A stretch of DNA of 64,000 nucleotides from Posidonia oceanica (Eukaryota > Streptophyta > Magnoliopsida > Alismatales > Posidoniaceae). Position numbers and translations under genes: made by a program. Below the pieces are notes generated by a model. The model ran no database searches and was not told the DNA's origin. It saw only the letters and a program-made list of their open reading frames with translations. Location: positions 46,820,001 to 46,884,000 of the forward strand of contig JAZBRS010000035.1 in NCBI GenBank assembly GCA_037176725.1. The letters run 5' to 3'. Shown one piece after another: positions 1-64,000 of the stretch (position 1 is its first letter; each line of letters begins with the position of its first letter).

Positions 1-686
1 AGACGCTACCTGAAACAATGTCTTTTGTAAGACACAGCTCAGGTACGCGTCTTACACACCGGGACTGACAGAGCTTGATTTTGGAATTCCAATCGACTCC
101 TAAGTGCAAATACCTTTGTGCCCTCTATCCAGAACACATTTCCGGCCAAGTCTCACATCCCCTTGTTTCCACTTCAGCTGTTACACCCATGCAAACCAAA
201 TAAAAGCCTTTCTTCTCCTCCATTGAAGGAGGAGGCACTCATTATCATGAGGAAAAATTCCTAAAACTTGACCAAGACAAAAGAACCTGAATTATTACAC
301 CTTTGACCAACCAATAACCTCCTTGGTGCCCAGCCAAACACTCCAGCCGCCACCATCGCCGCTGCAATCTCCAGTAGAACCTCACCGACGAAGGGAAGCA
401 ACATCAACCTCCATAACAGGTAAGTTTCCCTTCCCTTTTAGATTAGAATCTTGAATTCTATGTCGAATGTGTTTATGTCAATACATATAATCTGAAATTG
501 CTTGAGTTATTTCTCTGTTTTTGCCATTTTATTTTATCTCCGGTGATGGGTTCCGGCCACGTGAGGCCTACGGCCATTGAGCTTGGCCGAGAATCCAGTC
601 ATCCTCGAGTGTGCCATGCCATCTCCCCGTCTTCCCCAAACCGTCACTGAGCTTCATGCCCGTGCACCATGGCTTCTTGGCCTTAC
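1..686 (+). repeat. Element D LTR, left part
   Basis: This stretch and 51819-53230 read as one LTR of a Tat/Ogre-like element in plus orientation, separated by the insertion of element A. The link is the AATGG target duplication at the two breakpoints and a shared motif style: bases 1-55 hold a twin hairpin built on GTAAGAC/GTCTTAC, and the same kind of module recurs at 52000, 52236 and 52638. Bases 350-425 are GC-rich and end in a good splice-donor-like AGGTAAGT. No ORF of note. The left end of the LTR lies outside the window, so I cannot tell whether D is a full element or a solo LTR. Confidence 0.75.
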
Positions 687-691
687 AATGG
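687..691. repeat. Target site duplication of element A (left)
   Basis: AATGG lies directly before the first base of the 5' LTR (TGTTGACACC) and is repeated exactly at 51814-51818 after the 3' LTR (ending CTACA). A perfect 5-bp duplication is normal for Ty3/gypsy integration and fixes both ends of element A. Confidence 0.92.
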
Positions 692-1075
692 TGTTGACAC
701 CCCATTTTGACAGGCTGATTTAGTGGAATTCTTCTGGTGGCTTCTGAACCTTAGAAAAAATCCAAAACCACATCCTTCTTTCCAAATCAAATCCAAAACT
801 AAACCTAGAATCACACCCATTTCCTAAACCCAAAAACCACCCAAAAATCATAGGAAAACCCATCCTTCCTAACCTAGAAAACCCTCCAAAAAACCCTTAG
901 AATTTCAAACCAAAACCACTCCCAAGAACCCTAGAAAACCTAGGTAAAACCCCCTTTTTCTAGACCCAAAAATCCTTCCAAAAACCTGCCAAAATTCCAC
1001 TTCAAATCCTAGGTTAAACACTAGAAACCCAAGGTCACACACTCACCCAATCCCACTTCATTTCCAAGCCTTTAT

Positions 1076-2200
1076 CCTCCCCATCTCTCAAAATTATCCT
1101 TTTCTCTCTCCAAAATTATTCTTTTCTCTCTCCTCTCTATCCTCCTTCTTATTCTTCTCTTTTTCCTTCCCTTCTCTCTCCTTTTCTTGCTTAGCAGTGG
1201 GCCCACCTTGTGCATCTTTCCTTCCTGTATTTTATCTGTATTTTTATTTTATTTTTATCTTATCTCTTGTTTTTCTAATATTTAATTTCTTTCCTCCCCT
1301 CCCTTTCTTCTTTTTTTCTTTATTTCTTTCTTTTCTTTTTCTCCTTTTCCTTTTCCTTTCTTCCACTAAACCTTGAAAACTCTAATTAAAAAAGGAAAAC
1401 AAAAGAGAAACAAATCAAAACCTTAAAAAGAAATAATTAAAAGAAAACTTGGACAAACAATTAAAAGAAAAATACAACTAAAAGCAACTAAAAAACTAAG
1501 AATGCAATCTAAAAAATATAAAAAAAAAACAAGAGGAAAATGCCATTAAAAACAAACAAAACAAAAACATAATCAAAACAAACAAAAAGCAAAAACCCTT
1601 TAAAAATAACAAAAAGCAAATCCTAGGAAAAAAGAAACAATTAAAAACCCTAGGATAAGTAATTAAAAAACAATTAACAAATCTAGGGAAACAATTAAAA
1701 CTTAAAACAATTTAAAAGACTTAATTAAAAAGGAACAAGAGGAAAAACTTAACTTAAAAACAATTAAAAAACTTAACAAACATTTAAAACAAACTTAAAA
1801 AAACAGTTTAAAGAAAACTTAAGAAACATCATAAAAACTAAAATCAAAGCTAAAACCCCTCTCAACCCTAATTAACTAATTAAAAAATAATCCTTTAAAA
1901 ATCTTATTAAGAATCCTAACCTAAAAAACAACAACCCTAAAATATCTCCAAATCTTTTTTATTTTTATTCCAATCTTTTTACCTTTCTCTTCTTTCTTTC
2001 TCCTTCCTTTTCTTTCTTATTTTTCTTTTCCATTTCTTTTGTCGGCCCGGCCCACTCCTGCACCTCCTCCCTTCCTTCCCTTCTTTTCTTTTTTCTTTCT
2101 TTCTTTCTTTTCCCGTGGCCCAGCCCGCTCCACCTACCTGCTTCCTCCTCCTTCCCTCCTTTCCTTCTTCTTCCTTCTTCTTCTGCTTCTTCTTCTCTCC
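1076..2200 (+). repeat. Low-complexity tracts in element A 5' LTR
   Basis: Three blocks follow one another: C/T-rich runs (about 1076-1375), an A-rich stretch of AATTAAAA and AACAATT type words (about 1376-1930), and a second C/T-rich block of TTTCTTTCTT and CCTCCTTCC words (about 1950-2200). The same order occurs in the 3' LTR at about 46360-47470. No gene signal. The open frames over the pyrimidine tracts encode only Pro/Ser/Phe/Leu-rich or Lys/Glu-rich strings. Confidence 0.8.
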
Positions 2201-4169
2201 CGCGAACCAGAACAGCATTCCCTCTCGGATTTAAAATCCAAATTCTCCCCCTCCATCACCTCCAGCGACAGCACCCTCTCCTCTCTCACCCTCTCTCAGC
2301 CTTGGCCGCATTTTCCGCTGCAGCATTTACTCGGGCTATCGCACGTCGTCTCGCTAGCCAGCACCTCCAATCAGCTGCAGTCTCCCTGCCCGGTGGAATT
2401 TGAAATCCACCAGCAGCCATGCCTCCCAATAAAACCAGCCCTTCAGCATTCCTTCCACCACCTTTTGCCATCTGAGTGCAGTAGCTAGAGAGAGCGTGAG
2501 AGCTCCAGAATTCCCTTCCTCCTCCTTTGCAAAAATTCAGCATCTTCCTCCTCCTCCTTCCCTCTGAAATTCAGCCCTCCACAGACCTTCAAACCCCAGC
2601 AAATCCATCCCCAAACTTCACCCGACATCCAGCAATTCATCTCCACCCATTCCACTCCTTGAATCAACCCAGAAACACCCAAAACTCCTCCATTCTCCTC
2701 CACAGAACTCATCACCTTCCACCCCAGAATTTCCAACACCACAGACCCCAAAACTCTCCCCAAATCTTCCCAGCAACTCACCAAAACCCCAGCTTCCCAG
2801 ACCCCCCGACCTTCAACCCAGCAACTCACCACAGCTCCGACAACCCACCACAAACACCTATACCATCTCCTGCTCAAAAATCACCCAGCCAGCAAACTCC
2901 CTCCACTGGCTTCCACTGCCCAATTCAAGCACTTCCACACCTTCACTAGACACCCAGCTACCCATCGGAGCCCTCCACTCAGCCCGAGGAGCAACACTTC
3001 ACTCCCCCCACCTCCGGTAGACTCCAGTACACCCAAAAAATCCCATTTCTTCTGCCGACCAGCAAACTCACGTCCGAGCATCCAGAAAGCACTGGAGTGT
3101 CACCAGGAGTCGGTCCCGACCCTCGCGCGCCGCCCAGGATGCCTCCAGCAGCCGGACCATCACCGTCTTCGCCTGGAAAAACCACTGACGTCGGGGGGAC
3201 AACTCAGCCGTCAAAACAGGTATCTCTTCGCCCCCGTAGCTTAGTTTTCTTCTTCTTCTTCTGCTTCCCGACCCATTAGAATAGGGTTCTGGTCTGCATC
3301 GCGCGAAGTCGTCGCCGCCGAGGACCTGTCTTCTCTAGCAAGCTTCTGCGCGCAGATCGCCACTTTGGCCCGCTCGTCCCTCGTCGTCGATCCTTCGAGC
3401 ATCATGGAGCTTCCAGCAATGCCGTCCTGCCCTTCGTTTCAGCCGTCGACGCTTCCAGCCTCTAGTCTGCTTCCAGAGCTTCTGCAGAGCTCCGCCGCCT
3501 CCTCCGGTCCGCTCCAGCACCCGTCATGGCCCGACGACATGCCTCCGGCCTCCATGCACCTCCGGCGCAACTCCCCAGCCCGTCAGCATCGTCCGAGCAC
3601 GCCTCCTTCTCCGACACCAACCTCTGGTTTCTTAGCTACAGTGTTTCGATTATTTTATTTCCGTTCGTTTCGTTTGCGTTTTATTTTTCCTTAACTTATG
3701 AATTTTTTCCATGAAATTGCATTTTCGCCTTGCTGTTTTGTTTATTTGCTTTCCAGTCCTGCCACAGTTTAAGATTCATTTAAATCTGAATAAAAATCAT
3801 ATGAAATTGCATGAAAAATACGTAGTTTCACTTATTTGCATGTTAGTCCTGCTGTTGTATAAAAACTTCCGTTTTCTTTTAGTTTAAGCCCAGCTCTTTA
3901 TTTTTATTACTTGTTAGTCCTCTGCAGTTACAGCTTTTTTAGTTTTATTTATTTCTAGCCCAGTTATTTATTTTATTTGCATGTTGATCCTGCTCTAGTT
4001 CAAACACTATTCTGTTTTTTTATTTTCCAGTCCAGCAACTATTTTATTTTGCATCTAAGTCCTATGGTTGTTAAATGTCATTTAAATATCTGCTTTTACC
4101 TTATTACATTGCTTTTTAGTCCTTCTTTTTATTTTATTTGCAATTCAATCCTCTGTTTAGTTGTAAAAT

Positions 4170-4640
4170 TTATTTAATTTCTTATATTACCTTATTGCAT
4201 TGCACTTTTATCCTACTTTATTTTATTTTTGCACTTTAGTCCTTTGTTTGCATTCGCAGCATCATTTAATTGCAATTTTTCCTTATAAAATTGCATTTTA
4301 GCCCCTGCATGTTTTAAAATTACACTTTAGTCCTCTACATACATGCACAGCATCATTTAATTGCATATTTTACCATATAAAATTGCATTTTAGCCCTTAC
4401 ATGTTTTCAAATTACATTTTAGTCCACTGTTTGTATTCACAGATCATTTAATTGCATATTTTACCATATAAAATTGCATTTTAGCCCCTGCATATTTTTA
4501 AATTGCATTTCAGTCCTCTACAGATTTAGAAAAATCATTTAATTGCATCTTTACCATATTAAATTGCATTTCAGACCCTGCATTTTATTTTAATTGCATC
4601 CAGACTCTCAATTTTTCAAAAACATTGCATATAGGCCCCT
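4170..4640 (+). repeat. Diverged tandem repeats with TTGCATTTTAGCCCC core
   Basis: Units of roughly 75-110 bp contain ATTTAATTGCATATTTTACC, then AAATTGCATTTTAGCCCC, then a TTTAGTCC word, and repeat about four times with drift. The 3' LTR (49480-49830) has the same array but one unit fewer: the text jumps from TTTAGCCCC to ACATCATTTAATTGC at about 49578. This explains much of the LTR length difference and looks like a deletion between direct repeats. Confidence 0.75.
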
Positions 4641-5025
4641 AATTTTTCAAAATCATTGTATATAGGCCCTTAACTTTTCAAAAACATTGCATTTAGGTCC
4701 TTAACTTTTCAAAATCATCACACTTAGGTCCTTTCTTGCATTTTTGCATGCATTGCACCCATGCATCACTGTACTTAGCATTTTTGCACACTTTTAAGCA
4801 CTTTTAGCTCCCATGTATGTGGGAGGACCTGTTCTGCACACCCCTAGGACCCTTTTTACACTTAGATCCCTTCTTCTCCCCTGGCCCTTGCGCCTTCTGC
4901 CTTGAAGCCTGGATATCTCCCGATCGGGCCGCCAGATCTTCTCAACCAAGTTACCTGGACCTCCCTGGTGGAGCGCACTTCAATGCTGACCAAGTTCACC
5001 TCAGATCAGGCTTCAGATCTCCAAG

Positions 5026-5351
5026 GTAAGTCCTTCTGAACTCCTACATAGCATCTCTTTTGCATATCATTTGCATTGCATGCATTGTTTTCGCACCACG
5101 TTTTCCATGCATGTAGATTAGGACTCCCTCTTCTTACCTATCCACTCTACTCCCTCTTTTTGCGTACTCTTAGTGTTTTTGGGTTGAGTTTCCCCTGGAT
5201 TTACTACTAATTGCGACCTTCTCCCCCTTTTCCATGATCCGATTGCACCGCGAGCTTTTGGCAGCGTGCGAGACACATCGTGGGACACTTTGGTGGGAAA
5301 CAGTCACAGAATAGTGGTGATCCCTCCACTTGCTTTCTTTCCCCCTTGTAG
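5026..5351 (+). other. Putative spliceosomal intron in LTR A (R/U5 side)
   Basis: CTCCAAG|GTAAGT at 5021-5031 is a strong donor and TTTCCCCCTTGTAG|GT at 5338-5353 a good acceptor with a pyrimidine tract. The same donor and acceptor frame 50256-50580 in the 3' LTR of A, and 18478-18789 and 38276-38587 in the LTRs of B (312 bp), although the intervening text is diverged. Sequence upstream of the donor is also conserved between A and B. I infer a spliced leader transcript; no transcript evidence is available here. Confidence 0.45.
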
Positions 5352-5483
5352 GTCTTTACACCTGCATTGTGTGGTCCTTAAACAGTGTTTGTTCTCACAC
5401 TTGCACCGCTTGCCTCTCCTTACTTCTCTTGCTCTCCGCTTTGCTTGTTTTTACATTTGCATTGCATGGCTTTTACGATGTTT

Positions 5484-5882
5484 TGTTTCGCTTGTTTCTT
5501 GCACCGTTTTGCGTGCCCACTTTGTTTTTTGGCACCGTTTTGCGTGCCCGCCTTGTTTCTTACACCGTTTGTGAGCCGACTTTGTTTCTTGCACCATTTT
5601 GCATGCCCACTTTGTTTCTTGCACCGTTTTGCATGCCCACTTTGTTTCTTACACTGTTTTGCGTGCCTGCTTTGTTTCTTACACCGTTTGGCGTGCTGGC
5701 TTTGTTTCTTGCACTGTTTTGCATGCCTGCTTTGTTTCTTACACCATTTCGCGTGCTTGCTTTGTTTCTTGCACCATTTTGCATGCTGGCTTTGTTTCTT
5801 GCACCGTTTTGCATGCCTGCTTTGTTTCTTGCACCGTTTTGCATGCTGGCTTTTGTTTCTTGCACTCTTTTACGTGTTTGCT
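5484..5882 (+). repeat. 30-bp tandem array in LTR A, about 13 units
   Basis: The unit reads approximately TTTGTTTCTTGCACCGTTTT followed by GCATGCCTGC. I count about 13 units here and about 13 in the 3' LTR (50715-51112). Because 30 is a multiple of three and the unit has few stops, several frames on both strands stay open (for example 5330-5980 plus and 5560-5910 minus). These are not genes. Element B has a different repeat of about 92 bp at the matching place. Confidence 0.9.
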
Positions 5883-6160
5883 GTTGTTTTCTCTTGCATG
5901 TCGCTCGCATTGCCTGGTTTTACCGTTGTTTTGTTTTATCGCCTGCATTTGCTTATAGGGCAGTGATGCTTACTGCCTAGAGTTCTCACGAACCAGGGTT
6001 CGCTCGGTTCAAAACACAGACAGCGTTGCTGAGCGCTTAGATAGCACGTTTAATTCCTTGCACGCATTCCCTTCACTTAGAGCACACCTATGAGCATCTA
6101 ATTAGGCATTCATGGCACTTAGGCATTCAAAATCTGCATTTCCTTGCGTATGCGAGCGTA

Positions 6161-6232
6161 AGCCTAGAAAGACCGATTCTCGGGTGTGTCGGGGGTGCCT
6201 AACACCTTCCCCGCACGTAACAGGAGTCCTTG
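6161..6232 (+). promoter_or_regulatory. Conserved LTR block of about 70 nt (copy in A)
   Basis: AGAAAGACCG...TCGGG...GGGGTGCCTAACACCTTCCC...GTAACAGGAGTCCTTGCC is found near the 3' end of all four LTR families in the window: B at 19461-19532, D at 52951-53022 and C at 62240-62306 on the minus strand. It can fold as GGTG-CCTAA-CACC with flanking G/C pairs. Position suggests the R/U5 part of the transcript. Its role (3' end formation, strand transfer or dimerisation) is inference. Confidence 0.7.
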
Positions 6233-6410
6233 CCCTTTATCTTGGCCCGCAATGACCATATTGCCCTTATCTTAGGCATGAGTCATATCATTTGCATTCA
6301 TTTGCAGTTCTTTTCTTTTGCATTGCATTACATTGCATCCTTTGCTTGGTTTTACGTGTTTATTCACGCATTTCCCCAGTTTTCCTTGTCTCCTGACTAA
6401 ATAGACACGG

Positions 6411-6420
6411 TGGCGACTCT
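6411..6420 (+). other. PBS-like motif inside U5 of LTR A
   Basis: TGGCGACTCT lies 155 nt before the LTR end and repeats the first nine bases of the primer binding site at 6577. The equivalent motif is present in B (19691), in C (62095-62104, minus strand), in D as TGACGACTCC (53129), and in the A 3' LTR (51650). Conservation across four LTR families argues against chance. Confidence 0.6.
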
Positions 6421-6576
6421 GAATAGTCTTATCTTCTTCTTTTCTTTCCCTTTTTAAGTGTTTTCGAGTTAAGTCTTCCTTCTCGGACACAGCCGCTAAT
6501 AGTGAACCTGATTCCGATCGGTGCACGTGAGCTTTGGCATCGTGCATGTACGATCCGAACACCGGGATTACTACAG

Positions 6577-6594
6577 TGGCGACTCCACTAGGGA
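6577..6594 (+). other. Primer binding site of element A (tRNA-Arg type)
   Basis: TGGCGACTCCACTAGGGA starts two bases after the LTR end and differs at one base from the B PBS TGGCGACTCCACTGGGGA. The complement is the 3' end of a plant tRNA-Arg (…GGAGTCG plus CCA). Arg-tRNA priming is a known trait of Ogre/Tat elements. Confidence 0.85.
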
Positions 6595-8063
6595 TACTAG
6601 ACTCCGACTTTCGCTTTTGGCTTTTCGCTCTCTTGCTTTTGCATCTTTGCTTGCCTTTGTGTCTTTGTTTGCCTTATGCCCTTTGCCTTGCTTTTGCTTG
6701 CTTGCCTGCCTGTCTACTTTGCCCAGTGAAGCCGACAGTGGCGACTCTACAGGGGAGATTGTACTCCGGCTTTCGCTTTTGGCTTTCGCTCGCTTGTTTT
6801 TGCTGCCTTTGTCTACCTCTTTTGCCTATTTTGTTTGCTCCTCTGTGCCAACTCCTAGCGAGTCGCCTTGTGGCTACTCTGCTTAGGTTTTGCACCTGCC
6901 TTGCCTGCTTCACCTTGGCATCTACTTTGCCTTGCTCTGCTCTATCTCTTTTGCTTGTTTACTTGCTTTATTCTTTACTTCTGCTCTTATTTGCTTTACT
7001 GCTTACCTGTCTTTACTTTCTTTATCTATTGGCTTATTACTGCTTTATTTCTTGCATAATGCATGTATACATACTTGTTTGGCAATAATACATGCTTTTT
7101 GGGTGATGAATGCTTCTTTTACACACTTGCTATGTCACTACACACGCACATGCCCTGTATATGTGCCTTTTGATATGATGAATGTTTTCCCTTCACAATT
7201 ATGCTCACAAACACCTGCACATGCCATGCACTTGCCTTTTGCAGTGATGTATGCTGTTTGCCTGCCATATCTGGTTGATTTTCTTCCCTTTTGCACATGC
7301 CATGTCTAGGATAGTAGAGATTGATTGCTTTCCCTACGGCTAACTAAAAATGGCAAGTAAAAAGAACTTCTAGGAGCAACTAGAGACTTCAACACACCTG
7401 CACCCCTCTTGAGTTAATAAAACATGCAAGATAAAAAACTCTAATCATTTGCATAAGCATCATATAGGGCATGCATCCTCTCATCTGAGTCCACCTATTA
7501 GTCTGCGAAGGATGGTCCCGACCCCTTGTTCCACTGCTTTTGGTGTGGCCCAAGTCAGTCGGTCTGTCCCCCCTTGTCCAGGGGTCGTGTCGGTGCTAGT
7601 GGAGGGTACTACCCACGCATTAGCGGGGTCAGGGCCACCAACGCACCACCCTGTTATTACCTCAGCTTTGGCTAGGATTTCGACAGGGGACTTGCTTTTT
7701 CTGACCTGAGTCAGTGACCCGTACACCTGTGAGTGCCTAAAGTAGGCTACCTACTAGGATATACTAGATGGGTGAGGGAGAGCATGTTAGAAAGCATACA
7801 TATCATTCATGCCATTTAACTTAACTCATTTGCATCTTTCTTTCCATTTCTAATCCCTGTTTGTTTCTGTTTGTGTAAGTAGTGATTGGTAAGCGAGTTC
7901 CCTTACCGGAGCTTGAGTACTATCCCCTACTGACACCCCTGTTGCGACCTTTGTTCGCGACCATTTCCCTTCTGAGCTATCTGCCTTTGTGACGATAGCT
8001 CCTACTAGGACTCGTCCTCTTCATCCCTGTCGCGGCCCTATCCTCACGCGCTCTCGGTCAGCA
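6595..8063 (+). other. Element A leader between PBS and gag
   Basis: No gene is recognisable; text is T/C-rich with TTTGCCTTGC words. Two things stand out. A second PBS-like sequence, TGGCGACTCTACAGGGGA, sits at 6739-6756 with the same following text as the real PBS (CTCCGRCTTTCGCTTTTGGC), so the PBS region is duplicated. The block 7380-7790 (AATAAAACATGCAAGAT through the CCCCTTGTCCAGGGG hairpin at 7570) is conserved in element B (20325-20710) and element C (61005-61370, minus strand) and may be a packaging or translation-control structure. Confidence 0.7.
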
Positions 8064-10489
8064 ATGGCCCAGTACGTTAGTGAGCCTCTTCTTACTCTTG
8101 TGACGAAGGGTGTTTCCGCTTCGGCCCCTCCGGTTGCTCCTTCAGTTCCCTTTGTGCCTCTTGTGATGCCAGGGTTTCCCCCCTGATGCCTCTGGTATCT
8201 CAGTTCGTCCCGGGACATTGGCAAGCATCTGTCCCTCCGGATCCGGTCGCCGAGTCCATCTTGATGACCGTTACTCGCGTTCCGGAGACACCTTTGGCCC
8301 CTCCTTCCCAGGGATACGTCACCATTGACATCTCTTCTACCGCTGCTGCGACTCTTGCTGTAGGACCTGTTTCTCCCAGACAGTCTGTGTCCATGCCACT
8401 TGCTTCTCAACCCTCGCCGGCACTGCACTTCAGCGTTCCCATTGACGGAACGCCTGAGGCACAGTACCAGCATTTGATGGAGCTCGCCTAGAGATTGCAG
8501 GGCATGGCTCTATTGGTTCGTCCCTCCTTCACTCCTGTCGCTCCTAAGGTTCCCTTGCGGCCAGTTCCTACATATCATGCATTTGCCACCACACCTTTGC
8601 CTAGACTAACGTCTCAACTGCTCACGGTTCTGACGATGGGGGCCCGATTGCCGCCTCCCACAGCACAACACATAGCACAGCATGCACCTCCACCCCCTGG
8701 TGGCCAGTCCTTTAGGCTGGCTGGAGCACAGTACCCCACTAGCTCGCTGTCTGGCACCCCGCCTGGGCAGCAACTGGTGCTCCAACACACTACACCTTAC
8801 ACAGCACAGCATGTCATTTATCCCCCTCCCTTGCATCAGGCCCAGAACCCTACATACATTCCTGCATACACAGTTCCAGCGCACGGATACGTCAGCCATC
8901 CCGTTGCTCCACCAGGCGACACTATGGTAGATCCGAAGGAGCACTTAGGTGCAACCCATTCGGCGTTTGTGCTCACTACCCCTGCCGATCCCTCTCCTAT
9001 GGTAGCAAATCTAGACCCTATCAATAATAGGATGGATGTCTTGGAGAAGGCACTACGACTAGTGCAGGGTACTGAGCACCAGACCTACTAGTTCCAGGAC
9101 CTCTGTTGCTTTCCAGAGGCGGTACTCCCTCCGAAGTTTAAAATCCCAGACTTCGACAAATATAATGGTAGGGGCTGTCCCGTAGCACATCTGAAGGCGT
9201 ATTGCGGTGATCTCGCTCAGCTCCAGGCTGACGAGAGGTTGCTGATCCGCCTATTCCAGAAGAGCTTGACCGGGCCGGCACTCAAGTGGTTCACTTCGCT
9301 TGATATGTCAGCCATCAAGACTTGGAATGACCTCAGTCAGGCATTCTTGGAACAATATTCCTTCAACCTCGACCTGGTCCCAAAGCGCGCGGACCTGGTC
9401 GCAACCAAGCAGAATCCCAACGAGCCATTCGGGGAGTACGTCAGCCGCTGGCACACCCTTGCTTCACAAGTTCAAGATAGACCCTCTGACAATGAGTCTA
9501 TTGAGATCGTTATCATGAGGGTGCAGCCATCTCTCGGGGCTCTGCTTAGCATTCAACCTGTCACTACTTTTGCAGCACTAATCCGAGCTAGAGCGCGCGT
9601 GGAGAGTTCTTTGCGGAGTGGCAACTTCCCTGCTCTCTCTGGGTTCGCTAAGCAGGCCGCGATCAGCAGTAACAGCACCAACAGCAGCACCTCCAACAAC
9701 AACAGCGGTAGCAGCAACAATCGTCCCAAGAAGAAAGACTCTCCGAAGACCGCTGTTGCATTCGTCGATTCTCCTGCTATGCCTGTTCACCTACCGTCCC
9801 GACCTGCCCCAGCTCAGATGGTGTATGCTCCTACACCTAGGAATCCACCCACACCACAGATCACTACTATCGCTCGACCGGTCTTTCCTGCCGCACCGGT
9901 TTAGCAAAGCTCATACCTGAGGCAAAGACGGCCACCCACTGAGAAGCGGAAGTTCGCCCCACTGGTGGAACCGCTCACAGCCATCTTGCCAAAGGTTGCA
10001 TCGCTCCTGAGATTCCCGAGGGTTCGCCCGCCCCCAAATCCCTTGCCGCATTGGTATAAGGCGAACCTCTTTTGCAATTTCCATCGAAGTGTCGGGCACT
10101 CGACGAACAATTGCTTCACCCTGCGGAATGCTATTCAGGACTTGATTGAATCGAGAACGATTGTGATCGACATGCACGAGGCATCCACTCATGCATCCAC
10201 TCATGCATCTGCTCTTTCATATGTTCCCCCTCATTCTGGCATCGTCTGCCAACCTCTACCGGAGCACTCTTATCCGGGAGGGGCGGGAACCTCAGGTATT
10301 CATTCTCTTTTCCCTTCTGAGTCTACTACATCCATAGTAGACCCTTCTGATCTCATCTCTGATATCTCTGAGCCCTTCCCTATTGATCTTTATCTTGCGG
10401 CTGATGCCGGCTCCAAGTCGGGAGTTCACATGATCCGACCGCATGCCAAGCCGGAGCGCCCCTTCGCGCCCCCTGCTGTACTTCCTTAG
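8064..10489 (+). pseudogene. gag: Element A gag (broken)
   Basis: Gag forms the virus-like particle and binds element RNA. I chose the ATG in GCAATGGCCCAG because ATGGCCCAG is kept in A, B and C. A frameshift near 8175 (CCCCCC run) moves the frame, after which one frame continues with TAG stops at 8489, 9089 and 9902. Order: Pro-rich N-terminal part; gag core with LTGPALKWFTSLD, TWNDL and FLEQYSFNLDLVPKR (about 9265-9400); Ser/Asn-rich linker; zinc knuckle CNFHRSVGHSTNNC (about 10072-10113). The TAGs at 8489 and 9089 correspond to CAG in relatives. It ends at TAG 10487. The gag core is certain; the exact start is inferred. Confidence 0.85.
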
Positions 10490-12060
10490 GCTCAACCCCC
10501 TGTACACCTCCTAGCTAGGGCCCAGCCTAGATCCCTTGTCCATCTCTTAGGGCGGCCTCAGTTAGGATCCCTTGTACACCTTTTAGGCAGACCTCAGCCA
10601 ACCCCTGCCTTCCCTCCCCAACAACCTTACCTCTCTCCTTAGTACCCAGTAGGCCCCCTGTAGCCCCTCCTGTGCTCGTAGCACGTGCTCCTGTGGTTAT
10701 TGATTTAACTCAGGACACCCATCGCGTATCCTACAACTATGTCATAGAAATGTGTGCGGAAGTCACGCGATCGGGGAGGGTCTACGGACCCTTAGCACCG
10801 GTAGTTAGGCCAAATTATCCAGAACCTGCTATGCCCCCACCCTCTAGCCAACCCATAGCAGACCAAGCCTCTAGCCAACCTGTAGTAGGCCAAACCCCTA
10901 CCCAACCTATAGCAAGCCAGGCCTATAGCCAATCCCCTGTGACTGTCCCTTTAGAGCTTGCTGCCAAAGCCACCCCTCCTACTGCCAAGAAGAACCAACC
11001 TAAAGCTGACATTACTTCCCAACTTAAGAAGGTTAAGGCCGACATTTCCATTTGGGACCTGATTCACACCTCTGCCGAACACCGCGAAGCTTTTCTTCGT
11101 GTGTTCCAAGTCACCCGTGTGTCCCAGTCTATTGAGCCTTCAGCCTTGGAAAGCATGGTAGGGATGATTGCGGAGCCTCAGATCATCTCTTTTACTAGTG
11201 ATGAACTGCCTCCGGCAGGGATTAATCACAACCAACCCTTGTTCGTCACGGTTCAGTTCAAAAACTTTCGCATTCCTCTAACGCTGGTTGATAACAGGTC
11301 AGGCCTTAATGTCTGCCCCTTGCGTACTGCAACAAAGCTCGGATTCAAAGCTGAGGATATCACACTAGCCGTAAAAGGAATGACAGCTTTTGACAACACC
11401 CACCATGATGCTCTAGGGATCCTGATTATTCCTCTTGCCATTGGCCTGGTCATATTCGATGTAGAATTCTATGTCGTCGACTTGAAGCCAAATTTTAATT
11501 TTCTGCTTGGGCACCCTTGGCTCCACAAGCATCAGGTCCTTCCCTCGACCCTCCATCACATGATAAAGTACTACCGAGGCGATGATGTCATTATCGTCAT
11601 GGCGGAGAACTTTGAGAAGGAGCGGATCGAGGCAGTCTCCCCCGTCTCTTCACAAACCATCCCTTTTGACCCTGAAACTTCCGATGCTTTGTATCGCGTT
11701 AATCGGTGTGAGCCGGTTAACTTCATTCCTGATCTTGAACGCATCAACTCCTTGGTCGTTCACAATAACCCCTTTCGAATGGTCGAGAATGTATGTCATA
11801 GATGTGGTTACGTTAAGGGTACACCGCTCGGGCGTCACGGCCAAGGGGTCGCAGAGTCGATCGTAGCAGTGGAGCGAAGGAAATCAGAAGGCCTCGGTTT
11901 CGAGCCCAAGCCCAACGAAGATGACTGCTTTCAGTTGAAGGATCAGAAGACGGTCATCCCCAGGGACTTCACTAACTTCACCAGTGCAGGTATTCTGGGA
12001 TCAATTGATGGTCAAGCCGCGGTGCCAGAAGAAGATTGGGTCTGCATTGAGGACTACTAC
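10490..12060 (+). pseudogene. pro: Element A protease and G-patch-like region
   Basis: After a Pro/Leu-rich hinge with several stops (10490-10671) a long frame opens at 10672 and runs to TAG 12286. It holds a retropepsin-like region with FRIPLTLVDNRSGLNVCP (about 11263-11316; B has VDNGSG, so the Gly after the active Asp pair is changed to Arg here) and NFLLGHPWLHKHQVLPSTLH (about 11497-11556). A G-patch-like segment follows: GTPLGRHGQG...GLGFEP. Gag and pro are in different frames here but in one frame in B, so an indel lies in the hinge. The protease would cut Gag-Pol; this copy is presumably dead. Confidence 0.8.
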
Positions 12061-13401
12061 TCGGATGAGGAGCAGTCTGGCACAATAGAGGCAGTCCAAA
12101 CTGGTGGCAAAGCTCTGATCAGCATGGAGGCACCTCGGTCGGTTTGTTTGGCCCTACCCTCAACAGATACAGCAGTCAACTTAGTAGACCTTGTGGCAGA
12201 ACTGACAAGCTTTCACATTTCTACAGCCACATCAGTATCACAAGCACAAGCAGCAGCGGCAGCTCAGAAGTCAGGGGCACCCCTTTAGGCACAGTCAGGC
12301 AGTCTACCTACGATCGCAGTCGCATCAGTACCGCTGTCACCCTCTCTAGAGGGACAGTCAGTCAATTCAGCCAACAGCGCGACTCGGCCCACTTTAGCAG
12401 CTGCATCACAGAAAATGCAGCTGGCGTCGTCCGCTACACATCTTCCTGCCGCAAAACAGCAACCCTCGTGGCAGGCCCCCATGGCATCAAAGGTCGCACC
12501 CTCACTGTCACAACCAGATGCAGAGGTCCAATTGAGCAACACGGCCTCCCAACCATTGGGCCCTCAGAAGGGCACCTTTGCCTACCCTCCAATTGCAGCA
12601 GTGACCTTGGAAGCGCACCCATCTGCGGCCCCGCTGACCAATCTGTTTGGATCTTCGATCTTGAAGCCACCGCAATCAGGCGTGCCCGCGGGCTAGACAA
12701 TGCAAACATCAAGGGTGGTAATACATCTAGCAGCCGGGCCAGAGCCGCAGGCCCTTGGTGCCTACTACGTCGACTCACCCTCGGATGAAGAGGAAGGAGT
12801 GGCGGTAGAAGCTCAAGTCGATTCATGGATGGGAGACTTAGAGCTACTTTATCAAGAACAGCTCAAGTCGATAGCAGAGGACCTAGTAGAGCACCAAACT
12901 GCAGAGAGGAAAGGGAAAGCTGTGGTTACGGACCCTCCCTCGTAGGAAGACCATGCCTCTATCATGGTCTTAGAAGAAGACTCAGCAGCATCGGACTCTC
13001 CTAGACCAGATGAGCTCATTACTCTGCAACCAGAAGGCAAGTCTATGTGGTTTGTGCAGCACATGCCCCACTCAAGCAGTGTAGCAAGCGGCAGTGCCCA
13101 GATCAACTGCCAATCTAGCATACCCTCTGCAAGTACACTAGAAGATGTGGAGGAGGAAGCATTAGTAGCACAAGCAGCAATTGAGCTAATGGTCCAGACA
13201 GTGACAGAGCGGAAAGCAATATCAGTAACAGAATTATCAGCAGCCTCAGCAGTAGTGCCATCAGTAATGTCATTGACAGAATCAGCAGGGCCATTAGCAA
13301 AGTCAGTAACAGAGCACTTAGCAGAGTCAGTCAGGCCAGAGCAGGCATAGGAAGTTGCCAGGACGGAGGTCGCGCACCAAGGATACAAGAACACTCGAGT
13401 A
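12061..13401 (+). pseudogene. Element A protease-RT spacer, low complexity
   Basis: The same frame runs on through TAG stops at 12286, 12694, 12943 and 13348. The product would be rich in Ala, Ser, Thr, Val, Gln and Glu, with a short conserved piece YYVDSPSDEEEG...DLELLYQEQL shared with B and C, and MVLEEDSAASDSPRPDELIT. No domain is recognised. In Ogre elements an intron is known between protease and RT; part of this spacer could be spliced, but I cannot place the sites. Alignment with B shows at least the stop at 12286 was CAG. Confidence 0.7.
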
Positions 13402-15108
13402 AGCGTAACCATCCAGAAGTGTCACCAGGGCCAGGCAGCGGAACATATACACTCTTTCGACATCACAAACCCTTCTTTTGAGAAAGAGATCCTCTCAGAA
13501 CTTATTGCATATGGAGAGGAGGATGATACGGGCGAGGGCAAGAATGATGAACCATTGCCCGAGTTCCGGCCCTATGACGACAATCTAGAAGGCCCCAACC
13601 TGCATGTTGAAGAAGAAACAGAGGTTGTTAATATCGACACAACTGAGGAAGTTAGAGATGTCCGTATCAGTGCCCAGCTGTCCCCCCAGACCCGAGCAGA
13701 GTTCATCGCATTCTTGAAGGAGTATGCGGTTGTCTTTGCCTAGAGCTACGAAGATATGGTTGGCCTTGATGTAGAGATAGTGGTGCACAATCTGCCTTTG
13801 AATCCAGATGCCAAGCCAGTAAAGCAGAAACTGAGAAGATGGCGACCACAGTGGCTGCTTATGATCAAAGAAGAGATCATGAAACAGCATAAAGTCAATT
13901 TCCTGAAGGTCGTCATTTATCCTAAGTGGTTGGCAAACATTGTACCTGTGCCCAAGAAAGATGGCCGAGTCTGGATTTGTATCGACTATAGGGACCTTAA
14001 CAAGGCGAGCCCCAAGGACGATTTCCCATTGCCTCACATTGACGTCTTAGTCGACAATACAGTGGGCCATAAGATGCTTTCCTTCATGGACGGCTTCTGT
14101 GGTTATAACCAGATCAAAATGGCAGAAGAAGACATGGAAAAGACTTCATTTATCACCCCCTGGGGAGTCTTCTGCTACCAAGTTATGCCGTTTGGGCTGA
14201 AGAATGCTGGCGCAACCTATTAGAGGGTCATGACTACACTATTCCATGACCTCATGCACCAAGAAATGGAGGTCTATGTAGATGATATGATCGCCAAAAC
14301 CAAAGAGCCTAAGGATCACCTAGCCTGTTTGAAAAAGCTCTTTGACCATTTGAGAAAGTATAAACTGCGCCTCAACCCCAATAAGTGTGTATTCGGGGTG
14401 TCTTTTGGCAAACTGCTGGGCTACATTGTTAGCCAAACGGGTATTGAAGTGGACTCGATGAAGGCAAAAGCCATCGTGGACATGCCACCCCCTAGGACTG
14501 AAAAGGAGGTCAGAGGCCTACTAGGGCGTTTACAATATATCAGTCGCTTCATTGCACAGCTTACGCTCATCTGCGAGCCAATATTCAAGCTCCTAAAGAA
14601 GAATGCACAGATTGATTGGAGTGAGGAGTGTCAGGCTGCATTTGCCAAGATCAAGCAGTTGTTGATCAAGCCTCCTGTCTTGGTTCCCCCCACACCAGGG
14701 AGACCCTTACTTCTCTACCTTTCTACCATGCAGCATTCCATGGATGCCGTCTTGGGCCAACATGATGAGTCAGGTAGAAAGGAGCACGCCATTTATTACC
14801 TGAGCAAGAAGTTCAATGACTGCGAAGCCAGGTACAGTACAATAGAGAAGACCTGCCTATCTCTTGTCTGGGCTGCACAGAAATTAAGGCATTTCATGAT
14901 GGCATACCCAGTTTAGCTCTTGTGCTGGCATGACCCTATCAAGTTTCTCTTTTAGAAACAGGCCATGGTAGGCAAATGTGTTAAGTGGCAGGTGCTACTG
15001 TCTCAGTACAACATCACCTTTGTCACTCAGAAGTCCATGAAGGGCCAAGCTATGGCAAACCATCTTGCTGAGTTCCCTCTGCCTGAATACCAGCCACACC
15101 AGACGTAG
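13402..15108 (+). pseudogene. pol: Element A reverse transcriptase and gypsy RNase H (broken by TAGs)
   Basis: RT copies the element RNA into DNA and RNase H removes the template. One frame covers the region. Seen: FDITNPSFEKEIL start-proximal motif, CIDYRDLNKASPKDDFPLPH (about 13978-14037), FMDGFCGYNQIKMAEED (about 14086), active site YVDD at 14275-14286, LLGRLQYISRFI, then RNase H with QHSMDAVLGQHDESGRKE and YSTIEKTCLSLVWAAQ. TAG stops at 13741 (TGG in B), 14221, 14914, 14953 and 15106 (each CAG in B) interrupt it. Apart from these stops the reading frame is intact, which suggests loss by point mutation and not by rearrangement. Confidence 0.9.
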
Positions 15109-15376
15109 TTCCCAGATGAAGACATTCTCTTTGCAATGGAGGACTCTGAAGAGAAAGACCTTGAAGATCAAGAGCAGTGGCAGTTATACTTTGATGCAGC
15201 TGTAAACAAGAAGGGTCGAGGCATAGGCGCAGTACTGACAACGCCTCAGGGACAGATGATTCCCTTCGCTAGGAAGCTGACCTTCAAATGCACCAACAAC
15301 GAGGCAGAATATGAGGCATGCATCCTAGGACAGAATGTTGCCCTCGAGCATGAGGTACAGAAGCTGCTAGTGTACG
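15109..15376 (+). pseudogene. Element A archaeal-type RNase H, N-terminal part
   Basis: The second RNase H typical of the Tat lineage begins with QWQLYFDAAVNKKGRGIGAV (first catalytic Asp in YFDAA; B and C have YFDGA) and TNNEAEYEACILG (catalytic Glu). It is cut at the third catalytic site: LVYGD is the last piece, and element B is inserted right after the GAC codon at 15379-15381. The reading resumes at 39625 with AMLVISQVNG. Confidence 0.88.
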
Positions 15377-15381
15377 GCGAC
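15377..15381. repeat. Target site duplication of element B (left)
   Basis: GCGAC lies directly before TGTAGACACC. The right copy at 39620-39624 is GCGAT, one C/T difference. Joining the flanks without B restores the frame across the conserved GDAML motif, which confirms the insertion point. Confidence 0.88.
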
Positions 15382-15601
15382 TGTAGACACCCCATTCTGA
15401 GAACTCGAAAGTTGGTTGTTTTCTCCTACAGGCTCGTGTGGACTCTGGAAAGGCATCCCTTTTTTAACCCATTTTTTCTAGCCCAAACCAAACCCAAAAC
15501 CTTGCCCAAAGCCCTAGAAGCCTTTACCAAGTTATTTGCAACTTTTACAACACTTCTAGGCCCAAGCCCAAGCCCATTTGCAGCTTGTGCCACCTGAGTG
15601 T

Positions 15602-18018
15602 GTTGGACACTGGAACAGGCAGCGTCCAACGTTGGACGCAGCCGGTGCTAGCGTCCAACGTTGGACGCTGTCTGGTCTGGCGTCCAACAGCTCGAGTGCA
15701 GCAACGGCTGCTCCGCCCCCTCTGGCTCACCTCCCGTCCATTCCACCGCCTGTACACCACTTACTAGCCATCCCCTCACCACTCCACGCCACCCACTAGC
15801 CGCCAAGGCTGCGTGACAGCCTGCCACCAGCCAATTTCACGCTCCCGCTCGTTTTCCGCTCTCCTCCGGAGTCACCACTTTGCCAGCCTATCCCTGCCAC
15901 CCCGACGACTTCGGCGACCATCCGCACCTCCAACACTAACTACCTGACATCCCTCGAAGACTTCCCACTCTTGCTTTGGCCTGCCATGCCTGCCACTGCC
16001 TACTATTGCCTGCCAAAATCCGTGCCATAGTTGAACTTAAGCCTCCGAACCCAACAAAACAGCCTCCTTCATGCCATTGCAGCATTCACCACACCGAGCG
16101 GAGAAGAGAATTCCCACATCCGAGAGCAAGAAGGCACACCCCTCTCTGTCCTCGACGCTTCGCGACCTCCTCTGACGCTCCGGGCTGCCTAGACACCTTC
16201 GCCGAAGTTGCTGCTGCAGACACACTTGCAACGCCGGTGAACGAGGTGGAGCCACTGTTCCGAGCCGCCAAACGGTAAGCACTTCATCCCCTTTAGTCTT
16301 GCATGTCTAGTGTTACGCTCCCATGCATTTTTACATTTTTTTGAACTCTTTTGGTCGAGATTCGAGGCCAAGAGGAAGTTCAGTGTGTTGGACGCACCAG
16401 CTGGTGTGTCCAACGTTGGACGCTTGCTGTAGCAGCGTCCAACACTCTGCTTAGCTTTGTCCTTGTTTGAATGCTTTCCATGCTTTATCTTTGCTTGCTT
16501 TTCTGTAAATATATGCCATATGTTTCCCTTAGTGCTCCCTGATGTTATACCATGCTTATTAGTTTATCCCATGCTTATTAGAAGCCTTTTTGCATGCTTA
16601 ATGATCCATCTGTCCCCTGCTTGCGTTGGACGCTAGCGTGAGCTGCGTCCAACGTTGGACGCTGGTTCACCTAGCGTCCAACACCTCTGCTTGCTTTACT
16701 TTGCTGCCATGCCTCCATTATGCATATTTTGAGTATTATTTTGTGATCCATGCCTACTTAGAGATGCCTGGCCCCTATGGCAACCATGCTTAGGTTTGCT
16801 AGGATTTTTCTAAGTTGTTTACTTCTTTTGCAAAGTTTAAAGCTTTCTTCTCTCACGCATGTTCTTCCTTCCTTGCTTTCCTTAGCTCAAATGATTGCTA
16901 TGCATGCTCCTGTTAGTTGCTTACATGCCTTTAAAGTGTTTGCATGCATGTAGCTGGGGTCTGAGCTGAGCTCCCCCTTTAGAACAGGTGAGTCTGCATG
17001 TTTGGGTCATTGGACGCCAGAGCCTTCAGTGTCCAACGTTGGACGCTGCTGGCTCTAGCGTCCAACGTCCTGACCTCCCCATCTTTGGTTCAAAGCTTGC
17101 ATGTCTTCCTGATCTGGTTCTTTGCATGTCTCTTGTGTTCTTATGCATGCTTAGCCTCTCTAGCAACTGTTCTTTAACTTCTTTGAATTATTCTGGCTAT
17201 TTTATGCATGTTTTTTGTGTGCTGTGCCTCCCAGAGTGTTGTACGCTGCTGGTGCTGGCGTCCAACATTGGACGCCGGCCTAGCTTGCGTCCAACACCCT
17301 AGTTGTGTCTCTGACCTGGCACAGACCCCAGGTAAGCTCTGATTGCATCTTTTATGTTCCCCTTGTTTGCTTGTTTGTCCTATGCACATCCAGTAACCCA
17401 AATGCATGCTCCCACCCTTTTTATTTTATTTTATTTTTTCTTTTAGTTTGTTTTTTTGTTTGCTTCCTCTTCTCTCTGTCTTCTAGCCTATGTTAGATGT
17501 CTGCCACTATGGCGTCTAACGTTGGACGCCATGCCTACCGGCGTCCAACAACCTGTTTGTTCTGACCCTTAATCCTGGCCTGCCCCTTTGCTCTAATCCC
17601 CTCCTAATCCTCTGTTAAGTTAGTCTTGCATCTCATGCACCTCTTGCACTGCATTTCTGCATCTGCATCGCATCCATATAGCCTGCATGCATTCATTTTT
17701 CTCAAAAGCATGGCTTGGTTGTTGGACGGCCAGATCTCAGCGTCCAACATTGGATGCTGTCAATCTGAGCGTCCAACACCCTCTGCCCTCTTTTTCTTCT
17801 TTTCATTTTTTCAAGAATCACCTTGATCTTGCTTCTGATTTCTGGGCCTTGTGTTTTTATTTCCCAGCATGCTCTATCTGTCCTAGGATTTTTACATTGC
17901 ATCAAATCCCTATTTTCCAAGTTTGCATCGCATGTTTTCTGCATTTTGGTTTTTGCCTGTGTAGGACACGAGCTATTCCAGCGTCCAACATTGGACGCTG
18001 CTGCTAGTCGCGTCCAAC
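15602..18018 (+). repeat. Eight hairpin clusters in LTR B
   Basis: Clusters lie at 15602-15698, 16387-16443, 16625-16682, 17009-17066, 17238-17295, 17492-17549, 17721-17777 and 17961-18018. Seven are 57 or 58 bp and consist of two abutting hairpins, each GTTGGACGC, about 10 nt, GCGTCCAAC. The first cluster has three hairpins in this LTR but two in the 3' LTR. Starts of the last five are 229-254 bp apart. The cluster at 17492 has GTTAGA paired with TCTAAC, a compensatory change. The text between clusters is not obviously alike. Confidence 0.88.
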
Positions 18019-18477
18019 ACTTGCTGTAAGCTGCATCTCATTTTAAATGCCGAATCCGTTTCGATTGCCACCCCTTTGCATTTCGCTGGTCCCGATACTT
18101 GCCTACAGCACCCTTGCATGTTGTCGGGACCCTGTTTTGATTTTGCACCTCGCCCTGCACTTTTTTCCTCTTTGCACCTAGGTCCTTCTCTTTGCATTCT
18201 TGCATGCATTGCACCCCTATCATTGCACCTAGTATCTTAGGACACTTTTGAGCACTCTTAGCTCCCATGCATATGGGAGGCCCCGTCCTGCACACCCCTA
18301 GGACCTCTTTGCACTTAGATCCATTATTCTCCCCCATTCTTGGCCCTCCTACCTTGAAGCCTACATATCTTCCGATCCGACCGTCAGATCTTCACAACCA
18401 AGCTACCTGGACAACCTCGGTGGAGCGCACTTCAACGCAGACCAAGCACTTCCCAGATCAGGCTTCAAATCTCCAAG

Positions 18478-18789
18478 GTAAACCCTTCTGAACCATTGCA
18501 TATCATTTATCGCATTTGCACGCATTGTTTTCGCGTCTCATTTTCTGTGCATATAGATTAGGACTTCCCCCTTTGCCCATCTGCTCTGCTTCCTCTTTTC
18601 GCGTCTTCTTAGTGTTTTTGGGTTGAGTTCTCCCTCGGATTCACTACTGATTGCGGCCTTCTTCCCCCTTTTCCACGATCCAATTGCATAGCGAGCTTTG
18701 GGCAGCGTGCGAGACACATCGTGGGACGGTGTGGGGAACAGTCACAGAATAGTGGTGATCCCTCCACTTGCTTCCTTTCCCTTTTGCAG
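18478..18789 (+). other. Putative spliceosomal intron in LTR B
   Basis: CTCCAAG|GTAAAC at the start and TTTCCCTTTTGCAG|GT at the end correspond in position to the intron proposed at 5026-5351 of LTR A. The 3' LTR copy is 38276-38587. The stretch CTACCTGGACAACCTCGGTGG upstream is close to its counterpart in A. Confidence 0.42.
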
Positions 18790-18863
18790 GTCTTTACACC
18801 TGTATTGTGTGGTTCTTTCGATGTTTGTTCTTACACTCACATCGCTTGTCTCCCCTTTGCATC

Positions 18864-19170
18864 CGGGCTGGTAGCCCTAACTGCCCGTTTGACGCCCGTC
18901 ATGTCGTCTAATCTTCCCCTTTGCTTGTCATACCCCTGCATTGCATGGCTTTTTTCAAGGTTTTGCTTTTACTTTTGCATCGCTTGTTTTCTCGTCTGGA
19001 TTTGCTTTCGCCTTTGCTTATCGTACCCCTGCATTGCGTGGTTTTCCGATGTTTTGCTTTTGCAATTGCATTGCTTGTTTTTCACCCGGATTTGCCTTCC
19101 GCTTTGCTTGTCATACCCCTGCATCGCATGGCTTTTCCGATGTTTTATTTTCGCTTGTTTCTCGCGTTGT
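18864..19170 (+). repeat. GGGCTGGTAGCCC hairpin and 92-bp repeats in LTR B
   Basis: CGGGCTGGTAGCCC followed by AACTGCCCGTTTGACGCCCG at 18864-18901 matches words in the internal 3' region of the same element (33083, 34481, 34621) and in A (44106). It is followed by about two and a half units of a 90-93-bp repeat starting TTTGCTTGTCATACCCCTGC (18920, 19013, 19103), which takes the place of the 30-bp array in LTR A. Confidence 0.75.
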
Positions 19171-19460
19171 TTTGTGTGTTTGACGTTGTTTTCCCTTGCT
19201 TGCCGCTCGCATTGTCTGGCTTTACCGGTGTTTTGTTTTATCGCCTGCATTTGCATATAGGGCAGTGATGCTTACTGCCTGGAGTTCTCACGAACCAGGG
19301 TTCGCCCGGTTCGGAACACAGACAACGCTGCTGAGCACTTAGATTGCACGTTTAATTCCTTGCACACCTTCCAACCCTTAGAGCACATATTTGAGCATCC
19401 AATTAGGCATTTAGGGCATTTAGGCATTCGAAGCATGCATTCCCCCTCAAAAGCGAGCGT

Positions 19461-19532
19461 GAGCCTAGAAAGACCGCTTCTCGGGCGCGTCAGGGGTGCC
19501 TAACACCTTCCCCATGCGTAACAGGAGTCCTT
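19461..19532 (+). promoter_or_regulatory. Conserved LTR block of about 70 nt (copy in B)
   Basis: Same order of words as in A at 6161: AGAAAGACCG, TCGGGCG, GGGGTGCCTAACACC, GTAACAGGAGTCC. The 3' LTR copy lies at 39279-39350. Confidence 0.7.
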
Positions 19533-19690
19533 ACCCTTTCTCTGGCCTACAATGACCCTTTTGCCCTCGTCCTTGGTACAAGATATCCTCTTTGCATAGC
19601 ATTTGCATTGAACTGCATCTTCTTGTGTGGTTTTGCATGTTCTTCATGCATTTCCCCGATTTTCCTCGTCTCCCGATTGAATAGACTGGG

Positions 19691-19700
19691 TGGCGACTCC
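19691..19700 (+). other. PBS-like motif inside U5 of LTR B
   Basis: TGGCGACTCC, identical to the first ten bases of the B PBS, lies 105 nt before the LTR end. See the equivalent in A at 6411. Confidence 0.6.
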
Positions 19701-19808
19701 CTTTTCTTTATCTTTCCCTTCTTCGCGTCCCTCCATCCGTGAAAACCTCTCTCTTTCAGGTCCCCCCTCCGGTCCGAGCCTAAAAAGAGAAAAGGCGCAT
19801 TCACAGGC

Positions 19809-19826
19809 TGGCGACTCCACTGGGGA
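19809..19826 (+). other. Primer binding site of element B (tRNA-Arg type)
   Basis: TGGCGACTCCACTGGGGA starts four bases after the LTR end (GCATTCACA). It matches the complement of a tRNA-Arg 3' end, as expected for Ogre/Tat elements. Confidence 0.9.
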
Positions 19827-20982
19827 TCTAGACTCTGGCTTTCATTTTGGTTTTCTCGCCGCTTGCCTTTTGCACTTTCGCTTGCCTTATGCTTTTGCAT
19901 GCCTTGCTTGCTTACCTGCTCGCTTGTTTATTTACTTGCTTTATGCCATGATTGCTTGCGCTGCTTTATTTTCTCGCATTACGCGCCTAAATACTTGCTT
20001 GGCACACTACGCATGCTTTTTGTGTGATAAGTGTTTTGTTTTACACAAATGCTATGCCACTACACATGTACATGCCATGCATACTATGCCTTTTGACATG
20101 CTAAGTGTTTCTTTCCACTTTCATGTCCACATACACTTAGCACATAACATGACCATGCTTTTTGAAGTGTTGTGTGTTGCTTGCTTGCCATGATTGGGTG
20201 TTTTCTTCCCCTTTCGCTTTAGGATTAGGAACAACTAGAGACATGTTGCTCCCCTTCCCTTGGCAAGTAAAAATAGCAAGTAAAAGTCACATCTAGGATC
20301 TACTAGAGACCTCAACACACCTCCACCCCCTGGGTTAATAAAACACGCAAGATTAAAAAACTTTAATCATTTTGCATAAAGCATCATATAGGACATGCAT
20401 CTTCTCATCCCTGAGTCTACCTATTAGTTTGAGAAGAACTGTCCCGGTCTCTTGTTCAGCTGCTTTGGCACAGGACGAGTCGATCGGTCTGTCCCCTCTT
20501 GTCAGGGGTCGTGTCGGTGTTGCTAGCGGGTACAGCCCATGCTTAGGCAAGGTCAAGGCCACTACTGCACCACTCGTCGTACCTAAGCTCTAGGCCAGGG
20601 TCTAGACGGGAGCCTTATTTTCTGACTAAGTTGGTGACCTGCACACTTGTGAGTCCGAAGTAGACAACCTACTAAGACACACTAGATTGGTGAGAGAGAG
20701 CATGCTAGATAGCATACCATCTGCATGATTGCATTCATACCACCAACTAAACATTTGCTTTTTCTTTCAGGTTCTAACACCTGTTTGTTTGTTTGCAATA
20801 GAGATCAGTGAGCGAGTTCCCTTGTCGGGGTTTGAGTGTTTTGCTTCACTGACACCTCTGTTGTGTCTTCTGTTCTCGACCTTCCCATCCTGGAGCTTTT
20901 CGCCTTTGTGAATATAGCTCCTCCTAAGCGTCTTTCTTCACCCTTCCGTCGCAGCCCTGTTCTTACCCGCTCTCGATCAGCC
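19827..20982 (+). other. Element B leader between PBS and gag
   Basis: No gene is seen. The block 20325-20710 is conserved with A and C: AATAAAACACGCAAGAT, CATCATATAGGACATGCAT, GAGAAGRAYNGTCCCGG, the CCCCTCTTGTCAGGGG hairpin at 20498-20513 and GTCGTGTCGGTGTT. Upstream in-frame ATG at 20836 precedes the gag ATG I prefer at 20983. Confidence 0.65.
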
Positions 20983-23481
20983 ATGGCCCAGCGCACTCTT
21001 GAGCCTTTGTTCACTCCTGTTGTTCCGGAGGGTTCTGTTTCGGTCCCTCCAACCCTTGTTTCCATTCCTCCTGTGCCTTCGGTGACTCCAGGGTTTCCCC
21101 CTCTGTCACCTAGGGCACCCCAACATCCTGTGGGGCAGTGGCAGACTCACACTACTCAGGACCCAGTCACTGATCCTGTCTTGGTGACCTATGCTCGCGC
21201 TCTTGAGGCGCCTCTGCCCCCTCCTTCCCTGGGTTTTGTCACTTCTAATGCCCACCCTACTGCGGCGACTCCTGCCTTAAGATCTCATCCTCCTAGACAG
21301 TCTGAGTCCTCCCCATCTGGTCCCTCGCCGGCACTGCAATTCAGTATTCCCACTGACGGGACCCCTGAAGAGCGGTACCAACGCTTGGCGGAGTTTGCCC
21401 AGATCTTTCAGGGCCTGGCTCTGTCTGCCTGCCCTGCTCCGGCTCCCTCTGCACCTGAGGTCCCTCTGCACTCTGTTCCTGCTCTCCAGGCATTCCCTGC
21501 TGCCCTGCCGCCCCGGCCATCACCTCAGCTGCTCACTACTCCGGTGATAGGGGCGCAGCCTCCCCCTGCTGCACACACTTCATTCACCACATAGCATGCC
21601 CCTCCCCCACCTGGTGGCCAGCCCCTTGGGTTGGTTCGAGCACAGCACTTCTCTGGCCCGCTGCCTGGCACCATGCCACAACAGCAGTTGTTGCTCCCAC
21701 AATCTCCACGATTCACTACACCGCATTCTGCATATCCCCATCCAGTGCATCAGCAATTCCCTCCCCCAGCATACTTCACACCACCCACAGCCCCCACTGC
21801 ACATCTGCATGGATACGCCGGCCATCCCGTTGCTTCACCAGGCGACACGATGGTGGATCCGGAGGAGCACCTTGGTGCGACCCATATGGCGTATACAGTC
21901 CCTACCCCTGCTATCCCATCTCCTTTGGCAGCAACTCCAGGATCCAACAACGACAGGTTCGCCGTCCTAGAGAAGGCACTTCGACAAGTGCAGGGTGTGG
22001 ACTTCCACTCCTACCAATTCCAGGACCTCTGCTACTTTTCAAAGGCGGTACTCCCACCGAAATTCAAGATCCCGGCATTTGACAAATACAATGGTAGGGG
22101 CTGCCCCATCGCCCATTTGAAGGCATATTGCGAAGTCTTGGCTCAGCTTCAGGCTGATGACAGGTTATTGATCTGCCTGTTTCAAAAGAGTCTGACTGGC
22201 CCGGCCCTCAAGTGGTTCACGTCACTTGATATGGCCACCATTAAGACTTGGAACGACCTAGGCAGGGCGTTCCTGGAACAGTATTCCTTCAATCTTGACC
22301 TGGTCCCTAAGCGCAAGGATCTTGTCGCTCTCAAACAGAGGAACAACGAGCTGTTCGGGGAGTACGTCGGCCGTTGGCGTGCCCTAGCTGCACAGGTTTG
22401 CGATAGACCCTCTGACGAGGAATCTATCGAGATTATCATTAGGGGCGTGCAACCATCCACTGGCGCTCTGCTTGCCATTCAGGCTATCACTAGTTTTGCA
22501 TCTCTGATTTGGGTCGGCACACGTGTGGAGAGCACCCTTTGGAGCGGTAATTTCCCAGCGCTCTCCGTCTTCGCCAAGCAAGCCACATCCCCCAGCGGCG
22601 GCGGTAACAGCAGCAACACTAACAACAACAGTGGCGGCAACAACAACAGCCCCAGAAGGAGGGATCCCCCGTGGCCTGCAGTAGCTTACGTCGACTCTCC
22701 TGCCGCTCCTGTTCACATGGTAGCTCCGCCCGGCCCGAATCAAGTAGTGTATGCACCTACACCTAGTGCACCTCACACATCACAGATCACCACCACCGCC
22801 CGACCTGTCTACTCAGCCCCACTGGTTCGGCAAGGACAAAACCAAGGGCAGAGACGGCCCCACCCTCAACGCAACTACACTCAGCTGGTAGAGCCGTTGA
22901 GCGCTGTTCTTCCCAAGGTCGCGTCACTCCTCACGCTCCCCGAAATCCGCCCACCACCGAATCCTCTTCCAAGGTGGTATAGGACGGTTCACTTCTGTGA
23001 TTTTCATCGAGTAGCCGGGCACTCGACGAACAATTGCTTCACTCTGCGGGGAGCCGTGCAGTACCTGATTGACCAGAAGGTCATCAGTATCAACACTCGA
23101 GAGGCAGCATCTTCTTCCACCCCTCCACCAGCATCCCCCTCTGCATTAGGAGCAGCTCCTCATAATCCAAGCATCGTCCACCAGCCCCTGCCTGAGCATT
23201 CTGGCCCTGGAGGCGCGGGGACTTCAGGTGTGCATTCTGTCTTCCCCACTGGGCCCGCTGCGTCTGTGGTGGACCCTTCTGATCTGATCCAGGATCTTTC
23301 TGTGCCCGTTTCCTCTTCTCTTTATCTTGCGGCGCTCGCCAGCTCCGAGTCGGAGATTCACATGATCCGACTGGACGCCAAGCCGAAGCGTACTAGCACG
23401 AGGCCTGCCATACAACTAGAGGCTCAACCCCCCATCTGCCTGCAGGCCAGACCCCAACCAGAACCAACACAGCCTCCCTAG
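20983..23481 (+). pseudogene. gag: Element B gag (one TAG, otherwise open)
   Basis: About 830 codons in one frame, broken only by TAG at 21592; A has CAG there. Start chosen at ATGGCCCAG, shared by A, B and C, though the frame is open upstream to an ATG at 20836. Residues 1-340 are Pro/Ser/Thr-rich. The gag core (about 370-515) has FDKYNGRGCPIAHLKAYC, SLTGPALKWFTSLD and FLEQYSFNLDLVPKR. A Ser/Asn/Gly linker follows, then a zinc knuckle CDFHRVAGHSTNNC (about residue 670). The frame ends at TAG 23479 and the protease frame continues in phase, so in B gag and pro are separated by a single TAG. Such a stop can be read through in some retroelements, but decay is equally possible. Confidence 0.88.
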
Positions 23482-24960
23482 TTGCAACCTTTACCAGCCC
23501 GCCAATTGGCTAACCCCTCGGCAACCCCTCTCGAGCTCGCAGCTCGTGTTCCCCTGGTTATTAACCTAACCCAGGATACCCACCGCATTCATTATGACTA
23601 TGCCGTAGAGATGTGTGCAGATGTCACGCGGTCGGGGAGGGTGTATAGACCCGCCACCCCAGCAACCAAACCTGTAGCCCCAATAGCCAGGCCTAACCCC
23701 CCTGAACCTACCCCGCCTACAAACCAACCACCAACAAGCCCCTCCCTGCCTGTGAACCAGCCTCCAATGGGCCAATCCCCCGATCTTCCTTCTACCGAAC
23801 CTACCACCAAAACCACCATCCCTACCACCAAAAAAGACCAGCCTTCAGCTGACATAATGGCCCAGCTGAAAAAAGTCAAGGCTAACATATCCATCCGAGA
23901 CCTGATCCATTCTTCCTGCGAACACCGAGAGGCTTTTCTCTGCGTGTTCCAGGCCGCCCATGTGTCCCAAACCATTGAGCCTTCAACTCTAGAGAATATG
24001 GTAGGCATGATCGCGGAGCTGCAGGTCATCTCTTTCTCGAGCGATGAACTACCTCTGGCAGGGACTAACCATAATCAACCACTGTTCATCACAGTGCAGT
24101 TCAAAAGGTTCCGCATTCCTCTCTCGCTGGTCGATAATGGGTCAGGCCTTAACGTCTATCCCCTGCGCACAGCATTGAAGCTCGGATTCAAAGCCGAGGA
24201 TATCACGCCTGCCGTGAAGGGAATGACCACTTTTGACAACACGCACCATGATTCTCTGGGGATCCTGGTTATTCCTCTTACCATTGGCCCGATCGAATTC
24301 GATGTTGAGTTTTATGTCGTCGACTTGGAGCCTTCTTTTAATCTCCTACTTAGGCGCCCTAGGCTGCACAAGCATCAGGTGATCCCCTCGACCCTCCATC
24401 GAATGATCAAGTTTCGCTACGACGACGATGTTATCATTGTAATGGCGGAAAACTTTGACAAGGAACCGGTCGAGGCGGTCTCTTCTGTATCCCAGCCAAC
24501 TGTCCAATTTGATCCTAAGCCGTCGGATACTTTATACCACGTTAACCGTTTTGAGCCAGTTAACTTTATTCCTCTTCTTGAGCGTGTCAGCTCTCTAGCC
24601 ATTCATTGCAACCCTTCCAGGACGGTCGAGAACGTTTGCCGCAGGTGGGGCTATGAGAAGGGAATGCCACTTGGGCGTCACGGGCAAGGGATCGCCGAGC
24701 CGGTTACTACCGAGGAGCACGAGAAGTTCCAAGGCCTGGGATATGAATGGCAACCCCACGACGGTGAGCGCCTGCATTCAGGGAAGCGAAAGCTCGTGAT
24801 CCCTTGGGAACTCACTAACTTCGTCAGTGCAGGTATTCTCGACCTGAACACGAGCCCAACTACAGCCCAGCCGGCACCATGCCAAAGCCCCCCACTACCG
24901 ACGGAGGAGTGGGTCTGCATAGAGGATTGTTATTCTGATGAAGAGCAACCCGGCACGGTT
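23482..24960 (+). pseudogene. pro: Element B protease and G-patch-like region
   Basis: In phase with gag after one TAG; the open frame runs to 25494. Counting from 23482, about residue 135-165 is a conserved stretch (IRDLIHSSCEHREAF), the retropepsin active site LVDNGSGLNV is near residue 216 (Asp at 24131), and FNLLLRRPRLHKHQVIPSTL near residue 283-302 replaces the usual LLGRPWLH. A G-patch-like segment, WGYEKGMPLGRHGQG...GLGYEW, lies near residue 388-422. G-patch segments after the protease occur in other plant gypsy elements. The frame is intact here, but downstream of it the element is frameshifted. Confidence 0.82.
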
Positions 24961-26240
24961 ATCCTAGCACAGTCCAAGGAAGAAGCTCAGATCAACCCTA
25001 CAATCTCCCGGTCAGTCTGCCTGGCCCTCCCTTATCCTAATACAGTGGTAGATTCAGCAAAGTCTGTGTCAGAGATGATGGTTTCTTCTTCTGCAACTTC
25101 ACTAGTGCCTATGACAGCCATTTCAATGGCTCCAGGATCAGGAGTACCTCTACAGGCACCAGTCACTTGTCCACCCATGGCTGCAGCCGCACCACTACTG
25201 AGGTTATCTTTTCTGGGGGTGCAATCAGTCAATTCAGGCGACGGCGTGACTCAGCCCGCCTCATCAGTAGCTTCACAAGCAAACCAAGCGGCACCATCAG
25301 CCACACCACTGTCAGCTTCAGCAGATCTAATGTTGTGGGAGACCCCTGCCGCTACTACAGAGAACAAGCACCATCACACATGGTTGCTGGTGCTTCATCC
25401 CTTAGAGCAACCGTCCAGCTGTTGGACCATCAGAAGAGCGCCTTTGCCTCCCCTCCAGCTACAGCACTGTCCCTGTCAGCACCCCTGTCAGTGACATCCC
25501 TGACCAGCCTGTTCACATCTCTGATCCCTCCAGTGCCGCAACCAGTCGCGCCAGGAGGTCAGCTAGCCAACCGGCTAATAACAGAGCAGATACCCAGGCC
25601 GGTGATATGTTTAGAAGCCAGAGCAGGCCCCGTAGGCGCAGGAATTGCCAAGCAGGACTCTGAAGAGGTTGCTTGTGCCTATTACGTCGACATGCCCTCC
25701 GAAGACGAGGAAAGTGCGACTGCAGAAGCCCTGGTGGCTAACAAGCTTGAAGACTTGGAATTGCTCTTCCAGGAGCAACTCGCGGTGTTCGCTGAAGACG
25801 CCGCCGAGTAGCATACACTGAAGAAAGGGAAAGCCATGGCCACGGATCCCTCCCTGCTGCAAGATCGTCCCTCAGTCATGGTCTTAGAAGAAGAGCCGGA
25901 GGCGGCATCCCCTAGACCAGATGAGTTAATCACTTCACAGCCTGAAGATGGGTCTAGGTGGTTCGTGCAGCGCATGCCCTGCACAAGCGGCACATCTAGC
26001 TACAGTACACAGATTCGTCGCCTAGAAAATAGTTGTCCATCTCCAGCACTCCCCGCAAGCACACCTGAAAACACGGAGCGTGAGACGGTAGAGGCAGCAG
26101 CAGTAGCAGACAGTGTAGTCCCAGTATTCCAGGCAGTCCCAGCAGTGACAGTGGTGCCAGAGCAGTCAGAACAGACAGAGTAGCCAGATCAGTCAGCGGG
26201 ACCTGGGGCCACTGAAGCTGGCGTTACCCACCGAGCCTAC
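24961..26240 (+). pseudogene. Element B protease-RT spacer with frameshift
   Basis: Low-complexity coding remnant rich in Ser, Thr, Ala, Pro and Val. The upstream frame ends at TGA 25492; the homologous reading switches frame near 25340-25400 and continues with YYVDMPSEDEESA and DLELLFQEQL to TAG 25809, then MVLEEEPEAASPRPDELIT to TAG 26181. The pieces match A and C in order. No known domain. An intron between protease and RT is known in Ogre elements and may also explain the poor conservation, but no sites are evident. Confidence 0.68.
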
Positions 26241-27960
26241 AAAAATACTCGGGTGAGTGTGACTATCCTAAGGCATCATCCAGATCAAGAGGCGGAACCT
26301 GTCCACTCCTTCGACATTACAGATCCTACATTGGAGAAGGAGATCCTCTCAAAACTTATTGCATGTGAGGAGGAGGGGGATTTAGGCGTAGATGAGAATG
26401 ATGAATCGTCGCTTGAGTTCCAGCCTTACGATGACGACCCGGAAGGGCCCAACCTCCACGTCGAGGAAGAGACAGAGGTTATCAATGTTGGCACAGCTAA
26501 AGATGTCAGGGAGGTTCGCATCAGCGCCTTATTACCGCCCCAAGCCAGAGCAGAGTTCATTGCATTCCTTATGGAATACGCAGACGTCTTCGCTTGGAGC
26601 TACTAAGACATGATCGGCCTTGATGTCGAGATCGTGGTGCACAACTTGCCTTTAGATCCAGATGCGAAGCCAGTGAAGCAGAAACCCCTCAAGTGGCGAC
26701 CACAATGGCTGCTCAAAATCAAAGAGGAAATCATGAAGCAGCACAACATTGGTTTTCTCAAAGTCGTCCTCTATCCAGAGTGGCTTGCAAACATCATGCC
26801 AGTGCCCAAGAAGGACGGCTGAGTCTGGATCTGTATCGACTACAGGGACGTGAACAAGACGAGTCCCAAGGACGATTTCCCATTGCCTCACATCGACGTC
26901 CTAGTCGACAACACTGCAGGCCATAAGATGCTATCTTTCATGGACGGCTTCTACGGCTACAATCAGATTAGAATGGCGGAAGAAGACATGGAGAAGACCT
27001 CATTTACCACCCCATGGGGAGTCTTTCGCTATCAGGTCATGCCATTTGGGCTCAAGAATATCGGAGCAACATACCAGACGGCGATGACAGCATTATTCCA
27101 TGACCTCATGCACCAAGAAGTTGAGGTTTACGTGGACGACATCATTGCTAAGTCTAGGGAGCCTGAGGATCATCTTATCTGCCTCAAGAAGCTCTTTGAT
27201 CGCCTGAGGAAGTACAAGCTTCGCCTTAACCCCAGTAAATGTGTGTTCGGGGTATCTTCCGACAAGCTATTAGGCTATATCATTAGTCATAGGGGGATTG
27301 AAGTGGACCCAAGCAAGGCTAAAGCCATCATAGACATGCCACCCCCCAAGACTGAGAAAGAAGTCAGAGGCTTGCTGGGGCACCTACAGTTCATCAGCCG
27401 GTTCATTGCGCAACTTACTCCTATTTGTGAACCAATCTTTAAGCTCCTAAAGAAGAACGCATGGATCAACTGGAGCGAGGAGTGCCAAGTTGCATTTGAC
27501 AAGATCAAGCAGCTCCTGATCAAGCCTCCTGTCCTAGTCTCTCCCGTGCCAGGAAGGCCTCTGATTCTCTATCTTTCTACCACACAGCATTCCATGGGTG
27601 CCGTCCTGGGCCAACGTGATGAAACCGGTAGAAAGGAGCGTGCCATCTACTACCTGAGCAAGAAGTTTACTGATTGCGAAGCCAGGTATAGCACCATAGA
27701 GAAGAGCTGCCTATCTTTAGTCTGGGCCGCATAGAAGCTAAGGCATTACATGATGGTGCACCCAGTTCAGCTCTTATGCCGGCATGATCCAATCAAGTAC
27801 CTTTTTCAGAAGCCGGCTATGGTGGGCAGATGCGTTAAGTGGTAGGTGTTATTGTCTCAGTACGACATCACCTTCATCACACAGAAGTCAATGAAGGGGC
27901 AAGCCGTGGCAGATCATCTGGCCGATTTCCCCTTACCTGAATATCAACCTTTGCAAACAC
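26241..27960 (+). pseudogene. pol: Element B reverse transcriptase and gypsy RNase H
   Basis: One frame. Motifs: FDITDPTLEKEIL, CIDYRDVNKTSPKDDFPLPH (about 26832-26891), FMDGFYGYNQIRMAEED, TPWGVFRYQVMPFGLKN, YVDD at 27129-27140, LLGHLQFISRFIAQL, then RNase H with QHSMGAVLGQRDETGRKE, YSTIEKSCLSLVWAA and KGQAVADHLADFPLPEYQ. Stops: TAA at 26604 (GAA in A), TGA at 26820 (CGA in A), TAG at 27732 and 27843 (both CAG in A). Between 26823 and 27731 the frame is open over the whole catalytic core, making this the best-preserved RT of the window. Confidence 0.92.
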
Positions 27961-28463
27961 AGTTCCCCGATGAAGACATCCTGTTCGCCATGGAGGATTC
28001 AGAGCAGAAAAATCCTGAAGACGAATTACAGTGGCATCTGTACTTCGATGGCGCAGTTAATAGAAGGGTTTGAGGCATTGACGCTATCCTATCAATGCCG
28101 CAGGGAGTTCTAACCCCTTTTGCAAGGAAGATGATATTCCCTTGCACCAACAATGAAGCGAAGTATGAAGCCTGCCTATTGGGACTGCAAGTCGTGCTTG
28201 AGCATGACGTGCGCAAGCTGCATGTGCACGGGGACGCGATGCTGGTCATCTCCCAAGTTAACGGCAATTGGAAGACTAAGGACCCTAAGCTGGTACCATA
28301 TCATGAATGCCTGCTGAAGCTGATAGGAGAATTTGAAGATATCCGCTTCACTTACATGAGTAGAGCCAAGAACGCCTATGCAGATGCCCTGGCAACCCTT
28401 GCATCTTGGCTATCCATACCCGAAGGCCGTGTAGTGGACGTATCAGTCTCTCGTGTGGAATAG
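27961..28463 (+). pseudogene. Element B archaeal-type RNase H
   Basis: Second RNase H of the Tat lineage. The four acidic residues expected for the fold are present: Asp in YFDGA (28047), Glu in NNEAKYEA (28155), Asp in HGDAML (28233) and Asp in NAYADALA (28383). TGA at 28071 interrupts it (CGA in A) and TAG at 28461 ends it (CAG in C). The dual RNase H arrangement is the strongest lineage marker here. Confidence 0.9.
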
Positions 28464-29752
28464 CCCGCACACTGCATGACTATCAAGGAAGCAGACCCAG
28501 CAGAGGAGCTCCCATGGTACCACGACATTAAAGTCTTCCTTGAATTTGGCAGCCCTCCACCTGGCGCCTCAGCAATAGACAGGAAGACTCTGCCACATCT
28601 GGCGTCAAAGTATGTGATAGGGGCGGGACATCTGTACAGAAGATCCTACAACCAGATGCTCCTATGCTGCGTAAACAAGGAGGCTGACACACTAATGCTC
28701 CAAGTCCATGCAGGGACCTACGGCCCTCACATGAATGGTGTGCTGCTAACAAAGAAGATCATGCTCCAAGGCTACTTTTGGTCAACCATGGAGGTAGACT
28801 GCTGCCAATTTGTGCGCAAGTGCCATAGCTGCCAGATCCATGGGAATTTCATACACGCACCCTGCAAGAACTGCATAGCATGTCTTCGCCATGGCCCTTC
28901 TCCACCTGGGGGATCGACGTCATTGGCGCCATACACCCACCAACTTCCAACGGTCATCGCTACATCCTGATGGCGATCGACTACTTTACTAAGTGGGTGG
29001 AAGCGGCCTCCTACAAGACAGTAACTGTCGTGGCAACCGAAAAGTTTATTAGAAACAATATCATAGCCTGGTATGGGGTCCTGCACGCGCTTATCTCTGA
29101 TAACGGTACAAACTTCATCGCCAAGAGGATCAAAGACTACCTGCAAGGCTTCCACATCAAGCATCACCGATCCTCGCCTTATCGGCCACAGATGAATGGC
29201 GCAGTAGAGTCTGCCAACAAGAACCTTGTTAAAATCTTGAAAAAGATGGCAGAGACTCACAAGGACTGGCATGACAAGCTTCCGTACGCACTCTGGGCGT
29301 ACAGAACATCAGTCCGAACCTCAACAGGGGCCACCCCGTATTCTCTGGTATACGGCATGGAGGCAGTGCTGCCTGTTGAGGTAGAGATCCCCTCACTACG
29401 GATCCTACGAGAGGCTGAGCTGGAGGAAGTAGAATGGGTCGAAGACCGCCGCATCCAGCTAAACTTGATTGATGAGCATAGGCTGCAAGCCATACATCAT
29501 GCTCAGTGCTACCAGAAGCACTCGACCAGAGCATACCTGAAGAAGGTTAGGCCCAGAAGCTTCAATCTAGGGGATATGGTCCTCCGAGCCATCCATCTCC
29601 CCGACGGCCGAGGGAAATTCCGACCCAACTGGCGTGGCCCCTTCTTAATCAAGTGGATCTTCTCCGGCGGCACAGCAGTCCTTGAGGACATGGACCAGGT
29701 CGAGCAGTCTGAGCCAGTCAACTCATGCTACCTCAAGCAGTACTACCAGTAG
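28464..29752 (+). pseudogene. int: Element B integrase (frameshifted)
   Basis: Integrase inserts the DNA copy into the genome. The zinc-binding part has H-x-GTYGPH and CHSC around 28706-28840. A loss of two bases near 28865 compared with A and C shifts the frame; the catalytic core then reads openly from 28880. Catalytic triad: Asp of IDVIG at 28916, Asp of SDNGTNF at 29099 and Glu of AVESANK at 29207, with 35 residues between the last two. A GPF motif with WRGPFLIKWIFSGG follows and the gene ends at CAG-TAG 29750, the same stop as in A (41142), so that stop is natural. Apart from the frameshift the core and tail look intact. Confidence 0.92.
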
Positions 29753-31468
29753 CCCGCCACTGCCTTGCACACCTTTTCCTTCATACTTCTTGCATTCCCT
29801 CTTTCCCATGCATTTTAGGCTTATTTATTTTTCAGCAAGAATTTATAAATGCATTATGTACATCGCTATCATAGGCCCGATGACGAAAATCGGAGATGCT
29901 TGCCTACTCTGGAAGGAGTACCCTCTACCTCACTTGACACTGCTTGGATGTCCTAACCAATGAGGGAGCCACCATCCAAGGAGGACAGACAAAATGTCTA
30001 AACTCTTCCAAGACCTACACCTCAAGAGGGAGAAAACAATCCTAGGGTGTGAGAGAGTGTGAGCAAGACCCACATGCCTTAGCCTAGCCCTCATAGAAAA
30101 CTAGAAGGCGAAGACAAGAGTTAACCCTGGAGATAGAGGTGTGTAGTACGACGTCGTCCCTCCAATTTGCCTTGGGGAGGATCCACATCCACGCCTACAA
30201 ATCCACAAGCTATGCAAAGTCGAGCCCCTTTTGCCTCAAAACCAGGCGCCCATTACCTTTGAGTTAGGGGTGGTGGAAGCCTACAAAAAAAAAAGAAAAA
30301 AAAAGAAGCAGCAAAAAAGAAAGGGAACAAGAAAGAAAAGACAAAAAAAGCAACAGTAAGCAAAAAAAAAAAAAAAAAAGAGAGGGGCAAAAGCAAAAGT
30401 CGACCCTAGAAACAAAGGCAAGTAGCGTGATTCTGCCCCTTTCCCTGTCTTAGAGAGGAACCAGATTTACGCCTGGGAAGTACATAGATCCTATGGGGCC
30501 TAACCACTCATCCCAGCCATCACCAGACACCCAACATTCCCCCTAGGCCAGGGATAGGGAAAATACTACACACCTATGTGGGAGCAAAAAAGACAAGAAA
30601 AAAATGAAAAGAGTAGGTGTAGCTCCTTGAGAGTTTGGCATGGAGCCCGTCCTCACTACACCACCATTCGAGCACCCATGATACCCTTTCCGAAGCACCA
30701 CCAACAGTTAGGAATCCGAGTAGAGTCTAGTGAGTCAGAGACTGCTCCTTCCTTTGCAGTAGGCATCAAGCACTTCGTATGCTGAAGGCGATAGATTTAG
30801 TATAGAGCATGCATGCATCTATTCACTATCAAATCATCCCCACCCCCTTTCCTCCCACTCTGCAAGGCTCGGCTCAGCACTGGGACAGTACTTCTGCCAA
30901 GGCAGGTTGACTGCCTCCAAGCCTCGGATCAACCAATCATTGCCAGTCCAGCAGCTCAGTGAAAGCATCAGTAACCAGAGACAAGCCGATCACTCCAGAG
31001 GCAGCAGGACAACCTTGGCACCCCCTGGGGCCCATTGGGCCGTCGGGTCTGCACAATCGGGCGCTACCCCCAATCCCTGTGTGATTTCGCTCTGGACGGA
31101 CGAAGTTTCTTTTCTACTTGTCCCCTTGCTCCGTACAGGACAAGGACAAGAGTGCCTCCTTTGTGACTTCGTTCCAGGCAAACGAAGCCCCCTTCTTTGT
31201 CTCCTCGCTCCGCATGGACGAGGACAAGAGTACCCTTTGTGCGGCTCCACCTTGTACAAGCGATGCCCCCTTTTTGCTTAGCTAAATGTGCTTGAATTCT
31301 GTGGTCTGATTGCTAGCTGTAGCGTTTGAACTGCTTTATCAGCTTTATATGCACATCTACTTCTCTGTCTGCCAGTGTTATGAGCCTGTACATGTTCTGG
31401 ATTGATGAAACGGCTCTGGCTATAGGTACTTGAAGATTTCGCACCAGCTATCTGCATCCTCGCCTGTC
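29753..31468 (+). other. Element B region between integrase and PMD-like ORF
   Basis: No gene seen. A block at 29875-29975 (CGATGACGAAAATCGG, GCTTGCCTACTCTGGAAGGAG, GAGGGAGCCACCA) is well conserved in A (41388-41483), as is a stretch around 30560-30780 (ACACACCTATGTGGGAG, AGTAGGTGTAG). A purine-rich, oligo-A tract covers 30280-30385, matching one in A. Two related units of about 75 bp at 31091-31245 contain GGACAAGAG words and can form hairpins. Just before the ORF, CTATAG|GTAC (31420-31428) resembles a splice acceptor, so a spliced mRNA for the PMD-like protein is possible. Confidence 0.6.
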
Positions 31469-32671
31469 ATGGGTTTCCCCACCTTGGTGACCCCAGCACA
31501 CTGCTCTGAGACTCTCCGAGGATGGATCGCCATGCTCACCAAAGCTGATCGTGAAAAGCTGAGCCTGTGGGGCATCCCACCCAGACTTCTGAAAGCTGCT
31601 GATGTGGAGGTCAACCGACATCTCTTGTATGCTGCTGCAAGGTTCTGGAAACCGGCACACCATGTTTTCTGCTTCGGAAGGATGGAGCTGACACTTACGT
31701 TGGAAGAGGTGCACCAAATCTGCGGTTTCTCCACGCTCATGGGACCTACTGTGTTCATGAGGCGTTCTAGCTATGTCACCATCCTGAGGCAACTTACGGG
31801 GCTCTCTGCACAAATCTGCAAGAAGAGATTGGTCTGCATCGACGGACCCGCACCTGCCCTCCGCTTGAACTATTTTGAAGAAGTCTCCAAGAAGCGCACT
31901 GAACTAGGAGATGAACTGTGGCTTCGTGGCTTTGTCACCTGCTTCTTGGGCAAGTTGATTTTCAGTCATGGCCGGATGACTGTAGCTATTGAAGTTGCGG
32001 AGATCGCCCTTGCTGTGGTAACCCACCAAATTGACCTGGCACCTATCGTCTTGGCTGAGACCTACTGCGGACTAGACCGCATTTCGCACCGCTGCCGCCA
32101 CTTTCACTGCTGCGGGGCCCTGGTACAAGTGTGGTTAGCTGGACACCTGGAGGTAGACATCCTGTGCCCCCAGAAGCATGCATTTGAGACATACTGCAGC
32201 AGCGGCCACACTAAGACTGTCAAAACTGTCCGCAAAGAGTACGAAAGGCTGGAACAACTGACTGATGATACAGTAACATGGCGTATCATTCCATCTGCGG
32301 TAGAGCCCTTCACTGTCTTCTTCGGCACCCGTGACATGCACTTGGTCGTCCTACCAGGGTTCACTGAAGGCGTGGAGTATCACCCCATCTGGGTTATGCG
32401 GCAATTCGGTCTCCGCCAAGGGGCATTTGTTGACAGCATTGCGCCAAAACTAGTCCGGCCCTATCCCTTCAGCACAATTGCACCCACAACGGAGTTTGCA
32501 GACCTCCTGCGCCATGGCATAAAGTCCACAGACATTGCAGCAGCAACGAGCTCAGGATGTACTCCTAAGTATCTAACTGAAGTGCAGGGGCTCTGGCCCA
32601 TTAACGAGATCTTGCCTGGTGCACCTCTCTTCCCTGACAATAGGAGGTCGAAGAAGGCCCGCACTGACTAG
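31469..32671 (+). CDS. PMD-like protein of element B (intact accessory ORF)
   Basis: An uninterrupted ORF of 400 codons in sense orientation downstream of integrase. I start at ATG 31469 (MGFPTLVTP) because A has the matching MGYPTLETP at its first ATG. N-terminal part: LRGWIAMLTKADREKLSLWG, LLKAADVEVNRHLL, ARFWKPAHHVFCFGRMEL and TLEEVHQICGFSTLMGP. C-terminal part: AWRIIPSA-type motif (TWRIIPSA here), VVLPGFTEGVEYHP and WVMRQFGLRQGAF, which resembles the RVxRQFG signature of plant mobile domain (PMD) proteins; the N-terminal half resembles the plant transposon-associated domain DUF7745. The tail is basic (RRSKKARTD). PMD proteins occur in transposons and as host genes (MAIL1, MAIN). The function in the element is unknown. 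It is the only long gene of B without a stop or frameshift. Confidence 0.82.
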   Translation: MGFPTLVTPAHCSETLRGWIAMLTKADREKLSLWGIPPRLLKAADVEVNRHLLYAAARFWKPAHHVFCFGRMELTLTLEEVHQICGFSTLMGPTVFMRRSSYVTILRQLTGLSAQICKKRLVCIDGPAPALRLNYFEEVSKKRTELGDELWLRGFVTCFLGKLIFSHGRMTVAIEVAEIALAVVTHQIDLAPIVLAETYCGLDRISHRCRHFHCCGALVQVWLAGHLEVDILCPQKHAFETYCSSGHTKTVKTVRKEYERLEQLTDDTVTWRIIPSAVEPFTVFFGTRDMHLVVLPGFTEGVEYHPIWVMRQFGLRQGAFVDSIAPKLVRPYPFSTIAPTTEFADLLRHGIKSTDIAAATSSGCTPKYLTEVQGLWPINEILPGAPLFPDNRRSKKARTD

Positions 32672-33314
32672 GGCCTCCACATCTGCTTATCCCTTTTTGA
32701 GTCTTGCTGTACTTTGTTCTGCCTGTCATAGGCATGTAATCAAGACTTTGTTAATGCAAGGGTGTTTTGTACCATGTGCTTGTATGTTTGGTTTGGCTTC
32801 CATAACATGGTGCATACATGGTCTTACAATCATATCTTCAGCATATCTCTTCAGCCCCTTTGAGTCATGAGAAGGGCACTATCAGAACCTACAAGCTCAG
32901 AAGCAACTATCAACACTCTCAGCGCCAAGGGAGCTACAAAAGTACCCTGCATTACACTTGGATGCTAGAATCTCTACAGACCAGCACCATCAACACGGGC
33001 AAAAGCTGTCGAGTGCTCCCGGCTGGGTATCCGCCAGGCTGATACCCCTAACTATCCGGCGATGAGTCCGTCAACTCACCCCCGGGCTGGTAGCCCTAAC
33101 TACTCGTTTGACAAGCACGTCAGCTTAGTCTATCACTTTTTCGATGCCACGGGCACTTCGGCTGTCCCTTGGTATCCTCCCTGATACCAGGGGCATCTTT
33201 TTCCACTGCCCTATGGTATCACATCTCTAGCTGCACCTAGGCTGGCGTGCCTAACTGTCGCGGGCCCATCCGTTTCTTTTCTTTGCTTTCGGATCTTGGT
33301 GCCCCTATACCCTT
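32672..33314 (+). other. Element B stretch between PMD-like ORF and hairpin array
   Basis: No gene. Contains ordered hairpin words that recur downstream: GGCTGATACCCCTAACTATC and GGCGATGAGTCCGTCAACTC (33031-33078), GGGCTGGTAGCCCTAACTAC (33085), and a stem-loop CCCTTGGTATC...GATACCAGGGG (33170-33197) that also occurs at 34572 and, in A, at 44205. Confidence 0.6.
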
Positions 33315-34335
33315 GTGGTCGGTAAGTCCGAAACTTATCACCTTTCCCTTGCGGTCGGTAAGTCCGAAACTTATCACATTTCCCCTTGCGGTCGGTAAGT
33401 CCAAAACTTATCACCTTTCCTCTTACGATCGGTAAGTCCAAAACTTATCACCTTTCCTCTTGCAGTCGGTAAGTCCGAAACTTATCACCTTTCTCCTGCA
33501 GTCGATAGGTCCGAAACTTATCACATTCCAATTCTCTTGCGGTCGATAAGTCTGAACTTATCATTCCCGTTTGCGGTCGATAAGTCCGAAACTTATCACA
33601 TTCCAATCCTTTGCGGTCGATAAGTCCGAAATTTATCAGCAACCCGTTTGCGGTCGATAAGTCCGAAACTTATCACATTTTAACCCTTTGCGGCCGATAG
33701 GTCCGAAACCTATCATCTATCAGCAACCTTTGCGGTCGATGGGTCCGAAACCTATCCTTTCCAGTCGATAAGTCCGAAACTTATCATCCATCCTTTGCGG
33801 TCGATGGGTCCGAAACCTATCCTTTCCGGTCAATAAGTCCGAAACTTATCATCCATCCTTTGCGGTCGATGGGTCCGAAACCTATCCTTTCTGGTCGATA
33901 AGTCCAAAACTTATCATCCATCCTTTGTGGTCGATGGGTCCGAAACCTATCCTTTCCAGTCGATAAGTCCGAAACTTATCATCCAACCTTTGCGGTCGAT
34001 GGGTCCAAAACCTATCACTCATCATATCACTCTTTGCGGTCGATGGGTCCGAAACCTATCATTTATCACATCATGCCACCTTTGCGGCCGATAAGTCTGA
34101 AACTTATTCGATCCTGGTTGATAAGCCTGAAAGCTTATCATACCAATCTATCACTTCCGGTTGATAAGACCGTAAACTATCACTTCCGACTGATAAGTCC
34201 GAAACTTATCCGGTTTCTGGTTGATAAGATTGCAAACTTATCACACCAATCCTTCCTTGCAGTTGATGGGTCCGAAACCTATCACTCATCATCAGCCCGT
34301 CCTTTGCGGTCGATGGGTCTGAAACCTATCATCTG
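33315..34335 (+). repeat. Array of about 28 short hairpins in element B
   Basis: Each unit is a stem of about 7 bp with a 5-nt loop, consensus GATAAGT-CCGAA-ACTTATC, separated by 10-20 nt of YTTTGCGGTC type spacer. I count about 28 units. Stems vary in pairs: GATAAGT/ACTTATC, GATAGGT or GATGGGT with ACCTATC (G-U allowed in RNA), and GATAAGC/GCTTATC at 34118. Between 33733 and 33996 GATGGGT and GATAAGT units alternate, giving a higher-order repeat of about 64 bp. Not a CRISPR: the repeats are palindromic, spacers are not unique and the host is a plant. Confidence 0.88.
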
Positions 34336-35205
34336 TCGTGCGTCCTCTTTTCTTGCTTGCTTTCTCAGTAGAAAAGATGCCCCCTTTTTTCTTTCGCACG
34401 ACAATTTTGGCCCTTCTATTCCGCGCCACTCTAATTGTCTGCTTGCTTCCTCGGGCGAGGGCAAGCTATCTTCCTTTCTCCGGGCTGGCAGCCCAAACTG
34501 CTCGGTTGACACCCGTCATAACTGTCCAACCCTTCTTTCGATGCCACGGGCGCTTCGGCTATCCCTTGATATCATCCCTGATACCAAGGGCATCTTATTT
34601 TGCCGCCCTCGGTATCTTCGCTGGGCTGGCAGCCCAAACTGCTCGGATGACACCCGTCACCCTGTCTGGCGTTCTTTTCCTTGCGCTGATAACCCAAACT
34701 ATCCGGTGATGAGTCCGTCAACTCCTTGGGCCGACAACCCGAACTGTCCAGCGATGAGTCCGTCAACTCCTTGGGTCGACAACTCGAACTGTCCGGCGAT
34801 GAGTCCGTCAACTCATTACCCATCGCATCAGCATTGCATATTAGATAATGGTGCCAGCATCTCATGCTAGGTAGCAGCATCGGCATCATGCACACAATCA
34901 TTGCATGCCTTCCCCGGCAGGCTCGCATCTCATGTCATTCCAGCACGCATCGCCTGCATCTCCCCCACAGAGCTCAACGCAGCAGGCACTAGCACAGGTT
35001 ATTTTAGCATCAGCATCACATCATCATTGCATGGCATTGCATTTGCATTTGCATCTGCATTTGCATTTGCATTTTGGCAACGAGTCATGATTTCTGGCAC
35101 ATCCGTCGGAATAATAACCCACGCCCACATACTTCACGCTCGCCGGTTTAGGTGGGGTGTCTTGTCAACCTTGAGCAGCGGCCTCGGTCCCCCTTGACCT
35201 CGCTC
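34336..35205 (+). other. Element B 3' untranslated region after the array
   Basis: No gene. CGGGCTGGCAGCCCAAACTG with TGACACCCGTCA recurs at 34481 and 34621. Three tandem units of about 46 bp at 34682-34815 share AACCCRAACTRTCC and GATGAGTCCGTCAACTC; the first pairs GATA with TATC and the next pairs GACA with TGTC, a compensatory change. 35040-35075 is a TTTGCA hexamer run. Text before the PPT (ACCTCGCTC) is the same as in A. Confidence 0.65.
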
Positions 35206-35218
35206 AGGGAGGGGCATC
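35206..35218 (+). other. Polypurine tract of element B
   Basis: AGGGAGGGG followed by CATC lies directly before the 3' LTR start TGTAGACACC. The identical sequence precedes the 3' LTR of A at 45960. It primes plus-strand DNA synthesis. Confidence 0.85.
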
Positions 35219-38200
35219 TGTAGACACCCCATTTTGAGAACCTGAAAGTTGGTTGTTTTCTCCTGCAGGCTCGTGTGGACTCTAGAATGGCATCCCTTTT
35301 CTAACCCATTTTTTCTAGCCCAAACCAAACCCAAAACCTTGCCCAAAGCCCTAGAAGCCTTTACCAAGTTATTTGCAACTTTTACAACACTTCTAGGCCC
35401 AAGCCCAAGCCCATTTGCAGCTTGTGCCACCTGAGTGTGTTGGACACTGGAACAGGCAGCGTCCAACGTTGGACGCCATCTGGTCTGGCGTCCAACGGCT
35501 CGAGTGCAGCAGCGGCTGCTCCGCCCCCTCTGGCTCACCTCCCGTTCATTCCACTGCCCGTACACCACTTACTAGCCATCCCCTCACCACTCCATGCCAC
35601 CCACTAGCCGCCAAGGCCGCGTGATAGCCTACCACCAGCCAATTTCGTGCTCCCGCCCGTTTTCTGCTCTCCTCCGGAGTCACCACTTTGCCAGCCTATC
35701 CCTGCCACCCCGACGACTTCGGCGACCATCCGCACCTCCAACACTAACTACCAGACATCCCTCGAAGACTTCCCACTCTTGCTTTGGCCTACCATGCCTG
35801 CCACTGCCTGCCAAAATCCCTGCCATCGTTGAACTTAAGCCTCCGAACCCAACAAAATAGCATCCTTCATGCCGTTGTAGCATTCACCACACCGAGCAGA
35901 GAAGAGAATTCCCACATCCGAGAGCAAGAAGGCACTCCCCTCTCCGTCCTCGACACTTCGCGACCTCCTCCGACGCTCCAGGCTACCCAGACGCCTTCGC
36001 CGAAGTTGCTGTTGCAGACACACTCGCAACGTCGGTGAACGAGGTGGAGCCACTGTTCCGGGCCGCCAAACGGTAAGCACTACATCCCTTTTAGTCTTGC
36101 ATGTCGAGTGTTATGCTCCCATGCATTTTTACATTTTTTTGAACTCTTTCGGTCGAGATTCGAGGCCAAAAGGAAGTTCAGTGTGTTGGACGCACCAGCT
36201 GGTGCGTCCAATGTTGGATGCTTGCTGTAGCAGCGTCCAACACTCTGCTTAGCTTTGTCCTTGTTTGAATGCTTTCCATGCTTTATCTTTGCTTGCTTCT
36301 TTGTAAATATATGCCATATGTTTCCCTTAGTGCTCCTTGATGTTATACCATGCTTATTAGTTTATCCCATGCTTATTAGAAGCCTTTTTGCATGCTTAAT
36401 GATCCATCTGTCCCCTGCCTGTGTTGGACGCTAGCGTGAGCTGCGTCCAACGTTGGACGCTGGTTCACCTAGCGTCCAACACCTCTGCTTGCTTTACTTT
36501 GCTGCCATGCCTCCATCATGCATATTTTGAGTATTATTTTGTGATCCATGCCTACTTAGAGATGCCTGGCCCCTATGGCAACCATGCTTAGGTTTGCTAG
36601 GATTTTTCTAAGTTGTTTACTTCTTTTGCAAAGATTAAAGCTTTCTTCTCTCACGCATGTTCTTCCTTCCTTGCTTTCCTTAGCTCAAATGATTGCTATG
36701 CATGCTCCTGTTAGTTGCTTACATGCCTTTAAAGTGTTTGCATGCATGTAGCTGGGGTCAGAGCTGAGCTCCCCCTTTAGAACAGGTGAGTCTGCATGTT
36801 TGGATCATTGGACGCCACAGCCTTCAGTGTCCAACGTTGGACGCTGCTGGCTCTAGCGTCCAACGTCCTGACCTCCCCATCTTTGGTTCAAAGCTTGCAT
36901 GTCTTCCTGATCTGGTTCTTTGCATGTCTCTTGTGTTCTTATGCATGCTTAGCCTCTCTAGCAACTGTTCTTTAACTTCTTTGAATTATTCTGGCTATTT
37001 TATGCATGTTTTTTGTGTGCTGTGCCCCCTAGAGTGTTCTACGCTACTGGTGCTGGCGTCCAACATTGGACACCGGCCTAGCTCGCATCCAACACCCTGG
37101 TTGTGTCTCTGACCTGGCACAGACCCCAAGTAAGGTCTGATTGCATCTTTTATGCTCCCCTTGTTTGCTTGTTTGTCCTGTGCACATCCAGTAGCCCAAA
37201 TGCATGCTCCCACCCTTTTTATTTTATTTTATTTTTTCTTTTAGTTTGTTTTTTTGTTTGCTTCCTCTTCTCTCTGTCTTTTGGCCTGTGTTAGATGTCT
37301 GCCACTATGGCGTCTAACGTTGGACGCCATGCCTACCGACGTCCAACAACCTGTTTGTTCTAACCCTTAATCCTGGCCTGCCCCTTTGCTCTAATCCCCT
37401 CCTAATCCTCTGTTAAGTTAGTCTTGCATCTCATGCACCTCTTGCACTGCATTTCTGCATCTGCATCGCATCCATATAGCCTGCATGCATTCATTTTTCT
37501 CAAAAGCATGGCTTGGTTGTTGGACGGCCAGATCTCAGCGTCCAACATTGGATGCTGTCAATCTGAGCGTCCAACACCCTCTGCCCCCTTTTTCTTCTTT
37601 TCATTTTTTCAAGAATCACCTTGATCTTGCTTCTGATTTCTGGGCCTTGTGTTTTTATTTCCCAGCATGCTCTATCTGTCCTAGGATTTTTACATTGCAT
37701 CAAATCCCTATTTTCCAAGTTTGCATCGCATGTTTTCTGCATTTTGGTTTTTGCCTGTGTAGGACACGAGCTATTCCAGCGTCCAACATTGGACGCTGCT
37801 GCTAGTCGCGTCCAACACTTGCTGTAAGCTGCATCTCATTTTAAATGCCGAATCCGTTTTGATTGCCACCCCTTTGCATTTCGCTGGTCCCGATACTTGC
37901 CTACAGCACCCTTGCATGTTGTCGGGACCCTGTTTTGATTTTGCACCTCGCCCTGCACTTTTTTCCTCTTTGCACCTAGGTCCTTCTCTTTGCATTCTTG
38001 CATGCATTGCACCCCTATCATTGCACCTAGTATCTTAGGACACTTTTGAGCACTCTTAGCTCCCATGCATATGGGAGGCCCCGTCCTGCACACCCCTAGG
38101 ACCTCTTTGCACTTAGATCCATTATTCTCCCCCATTCTTGGCCCTCCTACCTTGAAGCCTACATATCTTCCGATCCGACCGTCAGATCTTCACAACCAAG

Positions 38201-39619
38201 CTACCTGGACAACCCCGGTGGAGCGCACTTCAACGCAGACCAAGCACTTCCCAGATTAGGCTTCAAATCTCCAAGGTAAATCCTTCTGAACCATTACATA
38301 TCATTTATCGCATTTGCATGCATTGTTTTCGCGTCTCATTTTCCACGCATATAGATTTGGACCTCCCCCTTTGCCCATCTACTCTGCTTCCTCTTTTCGC
38401 GTCTTCTTAGTGTTTTTGGATTCAGTTCTCCCTCAGATTCACTACTGATTGCGGCCTTCTTCCCCCTTTTCCATGATCCAATTGCAGAGCGAGCTTTGGG
38501 CAGCGTGCGAGACACATCGTGGGACGGTGTGGGAAACAGTCACAGAATAGTGGTGATCCCTCCACTTGCTTCCTTTCCCCTTTGCAGGTCTTTACACCTG
38601 TATTGTGTGGTGCTTCCGATGTTTGTTCTTACACTCACATCGCTTGTCTCCCCTTTGCATCCGGGCTGGTAGCCCTAACTGCCCGTTTGACGCCCGTCAT
38701 GTCGTCTAATCTTCCCCTTTGCTTGTCATACCCCTGCATTGCATGGCTTTTTTCAAGGTTTTGCTTTTACTTTTGCATCGCTTGTTTTCTCGTCTGGATT
38801 TGCTTTCGCCTTTGCTTATCGTACCCCTGCATTGCGTGGTTTTCCGATGTTTTGCTTTTGCAATTGCATTGCTTGTTTTTCACCCAGATTTGCCTTCCGC
38901 TTTGCTTGTCATACCCCTGCATCGCATGGCTTTTCCGATGTTTTATTTTCGCTTGTTTCTCGCGTTGTTTTGTGTGTTTGACGTTGTTTTCCCTTGCTTG
39001 CCGCTCGCATTGTTTGGCTTTACCGGTGTTTTGTTTTATCGCCTGCATTTGCATATAGGGCAGTGATGCTTACTGCCTGGAGTTCTCATGAACCAGGGTT
39101 CGCCCGAACCAGGGTTCGCCCGGTTCGGAACACAGACAGCGCTGCTGAGCACTTAGATTGCACGTTTAATTCCTTGCACACCTTCCAACCCTTAGAGCAC
39201 ACATTTGAGCATCCAATTAGGCATTCAGGGCATTTAGGCATTCGAAGCATGCATTCCCCCTCAAAAGCGAGCGTGAGCCTAGAAAGACCGCTTCTCGGGC
39301 GCGTCGGGGGTGCCTAACACCTTCCCCGCATGTAACAGGAGTCCTTACCCTTTCTTTGGCCCGTAATGACCCTTTTGCCCTCGTCCTTGGTACGAGATAT
39401 TCTCTTTGCATAGCATTTGCATTGAACTGCATCTTCTTGTGTGGTTTTGCATGTTCTTCATGCATTTCCCCGGTTTTCCTCGTCTCCCGATTGAATAGAC
39501 TAGGTGGCGACTCCCTTTTCTTTATCTTTCCCCTCTTCGCGTCTCTCCATCCGTGAAAACCTCTCTCTTTCAGGTCCCCCCTCCAGTCCGAGCCTAAAAA
39601 GAGAAAAGGCGCATTCACA
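35219..39619 (+). repeat. Element B 3' LTR (4401 bp)
   Basis: Matches 15382-19805 throughout. Differences include one hairpin fewer in the first cluster (35439-35497 against 15602-15698), C/T changes in hairpin arms (for example GTTGGATGC at 36213) and a short duplication GAACCAGGGTTCGCCC at 39090-39120. Other modules: 36185, 36423, 36808, 37036, 37290, 37519, 37759. Intron candidate 38276-38587; conserved block 39279-39350; U5 PBS-like motif near 39505. Confidence 0.93.
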
Positions 39620-39624
39620 GCGAT
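39620..39624. repeat. Target site duplication of element B (right)
   Basis: GCGAT follows the last LTR base. It pairs with GCGAC at 15377-15381. Confidence 0.85.
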
Positions 39625-39860
39625 GCCATGCTGGTGATTTCTCAAGTGAATGGCGACTGAAAGACAAAGGATCCAAAGCTACTGCCATATCATGAACACC
39701 TGCCGAAGCTGATAGAACAATTTGCGAGCATCCGCTTCACATACATGAACCGAGCAAAGAATGCATATGCAGATGCATTGGCAACCCTGGCGTCCTGGCT
39801 CAGCATACCTGAAGATAGCATAGTGGATGTATCTATTACTTGCATAGAGCGGCCTGCGCA
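39625..39860 (+). pseudogene. Element A archaeal-type RNase H, C-terminal part
   Basis: Continues the gene cut at 15381: AMLVISQVNGD, a TGA at 39657 in place of TGG (B has NGNWKTKD), then YMNRAKNAYADALATLASWL with the last catalytic Asp. The fragment is in the same frame as the N-terminal part once element B is taken out. Confidence 0.88.
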
Positions 39861-41144
39861 CTGCATGAACATAGAAGAGGCAGATCCAACTGAGGAGCAG
39901 CCCTGGTATCAAGACATAAAAGCTTTCCTGGAGTCTGGCAGCTTTCCTCCCGGTACCTCAACAGCAGATAAAAGAACTCTGACGCATCTGGTGTCAAAGT
40001 ATGTACTAGGGGCAAGACAGTTGTACAGAAGGTCATATAACCAAATGCTCCTGCGCTGCCTGAACAAATCGAAGGCCGACACGCTGATGCTTCAAGTGCA
40101 TACGGGGACCTGCGGCCCGCACATGAACGGTGTCCTACTGGCCAAGAAGATAATGCTTCAAGGATACTTTTAGCTAACTATGGAAGCAGACTGCTGCCGG
40201 TTCGTGCGCAGATGCCACAACTACCAAGTGCATGGTAACTTCATTCGAGCACCCCCACAGGAATTGCATAGCATGTCGTCGCCATGGCCCTTCTCCACCT
40301 AGGGGATTGATGTCATTGGCGCCATCCACCCTGCAGCTTCCAATGGTCATCGTTACATTCTGGTAGCGATTGATTACTTTACCAAGTGGGTGGAAGCGGC
40401 CTCTTACAAAACAGTAACTGTCGTGGCTACAGAAAAGTTTATCAGAAACAATATCATAGCCCGGTATAGGGTCCCGCATGCGATCATCTCTGATAACGGC
40501 ATAAATTTCATTGCTAAGAGGATCGAAGACTATCTGCAGAGCTTCAGCATCAAACACCACAGATCCTCGCCTTATCAGTCGTAGATGAACGGTGCAATGG
40601 ATTCTGCCAACAAAAACCTAGTTAAGATCTTGAAAAAATGGCGGAAACTCACAAGGACTGGCACGACAAGCTCCCTTACGCACTCTGGGCGTATAGGACA
40701 TCTGTCCAGACTTCAACAGGAGCCACCCCATACTCTCTAGTGTATGGCATGGAGGCGGTGCTGCCTATCGAGGTAGAGATCTCGTCACTGCGGATCCTAC
40801 GGGAAGCTGAGTTGGAAGAAGCAGAATGGATCGAAGACCGCTGCGTCCAGCTAAATCTAATTGATGAGCACAGGCTGCAAGCTATGCATAATGCTCACTG
40901 TTACCAGAAGCGAATGGCTAGATCATACTTGAAGAAGGTTCAGCCAAGAGGCTTCCAGTCAGGAGACCTTGTTCTGCGTGCCATTCACTTGCCTGATGGT
41001 CGAGGGAAATTCCGACCTAATTGGCGTGGCCCATTTGTGGTCAAGCAGGTCTTCTCAGGCAGCGCTGTAACTCTTGAGGATATGGATCAGGTCGAGCAGT
41101 CTGAGCCTGTCAACTTATGCTACCTCAAGAAGTACTATCAGTAG
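39861..41144 (+). pseudogene. int: Element A integrase (TAGs and one frameshift)
   Basis: Zinc-binding part with HTGTCGPH and a CHNC pair (B: CHSC), core with IDVIGAIHPAA, SDNGINF and MDSANK, where B has AVESANK, so the catalytic Glu is replaced by Asp. C-terminal RGPFVVKQVFSGSA and final KKYYQ before the natural TAG at 41142. Stops: TAG at 40171 and 40300 (TGG in B), TAG at 40582 (CAG in B). One base is missing in the A run near 40633 compared with B, so the frame shifts. Nonfunctional. Confidence 0.9.
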
Positions 41145-42623
41145 CCCGGGGCAACCCCGTTGCAGATGCTTTTCCCCCACCTATTCACTTGCATTCTCAT
41201 CCTCCCTACATCTCCTATCTTGCCTCTTGCATCTCTATTCCTGTATATTTTCTTATGCTTCTTCTATCCTTCTCTTGCATTTCTGCTCCACTGCATATCC
41301 TCATTGCATTTTGTCCTTTTCGAACATCATACCTTTTCAAATCATCATCGTCATCCTCATAAATCATACATTGCATTTTTTGCCCCGTGATGAAAACCGA
41401 AAGTGCTTGCCTGCTCTGGAAGGAGTCCACCTTGCCTCACCCGGCACTACTCGGATGTCTTAGCTAGTGAGGGAGCCACCACCCATCAGGACAGGTGAAT
41501 TGCCCAAACTCATAGGACATACACCTCAAGAGGGAGAAAAAATGTTAGGATGCGAGCTGAAAAAAGAAGAAGAGAATAGACATCTAAGCTTCGGCACATG
41601 CGAAAAGGAATAGAAGGCGAAGACAGAAGCTGGCCCTAGAGATAGGGGTGTGCAGTCTAACCTTGCTCCTTTTGCTCATCCCAGAAGAGACCCAAAGCCC
41701 ACATCCATGAACCTAAGCACCCTTTTCACCTCCAAAATGGGGATAGCGAAAGCCTGTGAAAAAAAAAAAGAGAGAGAAAAAGAAGTCAAATAAGCAAAAA
41801 AAAAAGGGAGAAAAAGAAAAGAAAGCATGTAAGAAAAGAAAAAAGAGAAAAAAGAAAGAGGTTGGACAAAAGTCAGCCCAAAAATACAGGCAATATTATC
41901 CCCCCATATCCTAGAAAAGAACCAAGGGTGTAAGCCTAAACAGTCCACAACTCGCCCACCTCAAAGAATGACACTTATCATCTCCAAGCCAGGGGCAGAG
42001 AAAGCCTACACACCCATGTGGGAGAAAACAAAAAAAGAGAGCAGAAAAAGTAGGTGTAGGTTCTGAAAAGTTCGGTAGGTAGCCTGTCCTCACCACACCA
42101 CCACCTGAATACTACCAACACCCCTTCCGGAGTGTCACCAACAAGTTAGGAGTCCAAGTAGGGCCCAGTGAGTCAAGGACCACTCCCTTCCTTTGCAGCA
42201 GGCACCAAAGCACTCCGTATGTTGAGGGCAAAGCATACTAATCATATTTTAAGCATATCAACTGTATCATGCATATCTGCATCTCCAATCATCCCTTCCC
42301 TCTTTTCAACCGTTCTGCTCTGCAAAAGTTGCCTCAGCTCTGAGACAATACTCTTACCAAGTATGTGTTGACGCCGTTCAAGCTGCGCTAGTCCAAAACT
42401 CCTGCCAGTCCTCGCCTCGTGTCAACAGAATCCCCCCTGCTTATATGTGCTTAGCTGCTATGTTCCGATGTTAACTGCTGAATATATTGAACTGCTTTAC
42501 CAGCTTCAGATTCTACTTTTAGTTAGCGATTATATGCCTGTGTGATCGGACTATCTACAGCATTGATAACAGGTACCTTGAAGATTCTGCAGCACCTGTC
42601 TGTTTCTCTCTGCGGCTTGCGCC
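41145..42623 (+). other. Element A region between integrase and PMD-like ORF
   Basis: No gene. It parallels 29753-31468 of B: conserved block at 41388-41483, purine-rich oligo-A tract at 41755-41865, ACACACCCATGTGGGAG at 42008, GGAGTCCAAGTAGGGCCCAGTGAGTC at 42149. The text just before the ORF, AACAGGTACCTTGAAGATTC (42570), corresponds to ATAGGTACTTGAAGATTTC in B and looks like the start of an exon. Confidence 0.6.
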
Positions 42624-43823
42624 ATGGGTTACCCCACTCTCGAGACCCCAGTACACTATTCTGAGACTCTACGGGGTTGGATAGGCAAGCTCACCAAGGA
42701 TGACTGTGAAAAACTACGCCTCTGGGGCATACCAACTAAACTGCTGAAGGCGGCTGATGTCGAAGTAAGCCGACACCTCCTGTGCACTGCCGTAAGATTC
42801 TGGAAGCCGGCGCATCATGTCTTCTGCTTTGGAAGGATAGAACTAACACCTACACTGGAAGAGGTGCGCCGAATCTGTGGCTTCTCCCGGCTAATGGGAC
42901 CGCCCATCTTCATGAGGCGTGACAAGTACATAGCGGTCCTTTGCAAGCTATCTGGGCTCTCCACTGACCGGTGCCAGCAATTAATCTGCACTAGCGACCT
43001 TACGCCCATGCTGCGCCTGACTTACTTTGATGAGATTGTGGACAAGCATGCTGAGCTCGGAGATGATCTTTGGCTTTGGGGATTTGTCACCCGATTTCTG
43101 GGCGAGCTGATATTCACTTATGGCCGGATGATAGTTGCGATAGAAATTGCTGAAATCGCACTAGTTGTGGTGACTAGGCAGATAGACCTGGCACCAGTTG
43201 TCTTGGCTAAAACTTATCGTAGGCTGGACCGCATCTCTCACCGCTGCCACCACTTCCACGGCTGCGGAGTGCTAGTACAGATCTGGCTGGCTGCACATCT
43301 AGAACTGGACATACTACGGCCTTGGGGCAATGTTATCGAGACATATTGCAATAGCGGCCATGCTAGGACAATCAAAAGCGTCCTAAAAGAATACAAGAAA
43401 CTATCAGAGCTGACGGATGACACCGTAGCATGGCGCATCATTCCATCTGCGGCTGAGCCTTTCACTATCTTCTTTGAAACCCGTGATGCGCGACTTGTTG
43501 TGCTGCCAGGATTCACCGGAGGTGTGGAGTATCATCCTGTCCGGGTCATGCGGCAGTTCGGCCTCCAGCAGGGCGCCTTCATAGACAGCACCGCCCCCAG
43601 GCTCCTCCAGGCATATCCTTTGGGTTCAACATCTGTTACAACTGAACTAGCTGATCTAATGCAGCATGGAGTGCGGTCTACTGACATAGCATCCGCGCAA
43701 GGCTCGGGTTGCACTCCTGAATATCTAACAGAGGTGCAAGCGCTCTAGCCCATCAGTGAGATACCTCCTGGCGCTCCCATGTTCCCCGACTCCAGAAAGT
43801 CAAAGAAAGCTCGGATCGACTAG
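42624..43823 (+). pseudogene. PMD-like protein of element A (one late TAG)
   Basis: Homologue of the B ORF with the same start and length; most positions agree by eye. ATG at 42624 (MGYPTLETPVHYSETLRGW), then KLRLWGIPTKLLKAADVEV, AVRFWKPAHHVFCFGRIEL, LEEVRRICGFSRLMGP, TVAWRIIPSAAEPF and VRVMRQFGLQQGAF. The only defect is TAG at 43746 in place of TGG (B: LWPINE), after which SEIPPGAPMF and KSKKARID lead to the original stop at 43821. The truncated product would lack about 26 residues including the basic tail. Compared with gag-pol of A, which has more than ten stops, this gene is strikingly preserved. Confidence 0.8.
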
Positions 43824-44316
43824 AACATCTGTGTAGCTGTTTGCCTGTGTAGTTCTTATACTGTATCTTTTGGCCTGCCACAGGCATGTAATCAAGTTCT
43901 ATCAATACAAAGGCGTTCTGAGCCACCTATTTGCATTTCAAATCTACTTCAAGTGCATGCATGATCGCATCAATCATATTGCAGGGCCCTTAGCCAGACT
44001 TGCTGCCAAACACCGCAGGAAAGTCCTCCTCAATCAATCCAAGTGCTGACCCGTGCCATCCAAACAAGCAAAGCCGCCGAGCACCATCGTCCGGATCTTC
44101 TTCCAGGGGCTGGTATCCCAAACTACTCGTCTGGCAAACGCGTCAGTTTTGTCTTCACCCTTTGTTTTTTATGCCAAGGATGCGCTGGCCAACCCCTGGC
44201 ATCATCCTGATACCAGGGGCATCTTTTTGTTCGCCCCTTGGTATCATTCCCCCTCTCTTTCCCCCATGATATTCCTATATATCATAGGATGATCTGCTCT
44301 TGCAAAACCTATTCCT
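43824..44316 (+). other. Element A stretch between PMD-like ORF and hairpin array
   Basis: No gene. GGGGCTGGTATCCCAAACTA with a TGGC...GTCA tail at 44105-44146 and the stem-loop CCCCTGGCATCATCCTGATA...CCAGGGG at 44205-44231 have counterparts in B. Confidence 0.6.
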
Positions 44317-44576
44317 TTGCCGGCCGATAAGTCCGATATCTTATCATCCATTCTTTCGCCGGTCGATAAGTCCAATATCTTATCACTCATTCTTTTGCCG
44401 GCCGATAAGTCCGATATCTTATCACCTATTCATTTGCCAGCCGATAAGTCCGATATCTTATCACCCATTCATTTGCCGGCCGATAAGTTCGATATCTTAT
44501 CACTCATTCTTTTGCTGGCCGATAAGTCCGATATCTTATCATCCTTTCTTTTACCAACCGATAAGTCTGATATCTT

Positions 44577-44613
<37 letters not shown>

Positions 44614-44614
44614 C

Positions 44615-44648
<34 letters not shown>

Positions 44649-45640
44649 CCCCTTTCCGATTGATAGGATCATAAACTATCGCTTCCGATTGATAGGACCG
44701 TAAACTATCGTTCTTTGGCTGATATCCAAAACTATCACCCGCAGTTGTGTTATACGGCTGATATCCAGTAACTATCCCTTGCAATTGCACGTTCCGGTTG
44801 ATAGGACCGTAAACTATCGTTCTCTGGCTGATGATCCGAAACTCATCTTTGGCTGATACCCAAAACTATCACCTGCAATTGCGTTATATGGCTGATATCC
44901 AGTAACTATCACTCATGATTGTGCTTCCGGTTGATAGGACCATAAACTATCGTTCTTTGGCTGATATCCAAAACTATCACCTGTAGTTGTGTTATACGAC
45001 TGATATCCAGTAACTATCCCTCGTAATTGCACCTTCCGGTTGATAGGACCGTAAACTATCGTTCTCTGGCTGATGATCCGAAACTCATATTTGGTTGATA
45101 CCCAAAACTATCACCTGCAATTGCGTTATACGGCTGATATCCAGTAACTATCACTCATGATTGCGCTTCCGGTTGATAGGACCGTAAACTATCGCTCTCC
45201 GGCTGATATTTGAAACTATCCTACGCAATCATGTTTTCCGGCTAATATCCAGTAACTATCACTCGCAAACGCCCTTTCCGGTTGATAGGACCATAAACTA
45301 TCGCTCTCTGGCTGATATCCAAAACTATCACGGGTATTTGCATTTTCTGGCTGATATCCAGTAACTATCACTCATGATTGTGCTTCCGGTTGATAGGACC
45401 GTAAACTATCGCTTCCGGTTGATAGGACTATAAACTATCACTTCCGGTTGATAGGACCGTAAACTATCGCTCTCCGACTGATATTCGAAACTATCCTGCA
45501 CAATCATGTTTTCCGGCTGATATCTAGTAACTATCACTCACAACTGCACCTTCCAGTTGATAGGACCGTAAACTATCGCTTCCGGTTGATAGGACCGTAA
45601 ACTATCACCCCCCGGCCGATAAGTTCGATATCTTATCACC
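44317..45640 (+). repeat. Array of about 36 short hairpins in element A
   Basis: The first seven units (44325-44577, spacing about 39 bp) have GATAAG-TCCGATAT-CTTATC. An ATCA tetranucleotide run covers 44578-44648. Then about 29 units use three stem-loop types: GATAGGACCGTAAACTATC, GATATCCAAAACTATC and GATATCCAGTAACTATC, plus GATGATCCGAAACTCATC, where GATGA pairs with TCATC. From 44690 to 45176 the order of types repeats every 242-244 bp. The unit sequence differs from the array of B, but position, stem length and loop style agree. Confidence 0.86.
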
Positions 45641-45959
45641 TTCTTCGCGTGACTTTGTTTCAGGAAGACAGAGTCCCGCATCTCCCCATGGTAGGAGAGG
45701 ATGCCCCTCTCCCCTCGCGCTTCTTTTTGCTTGCTTGCTTCCCCGGGCGGGGACAGGCTGCCTCCCTTTTTCCCTCTTTGTTGCGCAAGTTTGGACTAGC
45801 TGCCAAATTTTTGCGCTGCATTGTAGTTTCTCTTTTAGCATTCCTTTTGCATCAATTCTGCACTTCTTTTTCTAACATTGCATGCAAGTCTAACATCATC
45901 AGCATCATTTGCATTGCATCAGCATACATTGCATTCCATCTGCACGCTTAACCTCGCTC
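45641..45959 (+). other. Element A 3' untranslated region before PPT
   Basis: No gene. Pyrimidine-rich text, then TTGCATCAGCATACATTGCA words like those before the PPT of B. Confidence 0.6.
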
Positions 45960-45972
45960 AGGGAGGGGCATC
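45960..45972 (+). other. Polypurine tract of element A
   Basis: AGGGAGGGG then CATC, identical to B, directly before the 3' LTR, whose first base is A where the 5' LTR has T (AGTTGACACC against TGTTGACACC). Confidence 0.85.
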
Positions 45973-48900
45973 AGTTGACACCCCATTTTGACAGGTTGAT
46001 TTAGTGGAATCCTTCTAGTGACTTCTGAACCTTAGAAAAAACCCAAAACCACATCCTTCTTTCCAAATCAAACCCAAAACTAAACCTAGAATCACATCCA
46101 TTTCCTAAACCCAAAAACCACCCAAAAACCATAGGAAAACCCATCCTTCCTAACCTAGAAAACCCTCCAAAAAATCCTTAGAATTTCAAACCAAAACCAC
46201 TCCCAAAAACCCTAGAAAACCTAGGTAAAACCCCCTTTTTCTAGACCCAAAAACCCTTCCAAAAACTTGCCAAAATCCCACTTCAAACCCTAGGTTAAAC
46301 ACAAGAAACCCAACATCACACACTCACCCAATCCCACTTCATTTCCAAGCCTTTATCCTCCCCATCTTTCCAAATCATCCTTTTCTCTCTCCAAAATTAT
46401 TCTTTTCTCACTCCTCTCTATCCTCCTTCTTATTCTCCTTCATTTCCTTCCCATCTCTCTCCTTTTCTTGCTTGGCAGTGGGCCCACCTTGTGCATCTTT
46501 CCTTCCTGTATTTTATCTGTATTTTTATTTTATTTTTATCTTATCTCTTGTTTTTCTAATATTTAATTTCTTTCCTCCCCTCCCTTTCTTCTTTCTTTCT
46601 TTCTTTTCTTCTTCTTCTCCTTTTCCTTTCTTCCACTAAACCTTTAAAACTCTAATTAAAAAAGGAAAACAAAAGAGAAACAAATCAAAACCTTAAAAAG
46701 AAATAATTAAAAGAAAACTTAGACAAACAATTAAAAGAAAAATCCAACTAAAAGCAACTAAAAAACTAAGAATGCAATCTAAAAAATATAAAAAAAACAA
46801 GATGAAAATGCCATTAAAAACAAACAAAACAAAAACATAATCAAAACAAACAAAAAGCAAAAACCCTTTTCAAAATAACAAAAAACAAATCCTAGGAAAA
46901 AAGAAACAATTAAAAACCCTAGGATAAGTAATTAAAAAACAATTGACAAATCTAGGGAAACAATTAAAACTTAAAACAATTTAAAAGACTTAATTAAAAA
47001 GGAAAAAAGAGGAAAAATTTAACAAGAAAAACTTAACTTAAAAACAATTAAAAAACTTAACAAACATTTAAAACAAACTTAAAAAAATAATTTAAAGAAA
47101 ACTTAAGAAACATCATAAAAACTAAAATCAAAGCTAAAACCCCTCTCAACACTAATTAACTAATTAAAAAACAATCCTTTAAAAATCTTATTAAGAATCC
47201 TAACCTAAAAAACAACCACCCTAAAATATCTCCAAATCTTTTTTATTTTTATTCCAATCTTTTTTCCTTTCTCTTCTTTCATTCTCCTTCCCTTTCTTTC
47301 TTATTTTTCATTTCCATTTCTTTTGCCGGCCCGGCCCACTCCTGCACCTCCTCCCCTCCTTCCCTTCTTTTCTTTTTTCTTTCTTTCTTTCCTTTCCCAC
47401 GGCCCAGCCCGCTCCACCTGCCTACTACCTCCTCCTTCCCTCCTTTCCTTCTTCTTCCTTCTTCTTCTGCTTCTTCTTCTCTCCCGCAAACCAGAACAGC
47501 ATTCCCTCTCGGATTTAAAATCCAAATTCTCCCCCTCCATCACCTCCAGCAACAGCACCCTCTCCTCTCTCACCCTCTCTCAGCCTTGGCTACATTTTCC
47601 GCTGTAGCATTTACTCGGGCTGTCGTGCGTCGTCTCGCCGGCCAGCACCTCCAATCAGCTGCAGTCTCCCCACCTGGTGGAATTTGAAATCCACCAGCAC
47701 CCATGCCTCCCAATAAAACCAGCCCTTCAGCATTCCTTCCACCACCTTTTGCCATCTGAGTGCAGCAACCAGAGAGAGCGTGAGAGCCCCAGAATTCCCT
47801 TCCTCCTCCTTTGCAAAAATTCAGCATCTTCCTCCTCCTTCCCTCTGAAATTCAGCCCTCCATAGACCTTCAAACCCCAGCAAATCCATCCCCAAACTTC
47901 ACCTGACATCCAGCAATTCATCTCCACCCATTCCACTCCCTGAATCAACCTAGAAACACCCAAAACTCCTCCATTCTCCTCCACAGAACTCATCACCATC
48001 CATCCCAGAATTTCCAACACCACAGACTCCAAAACTCTCCCCAGATCTTCCCAGCAACTCACCCCCAACTTCCCAGACCCCTCGGCCTTCAACCCAGCAA
48101 CTCACCACAGCTCCGACAACCCACCACAAACACCTATACCATCTCCTGCTCGAAAATCACCCAGCCAGCAAACTCCCTCCACAGGCTTCCACTACCCAAT
48201 TCAAGCACTTCCACACCTTCACCAGACACCCAGCTACCCACCGGAGCCCTCCACTCAGCCCAAGGAGCAACACTTCACTCCCCCCACCTCCGGCAGACTC
48301 CAGTACACCCAAAAAATCCCATTTCCTCCGCCGGCCAGCAAACTCACGTCCGAGCATCCAGAAAGCACCGGAGCGTCACTAGGAGTCGGTCCTGACCCTC
48401 GTGTGCTGCCCAAGACGCCTCCAGCTGCCGGACCATCACCGCCGTCGCTTGGAAAAACCACTGACATCGGGGGGACAACTCAGCCGTTGAAACAGGTATC
48501 TCTTCGCCTGCGTAGCTTAGTTTTCTTCTTCTTCTGCTTCCCGACCCATTAGAATAGGGTTCTGGTCTGCGTCGCACGAAGTCGTCACCGCCGAGGACCT
48601 GTCTTCTCCGGCGAGCTTCTGCGCGCAGATCACCGCTCCAGCCCGCTCGTCCCTCGCCGTCGATCCTCCGAGCATCGTGGAGCTTCCAGCAATGCCGTCC
48701 TGCCCTCCGTTTCCACCGTCGACACTTCCTGCCTCTGGTCTGCTTCCAGAGCTTCTGCAGAGCTTCGCTGCCTCCTCCGGTCTACTCCAGCGCCCGTCAT
48801 GGCCCGACGACATGCCTCCAGCCTCCGTGCACCTCCGGCGCAGCTCCCCAGCACATCAGCACCGTCCAAGTGTGCCTCCTTCTCCAACACCGGCCTCTGG

Positions 48901-51813
48901 TTTCTTAGCTACAGTGTTTCGATTATTTTATTTCCGTTCATTTCGTTTGCGTTTTATTTTTCCTTAACTTATGAATTTTTTCCATGAAATTGCATTTTCA
49001 CCTTGCTGTTTTGTTTATTTGCTTTCCAATCCTGCCACAGTTTAAGATTCATTTAAATCTGAATAAAAACCATATGAAATTGCATGAAAAATATGTAGTT
49101 TCACTTATTTGCATGTTAGTCCTACTGTTGTATAAAAACTTATGTTTTCTTTTAGTTTAAGCCCAGCTCTTTATTTTTATTACTTGTTAGTCCTCTGCAG
49201 TTACAGCTTTTTTAGTTTTATTTATTTCCAACCCAGTTATTTATTTTATTTGCATGTTGATCCTGCTCTAGTTCAAACACTTTTCTGTTTTTTTATTTTC
49301 CAGTCCAGCAACTATTTTATTTTGCAACTGAGTCCTATGATTGTTAAATGTCATTTAAATATCTGCTTTTACCTTATTACATTGCTTTTTAGTCCTTCTT
49401 TTTATTTTCTTTGCAATTCAATCCTCTATTTAGTTGTAAAATTCATTTAATTTCTTATTTTACCTTATTGCATTGCACTTTTATCCTGCTTTATTTTATT
49501 TTTGCACTTTAGTCCTCTGTTTACATTCGCAGCATCATTTAATTGCAATTTTTCCTTATAAAATTGCATTTTAGCCCCAACATCATTTAATTGCATATTT
49601 TACCATATAAAATTGCATTTTAGCCCCTACATGTTTTCAAATTACATTTTAGTCCACTATTTGTATTCACAGATCATTTAATTGCATATTTTACCATATA
49701 AAATTGCATTTTAGCCCCTGTATATTTTTAAATTGCATTTCAGTCCTCTACAGGTTTAGAAAAATCATTTAATTGCATCTTTACCATATTAAATTGCATT
49801 TCAGACCCTGCATTTTATTTTAATTGCATCTAGACTCTCAATTTTTCAAAAACATTGCATATAGGCCCCTAATTTTTCAAAATCATTGCATATAGGCCCT
49901 TAACTTTTCAAAAGCATTGCATTTAGGTCCTTAACATTTCAAAATCATCACACTTAGGTCCTTTCTTGCATTTTTGCATGCATTGCACCCATGCATCACT
50001 GCACTTAGCATTTTTGCACACTTTTAAGCACTTTTAGCTCCCATGTATGTGGGAGGACCTATTCGGCACACCCCTAGGACCCCCTTTACACTTAGATCCC
50101 TTCTTCTCCCCTAGCCCTTGCGCCTTCTACCTTGAAGCCTGGATATCTCCCAATCGGGCCGTCGGATCTTCTCAACCAAGTTACCTGGACCTCCCTGGTG
50201 GAGCGCACTTCAATGCTGACCAAGTTCACCTCAGATCAGGCTTCAGATCTCCAAGGTAAGTCCTTCTGAACTCCTGCACAGCATCTCTTTTGCATATCAT
50301 TTGCATTGCATGCATTGTTTTCGCACCGCGTTTTCATGCATGTACATTAGGACTCCCTCTTCTTGTCTATACACTCTACTCCCTCTTTTTGCGTACTCTT
50401 AGTGTTTTTGGGTTGAGTTTCCCCTGTATTTACTACTAATTGCGACCTTCTCTCCCTTTTCCACGATCCGATTGCACCGCGAGCTTTTGGCAGCGTGCAA
50501 GACATATCGTGGGACACTTTGGTGGGAAACAGTCACAGAATAGTGGTGATTCCTCCACTTGCTTTCTTTCCCCCTTGTAGGTCTTTACACCTGCAATGTG
50601 TGGTCCTTAAGCAGTGTTTGTTCTCACAGTTGCACCGCTTGCCTCTCCTTACTTCTCTTGCTCTCCTCTTTGCATGTTTTACATCTGCATTGCATGGCTT
50701 TTACGATGTTTTGTTTCACCTGTTTCTTGCACTGTTTTGCATGCCCGCTTTCTTTTTTGGCACCGTTTTGCATGCCCGCCTTGTTTCTTACACCGTTTTG
50801 CGTGTCGACTTTGTTTCTTGCACCGTTTTGCATGCCGACTTTGTTTCTTACACCGTTTTGCATGCCTGCTTTGTTTCTTGCACCATTTTGCGTGCCTGCT
50901 TTGTTTCTTGCACCATTTAGCGTGCTGGCTTTGTTTCTTGCACCGTTTTGCATGTCTGCTTTGTTTCTTGCACCGTTTCACGTGCTTGCTTTGTTTCTTG
51001 CACCGTTTTGCGTGCTGATTTTGTTTCTTGTACCGTTTTGCATGCCTGCTTTGTTTCTTGCACCATTTTGCGTGCCGACTTTTGTTTCTTGCACCATTTT
51101 ACGTGTTTGCTGTTGTTTTCTCTTGCATGTCACCTGCATTGCCTGGTTTTACTGCTGTTTTGTTTTATCGCCTGTATTTGCATATAGGGCAGTGATGCTT
51201 ACTGCTTGGAGTTCTCACGAACCAGGGTTCACCCGGTTCAGAACACAGACAGCGTTGCTAAGCGCTTAGATAGCACGTTTAATTCCTTGCACGCATTCCC
51301 TTCACTTAGAGCACACCTATGAGCATCTAATTAGGCATTCATGGCACTTAGGCATTCAAAATCTGCATTTCCCTGCATATGCGAGCGTAAGCCTAGAAAG
51401 ACCGATTCTCGGGCGTATCGGGGGTGCCTAACACCTTCCCCGCACGTAACAGGAGTCCTTGCACTTTCTCTTGGTCCGCAATGACCATATTGCCCTTATC
51501 TTAGGCATGAGTCATATCATTTGCATTCATTTGCATTTCTTTTCTTTTGCATTGCATCGTATTGCATCCTTTGCTTGGTTTTGTGTGTTTATTCACGCAT
51601 TTCCCCGACTTTCCTTGTTTCCCGACTTAATAGACACAGTGGCGACTCTGAATTGTCTTATCTTCTTCTTTTCTTTCCTTTTTTTCCCTTTTTAAGTGTT
51701 TTCGAGTTAAGTCTTCCTTCTCGGACACAACCGCTAATAGTGAATGTGATTCCGATCGATGCACGCGAGCTTTGGCATCGTGCATGTACAATCCGAACAC
51801 CGGGATTACTACA
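45973..51813 (+). repeat. Element A 3' LTR (5841 bp)
   Basis: Matches 692-6575. In the first 80 bases six differences are visible, mostly transitions. One repeat unit is missing near 49578. Intron candidate 50256-50580, 30-bp array 50715-51112, conserved block 51386-51458, U5 PBS-like motif 51650-51659. Ends GGATTACTACA followed by the AATGG duplication. Confidence 0.92.
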
Positions 51814-51818
51814 AATGG
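51814..51818. repeat. Target site duplication of element A (right)
   Basis: AATGG, identical to 687-691. Confidence 0.92.
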
Positions 51819-53230
51819 CCAAAGAACCCATTGGATTCCGGCGAGAGGCAAGTGGAGGTGGGGAGGACAGTTTGGACGTCCATTTTTTATAGAAATTGCA
51901 TGTTTATATTCGTGGATGTCTATTCCTGCTTGTGGAATGATTTTTGTTTGGATTCGTTTCAATTTGAATTGATTCTTAATCTGAATGCTCTGTTAGGGCG
52001 TTGGATGCTGATTCTGGTGCGTCTTACGTAAGATGCTGCCAAGGCTAGCGTCCAACACCCCTGATGTTGATTTCCCATATTTTCTTTCATAAAATGATTG
52101 GATGCTTCCTAATATTTGATTTATGATGCATGCTGATATTTTGACCTATCCTTATTATGTTTGTTTCATAAAAACATTTGGTAAAAATAACCATGTCATG
52201 GTTCTGAGATTTATCATAAAACTTGTTTTCAGGGTGTAAGACACCAAGGGCGCAACGTCTTATGTAAGACATTGTGTTCAGTAGCGTCATACATTCCTGT
52301 TCAGATTTCTACAAATTTTTCCTCATCAAATGCTTTTTTATTAATATCTGAGATCTGATATGTGATGCTTGCAGCCAATCTGAGCCTTATTCACATGTGA
52401 TTTTAGCTTTCTATTGGTTTCCTTGGGCTTATCTGCTTGGGGGTTTAGTTGACTCATTTACAAACTGTCATCTTTTGAAAGGAATCTTTGGAAATGTTTG
52501 ATTGAGTTTGTAGGTTGATATTGGAGTGAATATCCTGATTGCATATCATCTCCCCATCGTATTTTGATTTTTTCATGAATTAAATAAGAGGTCTGTTAAT
52601 TTCAAAGAAGCCATATTATATAATCTGTGTTTTATGTGTTAGACGCAGGATACTGTGCGTCTTACATAGGACACTGGGAATCCCAGCATCCAACACTTTT
52701 AGTAAACAGAATTTCATTTTAGAGTTTTCCGACATTGTTTTTGGGTCTGTTTGCTTTGATTTTAATCATCCAACATGATTTACATGTCTACAGTGTTTTG
52801 AGGCATTTTACTTTCACTTTTGACTTATTTCAAAGATATTTAGCAAGTTTTCAAAAGGCATATAGCATATTTTCACTTGGCATGGCATTATCGGCTTTAG
52901 GTGTATAGTAAATGGCATCATTACTGACATTAGCCACAAACGAACGGAATAGCCCAGAAAGACAGACTCTCTCGGGTGCATGGGGGTGCCTAACACCTTC
53001 TCCATGCGTAATAGGAGTCCTTGCCCGATCTCTAGCCCGTAATGACCTTGTGTCATATCCTTTGCATTTTATTTATTTTATATGTTTTTCCCGGTTTCCT
53101 TGTCTTCCTGTTTTCCAAGTAGACTAGGTGACGACTCCAAGTTTTGTTTTCTTTTCTTCGGCCTTCGCCTGTTTTCTTCATCTTTTTGCCGTGACCAATG
53201 ATTTGGCTCAAACCGAGCCATTCGGTCGCA
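51819..53230 (+). repeat. Element D LTR, right part
   Basis: Continues 1-686. Three twin-hairpin modules of exactly 57 bp lie at 52000-52056, 52236-52292 and 52638-52694, using GTTGGATGC, GTAAGAC and GTTAGACGC arms. The conserved 70-nt block is at 52951-53022 and the U5 motif TGACGACTCC at 53129-53138. The LTR most likely ends at GGTCGCA 53230, because from about 53231 the text is the reverse strand of element C integrase. Being in plus orientation it is not an LTR of C. Confidence 0.78.
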
Positions 53231-53759
53231 TGGTTACAATGACCATTCGAGGCAGCAGGATGTATAGCACCGATGACATCAATCCCCCTGGTGGAGAAAG
53301 GTCATGGCAACGACATGTTATGTAGCTGCTGTGGGGGAGCACGAATAAAGTTACCATGGATCTAGTAGATTTGGCATCTACGCACAAACTAGCAGCAGTC
53401 TGCCTCCATGGTTGACCACAAGTAGCCTTGGAGCATGATCTTCATAGCCAGCAGCACGCCATTCATATGAGGGCCACAGGTCCCTGCATGTACTTGGAGC
53501 ATCAGCGTGTCAGCCTCCGTCTTGCCCAGGCAGCGTAGGAGCATCTAGTTGTAGGATCTTCTATATAGCTGCCCTGCTCCTATCACATACTTCGACACCA
53601 GACGTGCCAAAGTCCTTCTATCTGCTACTGAGGTGCCAGGTGGGAGACTGCCAGATTCCAGGAAGACCTTGATGTCATGGTACCATGGTTGTTCATCTGC
53701 TGGATCTGCCTCTTCTATACTCATGTAGTGTGCAGGCTGCTTCATGCGAGTAACTGATA
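53231..53759 (-). pseudogene. int: Element C integrase, N-terminal part
   Basis: Minus-strand reading gives EEADPADEQPWYHDIKVFLE, TLARLVSKYVIGAGQLYRRS, GTCGPHMNGVLLAMKIMLQG, then IDVIGAIHPAASNGH before the break at D. The zinc-binding part and first catalytic Asp are present; the second Asp and Glu are not in the window. TAG stops occur near 53545 and 53398. Confidence 0.85.
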
Positions 53760-54249
53760 CATCCACTGCACGGTCTTTAGGTATGCTGAGCCAGGACGCC
53801 AAGGTTGCTAATGTGTCTGCATATGCGTTCCTTGCTCTGTTCATGTACGTGAAGCAGATACTTTCAAATTCTTCTATCAGCTTCAACAGGTATTCGTGAT
53901 ATGGTACAAGCTTTGGATCTTTTGTCTTCCAGTTGCCATTCACTTGGGAGATCACTAGCATGGCATCGCCGTGCACATGTAGCTTCTGCACCTTATACTC
54001 GAGTGTGACCTTCAATTTCAGGATGCACGCTTCATATTCTGCTTTGTTGTTGGTGCATTTAAAGGTCAGCTTCCTCATAAAGGGAATCATCCGCCCCTAC
54101 GGTGGTGTCAGCACTATGCCTACGCCTCGACCTTTTTTGTTGACAGCACCATCAAAGTACAACTGCCACTGCTCTTGGTCTTCAGGGTCCTTCTCATCAG
54201 AATTCTCCATAGTGAAGAGGATATCCTCGTCAGGGAACTGCATCTGGAG
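53760..54249 (-). pseudogene. Element C archaeal-type RNase H
   Basis: Minus-strand words: LYFDGAVNKKGRGVG, TNNKAEYEACILKLK, HGDAMLVISQVNGNWKTKD and NAYADTLATLASWL, so all four acidic positions are kept. A TAG near 54100 interrupts the frame (a Gln or Trp position in relatives). Confidence 0.88.
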
Positions 54250-55960
54250 AGGCTAATATTCAGGAAGGGGAAAGTCGGCCAGGTGATCCGCCATGGCTTG
54301 CCCCTTCATAGATCTCTGCGTGACGAAGGTGATGTCGTACTGAGACAGCAACACCTGCCACTTGACACATCTGCCCACCATAACTGGCTTCTGGAAGAGG
54401 AATTTAATGGGTTCATGCCGACATAGAAGCTGAACTGAGTACGCCATCATGTAGTGCCTCAGCTTCTGTGCAGCCTAGACAAGAGATAGGCAGGTTTTCT
54501 CTAGTGCTATACCTGGCTTCGCAATCATTAAATTTTTTGCTCAGGTAATAGATGACACGCTCCTTTCTACCCGATTCATCATGTTGGCCCAAGACTATGC
54601 CCATGGAGTGCTGTGTGGTAGAAAGGTAGAGAATTAGAGGTCTCCCTGGCGTGGGAGGAACCAAAACATGAGGCTTAATAAGGAGCTACTTGATCTTGTC
54701 AAATGCAGCCTAGCACTCCTTGCTCCAGTTGATCTGTGCATTCTTTCTCAGGAGCTTGAAAATCGGCTCGCAGATGGGCGTAAGCTGCACAATGAACTGA
54801 CTGATATACTGTAACCGCCCCAACAGGCCTCGAATCTCCTTTCCAGTTCTAGGAGGTGGCATCTCTACGATGGCTTTTGCCTTGCTCGGGTCCACCTCAA
54901 TTCCCATTTGGCTGACAATATACCCCAGGAGCTTTTCGGATGATACCCCGAAGACACATTTGTTGGGGTTGAGACACAGCTTGTATTTCCTTAAGCGGTC
55001 AAAGAGCTTCTCTAGGTAGACGAGGTGATCCTCGAGCTCTTTGGACTTGGTAATCATATCGTCCACGTAGACCTCCACTTCTTGGTGCATAAGGTTGTGG
55101 AACAGTGCTGTCATAGCCCTTTGATAAGTTATGCCAGCATTGTTGAGCCCAAACGGCATAACTTGGTAGAAGAAGACTCCCCAAGGGGTGATGAATGATG
55201 TCTTCTCCATGTCTTCTTCTGCCATTCTGATCTAGTTATAGTCGGAGAAGCCATCCATAAAGGAGAGCATTTTGTGGCCCGTCGTGTTGTCGACTAGGAC
55301 GTCAATGTGTGGCAGTGGGAAATCATCCTTAGGACTTGCCTTGTTTAGATCCCTATAGTCGATGCACATGCAAACTCGGCCATCTTTCTTGGGCACTGGC
55401 ACAACATTTGCAAGCCATTCAGGGTATAGGACGACCTTGAGAAAACTGACGTTGTGCTGCTTCATGATCTCTTCTTTGATTTTGAGCAGCCATTGTGGTC
55501 ACTATCTCCTCAGCTTCTGCTTCATAGGCTTTGCATCTGGATTCAAGGGCAGGTTGTGCACTACTATCTCGACGTCGAGGCCGACCATATCTTCATAGCT
55601 CCAGGTGAAGACATCTGCATATTCTTTCAAGAATGTTATGAATTCTGCTCTGGCCTGGGGCGACAGTTGGGCACTGATGCAAACCTCCCTGGCTTCCTCG
55701 ACTGTGCCAATGTTGATGACCTCTGTCTCTTCTTTGACATGGAGGTTAGGGCCTTTTGGATCGTCGTCGTAGGGCCGGAACTCAGGCAATGGTTCATCAT
55801 TCTCATCTATGCCCGTATCATCCTCCTCTCCATATGCAATGAGTTCCAAGAGGATCTCCTTCTCAAAGGTTGGGTCTGTTATATCGAAGGAGTGTATATG
55901 TTCCGCTTCTTGGCCCTGGTGATGCTTCAGGATGGTCATGCTCACCTAAGTGTTTCTATA
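54250..55960 (-). pseudogene. pol: Element C reverse transcriptase and gypsy RNase H
   Basis: Minus-strand reading: FDITDPTFEKEILLELIAYG, CIDYRDLNKASPKDDFPLPH, FMDGFSDYN, MAEEDMEKTSFITPWGVFFY, active site YVDD at 55058-55069, LLGRLQYISQFI, then RNase H with TTQHSMGIVLGQHDESGRKE. Stops include TAG just before the IRMAEED motif (CAG in relatives), TAG in EEC-AAF and KIK-LLI (both Gln in A), TAG in SLV-AA (Trp) and TAG-TGA at 55495-55500 in place of Trp-Arg. A small indel lies in the RNase H near 54440-54500. Confidence 0.9.
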
Positions 55961-56890
55961 TCCTCGGTGAGCGACCTCTGCTCTGGCAGTCTCCTCTACC
56001 TGCCCTGCTACTGCTGCCGCTGCTTGTGCTGCTAACTCTACTGCTGTTTGTGTTGTTGTCTGTGCTGGGGTGTATGTTGTTGCTTGTGCTGCTGCCTCCT
56101 CCTGTGCATTTTCGGATGTGCTTGCGATGAGTATATTGGACTAGCGACTGATCTATGTACTGCTGCTTGCTGCACTGCCTGAGTGGGGCATGTGCTGCAC
56201 AAACCACCTAGACCCGCCTCCCAGCTGTAGAGTGATTAACTCTTCTGGTCTGGTGGGGGTCGCTGTTAGATCTTCCTCTAAGACCATGATAGGAGTATGG
56301 TCTTTTCATGGGGAGGGATCCGTAGCCACGGCTTTCCCTTTCTTCATCGCCTGATGCTTTACGAGATCATCTGCCAGCGATGCTAGCTGCTCTCGGTACA
56401 ATAGCTCCAAGTCTCCCATCATAAAGTCAATATTAGCCTTTGTAGCCGCTCCTCCTTCCTTATCTGAGGGCGAGTCAACATAGTAGGCATTGACGGCATC
56501 TGGCCCTGGCTCAGCTGCTAGGTGTACCACTACTCGAGGAGCTTGCTCTACTGTCGACTGCACTGTCTGGCTGTCTGGCTGGCCTTCTGGCATGGCTGAC
56601 TGCAGTGCTGTGGCAATCTGAGATGCAAATAGGCTGGATAGTGGTGCAATTGATGGGTGTGCTGGCAAGGTTACTGCTGCTGTTGATGGACTGGTGGGAG
56701 CTGCTAGGTGTGCCTGATCTATCTGTACCTCAGACTGCTCATCATCTGAATAGTAGTCTTCGATACAAACGAACTCCTCTGTCGGCAGTGGGGAAGTCTG
56801 GCACGACACTTGTTGCGCTGTGGCTTGACTGCTGCTCGAATCAAGGGTACCTGCACTGGTAAAGTTAGTGAGGTCCTGAGGGATGGTCAT
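55961..56890 (-). pseudogene. Element C protease-RT spacer
   Basis: Minus-strand frame from 56890 has TIPQDLTNFTSAGTLD, EEFVCIEDYYSDDEQSE, an Ala/Pro/Ser-rich stretch, NAYYVDSPSDKEGGA and GDLELLYREQLASLADDL. The part from 56300 to 55961 is Ser/Thr/Asn-rich with many CTGCT words. The order matches the spacers of A and B. Confidence 0.7.
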
Positions 56891-58271
56891 CTTCCGATTC
56901 TTTGGCTGCTGGCATCTATCTTCATTGGACTGCGAGTCGTACCCGAGACCTTCAAAGTCTCTTCACTCCTCTGCCACGATCGGCTCAGCAATCCCTTGGC
57001 TGTACCGCTCGAGCAGAATTCCCTTTACGTAGCCCACCTGTGACAGATGTTTTCGACTATCTGAAAGGGATTGTTGTGAATGGCCAGGGAGCTGACACGT
57101 TCAAGATCAGAGATAAAGTTAACCGGCTTAGACCGATTAACGTGGTATAAAGTATTAGAAAGCTCGGGGTCAAACTGGACAGTCTGTGAGGAGACAGAAG
57201 AAACTACCTTGATCTGCTCCTTCTCAAAGTTTTCTGCCATGACAACGATAACATCATCGCCCCAACGAAACTTAATCATACGATGGAGGGTCGAGGGGAT
57301 GACTTGATGCTTGTGCAGCCAAGGGCACCCAAGCAGAAGATTGAAATTGGGCTCCTAGTCGACGATGTAGAATTCCACATCGAATACGACCGAGCCAATG
57401 GTGAGGGGAATAATCAGAATTCCCAAAGAGTCATGGTGTGTGTTGTCAAAAGCTGTCTTTCTCTTTATAGCTGGCGTGATATCCTCAGCTTTGAATCCGA
57501 ACTTTGTTGTTGTACGCAAGGGACAGACGTTAAGGCCTGAACCATTATCAACCAGCGAAAGGAGAATGCAGAAGTTTTTAAACTGCACCGTGACAAATAG
57601 GGGTTGGTTGTGATTAATCCCCACCGGAGGCAGCTCATCGCTCGTAAAAGAGATGACCTAGGACTCCGTGATCATACCTACCATGCTTTCCAGGGTTGCA
57701 GGCTCAATGGTTTGGGCACATGGGCGGCCTGGAACATACATAGAAAAGCCTCACAGTGTTCAGAGGATGTATGGATGAGGTCCCAAAAGGAAATGTCTGC
57801 TCTGACCTTCTTAAGCTGGGAGGTGATATCGGCCTTGGGTTGGCTCTTTTTGGTGGTAGGAGGAATGGCTTTAGAGGTAGGCTCTACTGTGGTGGGTACA
57901 GGGGGTTGGCTTGATGGTAGAGGTACAGTGGGTTCTGGATGGCTAGGCCTAGCCACCAGTGCTGTAGGCTTGTAGACCCTCCCCGATCGTGTGACTTCCG
58001 TGCACATTTCTGTGGCGTAGCTATAGGGCACGCGATGGGTGTCCCTGGTTAGGTTAATAACCATAGGACCATGTACTGCGAGCACAAGAGGGGCTGCAAG
58101 GGTATTTGCTGGATGATGGGGGGATGGGTAATGCTGCTGGGAAGGCGATGAGGGCTCTGGCTGAGACCTAGCTAGTAGGTGGACAAGGGGTCCTGACTGG
58201 GGTCTACCTAGGAGGTGGACAAGGGTTTCTAACTGGGGTCTACCCAAATGGTGGACAAGGGCTTCCAACTG
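56891..58271 (-). pseudogene. pro: Element C protease and G-patch-like region
   Basis: Minus-strand pieces: MVINLTRDTHRVPYSYATEM and ISFWDLIHTSSEHCEAFLCM (58268-57678), then INHNQPLFVTVQFKNFCILL and LVDNGSGLNVCPLRTTTKFG with the active Asp (57624-57355), then FNLLLGCPWLHKHQVIPSTL-type text across a stop, then FDPELSNTLYHVNRSKPVNF (57279-57025). The G-patch-like part lies near 56960-57030. TAG near 57658 stands where relatives have CAG. Confidence 0.8.
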
Positions 58272-60695
58272 GGGTCTACCCAGAAGGTGGACAGGGGCTT
58301 GAGCCTAAGGATGCATGGTGGGCTGCGCGATAGAGTGCTCCGACCTGGCACGTGGTCAGATTATATGAATTCCCGACTCGAAGCCGGCAACTGCCGCACG
58401 ATAGAGGGAGAGGGGAAAGGGCTCAAAGATGTCATGAATGAGCTCAGAGGGGTCTACCACAGACGTGGCGGGCCCAGAAGGGAGGAGAGAGTGTATTCTC
58501 AAGGTCCCCACGCCTCCCGAGTTGGAATGCTTCGGCAGAGGCTGGTGGACAATGCTAGGATGGGAAGGTGCTAATCCTAATGCAGGTGCAGATGCTGATG
58601 GAGGTGCAGAAGTGGATGCCTCGTGCGTGTCGATCACAATAGTCTTCGACTCGATCAGCTCCTGAATGGCATCTCGCAGCATGAGACAACTATCCGTCGA
58701 GTGCCCTACAGCTCGATGGAAGTTGCAGAAATGATTTGCCCTATGCCAATGCGGAAGCGGATTCGGCAGTGGGTGAGTCTCAGGAAACCTCAAGTACGAC
58801 GTAACCTTGGGGAGGACGACACTCAGCAGTTCCGCCAGTGGGGCGAATTGGCACCGATCTCTGAAATGTCGTCTATGCCCTTGGTATTGTCCTTACCGGA
58901 CCGGTGCGATAGGATATACTGGTCGAGCGGTGGTTGTGATTTGTGGAGTGGGAGGTGCCCAAGGTGCAGGTGCGTACACTACCTGATTCGGGGCAAGCCG
59001 AGCCACCAGATGAATGGGCGCGGTCAGGGAGTCAATGTATGCAACAGCAGTTTTCGAAGAATCCTTCTTCCTAGGGCAGCTGCTGCTGCTTCCACTGCTG
59101 TTGCTGCTGTTGTTGTTGCTGCTACTGCTGTTGCTGGTAGTGGCCTACTTGGTGAATGCAAAGAGTGCAAGGAAGTTGCCACTCCACAGCGAACTCTCCA
59201 CGCAAGCGCCAACCCGAATCAGTGATGCAAAGGTTGTGACAGGCTGAATGCTAAGCAGAGCCCTAGTAGATGGCTGCGCACCTCTGATAACGATCTCGAT
59301 AGACTCCTCGTCAGAGGGTCTATCTCGAACCTATGAGGCGTAGGCGCGCCAACGGCCGACGTACTCCCCAAACGGCTCGTTGGGATTCTGCTTGGTGGCG
59401 ACTAGGTTCGCGTGCTTTGGGACCAGGTCCAGGTTGAAGGAGTATTGTTCCAGGAACGCCTGACTAAGGTCGTTCTAGGTCTTGATGGTGGCCATGTCAA
59501 GAGAGGTGAACCACTTGAGGGCCGGGCCAGTCAGACTTTTTTGGAACAGGCGGATCAGCAACCTCTCGTCAGCCTAGAGCTGAGAGAGATCTCCGCAGTA
59601 CGCCTTCAGATGGGCAATGGGGCAGCCCCTACCATTGTATTTATCAAAATCCGGGATATGGAATTTCGGTGGGAGCACCGCCTCTGGAAAGTAACAAAGA
59701 TCCTGGAACTGGTAGGACTGATGATCAACGCCCTGCATTAGACGCAGTGCCTTTTCCAGAACGCCCACCCTATTATCGAGGGGGTCAGGACTTGCTGCCG
59801 AAGGTGATGGAGCAGCTGGGGCAAGGATCACATATGCCGACTGGGTCGCACCAAGGTGCTCCTCTAGATCCACCATCACGTCGCCTAGTGATGCGACGTG
59901 ATGGTCGGCATATCCGTGCGTGGGTGCAGTGTGTGCTGGGATGCATGCTGGGGTAGGAACCTGCTGATGCATGGGATAGGGGTAGGTAGAGTGCTGTGCA
60001 GTGGGTGGTGCAGAGTGCTGGAGCAACAGCTGCTGTACAGGCACGGTGCCGGGTAGTGGGCCTGTGGTGTACTGTGCTCCAACCAACCTGAGGGGTTGAC
60101 CACCAGGTGGCGAAGGTAAATGCTATGCGGTGAGTGGTGTACATGCAGGAGGCGGAAGCTGTGCCCCCAGCACCGGAGCAGTGAGTAACTAGGGCGATGG
60201 TCTAGGCGGGGGTGCAATGGGGAAAGCCTGAAATGCAGGAGCAGGCTGTAGGGGAACCTCAGGAGCAGCAGGAATGAAAGAGAGGCGAACAGATAGAGCC
60301 ATGCCCTGCAGTCTCTGGGCTGTCTCCATCAGATGCTGATACTGCACGTCAGCGGACCTGTCAGTGGGAATGCTGAGGTGCAGTGCCTGCGGGTGACCAG
60401 ATCCAAGAGGTAAGGACACAGATTGTCCATGAGGTAGGGATCCTACAGCAAAAGTCGCCGCAACAAAAGGGGTGTCAAAAGTGACATAGCCCTGGGACAG
60501 AGGGGTCATAGGCGCCTCCGGAGGGGTGTAGGTCTACCAATGCCCTGAAGAATGCAGGGGTGTCCCAGGCACCAAAGGGTGGAACCCTGGTGTCACAAGG
60601 GGCACAAAGGGAGTTGAAGCGAGAGTCGGAGAGACCGAGGTGGAAATCCCCTCTGGGGCAACAGAAACCAAGGGCTCACTAGCAAACTGGGCCAT
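58272..60695 (-). pseudogene. gag: Element C gag (broken)
   Basis: Start at the ATG complementary to 60693-60695 (ATGGCCCAGTTT), the same start as in A and B. Pieces: FHIPDFDKYNGRGCPIAHLK before TAG 59574 (CAG in B), SLTGPALKWFTSLDMATIKT near 59530, then FLEQYSFNLDLVPKH near 59440, a CAG/CAA-rich linker at 59075-59140, and a zinc knuckle CNFHRAVGHSTDSC near 58720. TAGs near 60533, 60189, 60127, 59574, 59475 and 59335 mostly replace CAG or TGG. The gag end merges with a repeat of VHLLGRPQ type near 58200-58320, also seen in A at 10500-10600. Confidence 0.84.
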
Positions 60696-61912
60696 AGCTG
60701 ACTGAGAGTGAGTGAGAACAGGGCTACGACGGAAAGTGAGAGGACGAGTCCTAGGAAGAGCTATCGTCGCAAAGGCAGATAGCTCGGGAGAGGATGGTTG
60801 AGAATAGGTGTCGCAACAAGGGTGTCAGTAAGAGAAAGGACTCAAGCTCCAGCTAGGGAACTCGCTCACTAACCTCTATACGACGAGACACAACACAAAC
60901 AAAAACAGGCGTTAAAACCCGAAAGTAAAATGCGAATGTATTTAATTGTGGTATGAATGGCAGTCATGCAAATGTATGCTCTCTAGTATGTTCTCTCTCA
61001 CCAATCTAGTGTGTCCTAGTAGGTTGTCTACTTTGGACACTCACGGGTGTATGGGTCACCGACTCAAGTCCGAAAAGTAGGTCCCCGTCTAAATCCTTGC
61101 CAAAGCTGAGGCGGTAATGGGGTGCTGCTTTAAGAGCCTTGGCCCTGCCAAAGCATGGGATGTACCCTCGACTAACATTGACACGACCCCTGACAAGGGG
61201 GGATAGACCGACCAACTTGTGCCACGCCAAAGCGATGGACCAAGAGACCGGGACTATCCTTCTCAGACTGGTAGGCGGACTCAGAGATGAGAAGATACAT
61301 GCCCTATATGATCATTCATGCAAATATGATTAAAGCTGTTTATCTTGCATGTTTTATTAACTCAAAGGGGATGAAGGTGTGTTGATGTCTCTAGTTGCTC
61401 CTAGAATTGATTTTAATTGCCATTTTTAATTAGCCGTGGGGAAGCAACCAATCTCTAATTGTCCTTAGGCCTAATGCAAAAAGGGGAATAAAATCACCCA
61501 AATAAGGCAAGCAAGCAACACACATCATTACAAAAGGCATGCTCATGGTATGTGCTAGTGTTGCGTCATATGATCAGTGAAAATAAAAGACAACCAACAC
61601 ATCAAAAGGCATATACAAGTATGGCATGTGCATAGGTGAAGTGGCATGGCATACTTGTGTAGAATAGGCCAAACATCAAGCAAAAGGTATGGATTAATGC
61701 AATAATCATGCAAGCATGGCAATTAAATGCTAAAATAAGGAAAGTGCATCAATTAAAGTGGTAATTAAGCAAATAAGGTAAATAAATGCTGAGATAAGCA
61801 AAGAATAAAGATTAATGCAATAAATAAGCAAACAAGGTAACAAATGCTAAGCTAAGTAGAGAAACAAGCCACACAAAAGCGGAAGAGTGGAAACAAAAGC
61901 CGGAGTCTAGCA
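60696..61912 (-). other. Element C leader between PBS and gag
   Basis: No gene. The block 61005-61370 is conserved with leader blocks in A and B, including the CCCCTTGTCAGGGG hairpin (61190-61203 in plus coordinates) and TTTAATCAT...CATATAGGGCATGTATC. The rest is A/T-rich with GCAAATAAGG words. Confidence 0.65.
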
Positions 61913-61930
61913 TCCCCAGCGGAGTCGCCA
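61913..61930 (-). other. Primer binding site of element C (tRNA-Arg type)
   Basis: On the minus strand TGGCGACTCCGCTGGGGA begins one base after the LTR end TTACTACA. It differs by one base from the B PBS and, from what I know of plant tRNA-Arg 3' ends, is a full match. Confidence 0.9.
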
Positions 61931-62094
61931 CTGTAGTAACCCTAAAAATCGACACGTCCATGCACGCTGCCAAAGCTTGCGCACACCGATCGATAATTGA
62001 CCACTATTAGCGGTGAATCCGAGGAGGGATATTTGACTCGAAAAACACCAGCAAAGCAGAGATGAACGCAAAAGGAAAACAAAAGAAAAGACAA

Positions 62095-62104
62095 GGAGTC
62101 GCCA
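62095..62104 (-). other. PBS-like motif inside U5 of LTR C
   Basis: Minus-strand TGGCGACTCC, 164 nt before the LTR end, identical to the first ten bases of the C PBS. Confidence 0.6.
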
Positions 62105-62558
62105 CCTAATTTATTAAAACGGAAAAAACTAGGAAAATCGTATAAGAAATGTGCAAGGAAAACTTATGCATTTTAAAGCATGCAAAATCTGATCCAAGTG
62201 TATGACACAAAGTCAATGCGGCCTAGAGAAAGGATAAGGGCTCTTGTTACGCACGGGGAAGGTGTTAGGCACCCCCAACACGTCTGAGGAATCGGTCTTT
62301 CTAAACTGATTCGCTATTGTGTGTAAAATGTTGGCAAATAAATGCCGATTTATGTTCGCTAAGGCGGTATGCAATATGCAATTATAAATCATGCAAAGCT
62401 TAGCAAACATTGTTTAAAAGCGATTAATTAAAGTTAAAGCATTGCAAAGAGGCAATAAACAAATAAGGAAAGCAAAACTGAAACCAAAGGAGTCGAATAA
62501 AATAGACAAAAGGCGACAGCTGGGGTGGCTATGCCAACTACCTGGATCACTGTAGGGG

Positions 62559-63552
62559 TCACCGGCCTGAGTGGCGGCAGCGTCTGTCGCCGGTAGCATA
62601 GGCGACAGAAGCACATACCCTACTACCCAAACAGTGACAATCATCGCCGAGAAAAGCTTAGGAAAGTTATACAAGATAGAAAACTAAAACATGAGAACCA
62701 GAGATAGCATATCTAAGATCAAAACCAGCATTAAAACAAGTTGATCAAACAAAGCGAGAAGGCGGCAAGCGAGTGGCTTTGCCCACTGCCTGGACTGCGA
62801 CATGGGTCACCACTGAGAGCGGCAACTAACCAAGTCGCCACTGTGAGTGACGCTGGAACAAGTCGCTGGTCTCACAGGCGACAGGGCCATGCACAATACT
62901 CCCAAGCAGCAACTTCCATTGCCAAAAACGAGCTATCTAGGCGACGCAAAACATGAAACTAAGCATATAGAAACAAAGATGGCATATCCAAGATTAAAAC
63001 TATGCAATCACTTTGAAAAATAGAAGCATGGATCATGAGATACATCGGTCTAAAGTCCGACCGGTGGACTGTTAAAGATATAGTCGAGTCGCCAGTGTGA
63101 ACAGCGGCTCAACTGGCAGTCCAGGACCGAACTTCATGGCCAAATCCCACACCCATGACTATGCAAGATTAAGAATTAAAAGCATGGAACTGAAGACCAA
63201 TCAACCACGATTACAAAGAAACAAAAATCACTTGAAACGCATGGCTGGGTCACGAGATACACCGGCTCAAAGTCCGGCCGGTGGACTGCCAAAGTTGCAG
63301 GTTAGTCGCTGGTGGAATCGGCGACACTTTTGCAAATCCGACAGTCCAAACAGAAAACTTCAGCGCCAAATCTCGCACCACATGCGATGCAAAACAAGCA
63401 ACCAAATACATGACATTAAAGAGCATTCATCCACAATCACAAACATACAAGAATCATGCAAAATGGTGGCCTGGATCGCCCGGGACATCGACCCAAAGAT
63501 CGGTCGGTAACAGTCCGAAGTTGTAGGTCAGTCGCCACTTGCAGCGGCGGCT
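62559..63552 (-). repeat. Spaced hairpin modules in LTR C
   Basis: Inverted repeats based on GTCGCC/GGCGAC occur at 62584-62608 (CTGTCGCC, 9 nt, GGCGACAG), about 62862-62882 (GTCGC, 11 nt, GCGAC), 63066-63122 (GGACTG...GAGTCGC...GCGGCTC...CAGTCC), 63283-63347 (nested GGACTG/CAGTCC, TTGCA/TGCAA, GTCGC/GCGAC) and 63530-63552 (AGTCGCC/GGCGGCT). Spacing is roughly 215-275 bp. Flanking words such as CCTGGATC...GGTCACC recur, so the region is also a diverged repeat of about 240 bp. Confidence 0.7.
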
Positions 63553-64000
63553 AAACTGGCAGTCCGATGATCGGACTTCAACAGCAAACTGCTCGGTCCA
63601 GGCAAAGCTAAAGAGGCCAGGGAGGATCAGAGAACGTCGACGACATTCCCACGAACCCAGCCACACCTTCGATGTGGAAAATGGTGGCTTGGATCGCTCC
63701 ACCCACCTCCTCCACCTTGCGCCGCCAGAGCTCGTCGAGGACCGGCTATAGGAGCAGCCGACGACCCAATGAGTCGGCTAGGAAGCATCGTGTGGATGAG
63801 GAGGACGTGAGGGAAACAAAAGCAGGCTGAGAAAAGAGGCAGCCGCCTCTTTCCCACCTCCGCCGGCCGTCGGCCGGCGTTGCCACACGTCGTCAACCGT
63901 TGGCACAATCGAGAGCGCAAGGGGACGGCTAGCTTATCCAGCCGTGAAGGGAGGAGGTCCGGGAATGTTCCCAGACCCTCAGGCATGCAAATGGGGTGAG

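What the first reader, a model, noticed from the sequence alone, without database searches (positions are those of the whole stretch)
33315..34335. Element B 3' region: about 28 tandem hairpins with compensatory stem changes
Units pair as GATAAGT/ACTTATC, GATAGGT or GATGGGT with ACCTATC, and GATAAGC/GCTTATC. The loop is nearly fixed (CCGAA). Paired variation with a constant loop in noncoding DNA between the last ORF and the PPT is a classic sign of selection on RNA structure. It would lie in the 3' UTR of genomic RNA. Possible roles: packaging, stability, dimerisation, a protein-binding platform (perhaps for Gag or the PMD-like protein), or protection from silencing. All of these are inference.
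Basis: partly seen in the sequence, partly recalled or inferred. Interest (0 to 1): 0.88.

Follow-up and report, generated by a model that had tools for sequence, protein, structure and literature searches.

The report
Hairpin array in giant plant retrotransposons
Two giant jumping genes in a plant genome carry, in the untranslated tail of their RNA, dozens of small repeats whose two halves change together so that they can still fold back on each other, which suggests that the tail works as a structured RNA, although what it does is not known.

Summary
In detail: 33315-34335 holds 28 short hairpin units between the plant-mobile-domain ORF and the 3' LTR of an Ogre-like Ty3/gypsy element (B, 15382-39619). 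The covariation claim holds only in part inside B, where one stem pair carries nearly all of it, spread by duplication. It holds well across the wider unit family (host element A, 44326-45637; flanking units; copies genome-wide), where the GATA/TATC core also occurs as GGTA/TACT, GGCA/TGCT, GACA/TGTC and GATG/CATC. Single changes at three core pairs kept or broke pairing 14 to 7 on internal branches of the unit tree, 5 to 36 on terminal ones. One degenerate pattern matches 326,662 places in the 2.96-Gb genome (reversed control 5). The loop CCG can also pair with a CGG just upstream, so units may be H-type pseudoknots; this second helix is supported between unit types but not by the branch test, and an abundant class (11,100 places) breaks it in the simple register. 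Tandem repeats in Ogre/Tat 3' regions are known; my searches listed no report of units folded and selected for pairing. Function is inferred: most likely a multivalent RNA site for an element protein. No transcript was examined.

The parts
33321..34330 (+). Main array of element B: 28 hairpin units, S2 stem mostly 7 bp, loop mostly CCGAA; S1 (upstream CGG with loop CCG) can form in 19 of 28
33041..33104 (+). Leading units of B (GATA/TATC, TGAGT/ACTCA, GGTA/TACT with GGG/CCC)
   Evidence: same units seen in other B copies, (plus-strand copies)
34487..34817 (+). Trailing units of B (GGCA/TGCT, GATA/TATC, GACA/TGTC, GATGAGT/ACTCATT)
44326..45637 (+). Array of element A: GATAAG/CTTATC, GATAG/CTATC, GATA/TATC and GATGA/TCATC units, several types in turn
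44112..44127 (+). Leading unit of A (GGTA/TACT)
31430..32671 (+). Plant-mobile-domain ORF of B, upstream of the array
   Evidence: PF10536 E 8.1e-18
42624..43748 (+). Plant-mobile-domain ORF of A, upstream of the array
   Evidence: PF10536 E 9.4e-18
35205..35218 (+). Purine-rich tract CAGGGAGGGGCATC before the 3' LTR of B (the same letters stand before the 3' LTR of A)
15382..19805 (+). 5' LTR of element B
35219..39619 (+). 3' LTR of element B, 96.0% identical to the 5' LTR; flanking GCGAC/GCGAT
692..6575 (+). 5' LTR of element A
45973..51813 (+). 3' LTR of element A, 93.6% identical to the 5' LTR; flanking AATGG/AATGG

Best explanation
The 3' untranslated region of these Ogre-like elements carries an array of about 20-40 copies of one small RNA fold. 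SHOWN by sequence comparison: each unit has a hairpin core (S2, 4-7 bp, GATA/TATC type) whose pairing was mostly kept while its bases changed in lineages that went on replicating, and is lost on terminal branches. SUPPORTED, not shown: a second helix (S1) between three bases just upstream (CGG, GGG, TGG, AGG) and three bases of the loop (CCG, CCC, CCA, CCT), which would make the unit an H-type pseudoknot with a short pyrimidine first loop and an A-rich last loop; where S2 has only 4 bp it is not stable alone, so S1 may be needed. INFERRED: the array acts in cis on the element's RNA as a multivalent docking site for an RNA-binding protein, most likely one of the element's own (Gag, the G-patch segment or the plant-mobile-domain protein), helping the full-length RNA to be packaged or protected; tandem duplication, probably during reverse transcription, renews and varies the copies. 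The confidence given is for the whole statement with the docking role; for selection on S2 pairing I would say 0.8, for the pseudoknot 0.45.
For: Observation and chance control. S2 core changes on both sides across unit types: in 75 distinct units from the first 100 listed genome places the two variable inner S2 pairs rank 1st and 2nd of 72 column pairs, A-T 41/G-C 31/G.T 2/A.C 1 and T-A 46/C-G 22/T.G 5/C.A 2, each 0 of 5000 permutations; 94.9% of cells paired against 88.3% shuffled (0 of 500) and 29.5-50.9% in slid registers. Tree nulls on 548 distinct units: S2 95.9% paired against 65.1% and 69.7% (0 of 300 each), S1 84.7% against 59.7% and 56.3% (0 of 300 each). Branch test at S2 positions 2-4: kept/broke 14/7 internal, 5/36 terminal, p 2.2e-5. 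Strand hint: A to G at A-T pairs (leaves G.U) 178, T to C (leaves A.C) 5 in B-type units, though 155 of the 178 are one variant. S1 genome counts in one context: A-T 78,866, G-C 10,000, T-A 6,255, G.T 476 against A.C 1,314 and T.Y 202. S2-only energy is positive in 5 of 12 units tested. Array present after the PMD ORF in 27 of 30 B-type and 29 of 30 A-type copies, the window's own copies included; of 63 sources 62 hold units, median 27, maximum 38 per source, in stretches of mostly 1.5 kb. B and A code for candidate RNA-binding partners.
Against: Inside B-type units only 1 of 10 pairs covaries. In the all-pairs test no pair reaches E below 1; two S2 pairs come 3rd and 5th of 378, most other high pairs are not complementary. 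S2 position 1 shows no branch contrast (9/10 against 13/17) and S1 none (48/47 against 53/71, p 0.28). R.A, unpaired in the simple register, counts 11,100, more than T-A; the first five places are at C1:35146-35814, which read TGGG..CCA and can pair as TGG/CCA when shifted by one base, a reading made after the count. S1 is absent or unformed in 9 of 28 B units and in the long-hairpin units of L071. Nested folding energies show no excess in 44800-45600 of the A array (four 200-nt tiles, z from 0.5 to 0.0), and the antisense strand folds about as well as the sense strand in B. Neither RNA nor protein binding was observed.
Confidence: 0.4

Rival explanations
1. Ordinary hypervariable tandem repeats of an Ogre 3' region: a few ancestral units were duplicated during replication, and the paired look is inherited without function.
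For: Tandem repeats in this place are common in Tat elements and of unknown function (PMC7004042 Discussion; PMC11963269 passages; PMC6317226 passages). Inside B-type units the covariation is one pair. No pair passes the all-pairs test.
Against: Several core pairs change on both sides between unit types; internal against terminal branch contrast; pairing above tree nulls.
Confidence: 0.2
2. A 3' UTR element for RNA stability or translation, like the tandem pseudoknots of tobamovirus RNAs or exonuclease-resistant RNAs: it works on the RNA directly or through host factors, not through an element protein.
For: Place in the 3' UTR, repetition of one fold, possible H-type pseudoknot. The tobamovirus upstream pseudoknot domain is said to act in replication and translation (PMC4683447, start of abstract in the listing).
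Against: No Rfam family matches either region at E up to 1. Copy number is far above the few pseudoknots of such domains (recalled). No functional data.
Confidence: 0.2
3. A mutational effect: template switching of reverse transcriptase inside imperfect inverted repeats copies one arm onto the other, so both arms change in one event without selection.
For: Would act on short inverted repeats in an RNA copied by reverse transcriptase and gives double changes (reasoning, no call). Double-sided events on single branches were inferred.
Against: It should leave perfect pairs, but G.U is kept as a type feature: position 1 G.U in 32 of 75, and 155 of 645 B-type units at one pair. Two overlapping pairings (S1 and S2) are harder to explain.
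Confidence: 0.12
4. A DNA-level function: arrays of palindromic protein-binding sites or cruciforms, for instance GATAAG..CTTATC as sites of a plant transcription factor.
For: GATAAG resembles plant GATA-factor or I-box sites (recalled); B units and some A units hold it on both strands.
Against: Many units lose that motif (GGCA/TGCT, GACA/TGTC, GGTA/TACT) but keep pairing. G.U as a type feature does not fit a DNA palindrome.
Confidence: 0.08

Closest known systems
Hypervariable tandem repeats in the 3' region of Ogre/Tat/Retand LTR retrotransposons (Macas 2009, cited in other papers, not read; PMC7004042 Discussion; PMC11963269 passages; PMC6317226 passages)
   Same: Place between the last ORF and the 3' LTR, unit lengths of tens of bases, family-specific sequence, number varying between copies, function called unknown
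   Different: Here the units share a stem core whose arms change together between types. 'Hairpin' and 'secondary structure' do not occur in the held main texts of PMC11963269 and PMC7004042, nor 'hairpin' in PMC6317226
Upstream pseudoknot domain of tobamoviruses (PMC4683447, start of abstract in the listing; details recalled)
   Same: Works like: consecutive small pseudoknots in the 3' UTR of a plant RNA, if S1 is real
   Different: Not a member: no Rfam match, retrotransposon not RNA virus, tens of copies instead of a few (recalled), other sequence
Hammerhead ribozymes, as in plant retrozymes (recalled)
   Same: Some unit letters (GATGAGTCCGT, CTGATGA..CGAAAC) recall hammerhead core letters (recalled)
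   Different: No hammerhead match in Rfam at E up to 1 in either region
Exonuclease-resistant RNAs of viruses (listing only)
   Same: Pseudoknots in 3' UTRs, sometimes in tandem
   Different: No Rfam match; ring fold and resistance not testable here

Membership tests
Ogre group (Tat lineage, Ty3/gypsy) | Gag, RT-RNase H and integrase of Ty3/gypsy order | tested here: met
   B: Retrotrans_gag, RVT_1 with RNase H, Integrase_H2C2 and rve in this order
Ogre group (Tat lineage, Ty3/gypsy) | Additional RNase H between RNase H and integrase (PMC6317226 passages) | tested here: met
   A: RVT_3 at 15136-15597, after RT-RNase H (13756-14916) and, by similarity to B, before integrase; the ORF runs into the inserted B. 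Not tested in B
Ogre group (Tat lineage, Ty3/gypsy) | Large size with long LTRs; PMD in an extra ORF is common (57% of Ogre elements) | tested here: met
   B 24.2 kb, LTRs about 4.4 kb; PMD ORFs in A and B
Ogre group (Tat lineage, Ty3/gypsy) | Primer binding site for tRNA-Arg (PMC9289625 passages) | tested here: inconclusive
   TGGCGACTCCACTGGGGA three bases after the 5' LTR of B (TGGCGACTCCACTAGGGA in A); match to tRNA-Arg is recalled, no tRNA was compared
Ogre group (Tat lineage, Ty3/gypsy) | Place in an RT phylogeny; spliced intron between Gag-Pro and Pol | not tested
   No tree or transcript was made
Tandem hairpin array selected for pairing | More hairpins than chance | tested here: met
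   26 against mean 1.42, maximum 6 in 100 shuffles
Tandem hairpin array selected for pairing | Arms change together beyond relatedness | tested here: met
   S2: tree nulls 0 of 300 twice, branch contrast p 2.2e-5; but the all-pairs test is not passed
H-type RNA pseudoknot | Order S1a-L1-S2a-S1b-L3-S2b with short L1 | tested here: met
   Order possible with S1 of 3 bp and L1 of 2 pyrimidines in 19 of 28 B units; in 16 of 18 type examples (listing)
H-type RNA pseudoknot | S1 kept by selection together with S2 | tested here: inconclusive
   Above tree nulls and in most genome counts, but no branch contrast and 11,100 R.A places
H-type RNA pseudoknot | Both helices formed at once in the RNA | not testable with these tools
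   Needs probing or a solved structure
Known RNA family of Rfam 15 (hammerhead, viral pseudoknots and others) | Covariance-model match | tested here: not met
   0 matches at E up to 1 in 32700-35300 and 43700-46000, both strands

The most novel reading that the evidence does not exclude
Each unit is an H-type RNA pseudoknot, and the element's genomic RNA ends in a string of some 20-40 of them. The two helices trade length between unit types (S1 3 bp with S2 7 bp, up to S1 6 bp with S2 4 bp) while the knot is kept, and the family has spread to hundreds of thousands of units in one genome. The 'hypervariable' Ogre 3' repeats would then be, at least here, a fast-evolving but structurally constrained RNA device that repeat surveys miss because the sequence is free while the fold is fixed.
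Probability: 0.4. Interest if true: 0.82.

Novelty: new variant of a known kind. Interest (0 to 1): 0.62.

Why it matters
[quoted passage not shown] If the repeats are folded RNA units kept by selection, the question becomes testable: fold, partner protein and effect on the element's RNA can be measured. It would also give very large natural sets of one small RNA fold, and a reason why such arrays persist although their sequence changes quickly.

Tried and rejected
Searching IMG/VR with unit patterns and with an RT fragment found nothing useful: 0 hits for two exact units, no relative for the RT piece, and 10 contigs with one match each for a degenerate pattern, with no array in the stretches fetched; I take these as chance. 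A protein search with the PMD ORF gave 15 proteins from short ENA contigs without names or context. A third PMD group (about 508-aa frames) was checked in 5 downstream stretches, L065-L069; the hairpin listing shows no unit array there (tandem-repeat tables only for L065 and L067). Rfam gave nothing. Nested folding energies do not show most of the A array. A script run failed (after its counts).

My own error: loci L005-L064 from the genome search are not turned to the match. therefore read minus-strand copies the wrong way round. From this I had concluded for a while (note) that an A subfamily lacks the array; that is withdrawn. repeat the work with orientation and replace those numbers. Of the earlier calls I cite only for plus-strand copies and the window, and for its listing of the type examples, which do not depend on orientation. 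One search also had a faulty pattern and printed nothing.

Rows dropped before counts: L002-L004 (overlap L001), L005 and L035 (the window itself) and L065-L069 (no array) were left out of the 63 sources. The all-pairs test used at most 30 units per type (351 of 766 distinct extended units). One search used the 100 places listed of 326,662, all on contig C1. Unit types were picked by eye from observed units, and units were collected with up to 6 mismatches to them, which favours units close to a type. The S1 helix was noticed in this data and then tested partly on the same data; the genome counts were chosen after seeing the C1 listing.

Full report
What was checked. It holds nested giant Ty3/gypsy elements. 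Element A has LTRs 692-6575 and 45973-51813 (93.6% identical, AATGG on both sides). Element B, inserted in it, has LTRs 15382-19805 and 35219-39619 (96.0% identical, GCGAC/GCGAT). A related internal region, C, lies on the minus strand at 62303-53233. B codes for Gag, a G-patch segment, RT-RNase H, integrase and, last, a plant-mobile-domain (PMD) protein; A has G-patch and PMD ORFs, RT-RNase H and an additional RNase H. This fits the Ogre group of the Tat lineage as described in PMC6317226 (passages); no tree was made.

The observation. In B, 28 units lie between the PMD ORF and the 3' LTR. Hairpins of at least 7 bp number 26, against 1.42 on average and 6 at most in 100 shuffles. Element A has its own array in the same place (44326-45637) with mostly shorter stems and other loops, and B has related units before and after the main array.

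Is it more than duplication? Inside the B type, little more. In 645 B-type units from 31 sources one pair (A-T 333, G-C 299, G.T 7, A.C 4) carries the covariation; the other nine pairs of S1 and S2 lie within 2 units of the value expected from independent columns. It does not apply to the unit family. A degenerate pattern that fixes only purine or pyrimidine in the core matches 326,662 places in the genome (reversed control 5). In the 100 places listed (75 distinct, 25 clusters, all on one contig) the two variable inner stem pairs rank first and second of 72 column pairs: A-T 41, G-C 31, G.T 2, A.C 1 and T-A 46, C-G 22, T.G 5, C.A 2 (structure count). GATAAGTNNNNNACTTATC alone occurs 117,263 times, the reversed pattern once. 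These counts are copies, not independent events.

Relatedness. On 548 distinct units from 62 of 63 sources, S2 pairing (95.9%) exceeds two nulls that evolve the columns independently on the unit tree (65.1% and 69.7%, 0 of 300 each); S1 pairing (84.7%) also exceeds them (59.7% and 56.3%, 0 of 300 each). The clearest sign of selection is where changes fall: single changes at S2 positions 2-4 kept or broke the pair 14 to 7 on internal branches and 5 to 36 on terminal ones (p 2.2e-5). Internal branches stand for lineages that went on replicating; terminal ones include decay after insertion. S2 position 1 shows no contrast (9/10 against 13/17), and S1 none (48/47 against 53/71, p 0.28). In the stricter all-pairs test no pair reaches E below 1; two S2 pairs come 3rd and 5th of 378, and most other high pairs are not complementary, as expected when unit types differ at many sites. 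Trees of units of about 25 bases are poorly resolved, so event counts are rough.

Strand. At three A-T pairs of B-type units A to G, which leaves G.U in the sense RNA, is seen 178 times and T to C, which leaves A.C, 5 times (sums). Of the 178, 155 share one pair and may be one inherited change, so this is a hint. G.U at stem position 1 is common (32 of 75), but the pattern required G there.

A second helix. Three bases just upstream of the stem and three bases of the loop are complementary in most unit types: CGG/CCG, TGG/CCA, GGG/CCC, AGG/CCT (listing, 77). This gives the order of an H-type pseudoknot with a short pyrimidine first loop and an A-rich last loop. In B itself S1 can form in 19 of 28 units. 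In one fixed context the genome holds A-T 78,866, G-C 10,000, T-A 6,255 and G.T 476 against A.C 1,314 and T.Y 202. Against this stands R.A with 11,100. Its first five places, C1:35146-35814, read TGGG..CCA and can pair as TGG/CCA when shifted by one base, which I noticed only after the count; how many of the 11,100 are of this kind is not known. Over all these cells 95,597 of 108,213 are paired. In the C1 sample 24 of 75 units are unpaired at this position; of the 14 A.C cases 10 have C before the A, as CpG decay of a former G-C pair would give. S2 alone has positive energy in 5 of 12 units tested, which suggests that S1 helps, but S1 may instead form an alternative hairpin; in 7 of those 12 S1-type or other nested folds are the lowest-energy fold or S2 is unstable. 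I hold the pseudoknot at 0.45.

Conservation in place. The array pattern was found downstream of the PMD ORF in 27 of 30 B-type and 29 of 30 A-type copies (the window's own included; these were the best-scoring copies, not a random sample). The letters of the other four (L014, L020, L027, L060) show other sequence in that place, in L014 after two units. Another B relative, L071, has in addition units with long hairpins and no S1, and L070, an A relative, has GACA/TGTC.

How it most likely works. From the anatomy the array lies in the sense 3' UTR of the genomic RNA. Repetition of one fold with free sequence and variable number fits a docking site that works by number rather than by one exact copy. 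The element encodes candidate partners: Gag, a G-patch segment (a domain hypothesised to bind RNA, PMC9289625 passages) and PMD. A packaging or protection role is my choice among inferred roles; nothing here tests it. Translation or stability effects, as for tobamovirus pseudoknots (PMC4683447, start of abstract in a listing), are the main functional rival.

What is known. Tandem repeats in this place are well known in Ogre, Retand and other Tat elements, with function called unknown (PMC7004042 Discussion read; PMC11963269 abstract and passages; PMC6317226 passages). My searches for hairpin, stem-loop, compensatory or pseudoknot together with such elements listed no paper that, by title and start of abstract, describes folded units; only 15 of 58, 12 of 12 and 12 of 16 papers were listed. 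The library lacks most subscription papers, including Macas 2009, which I did not read.

Noticed in passing
G000 contig C62, about 365902-1864070, minus strand: Many hits to the PMD family of about 508-aa frames, several of them 25.4-25.5 kb apart (for example 1410268, 1435725, 1461150 and 1750083 to 1851961), as if a 25-kb unit with a PMD gene were tandemly repeated.
   Followed up: no
window 5492-5876 and 50721-51100: The LTRs of A hold a 30-bp tandem array, about 12 copies, with short inverted halves in many units (TTGCACCGTTTTGCGTGCC).
   Followed up: partly
L071 (reverse complement), C1:3016500-3017500: A B relative with a further unit kind: long hairpins such as TGATAAGG/CCTTATCA and CGATAAG/CTTATCG with an outer GGTTTGG/CCAGACC helix, without S1.
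   Followed up: partly
window 33166-33193 and about 44190-44225: An 11-bp hairpin (CCCTTGGTATC/GATACCAGGGG) before the B array has a near counterpart before the A array.
   Followed up: no
window 44577-44648: An (ATCA)18 microsatellite lies inside the A array.
   Followed up: no
window 53233-62303, minus strand: Internal region of a third related element (C); I recognised no array or LTR of its own in the window.
   Followed up: partly
L014, L020, L027, L060: Copies in which the tail is interrupted by other sequence, in L014 inside the array by letters like an LTR start.
   Followed up: no
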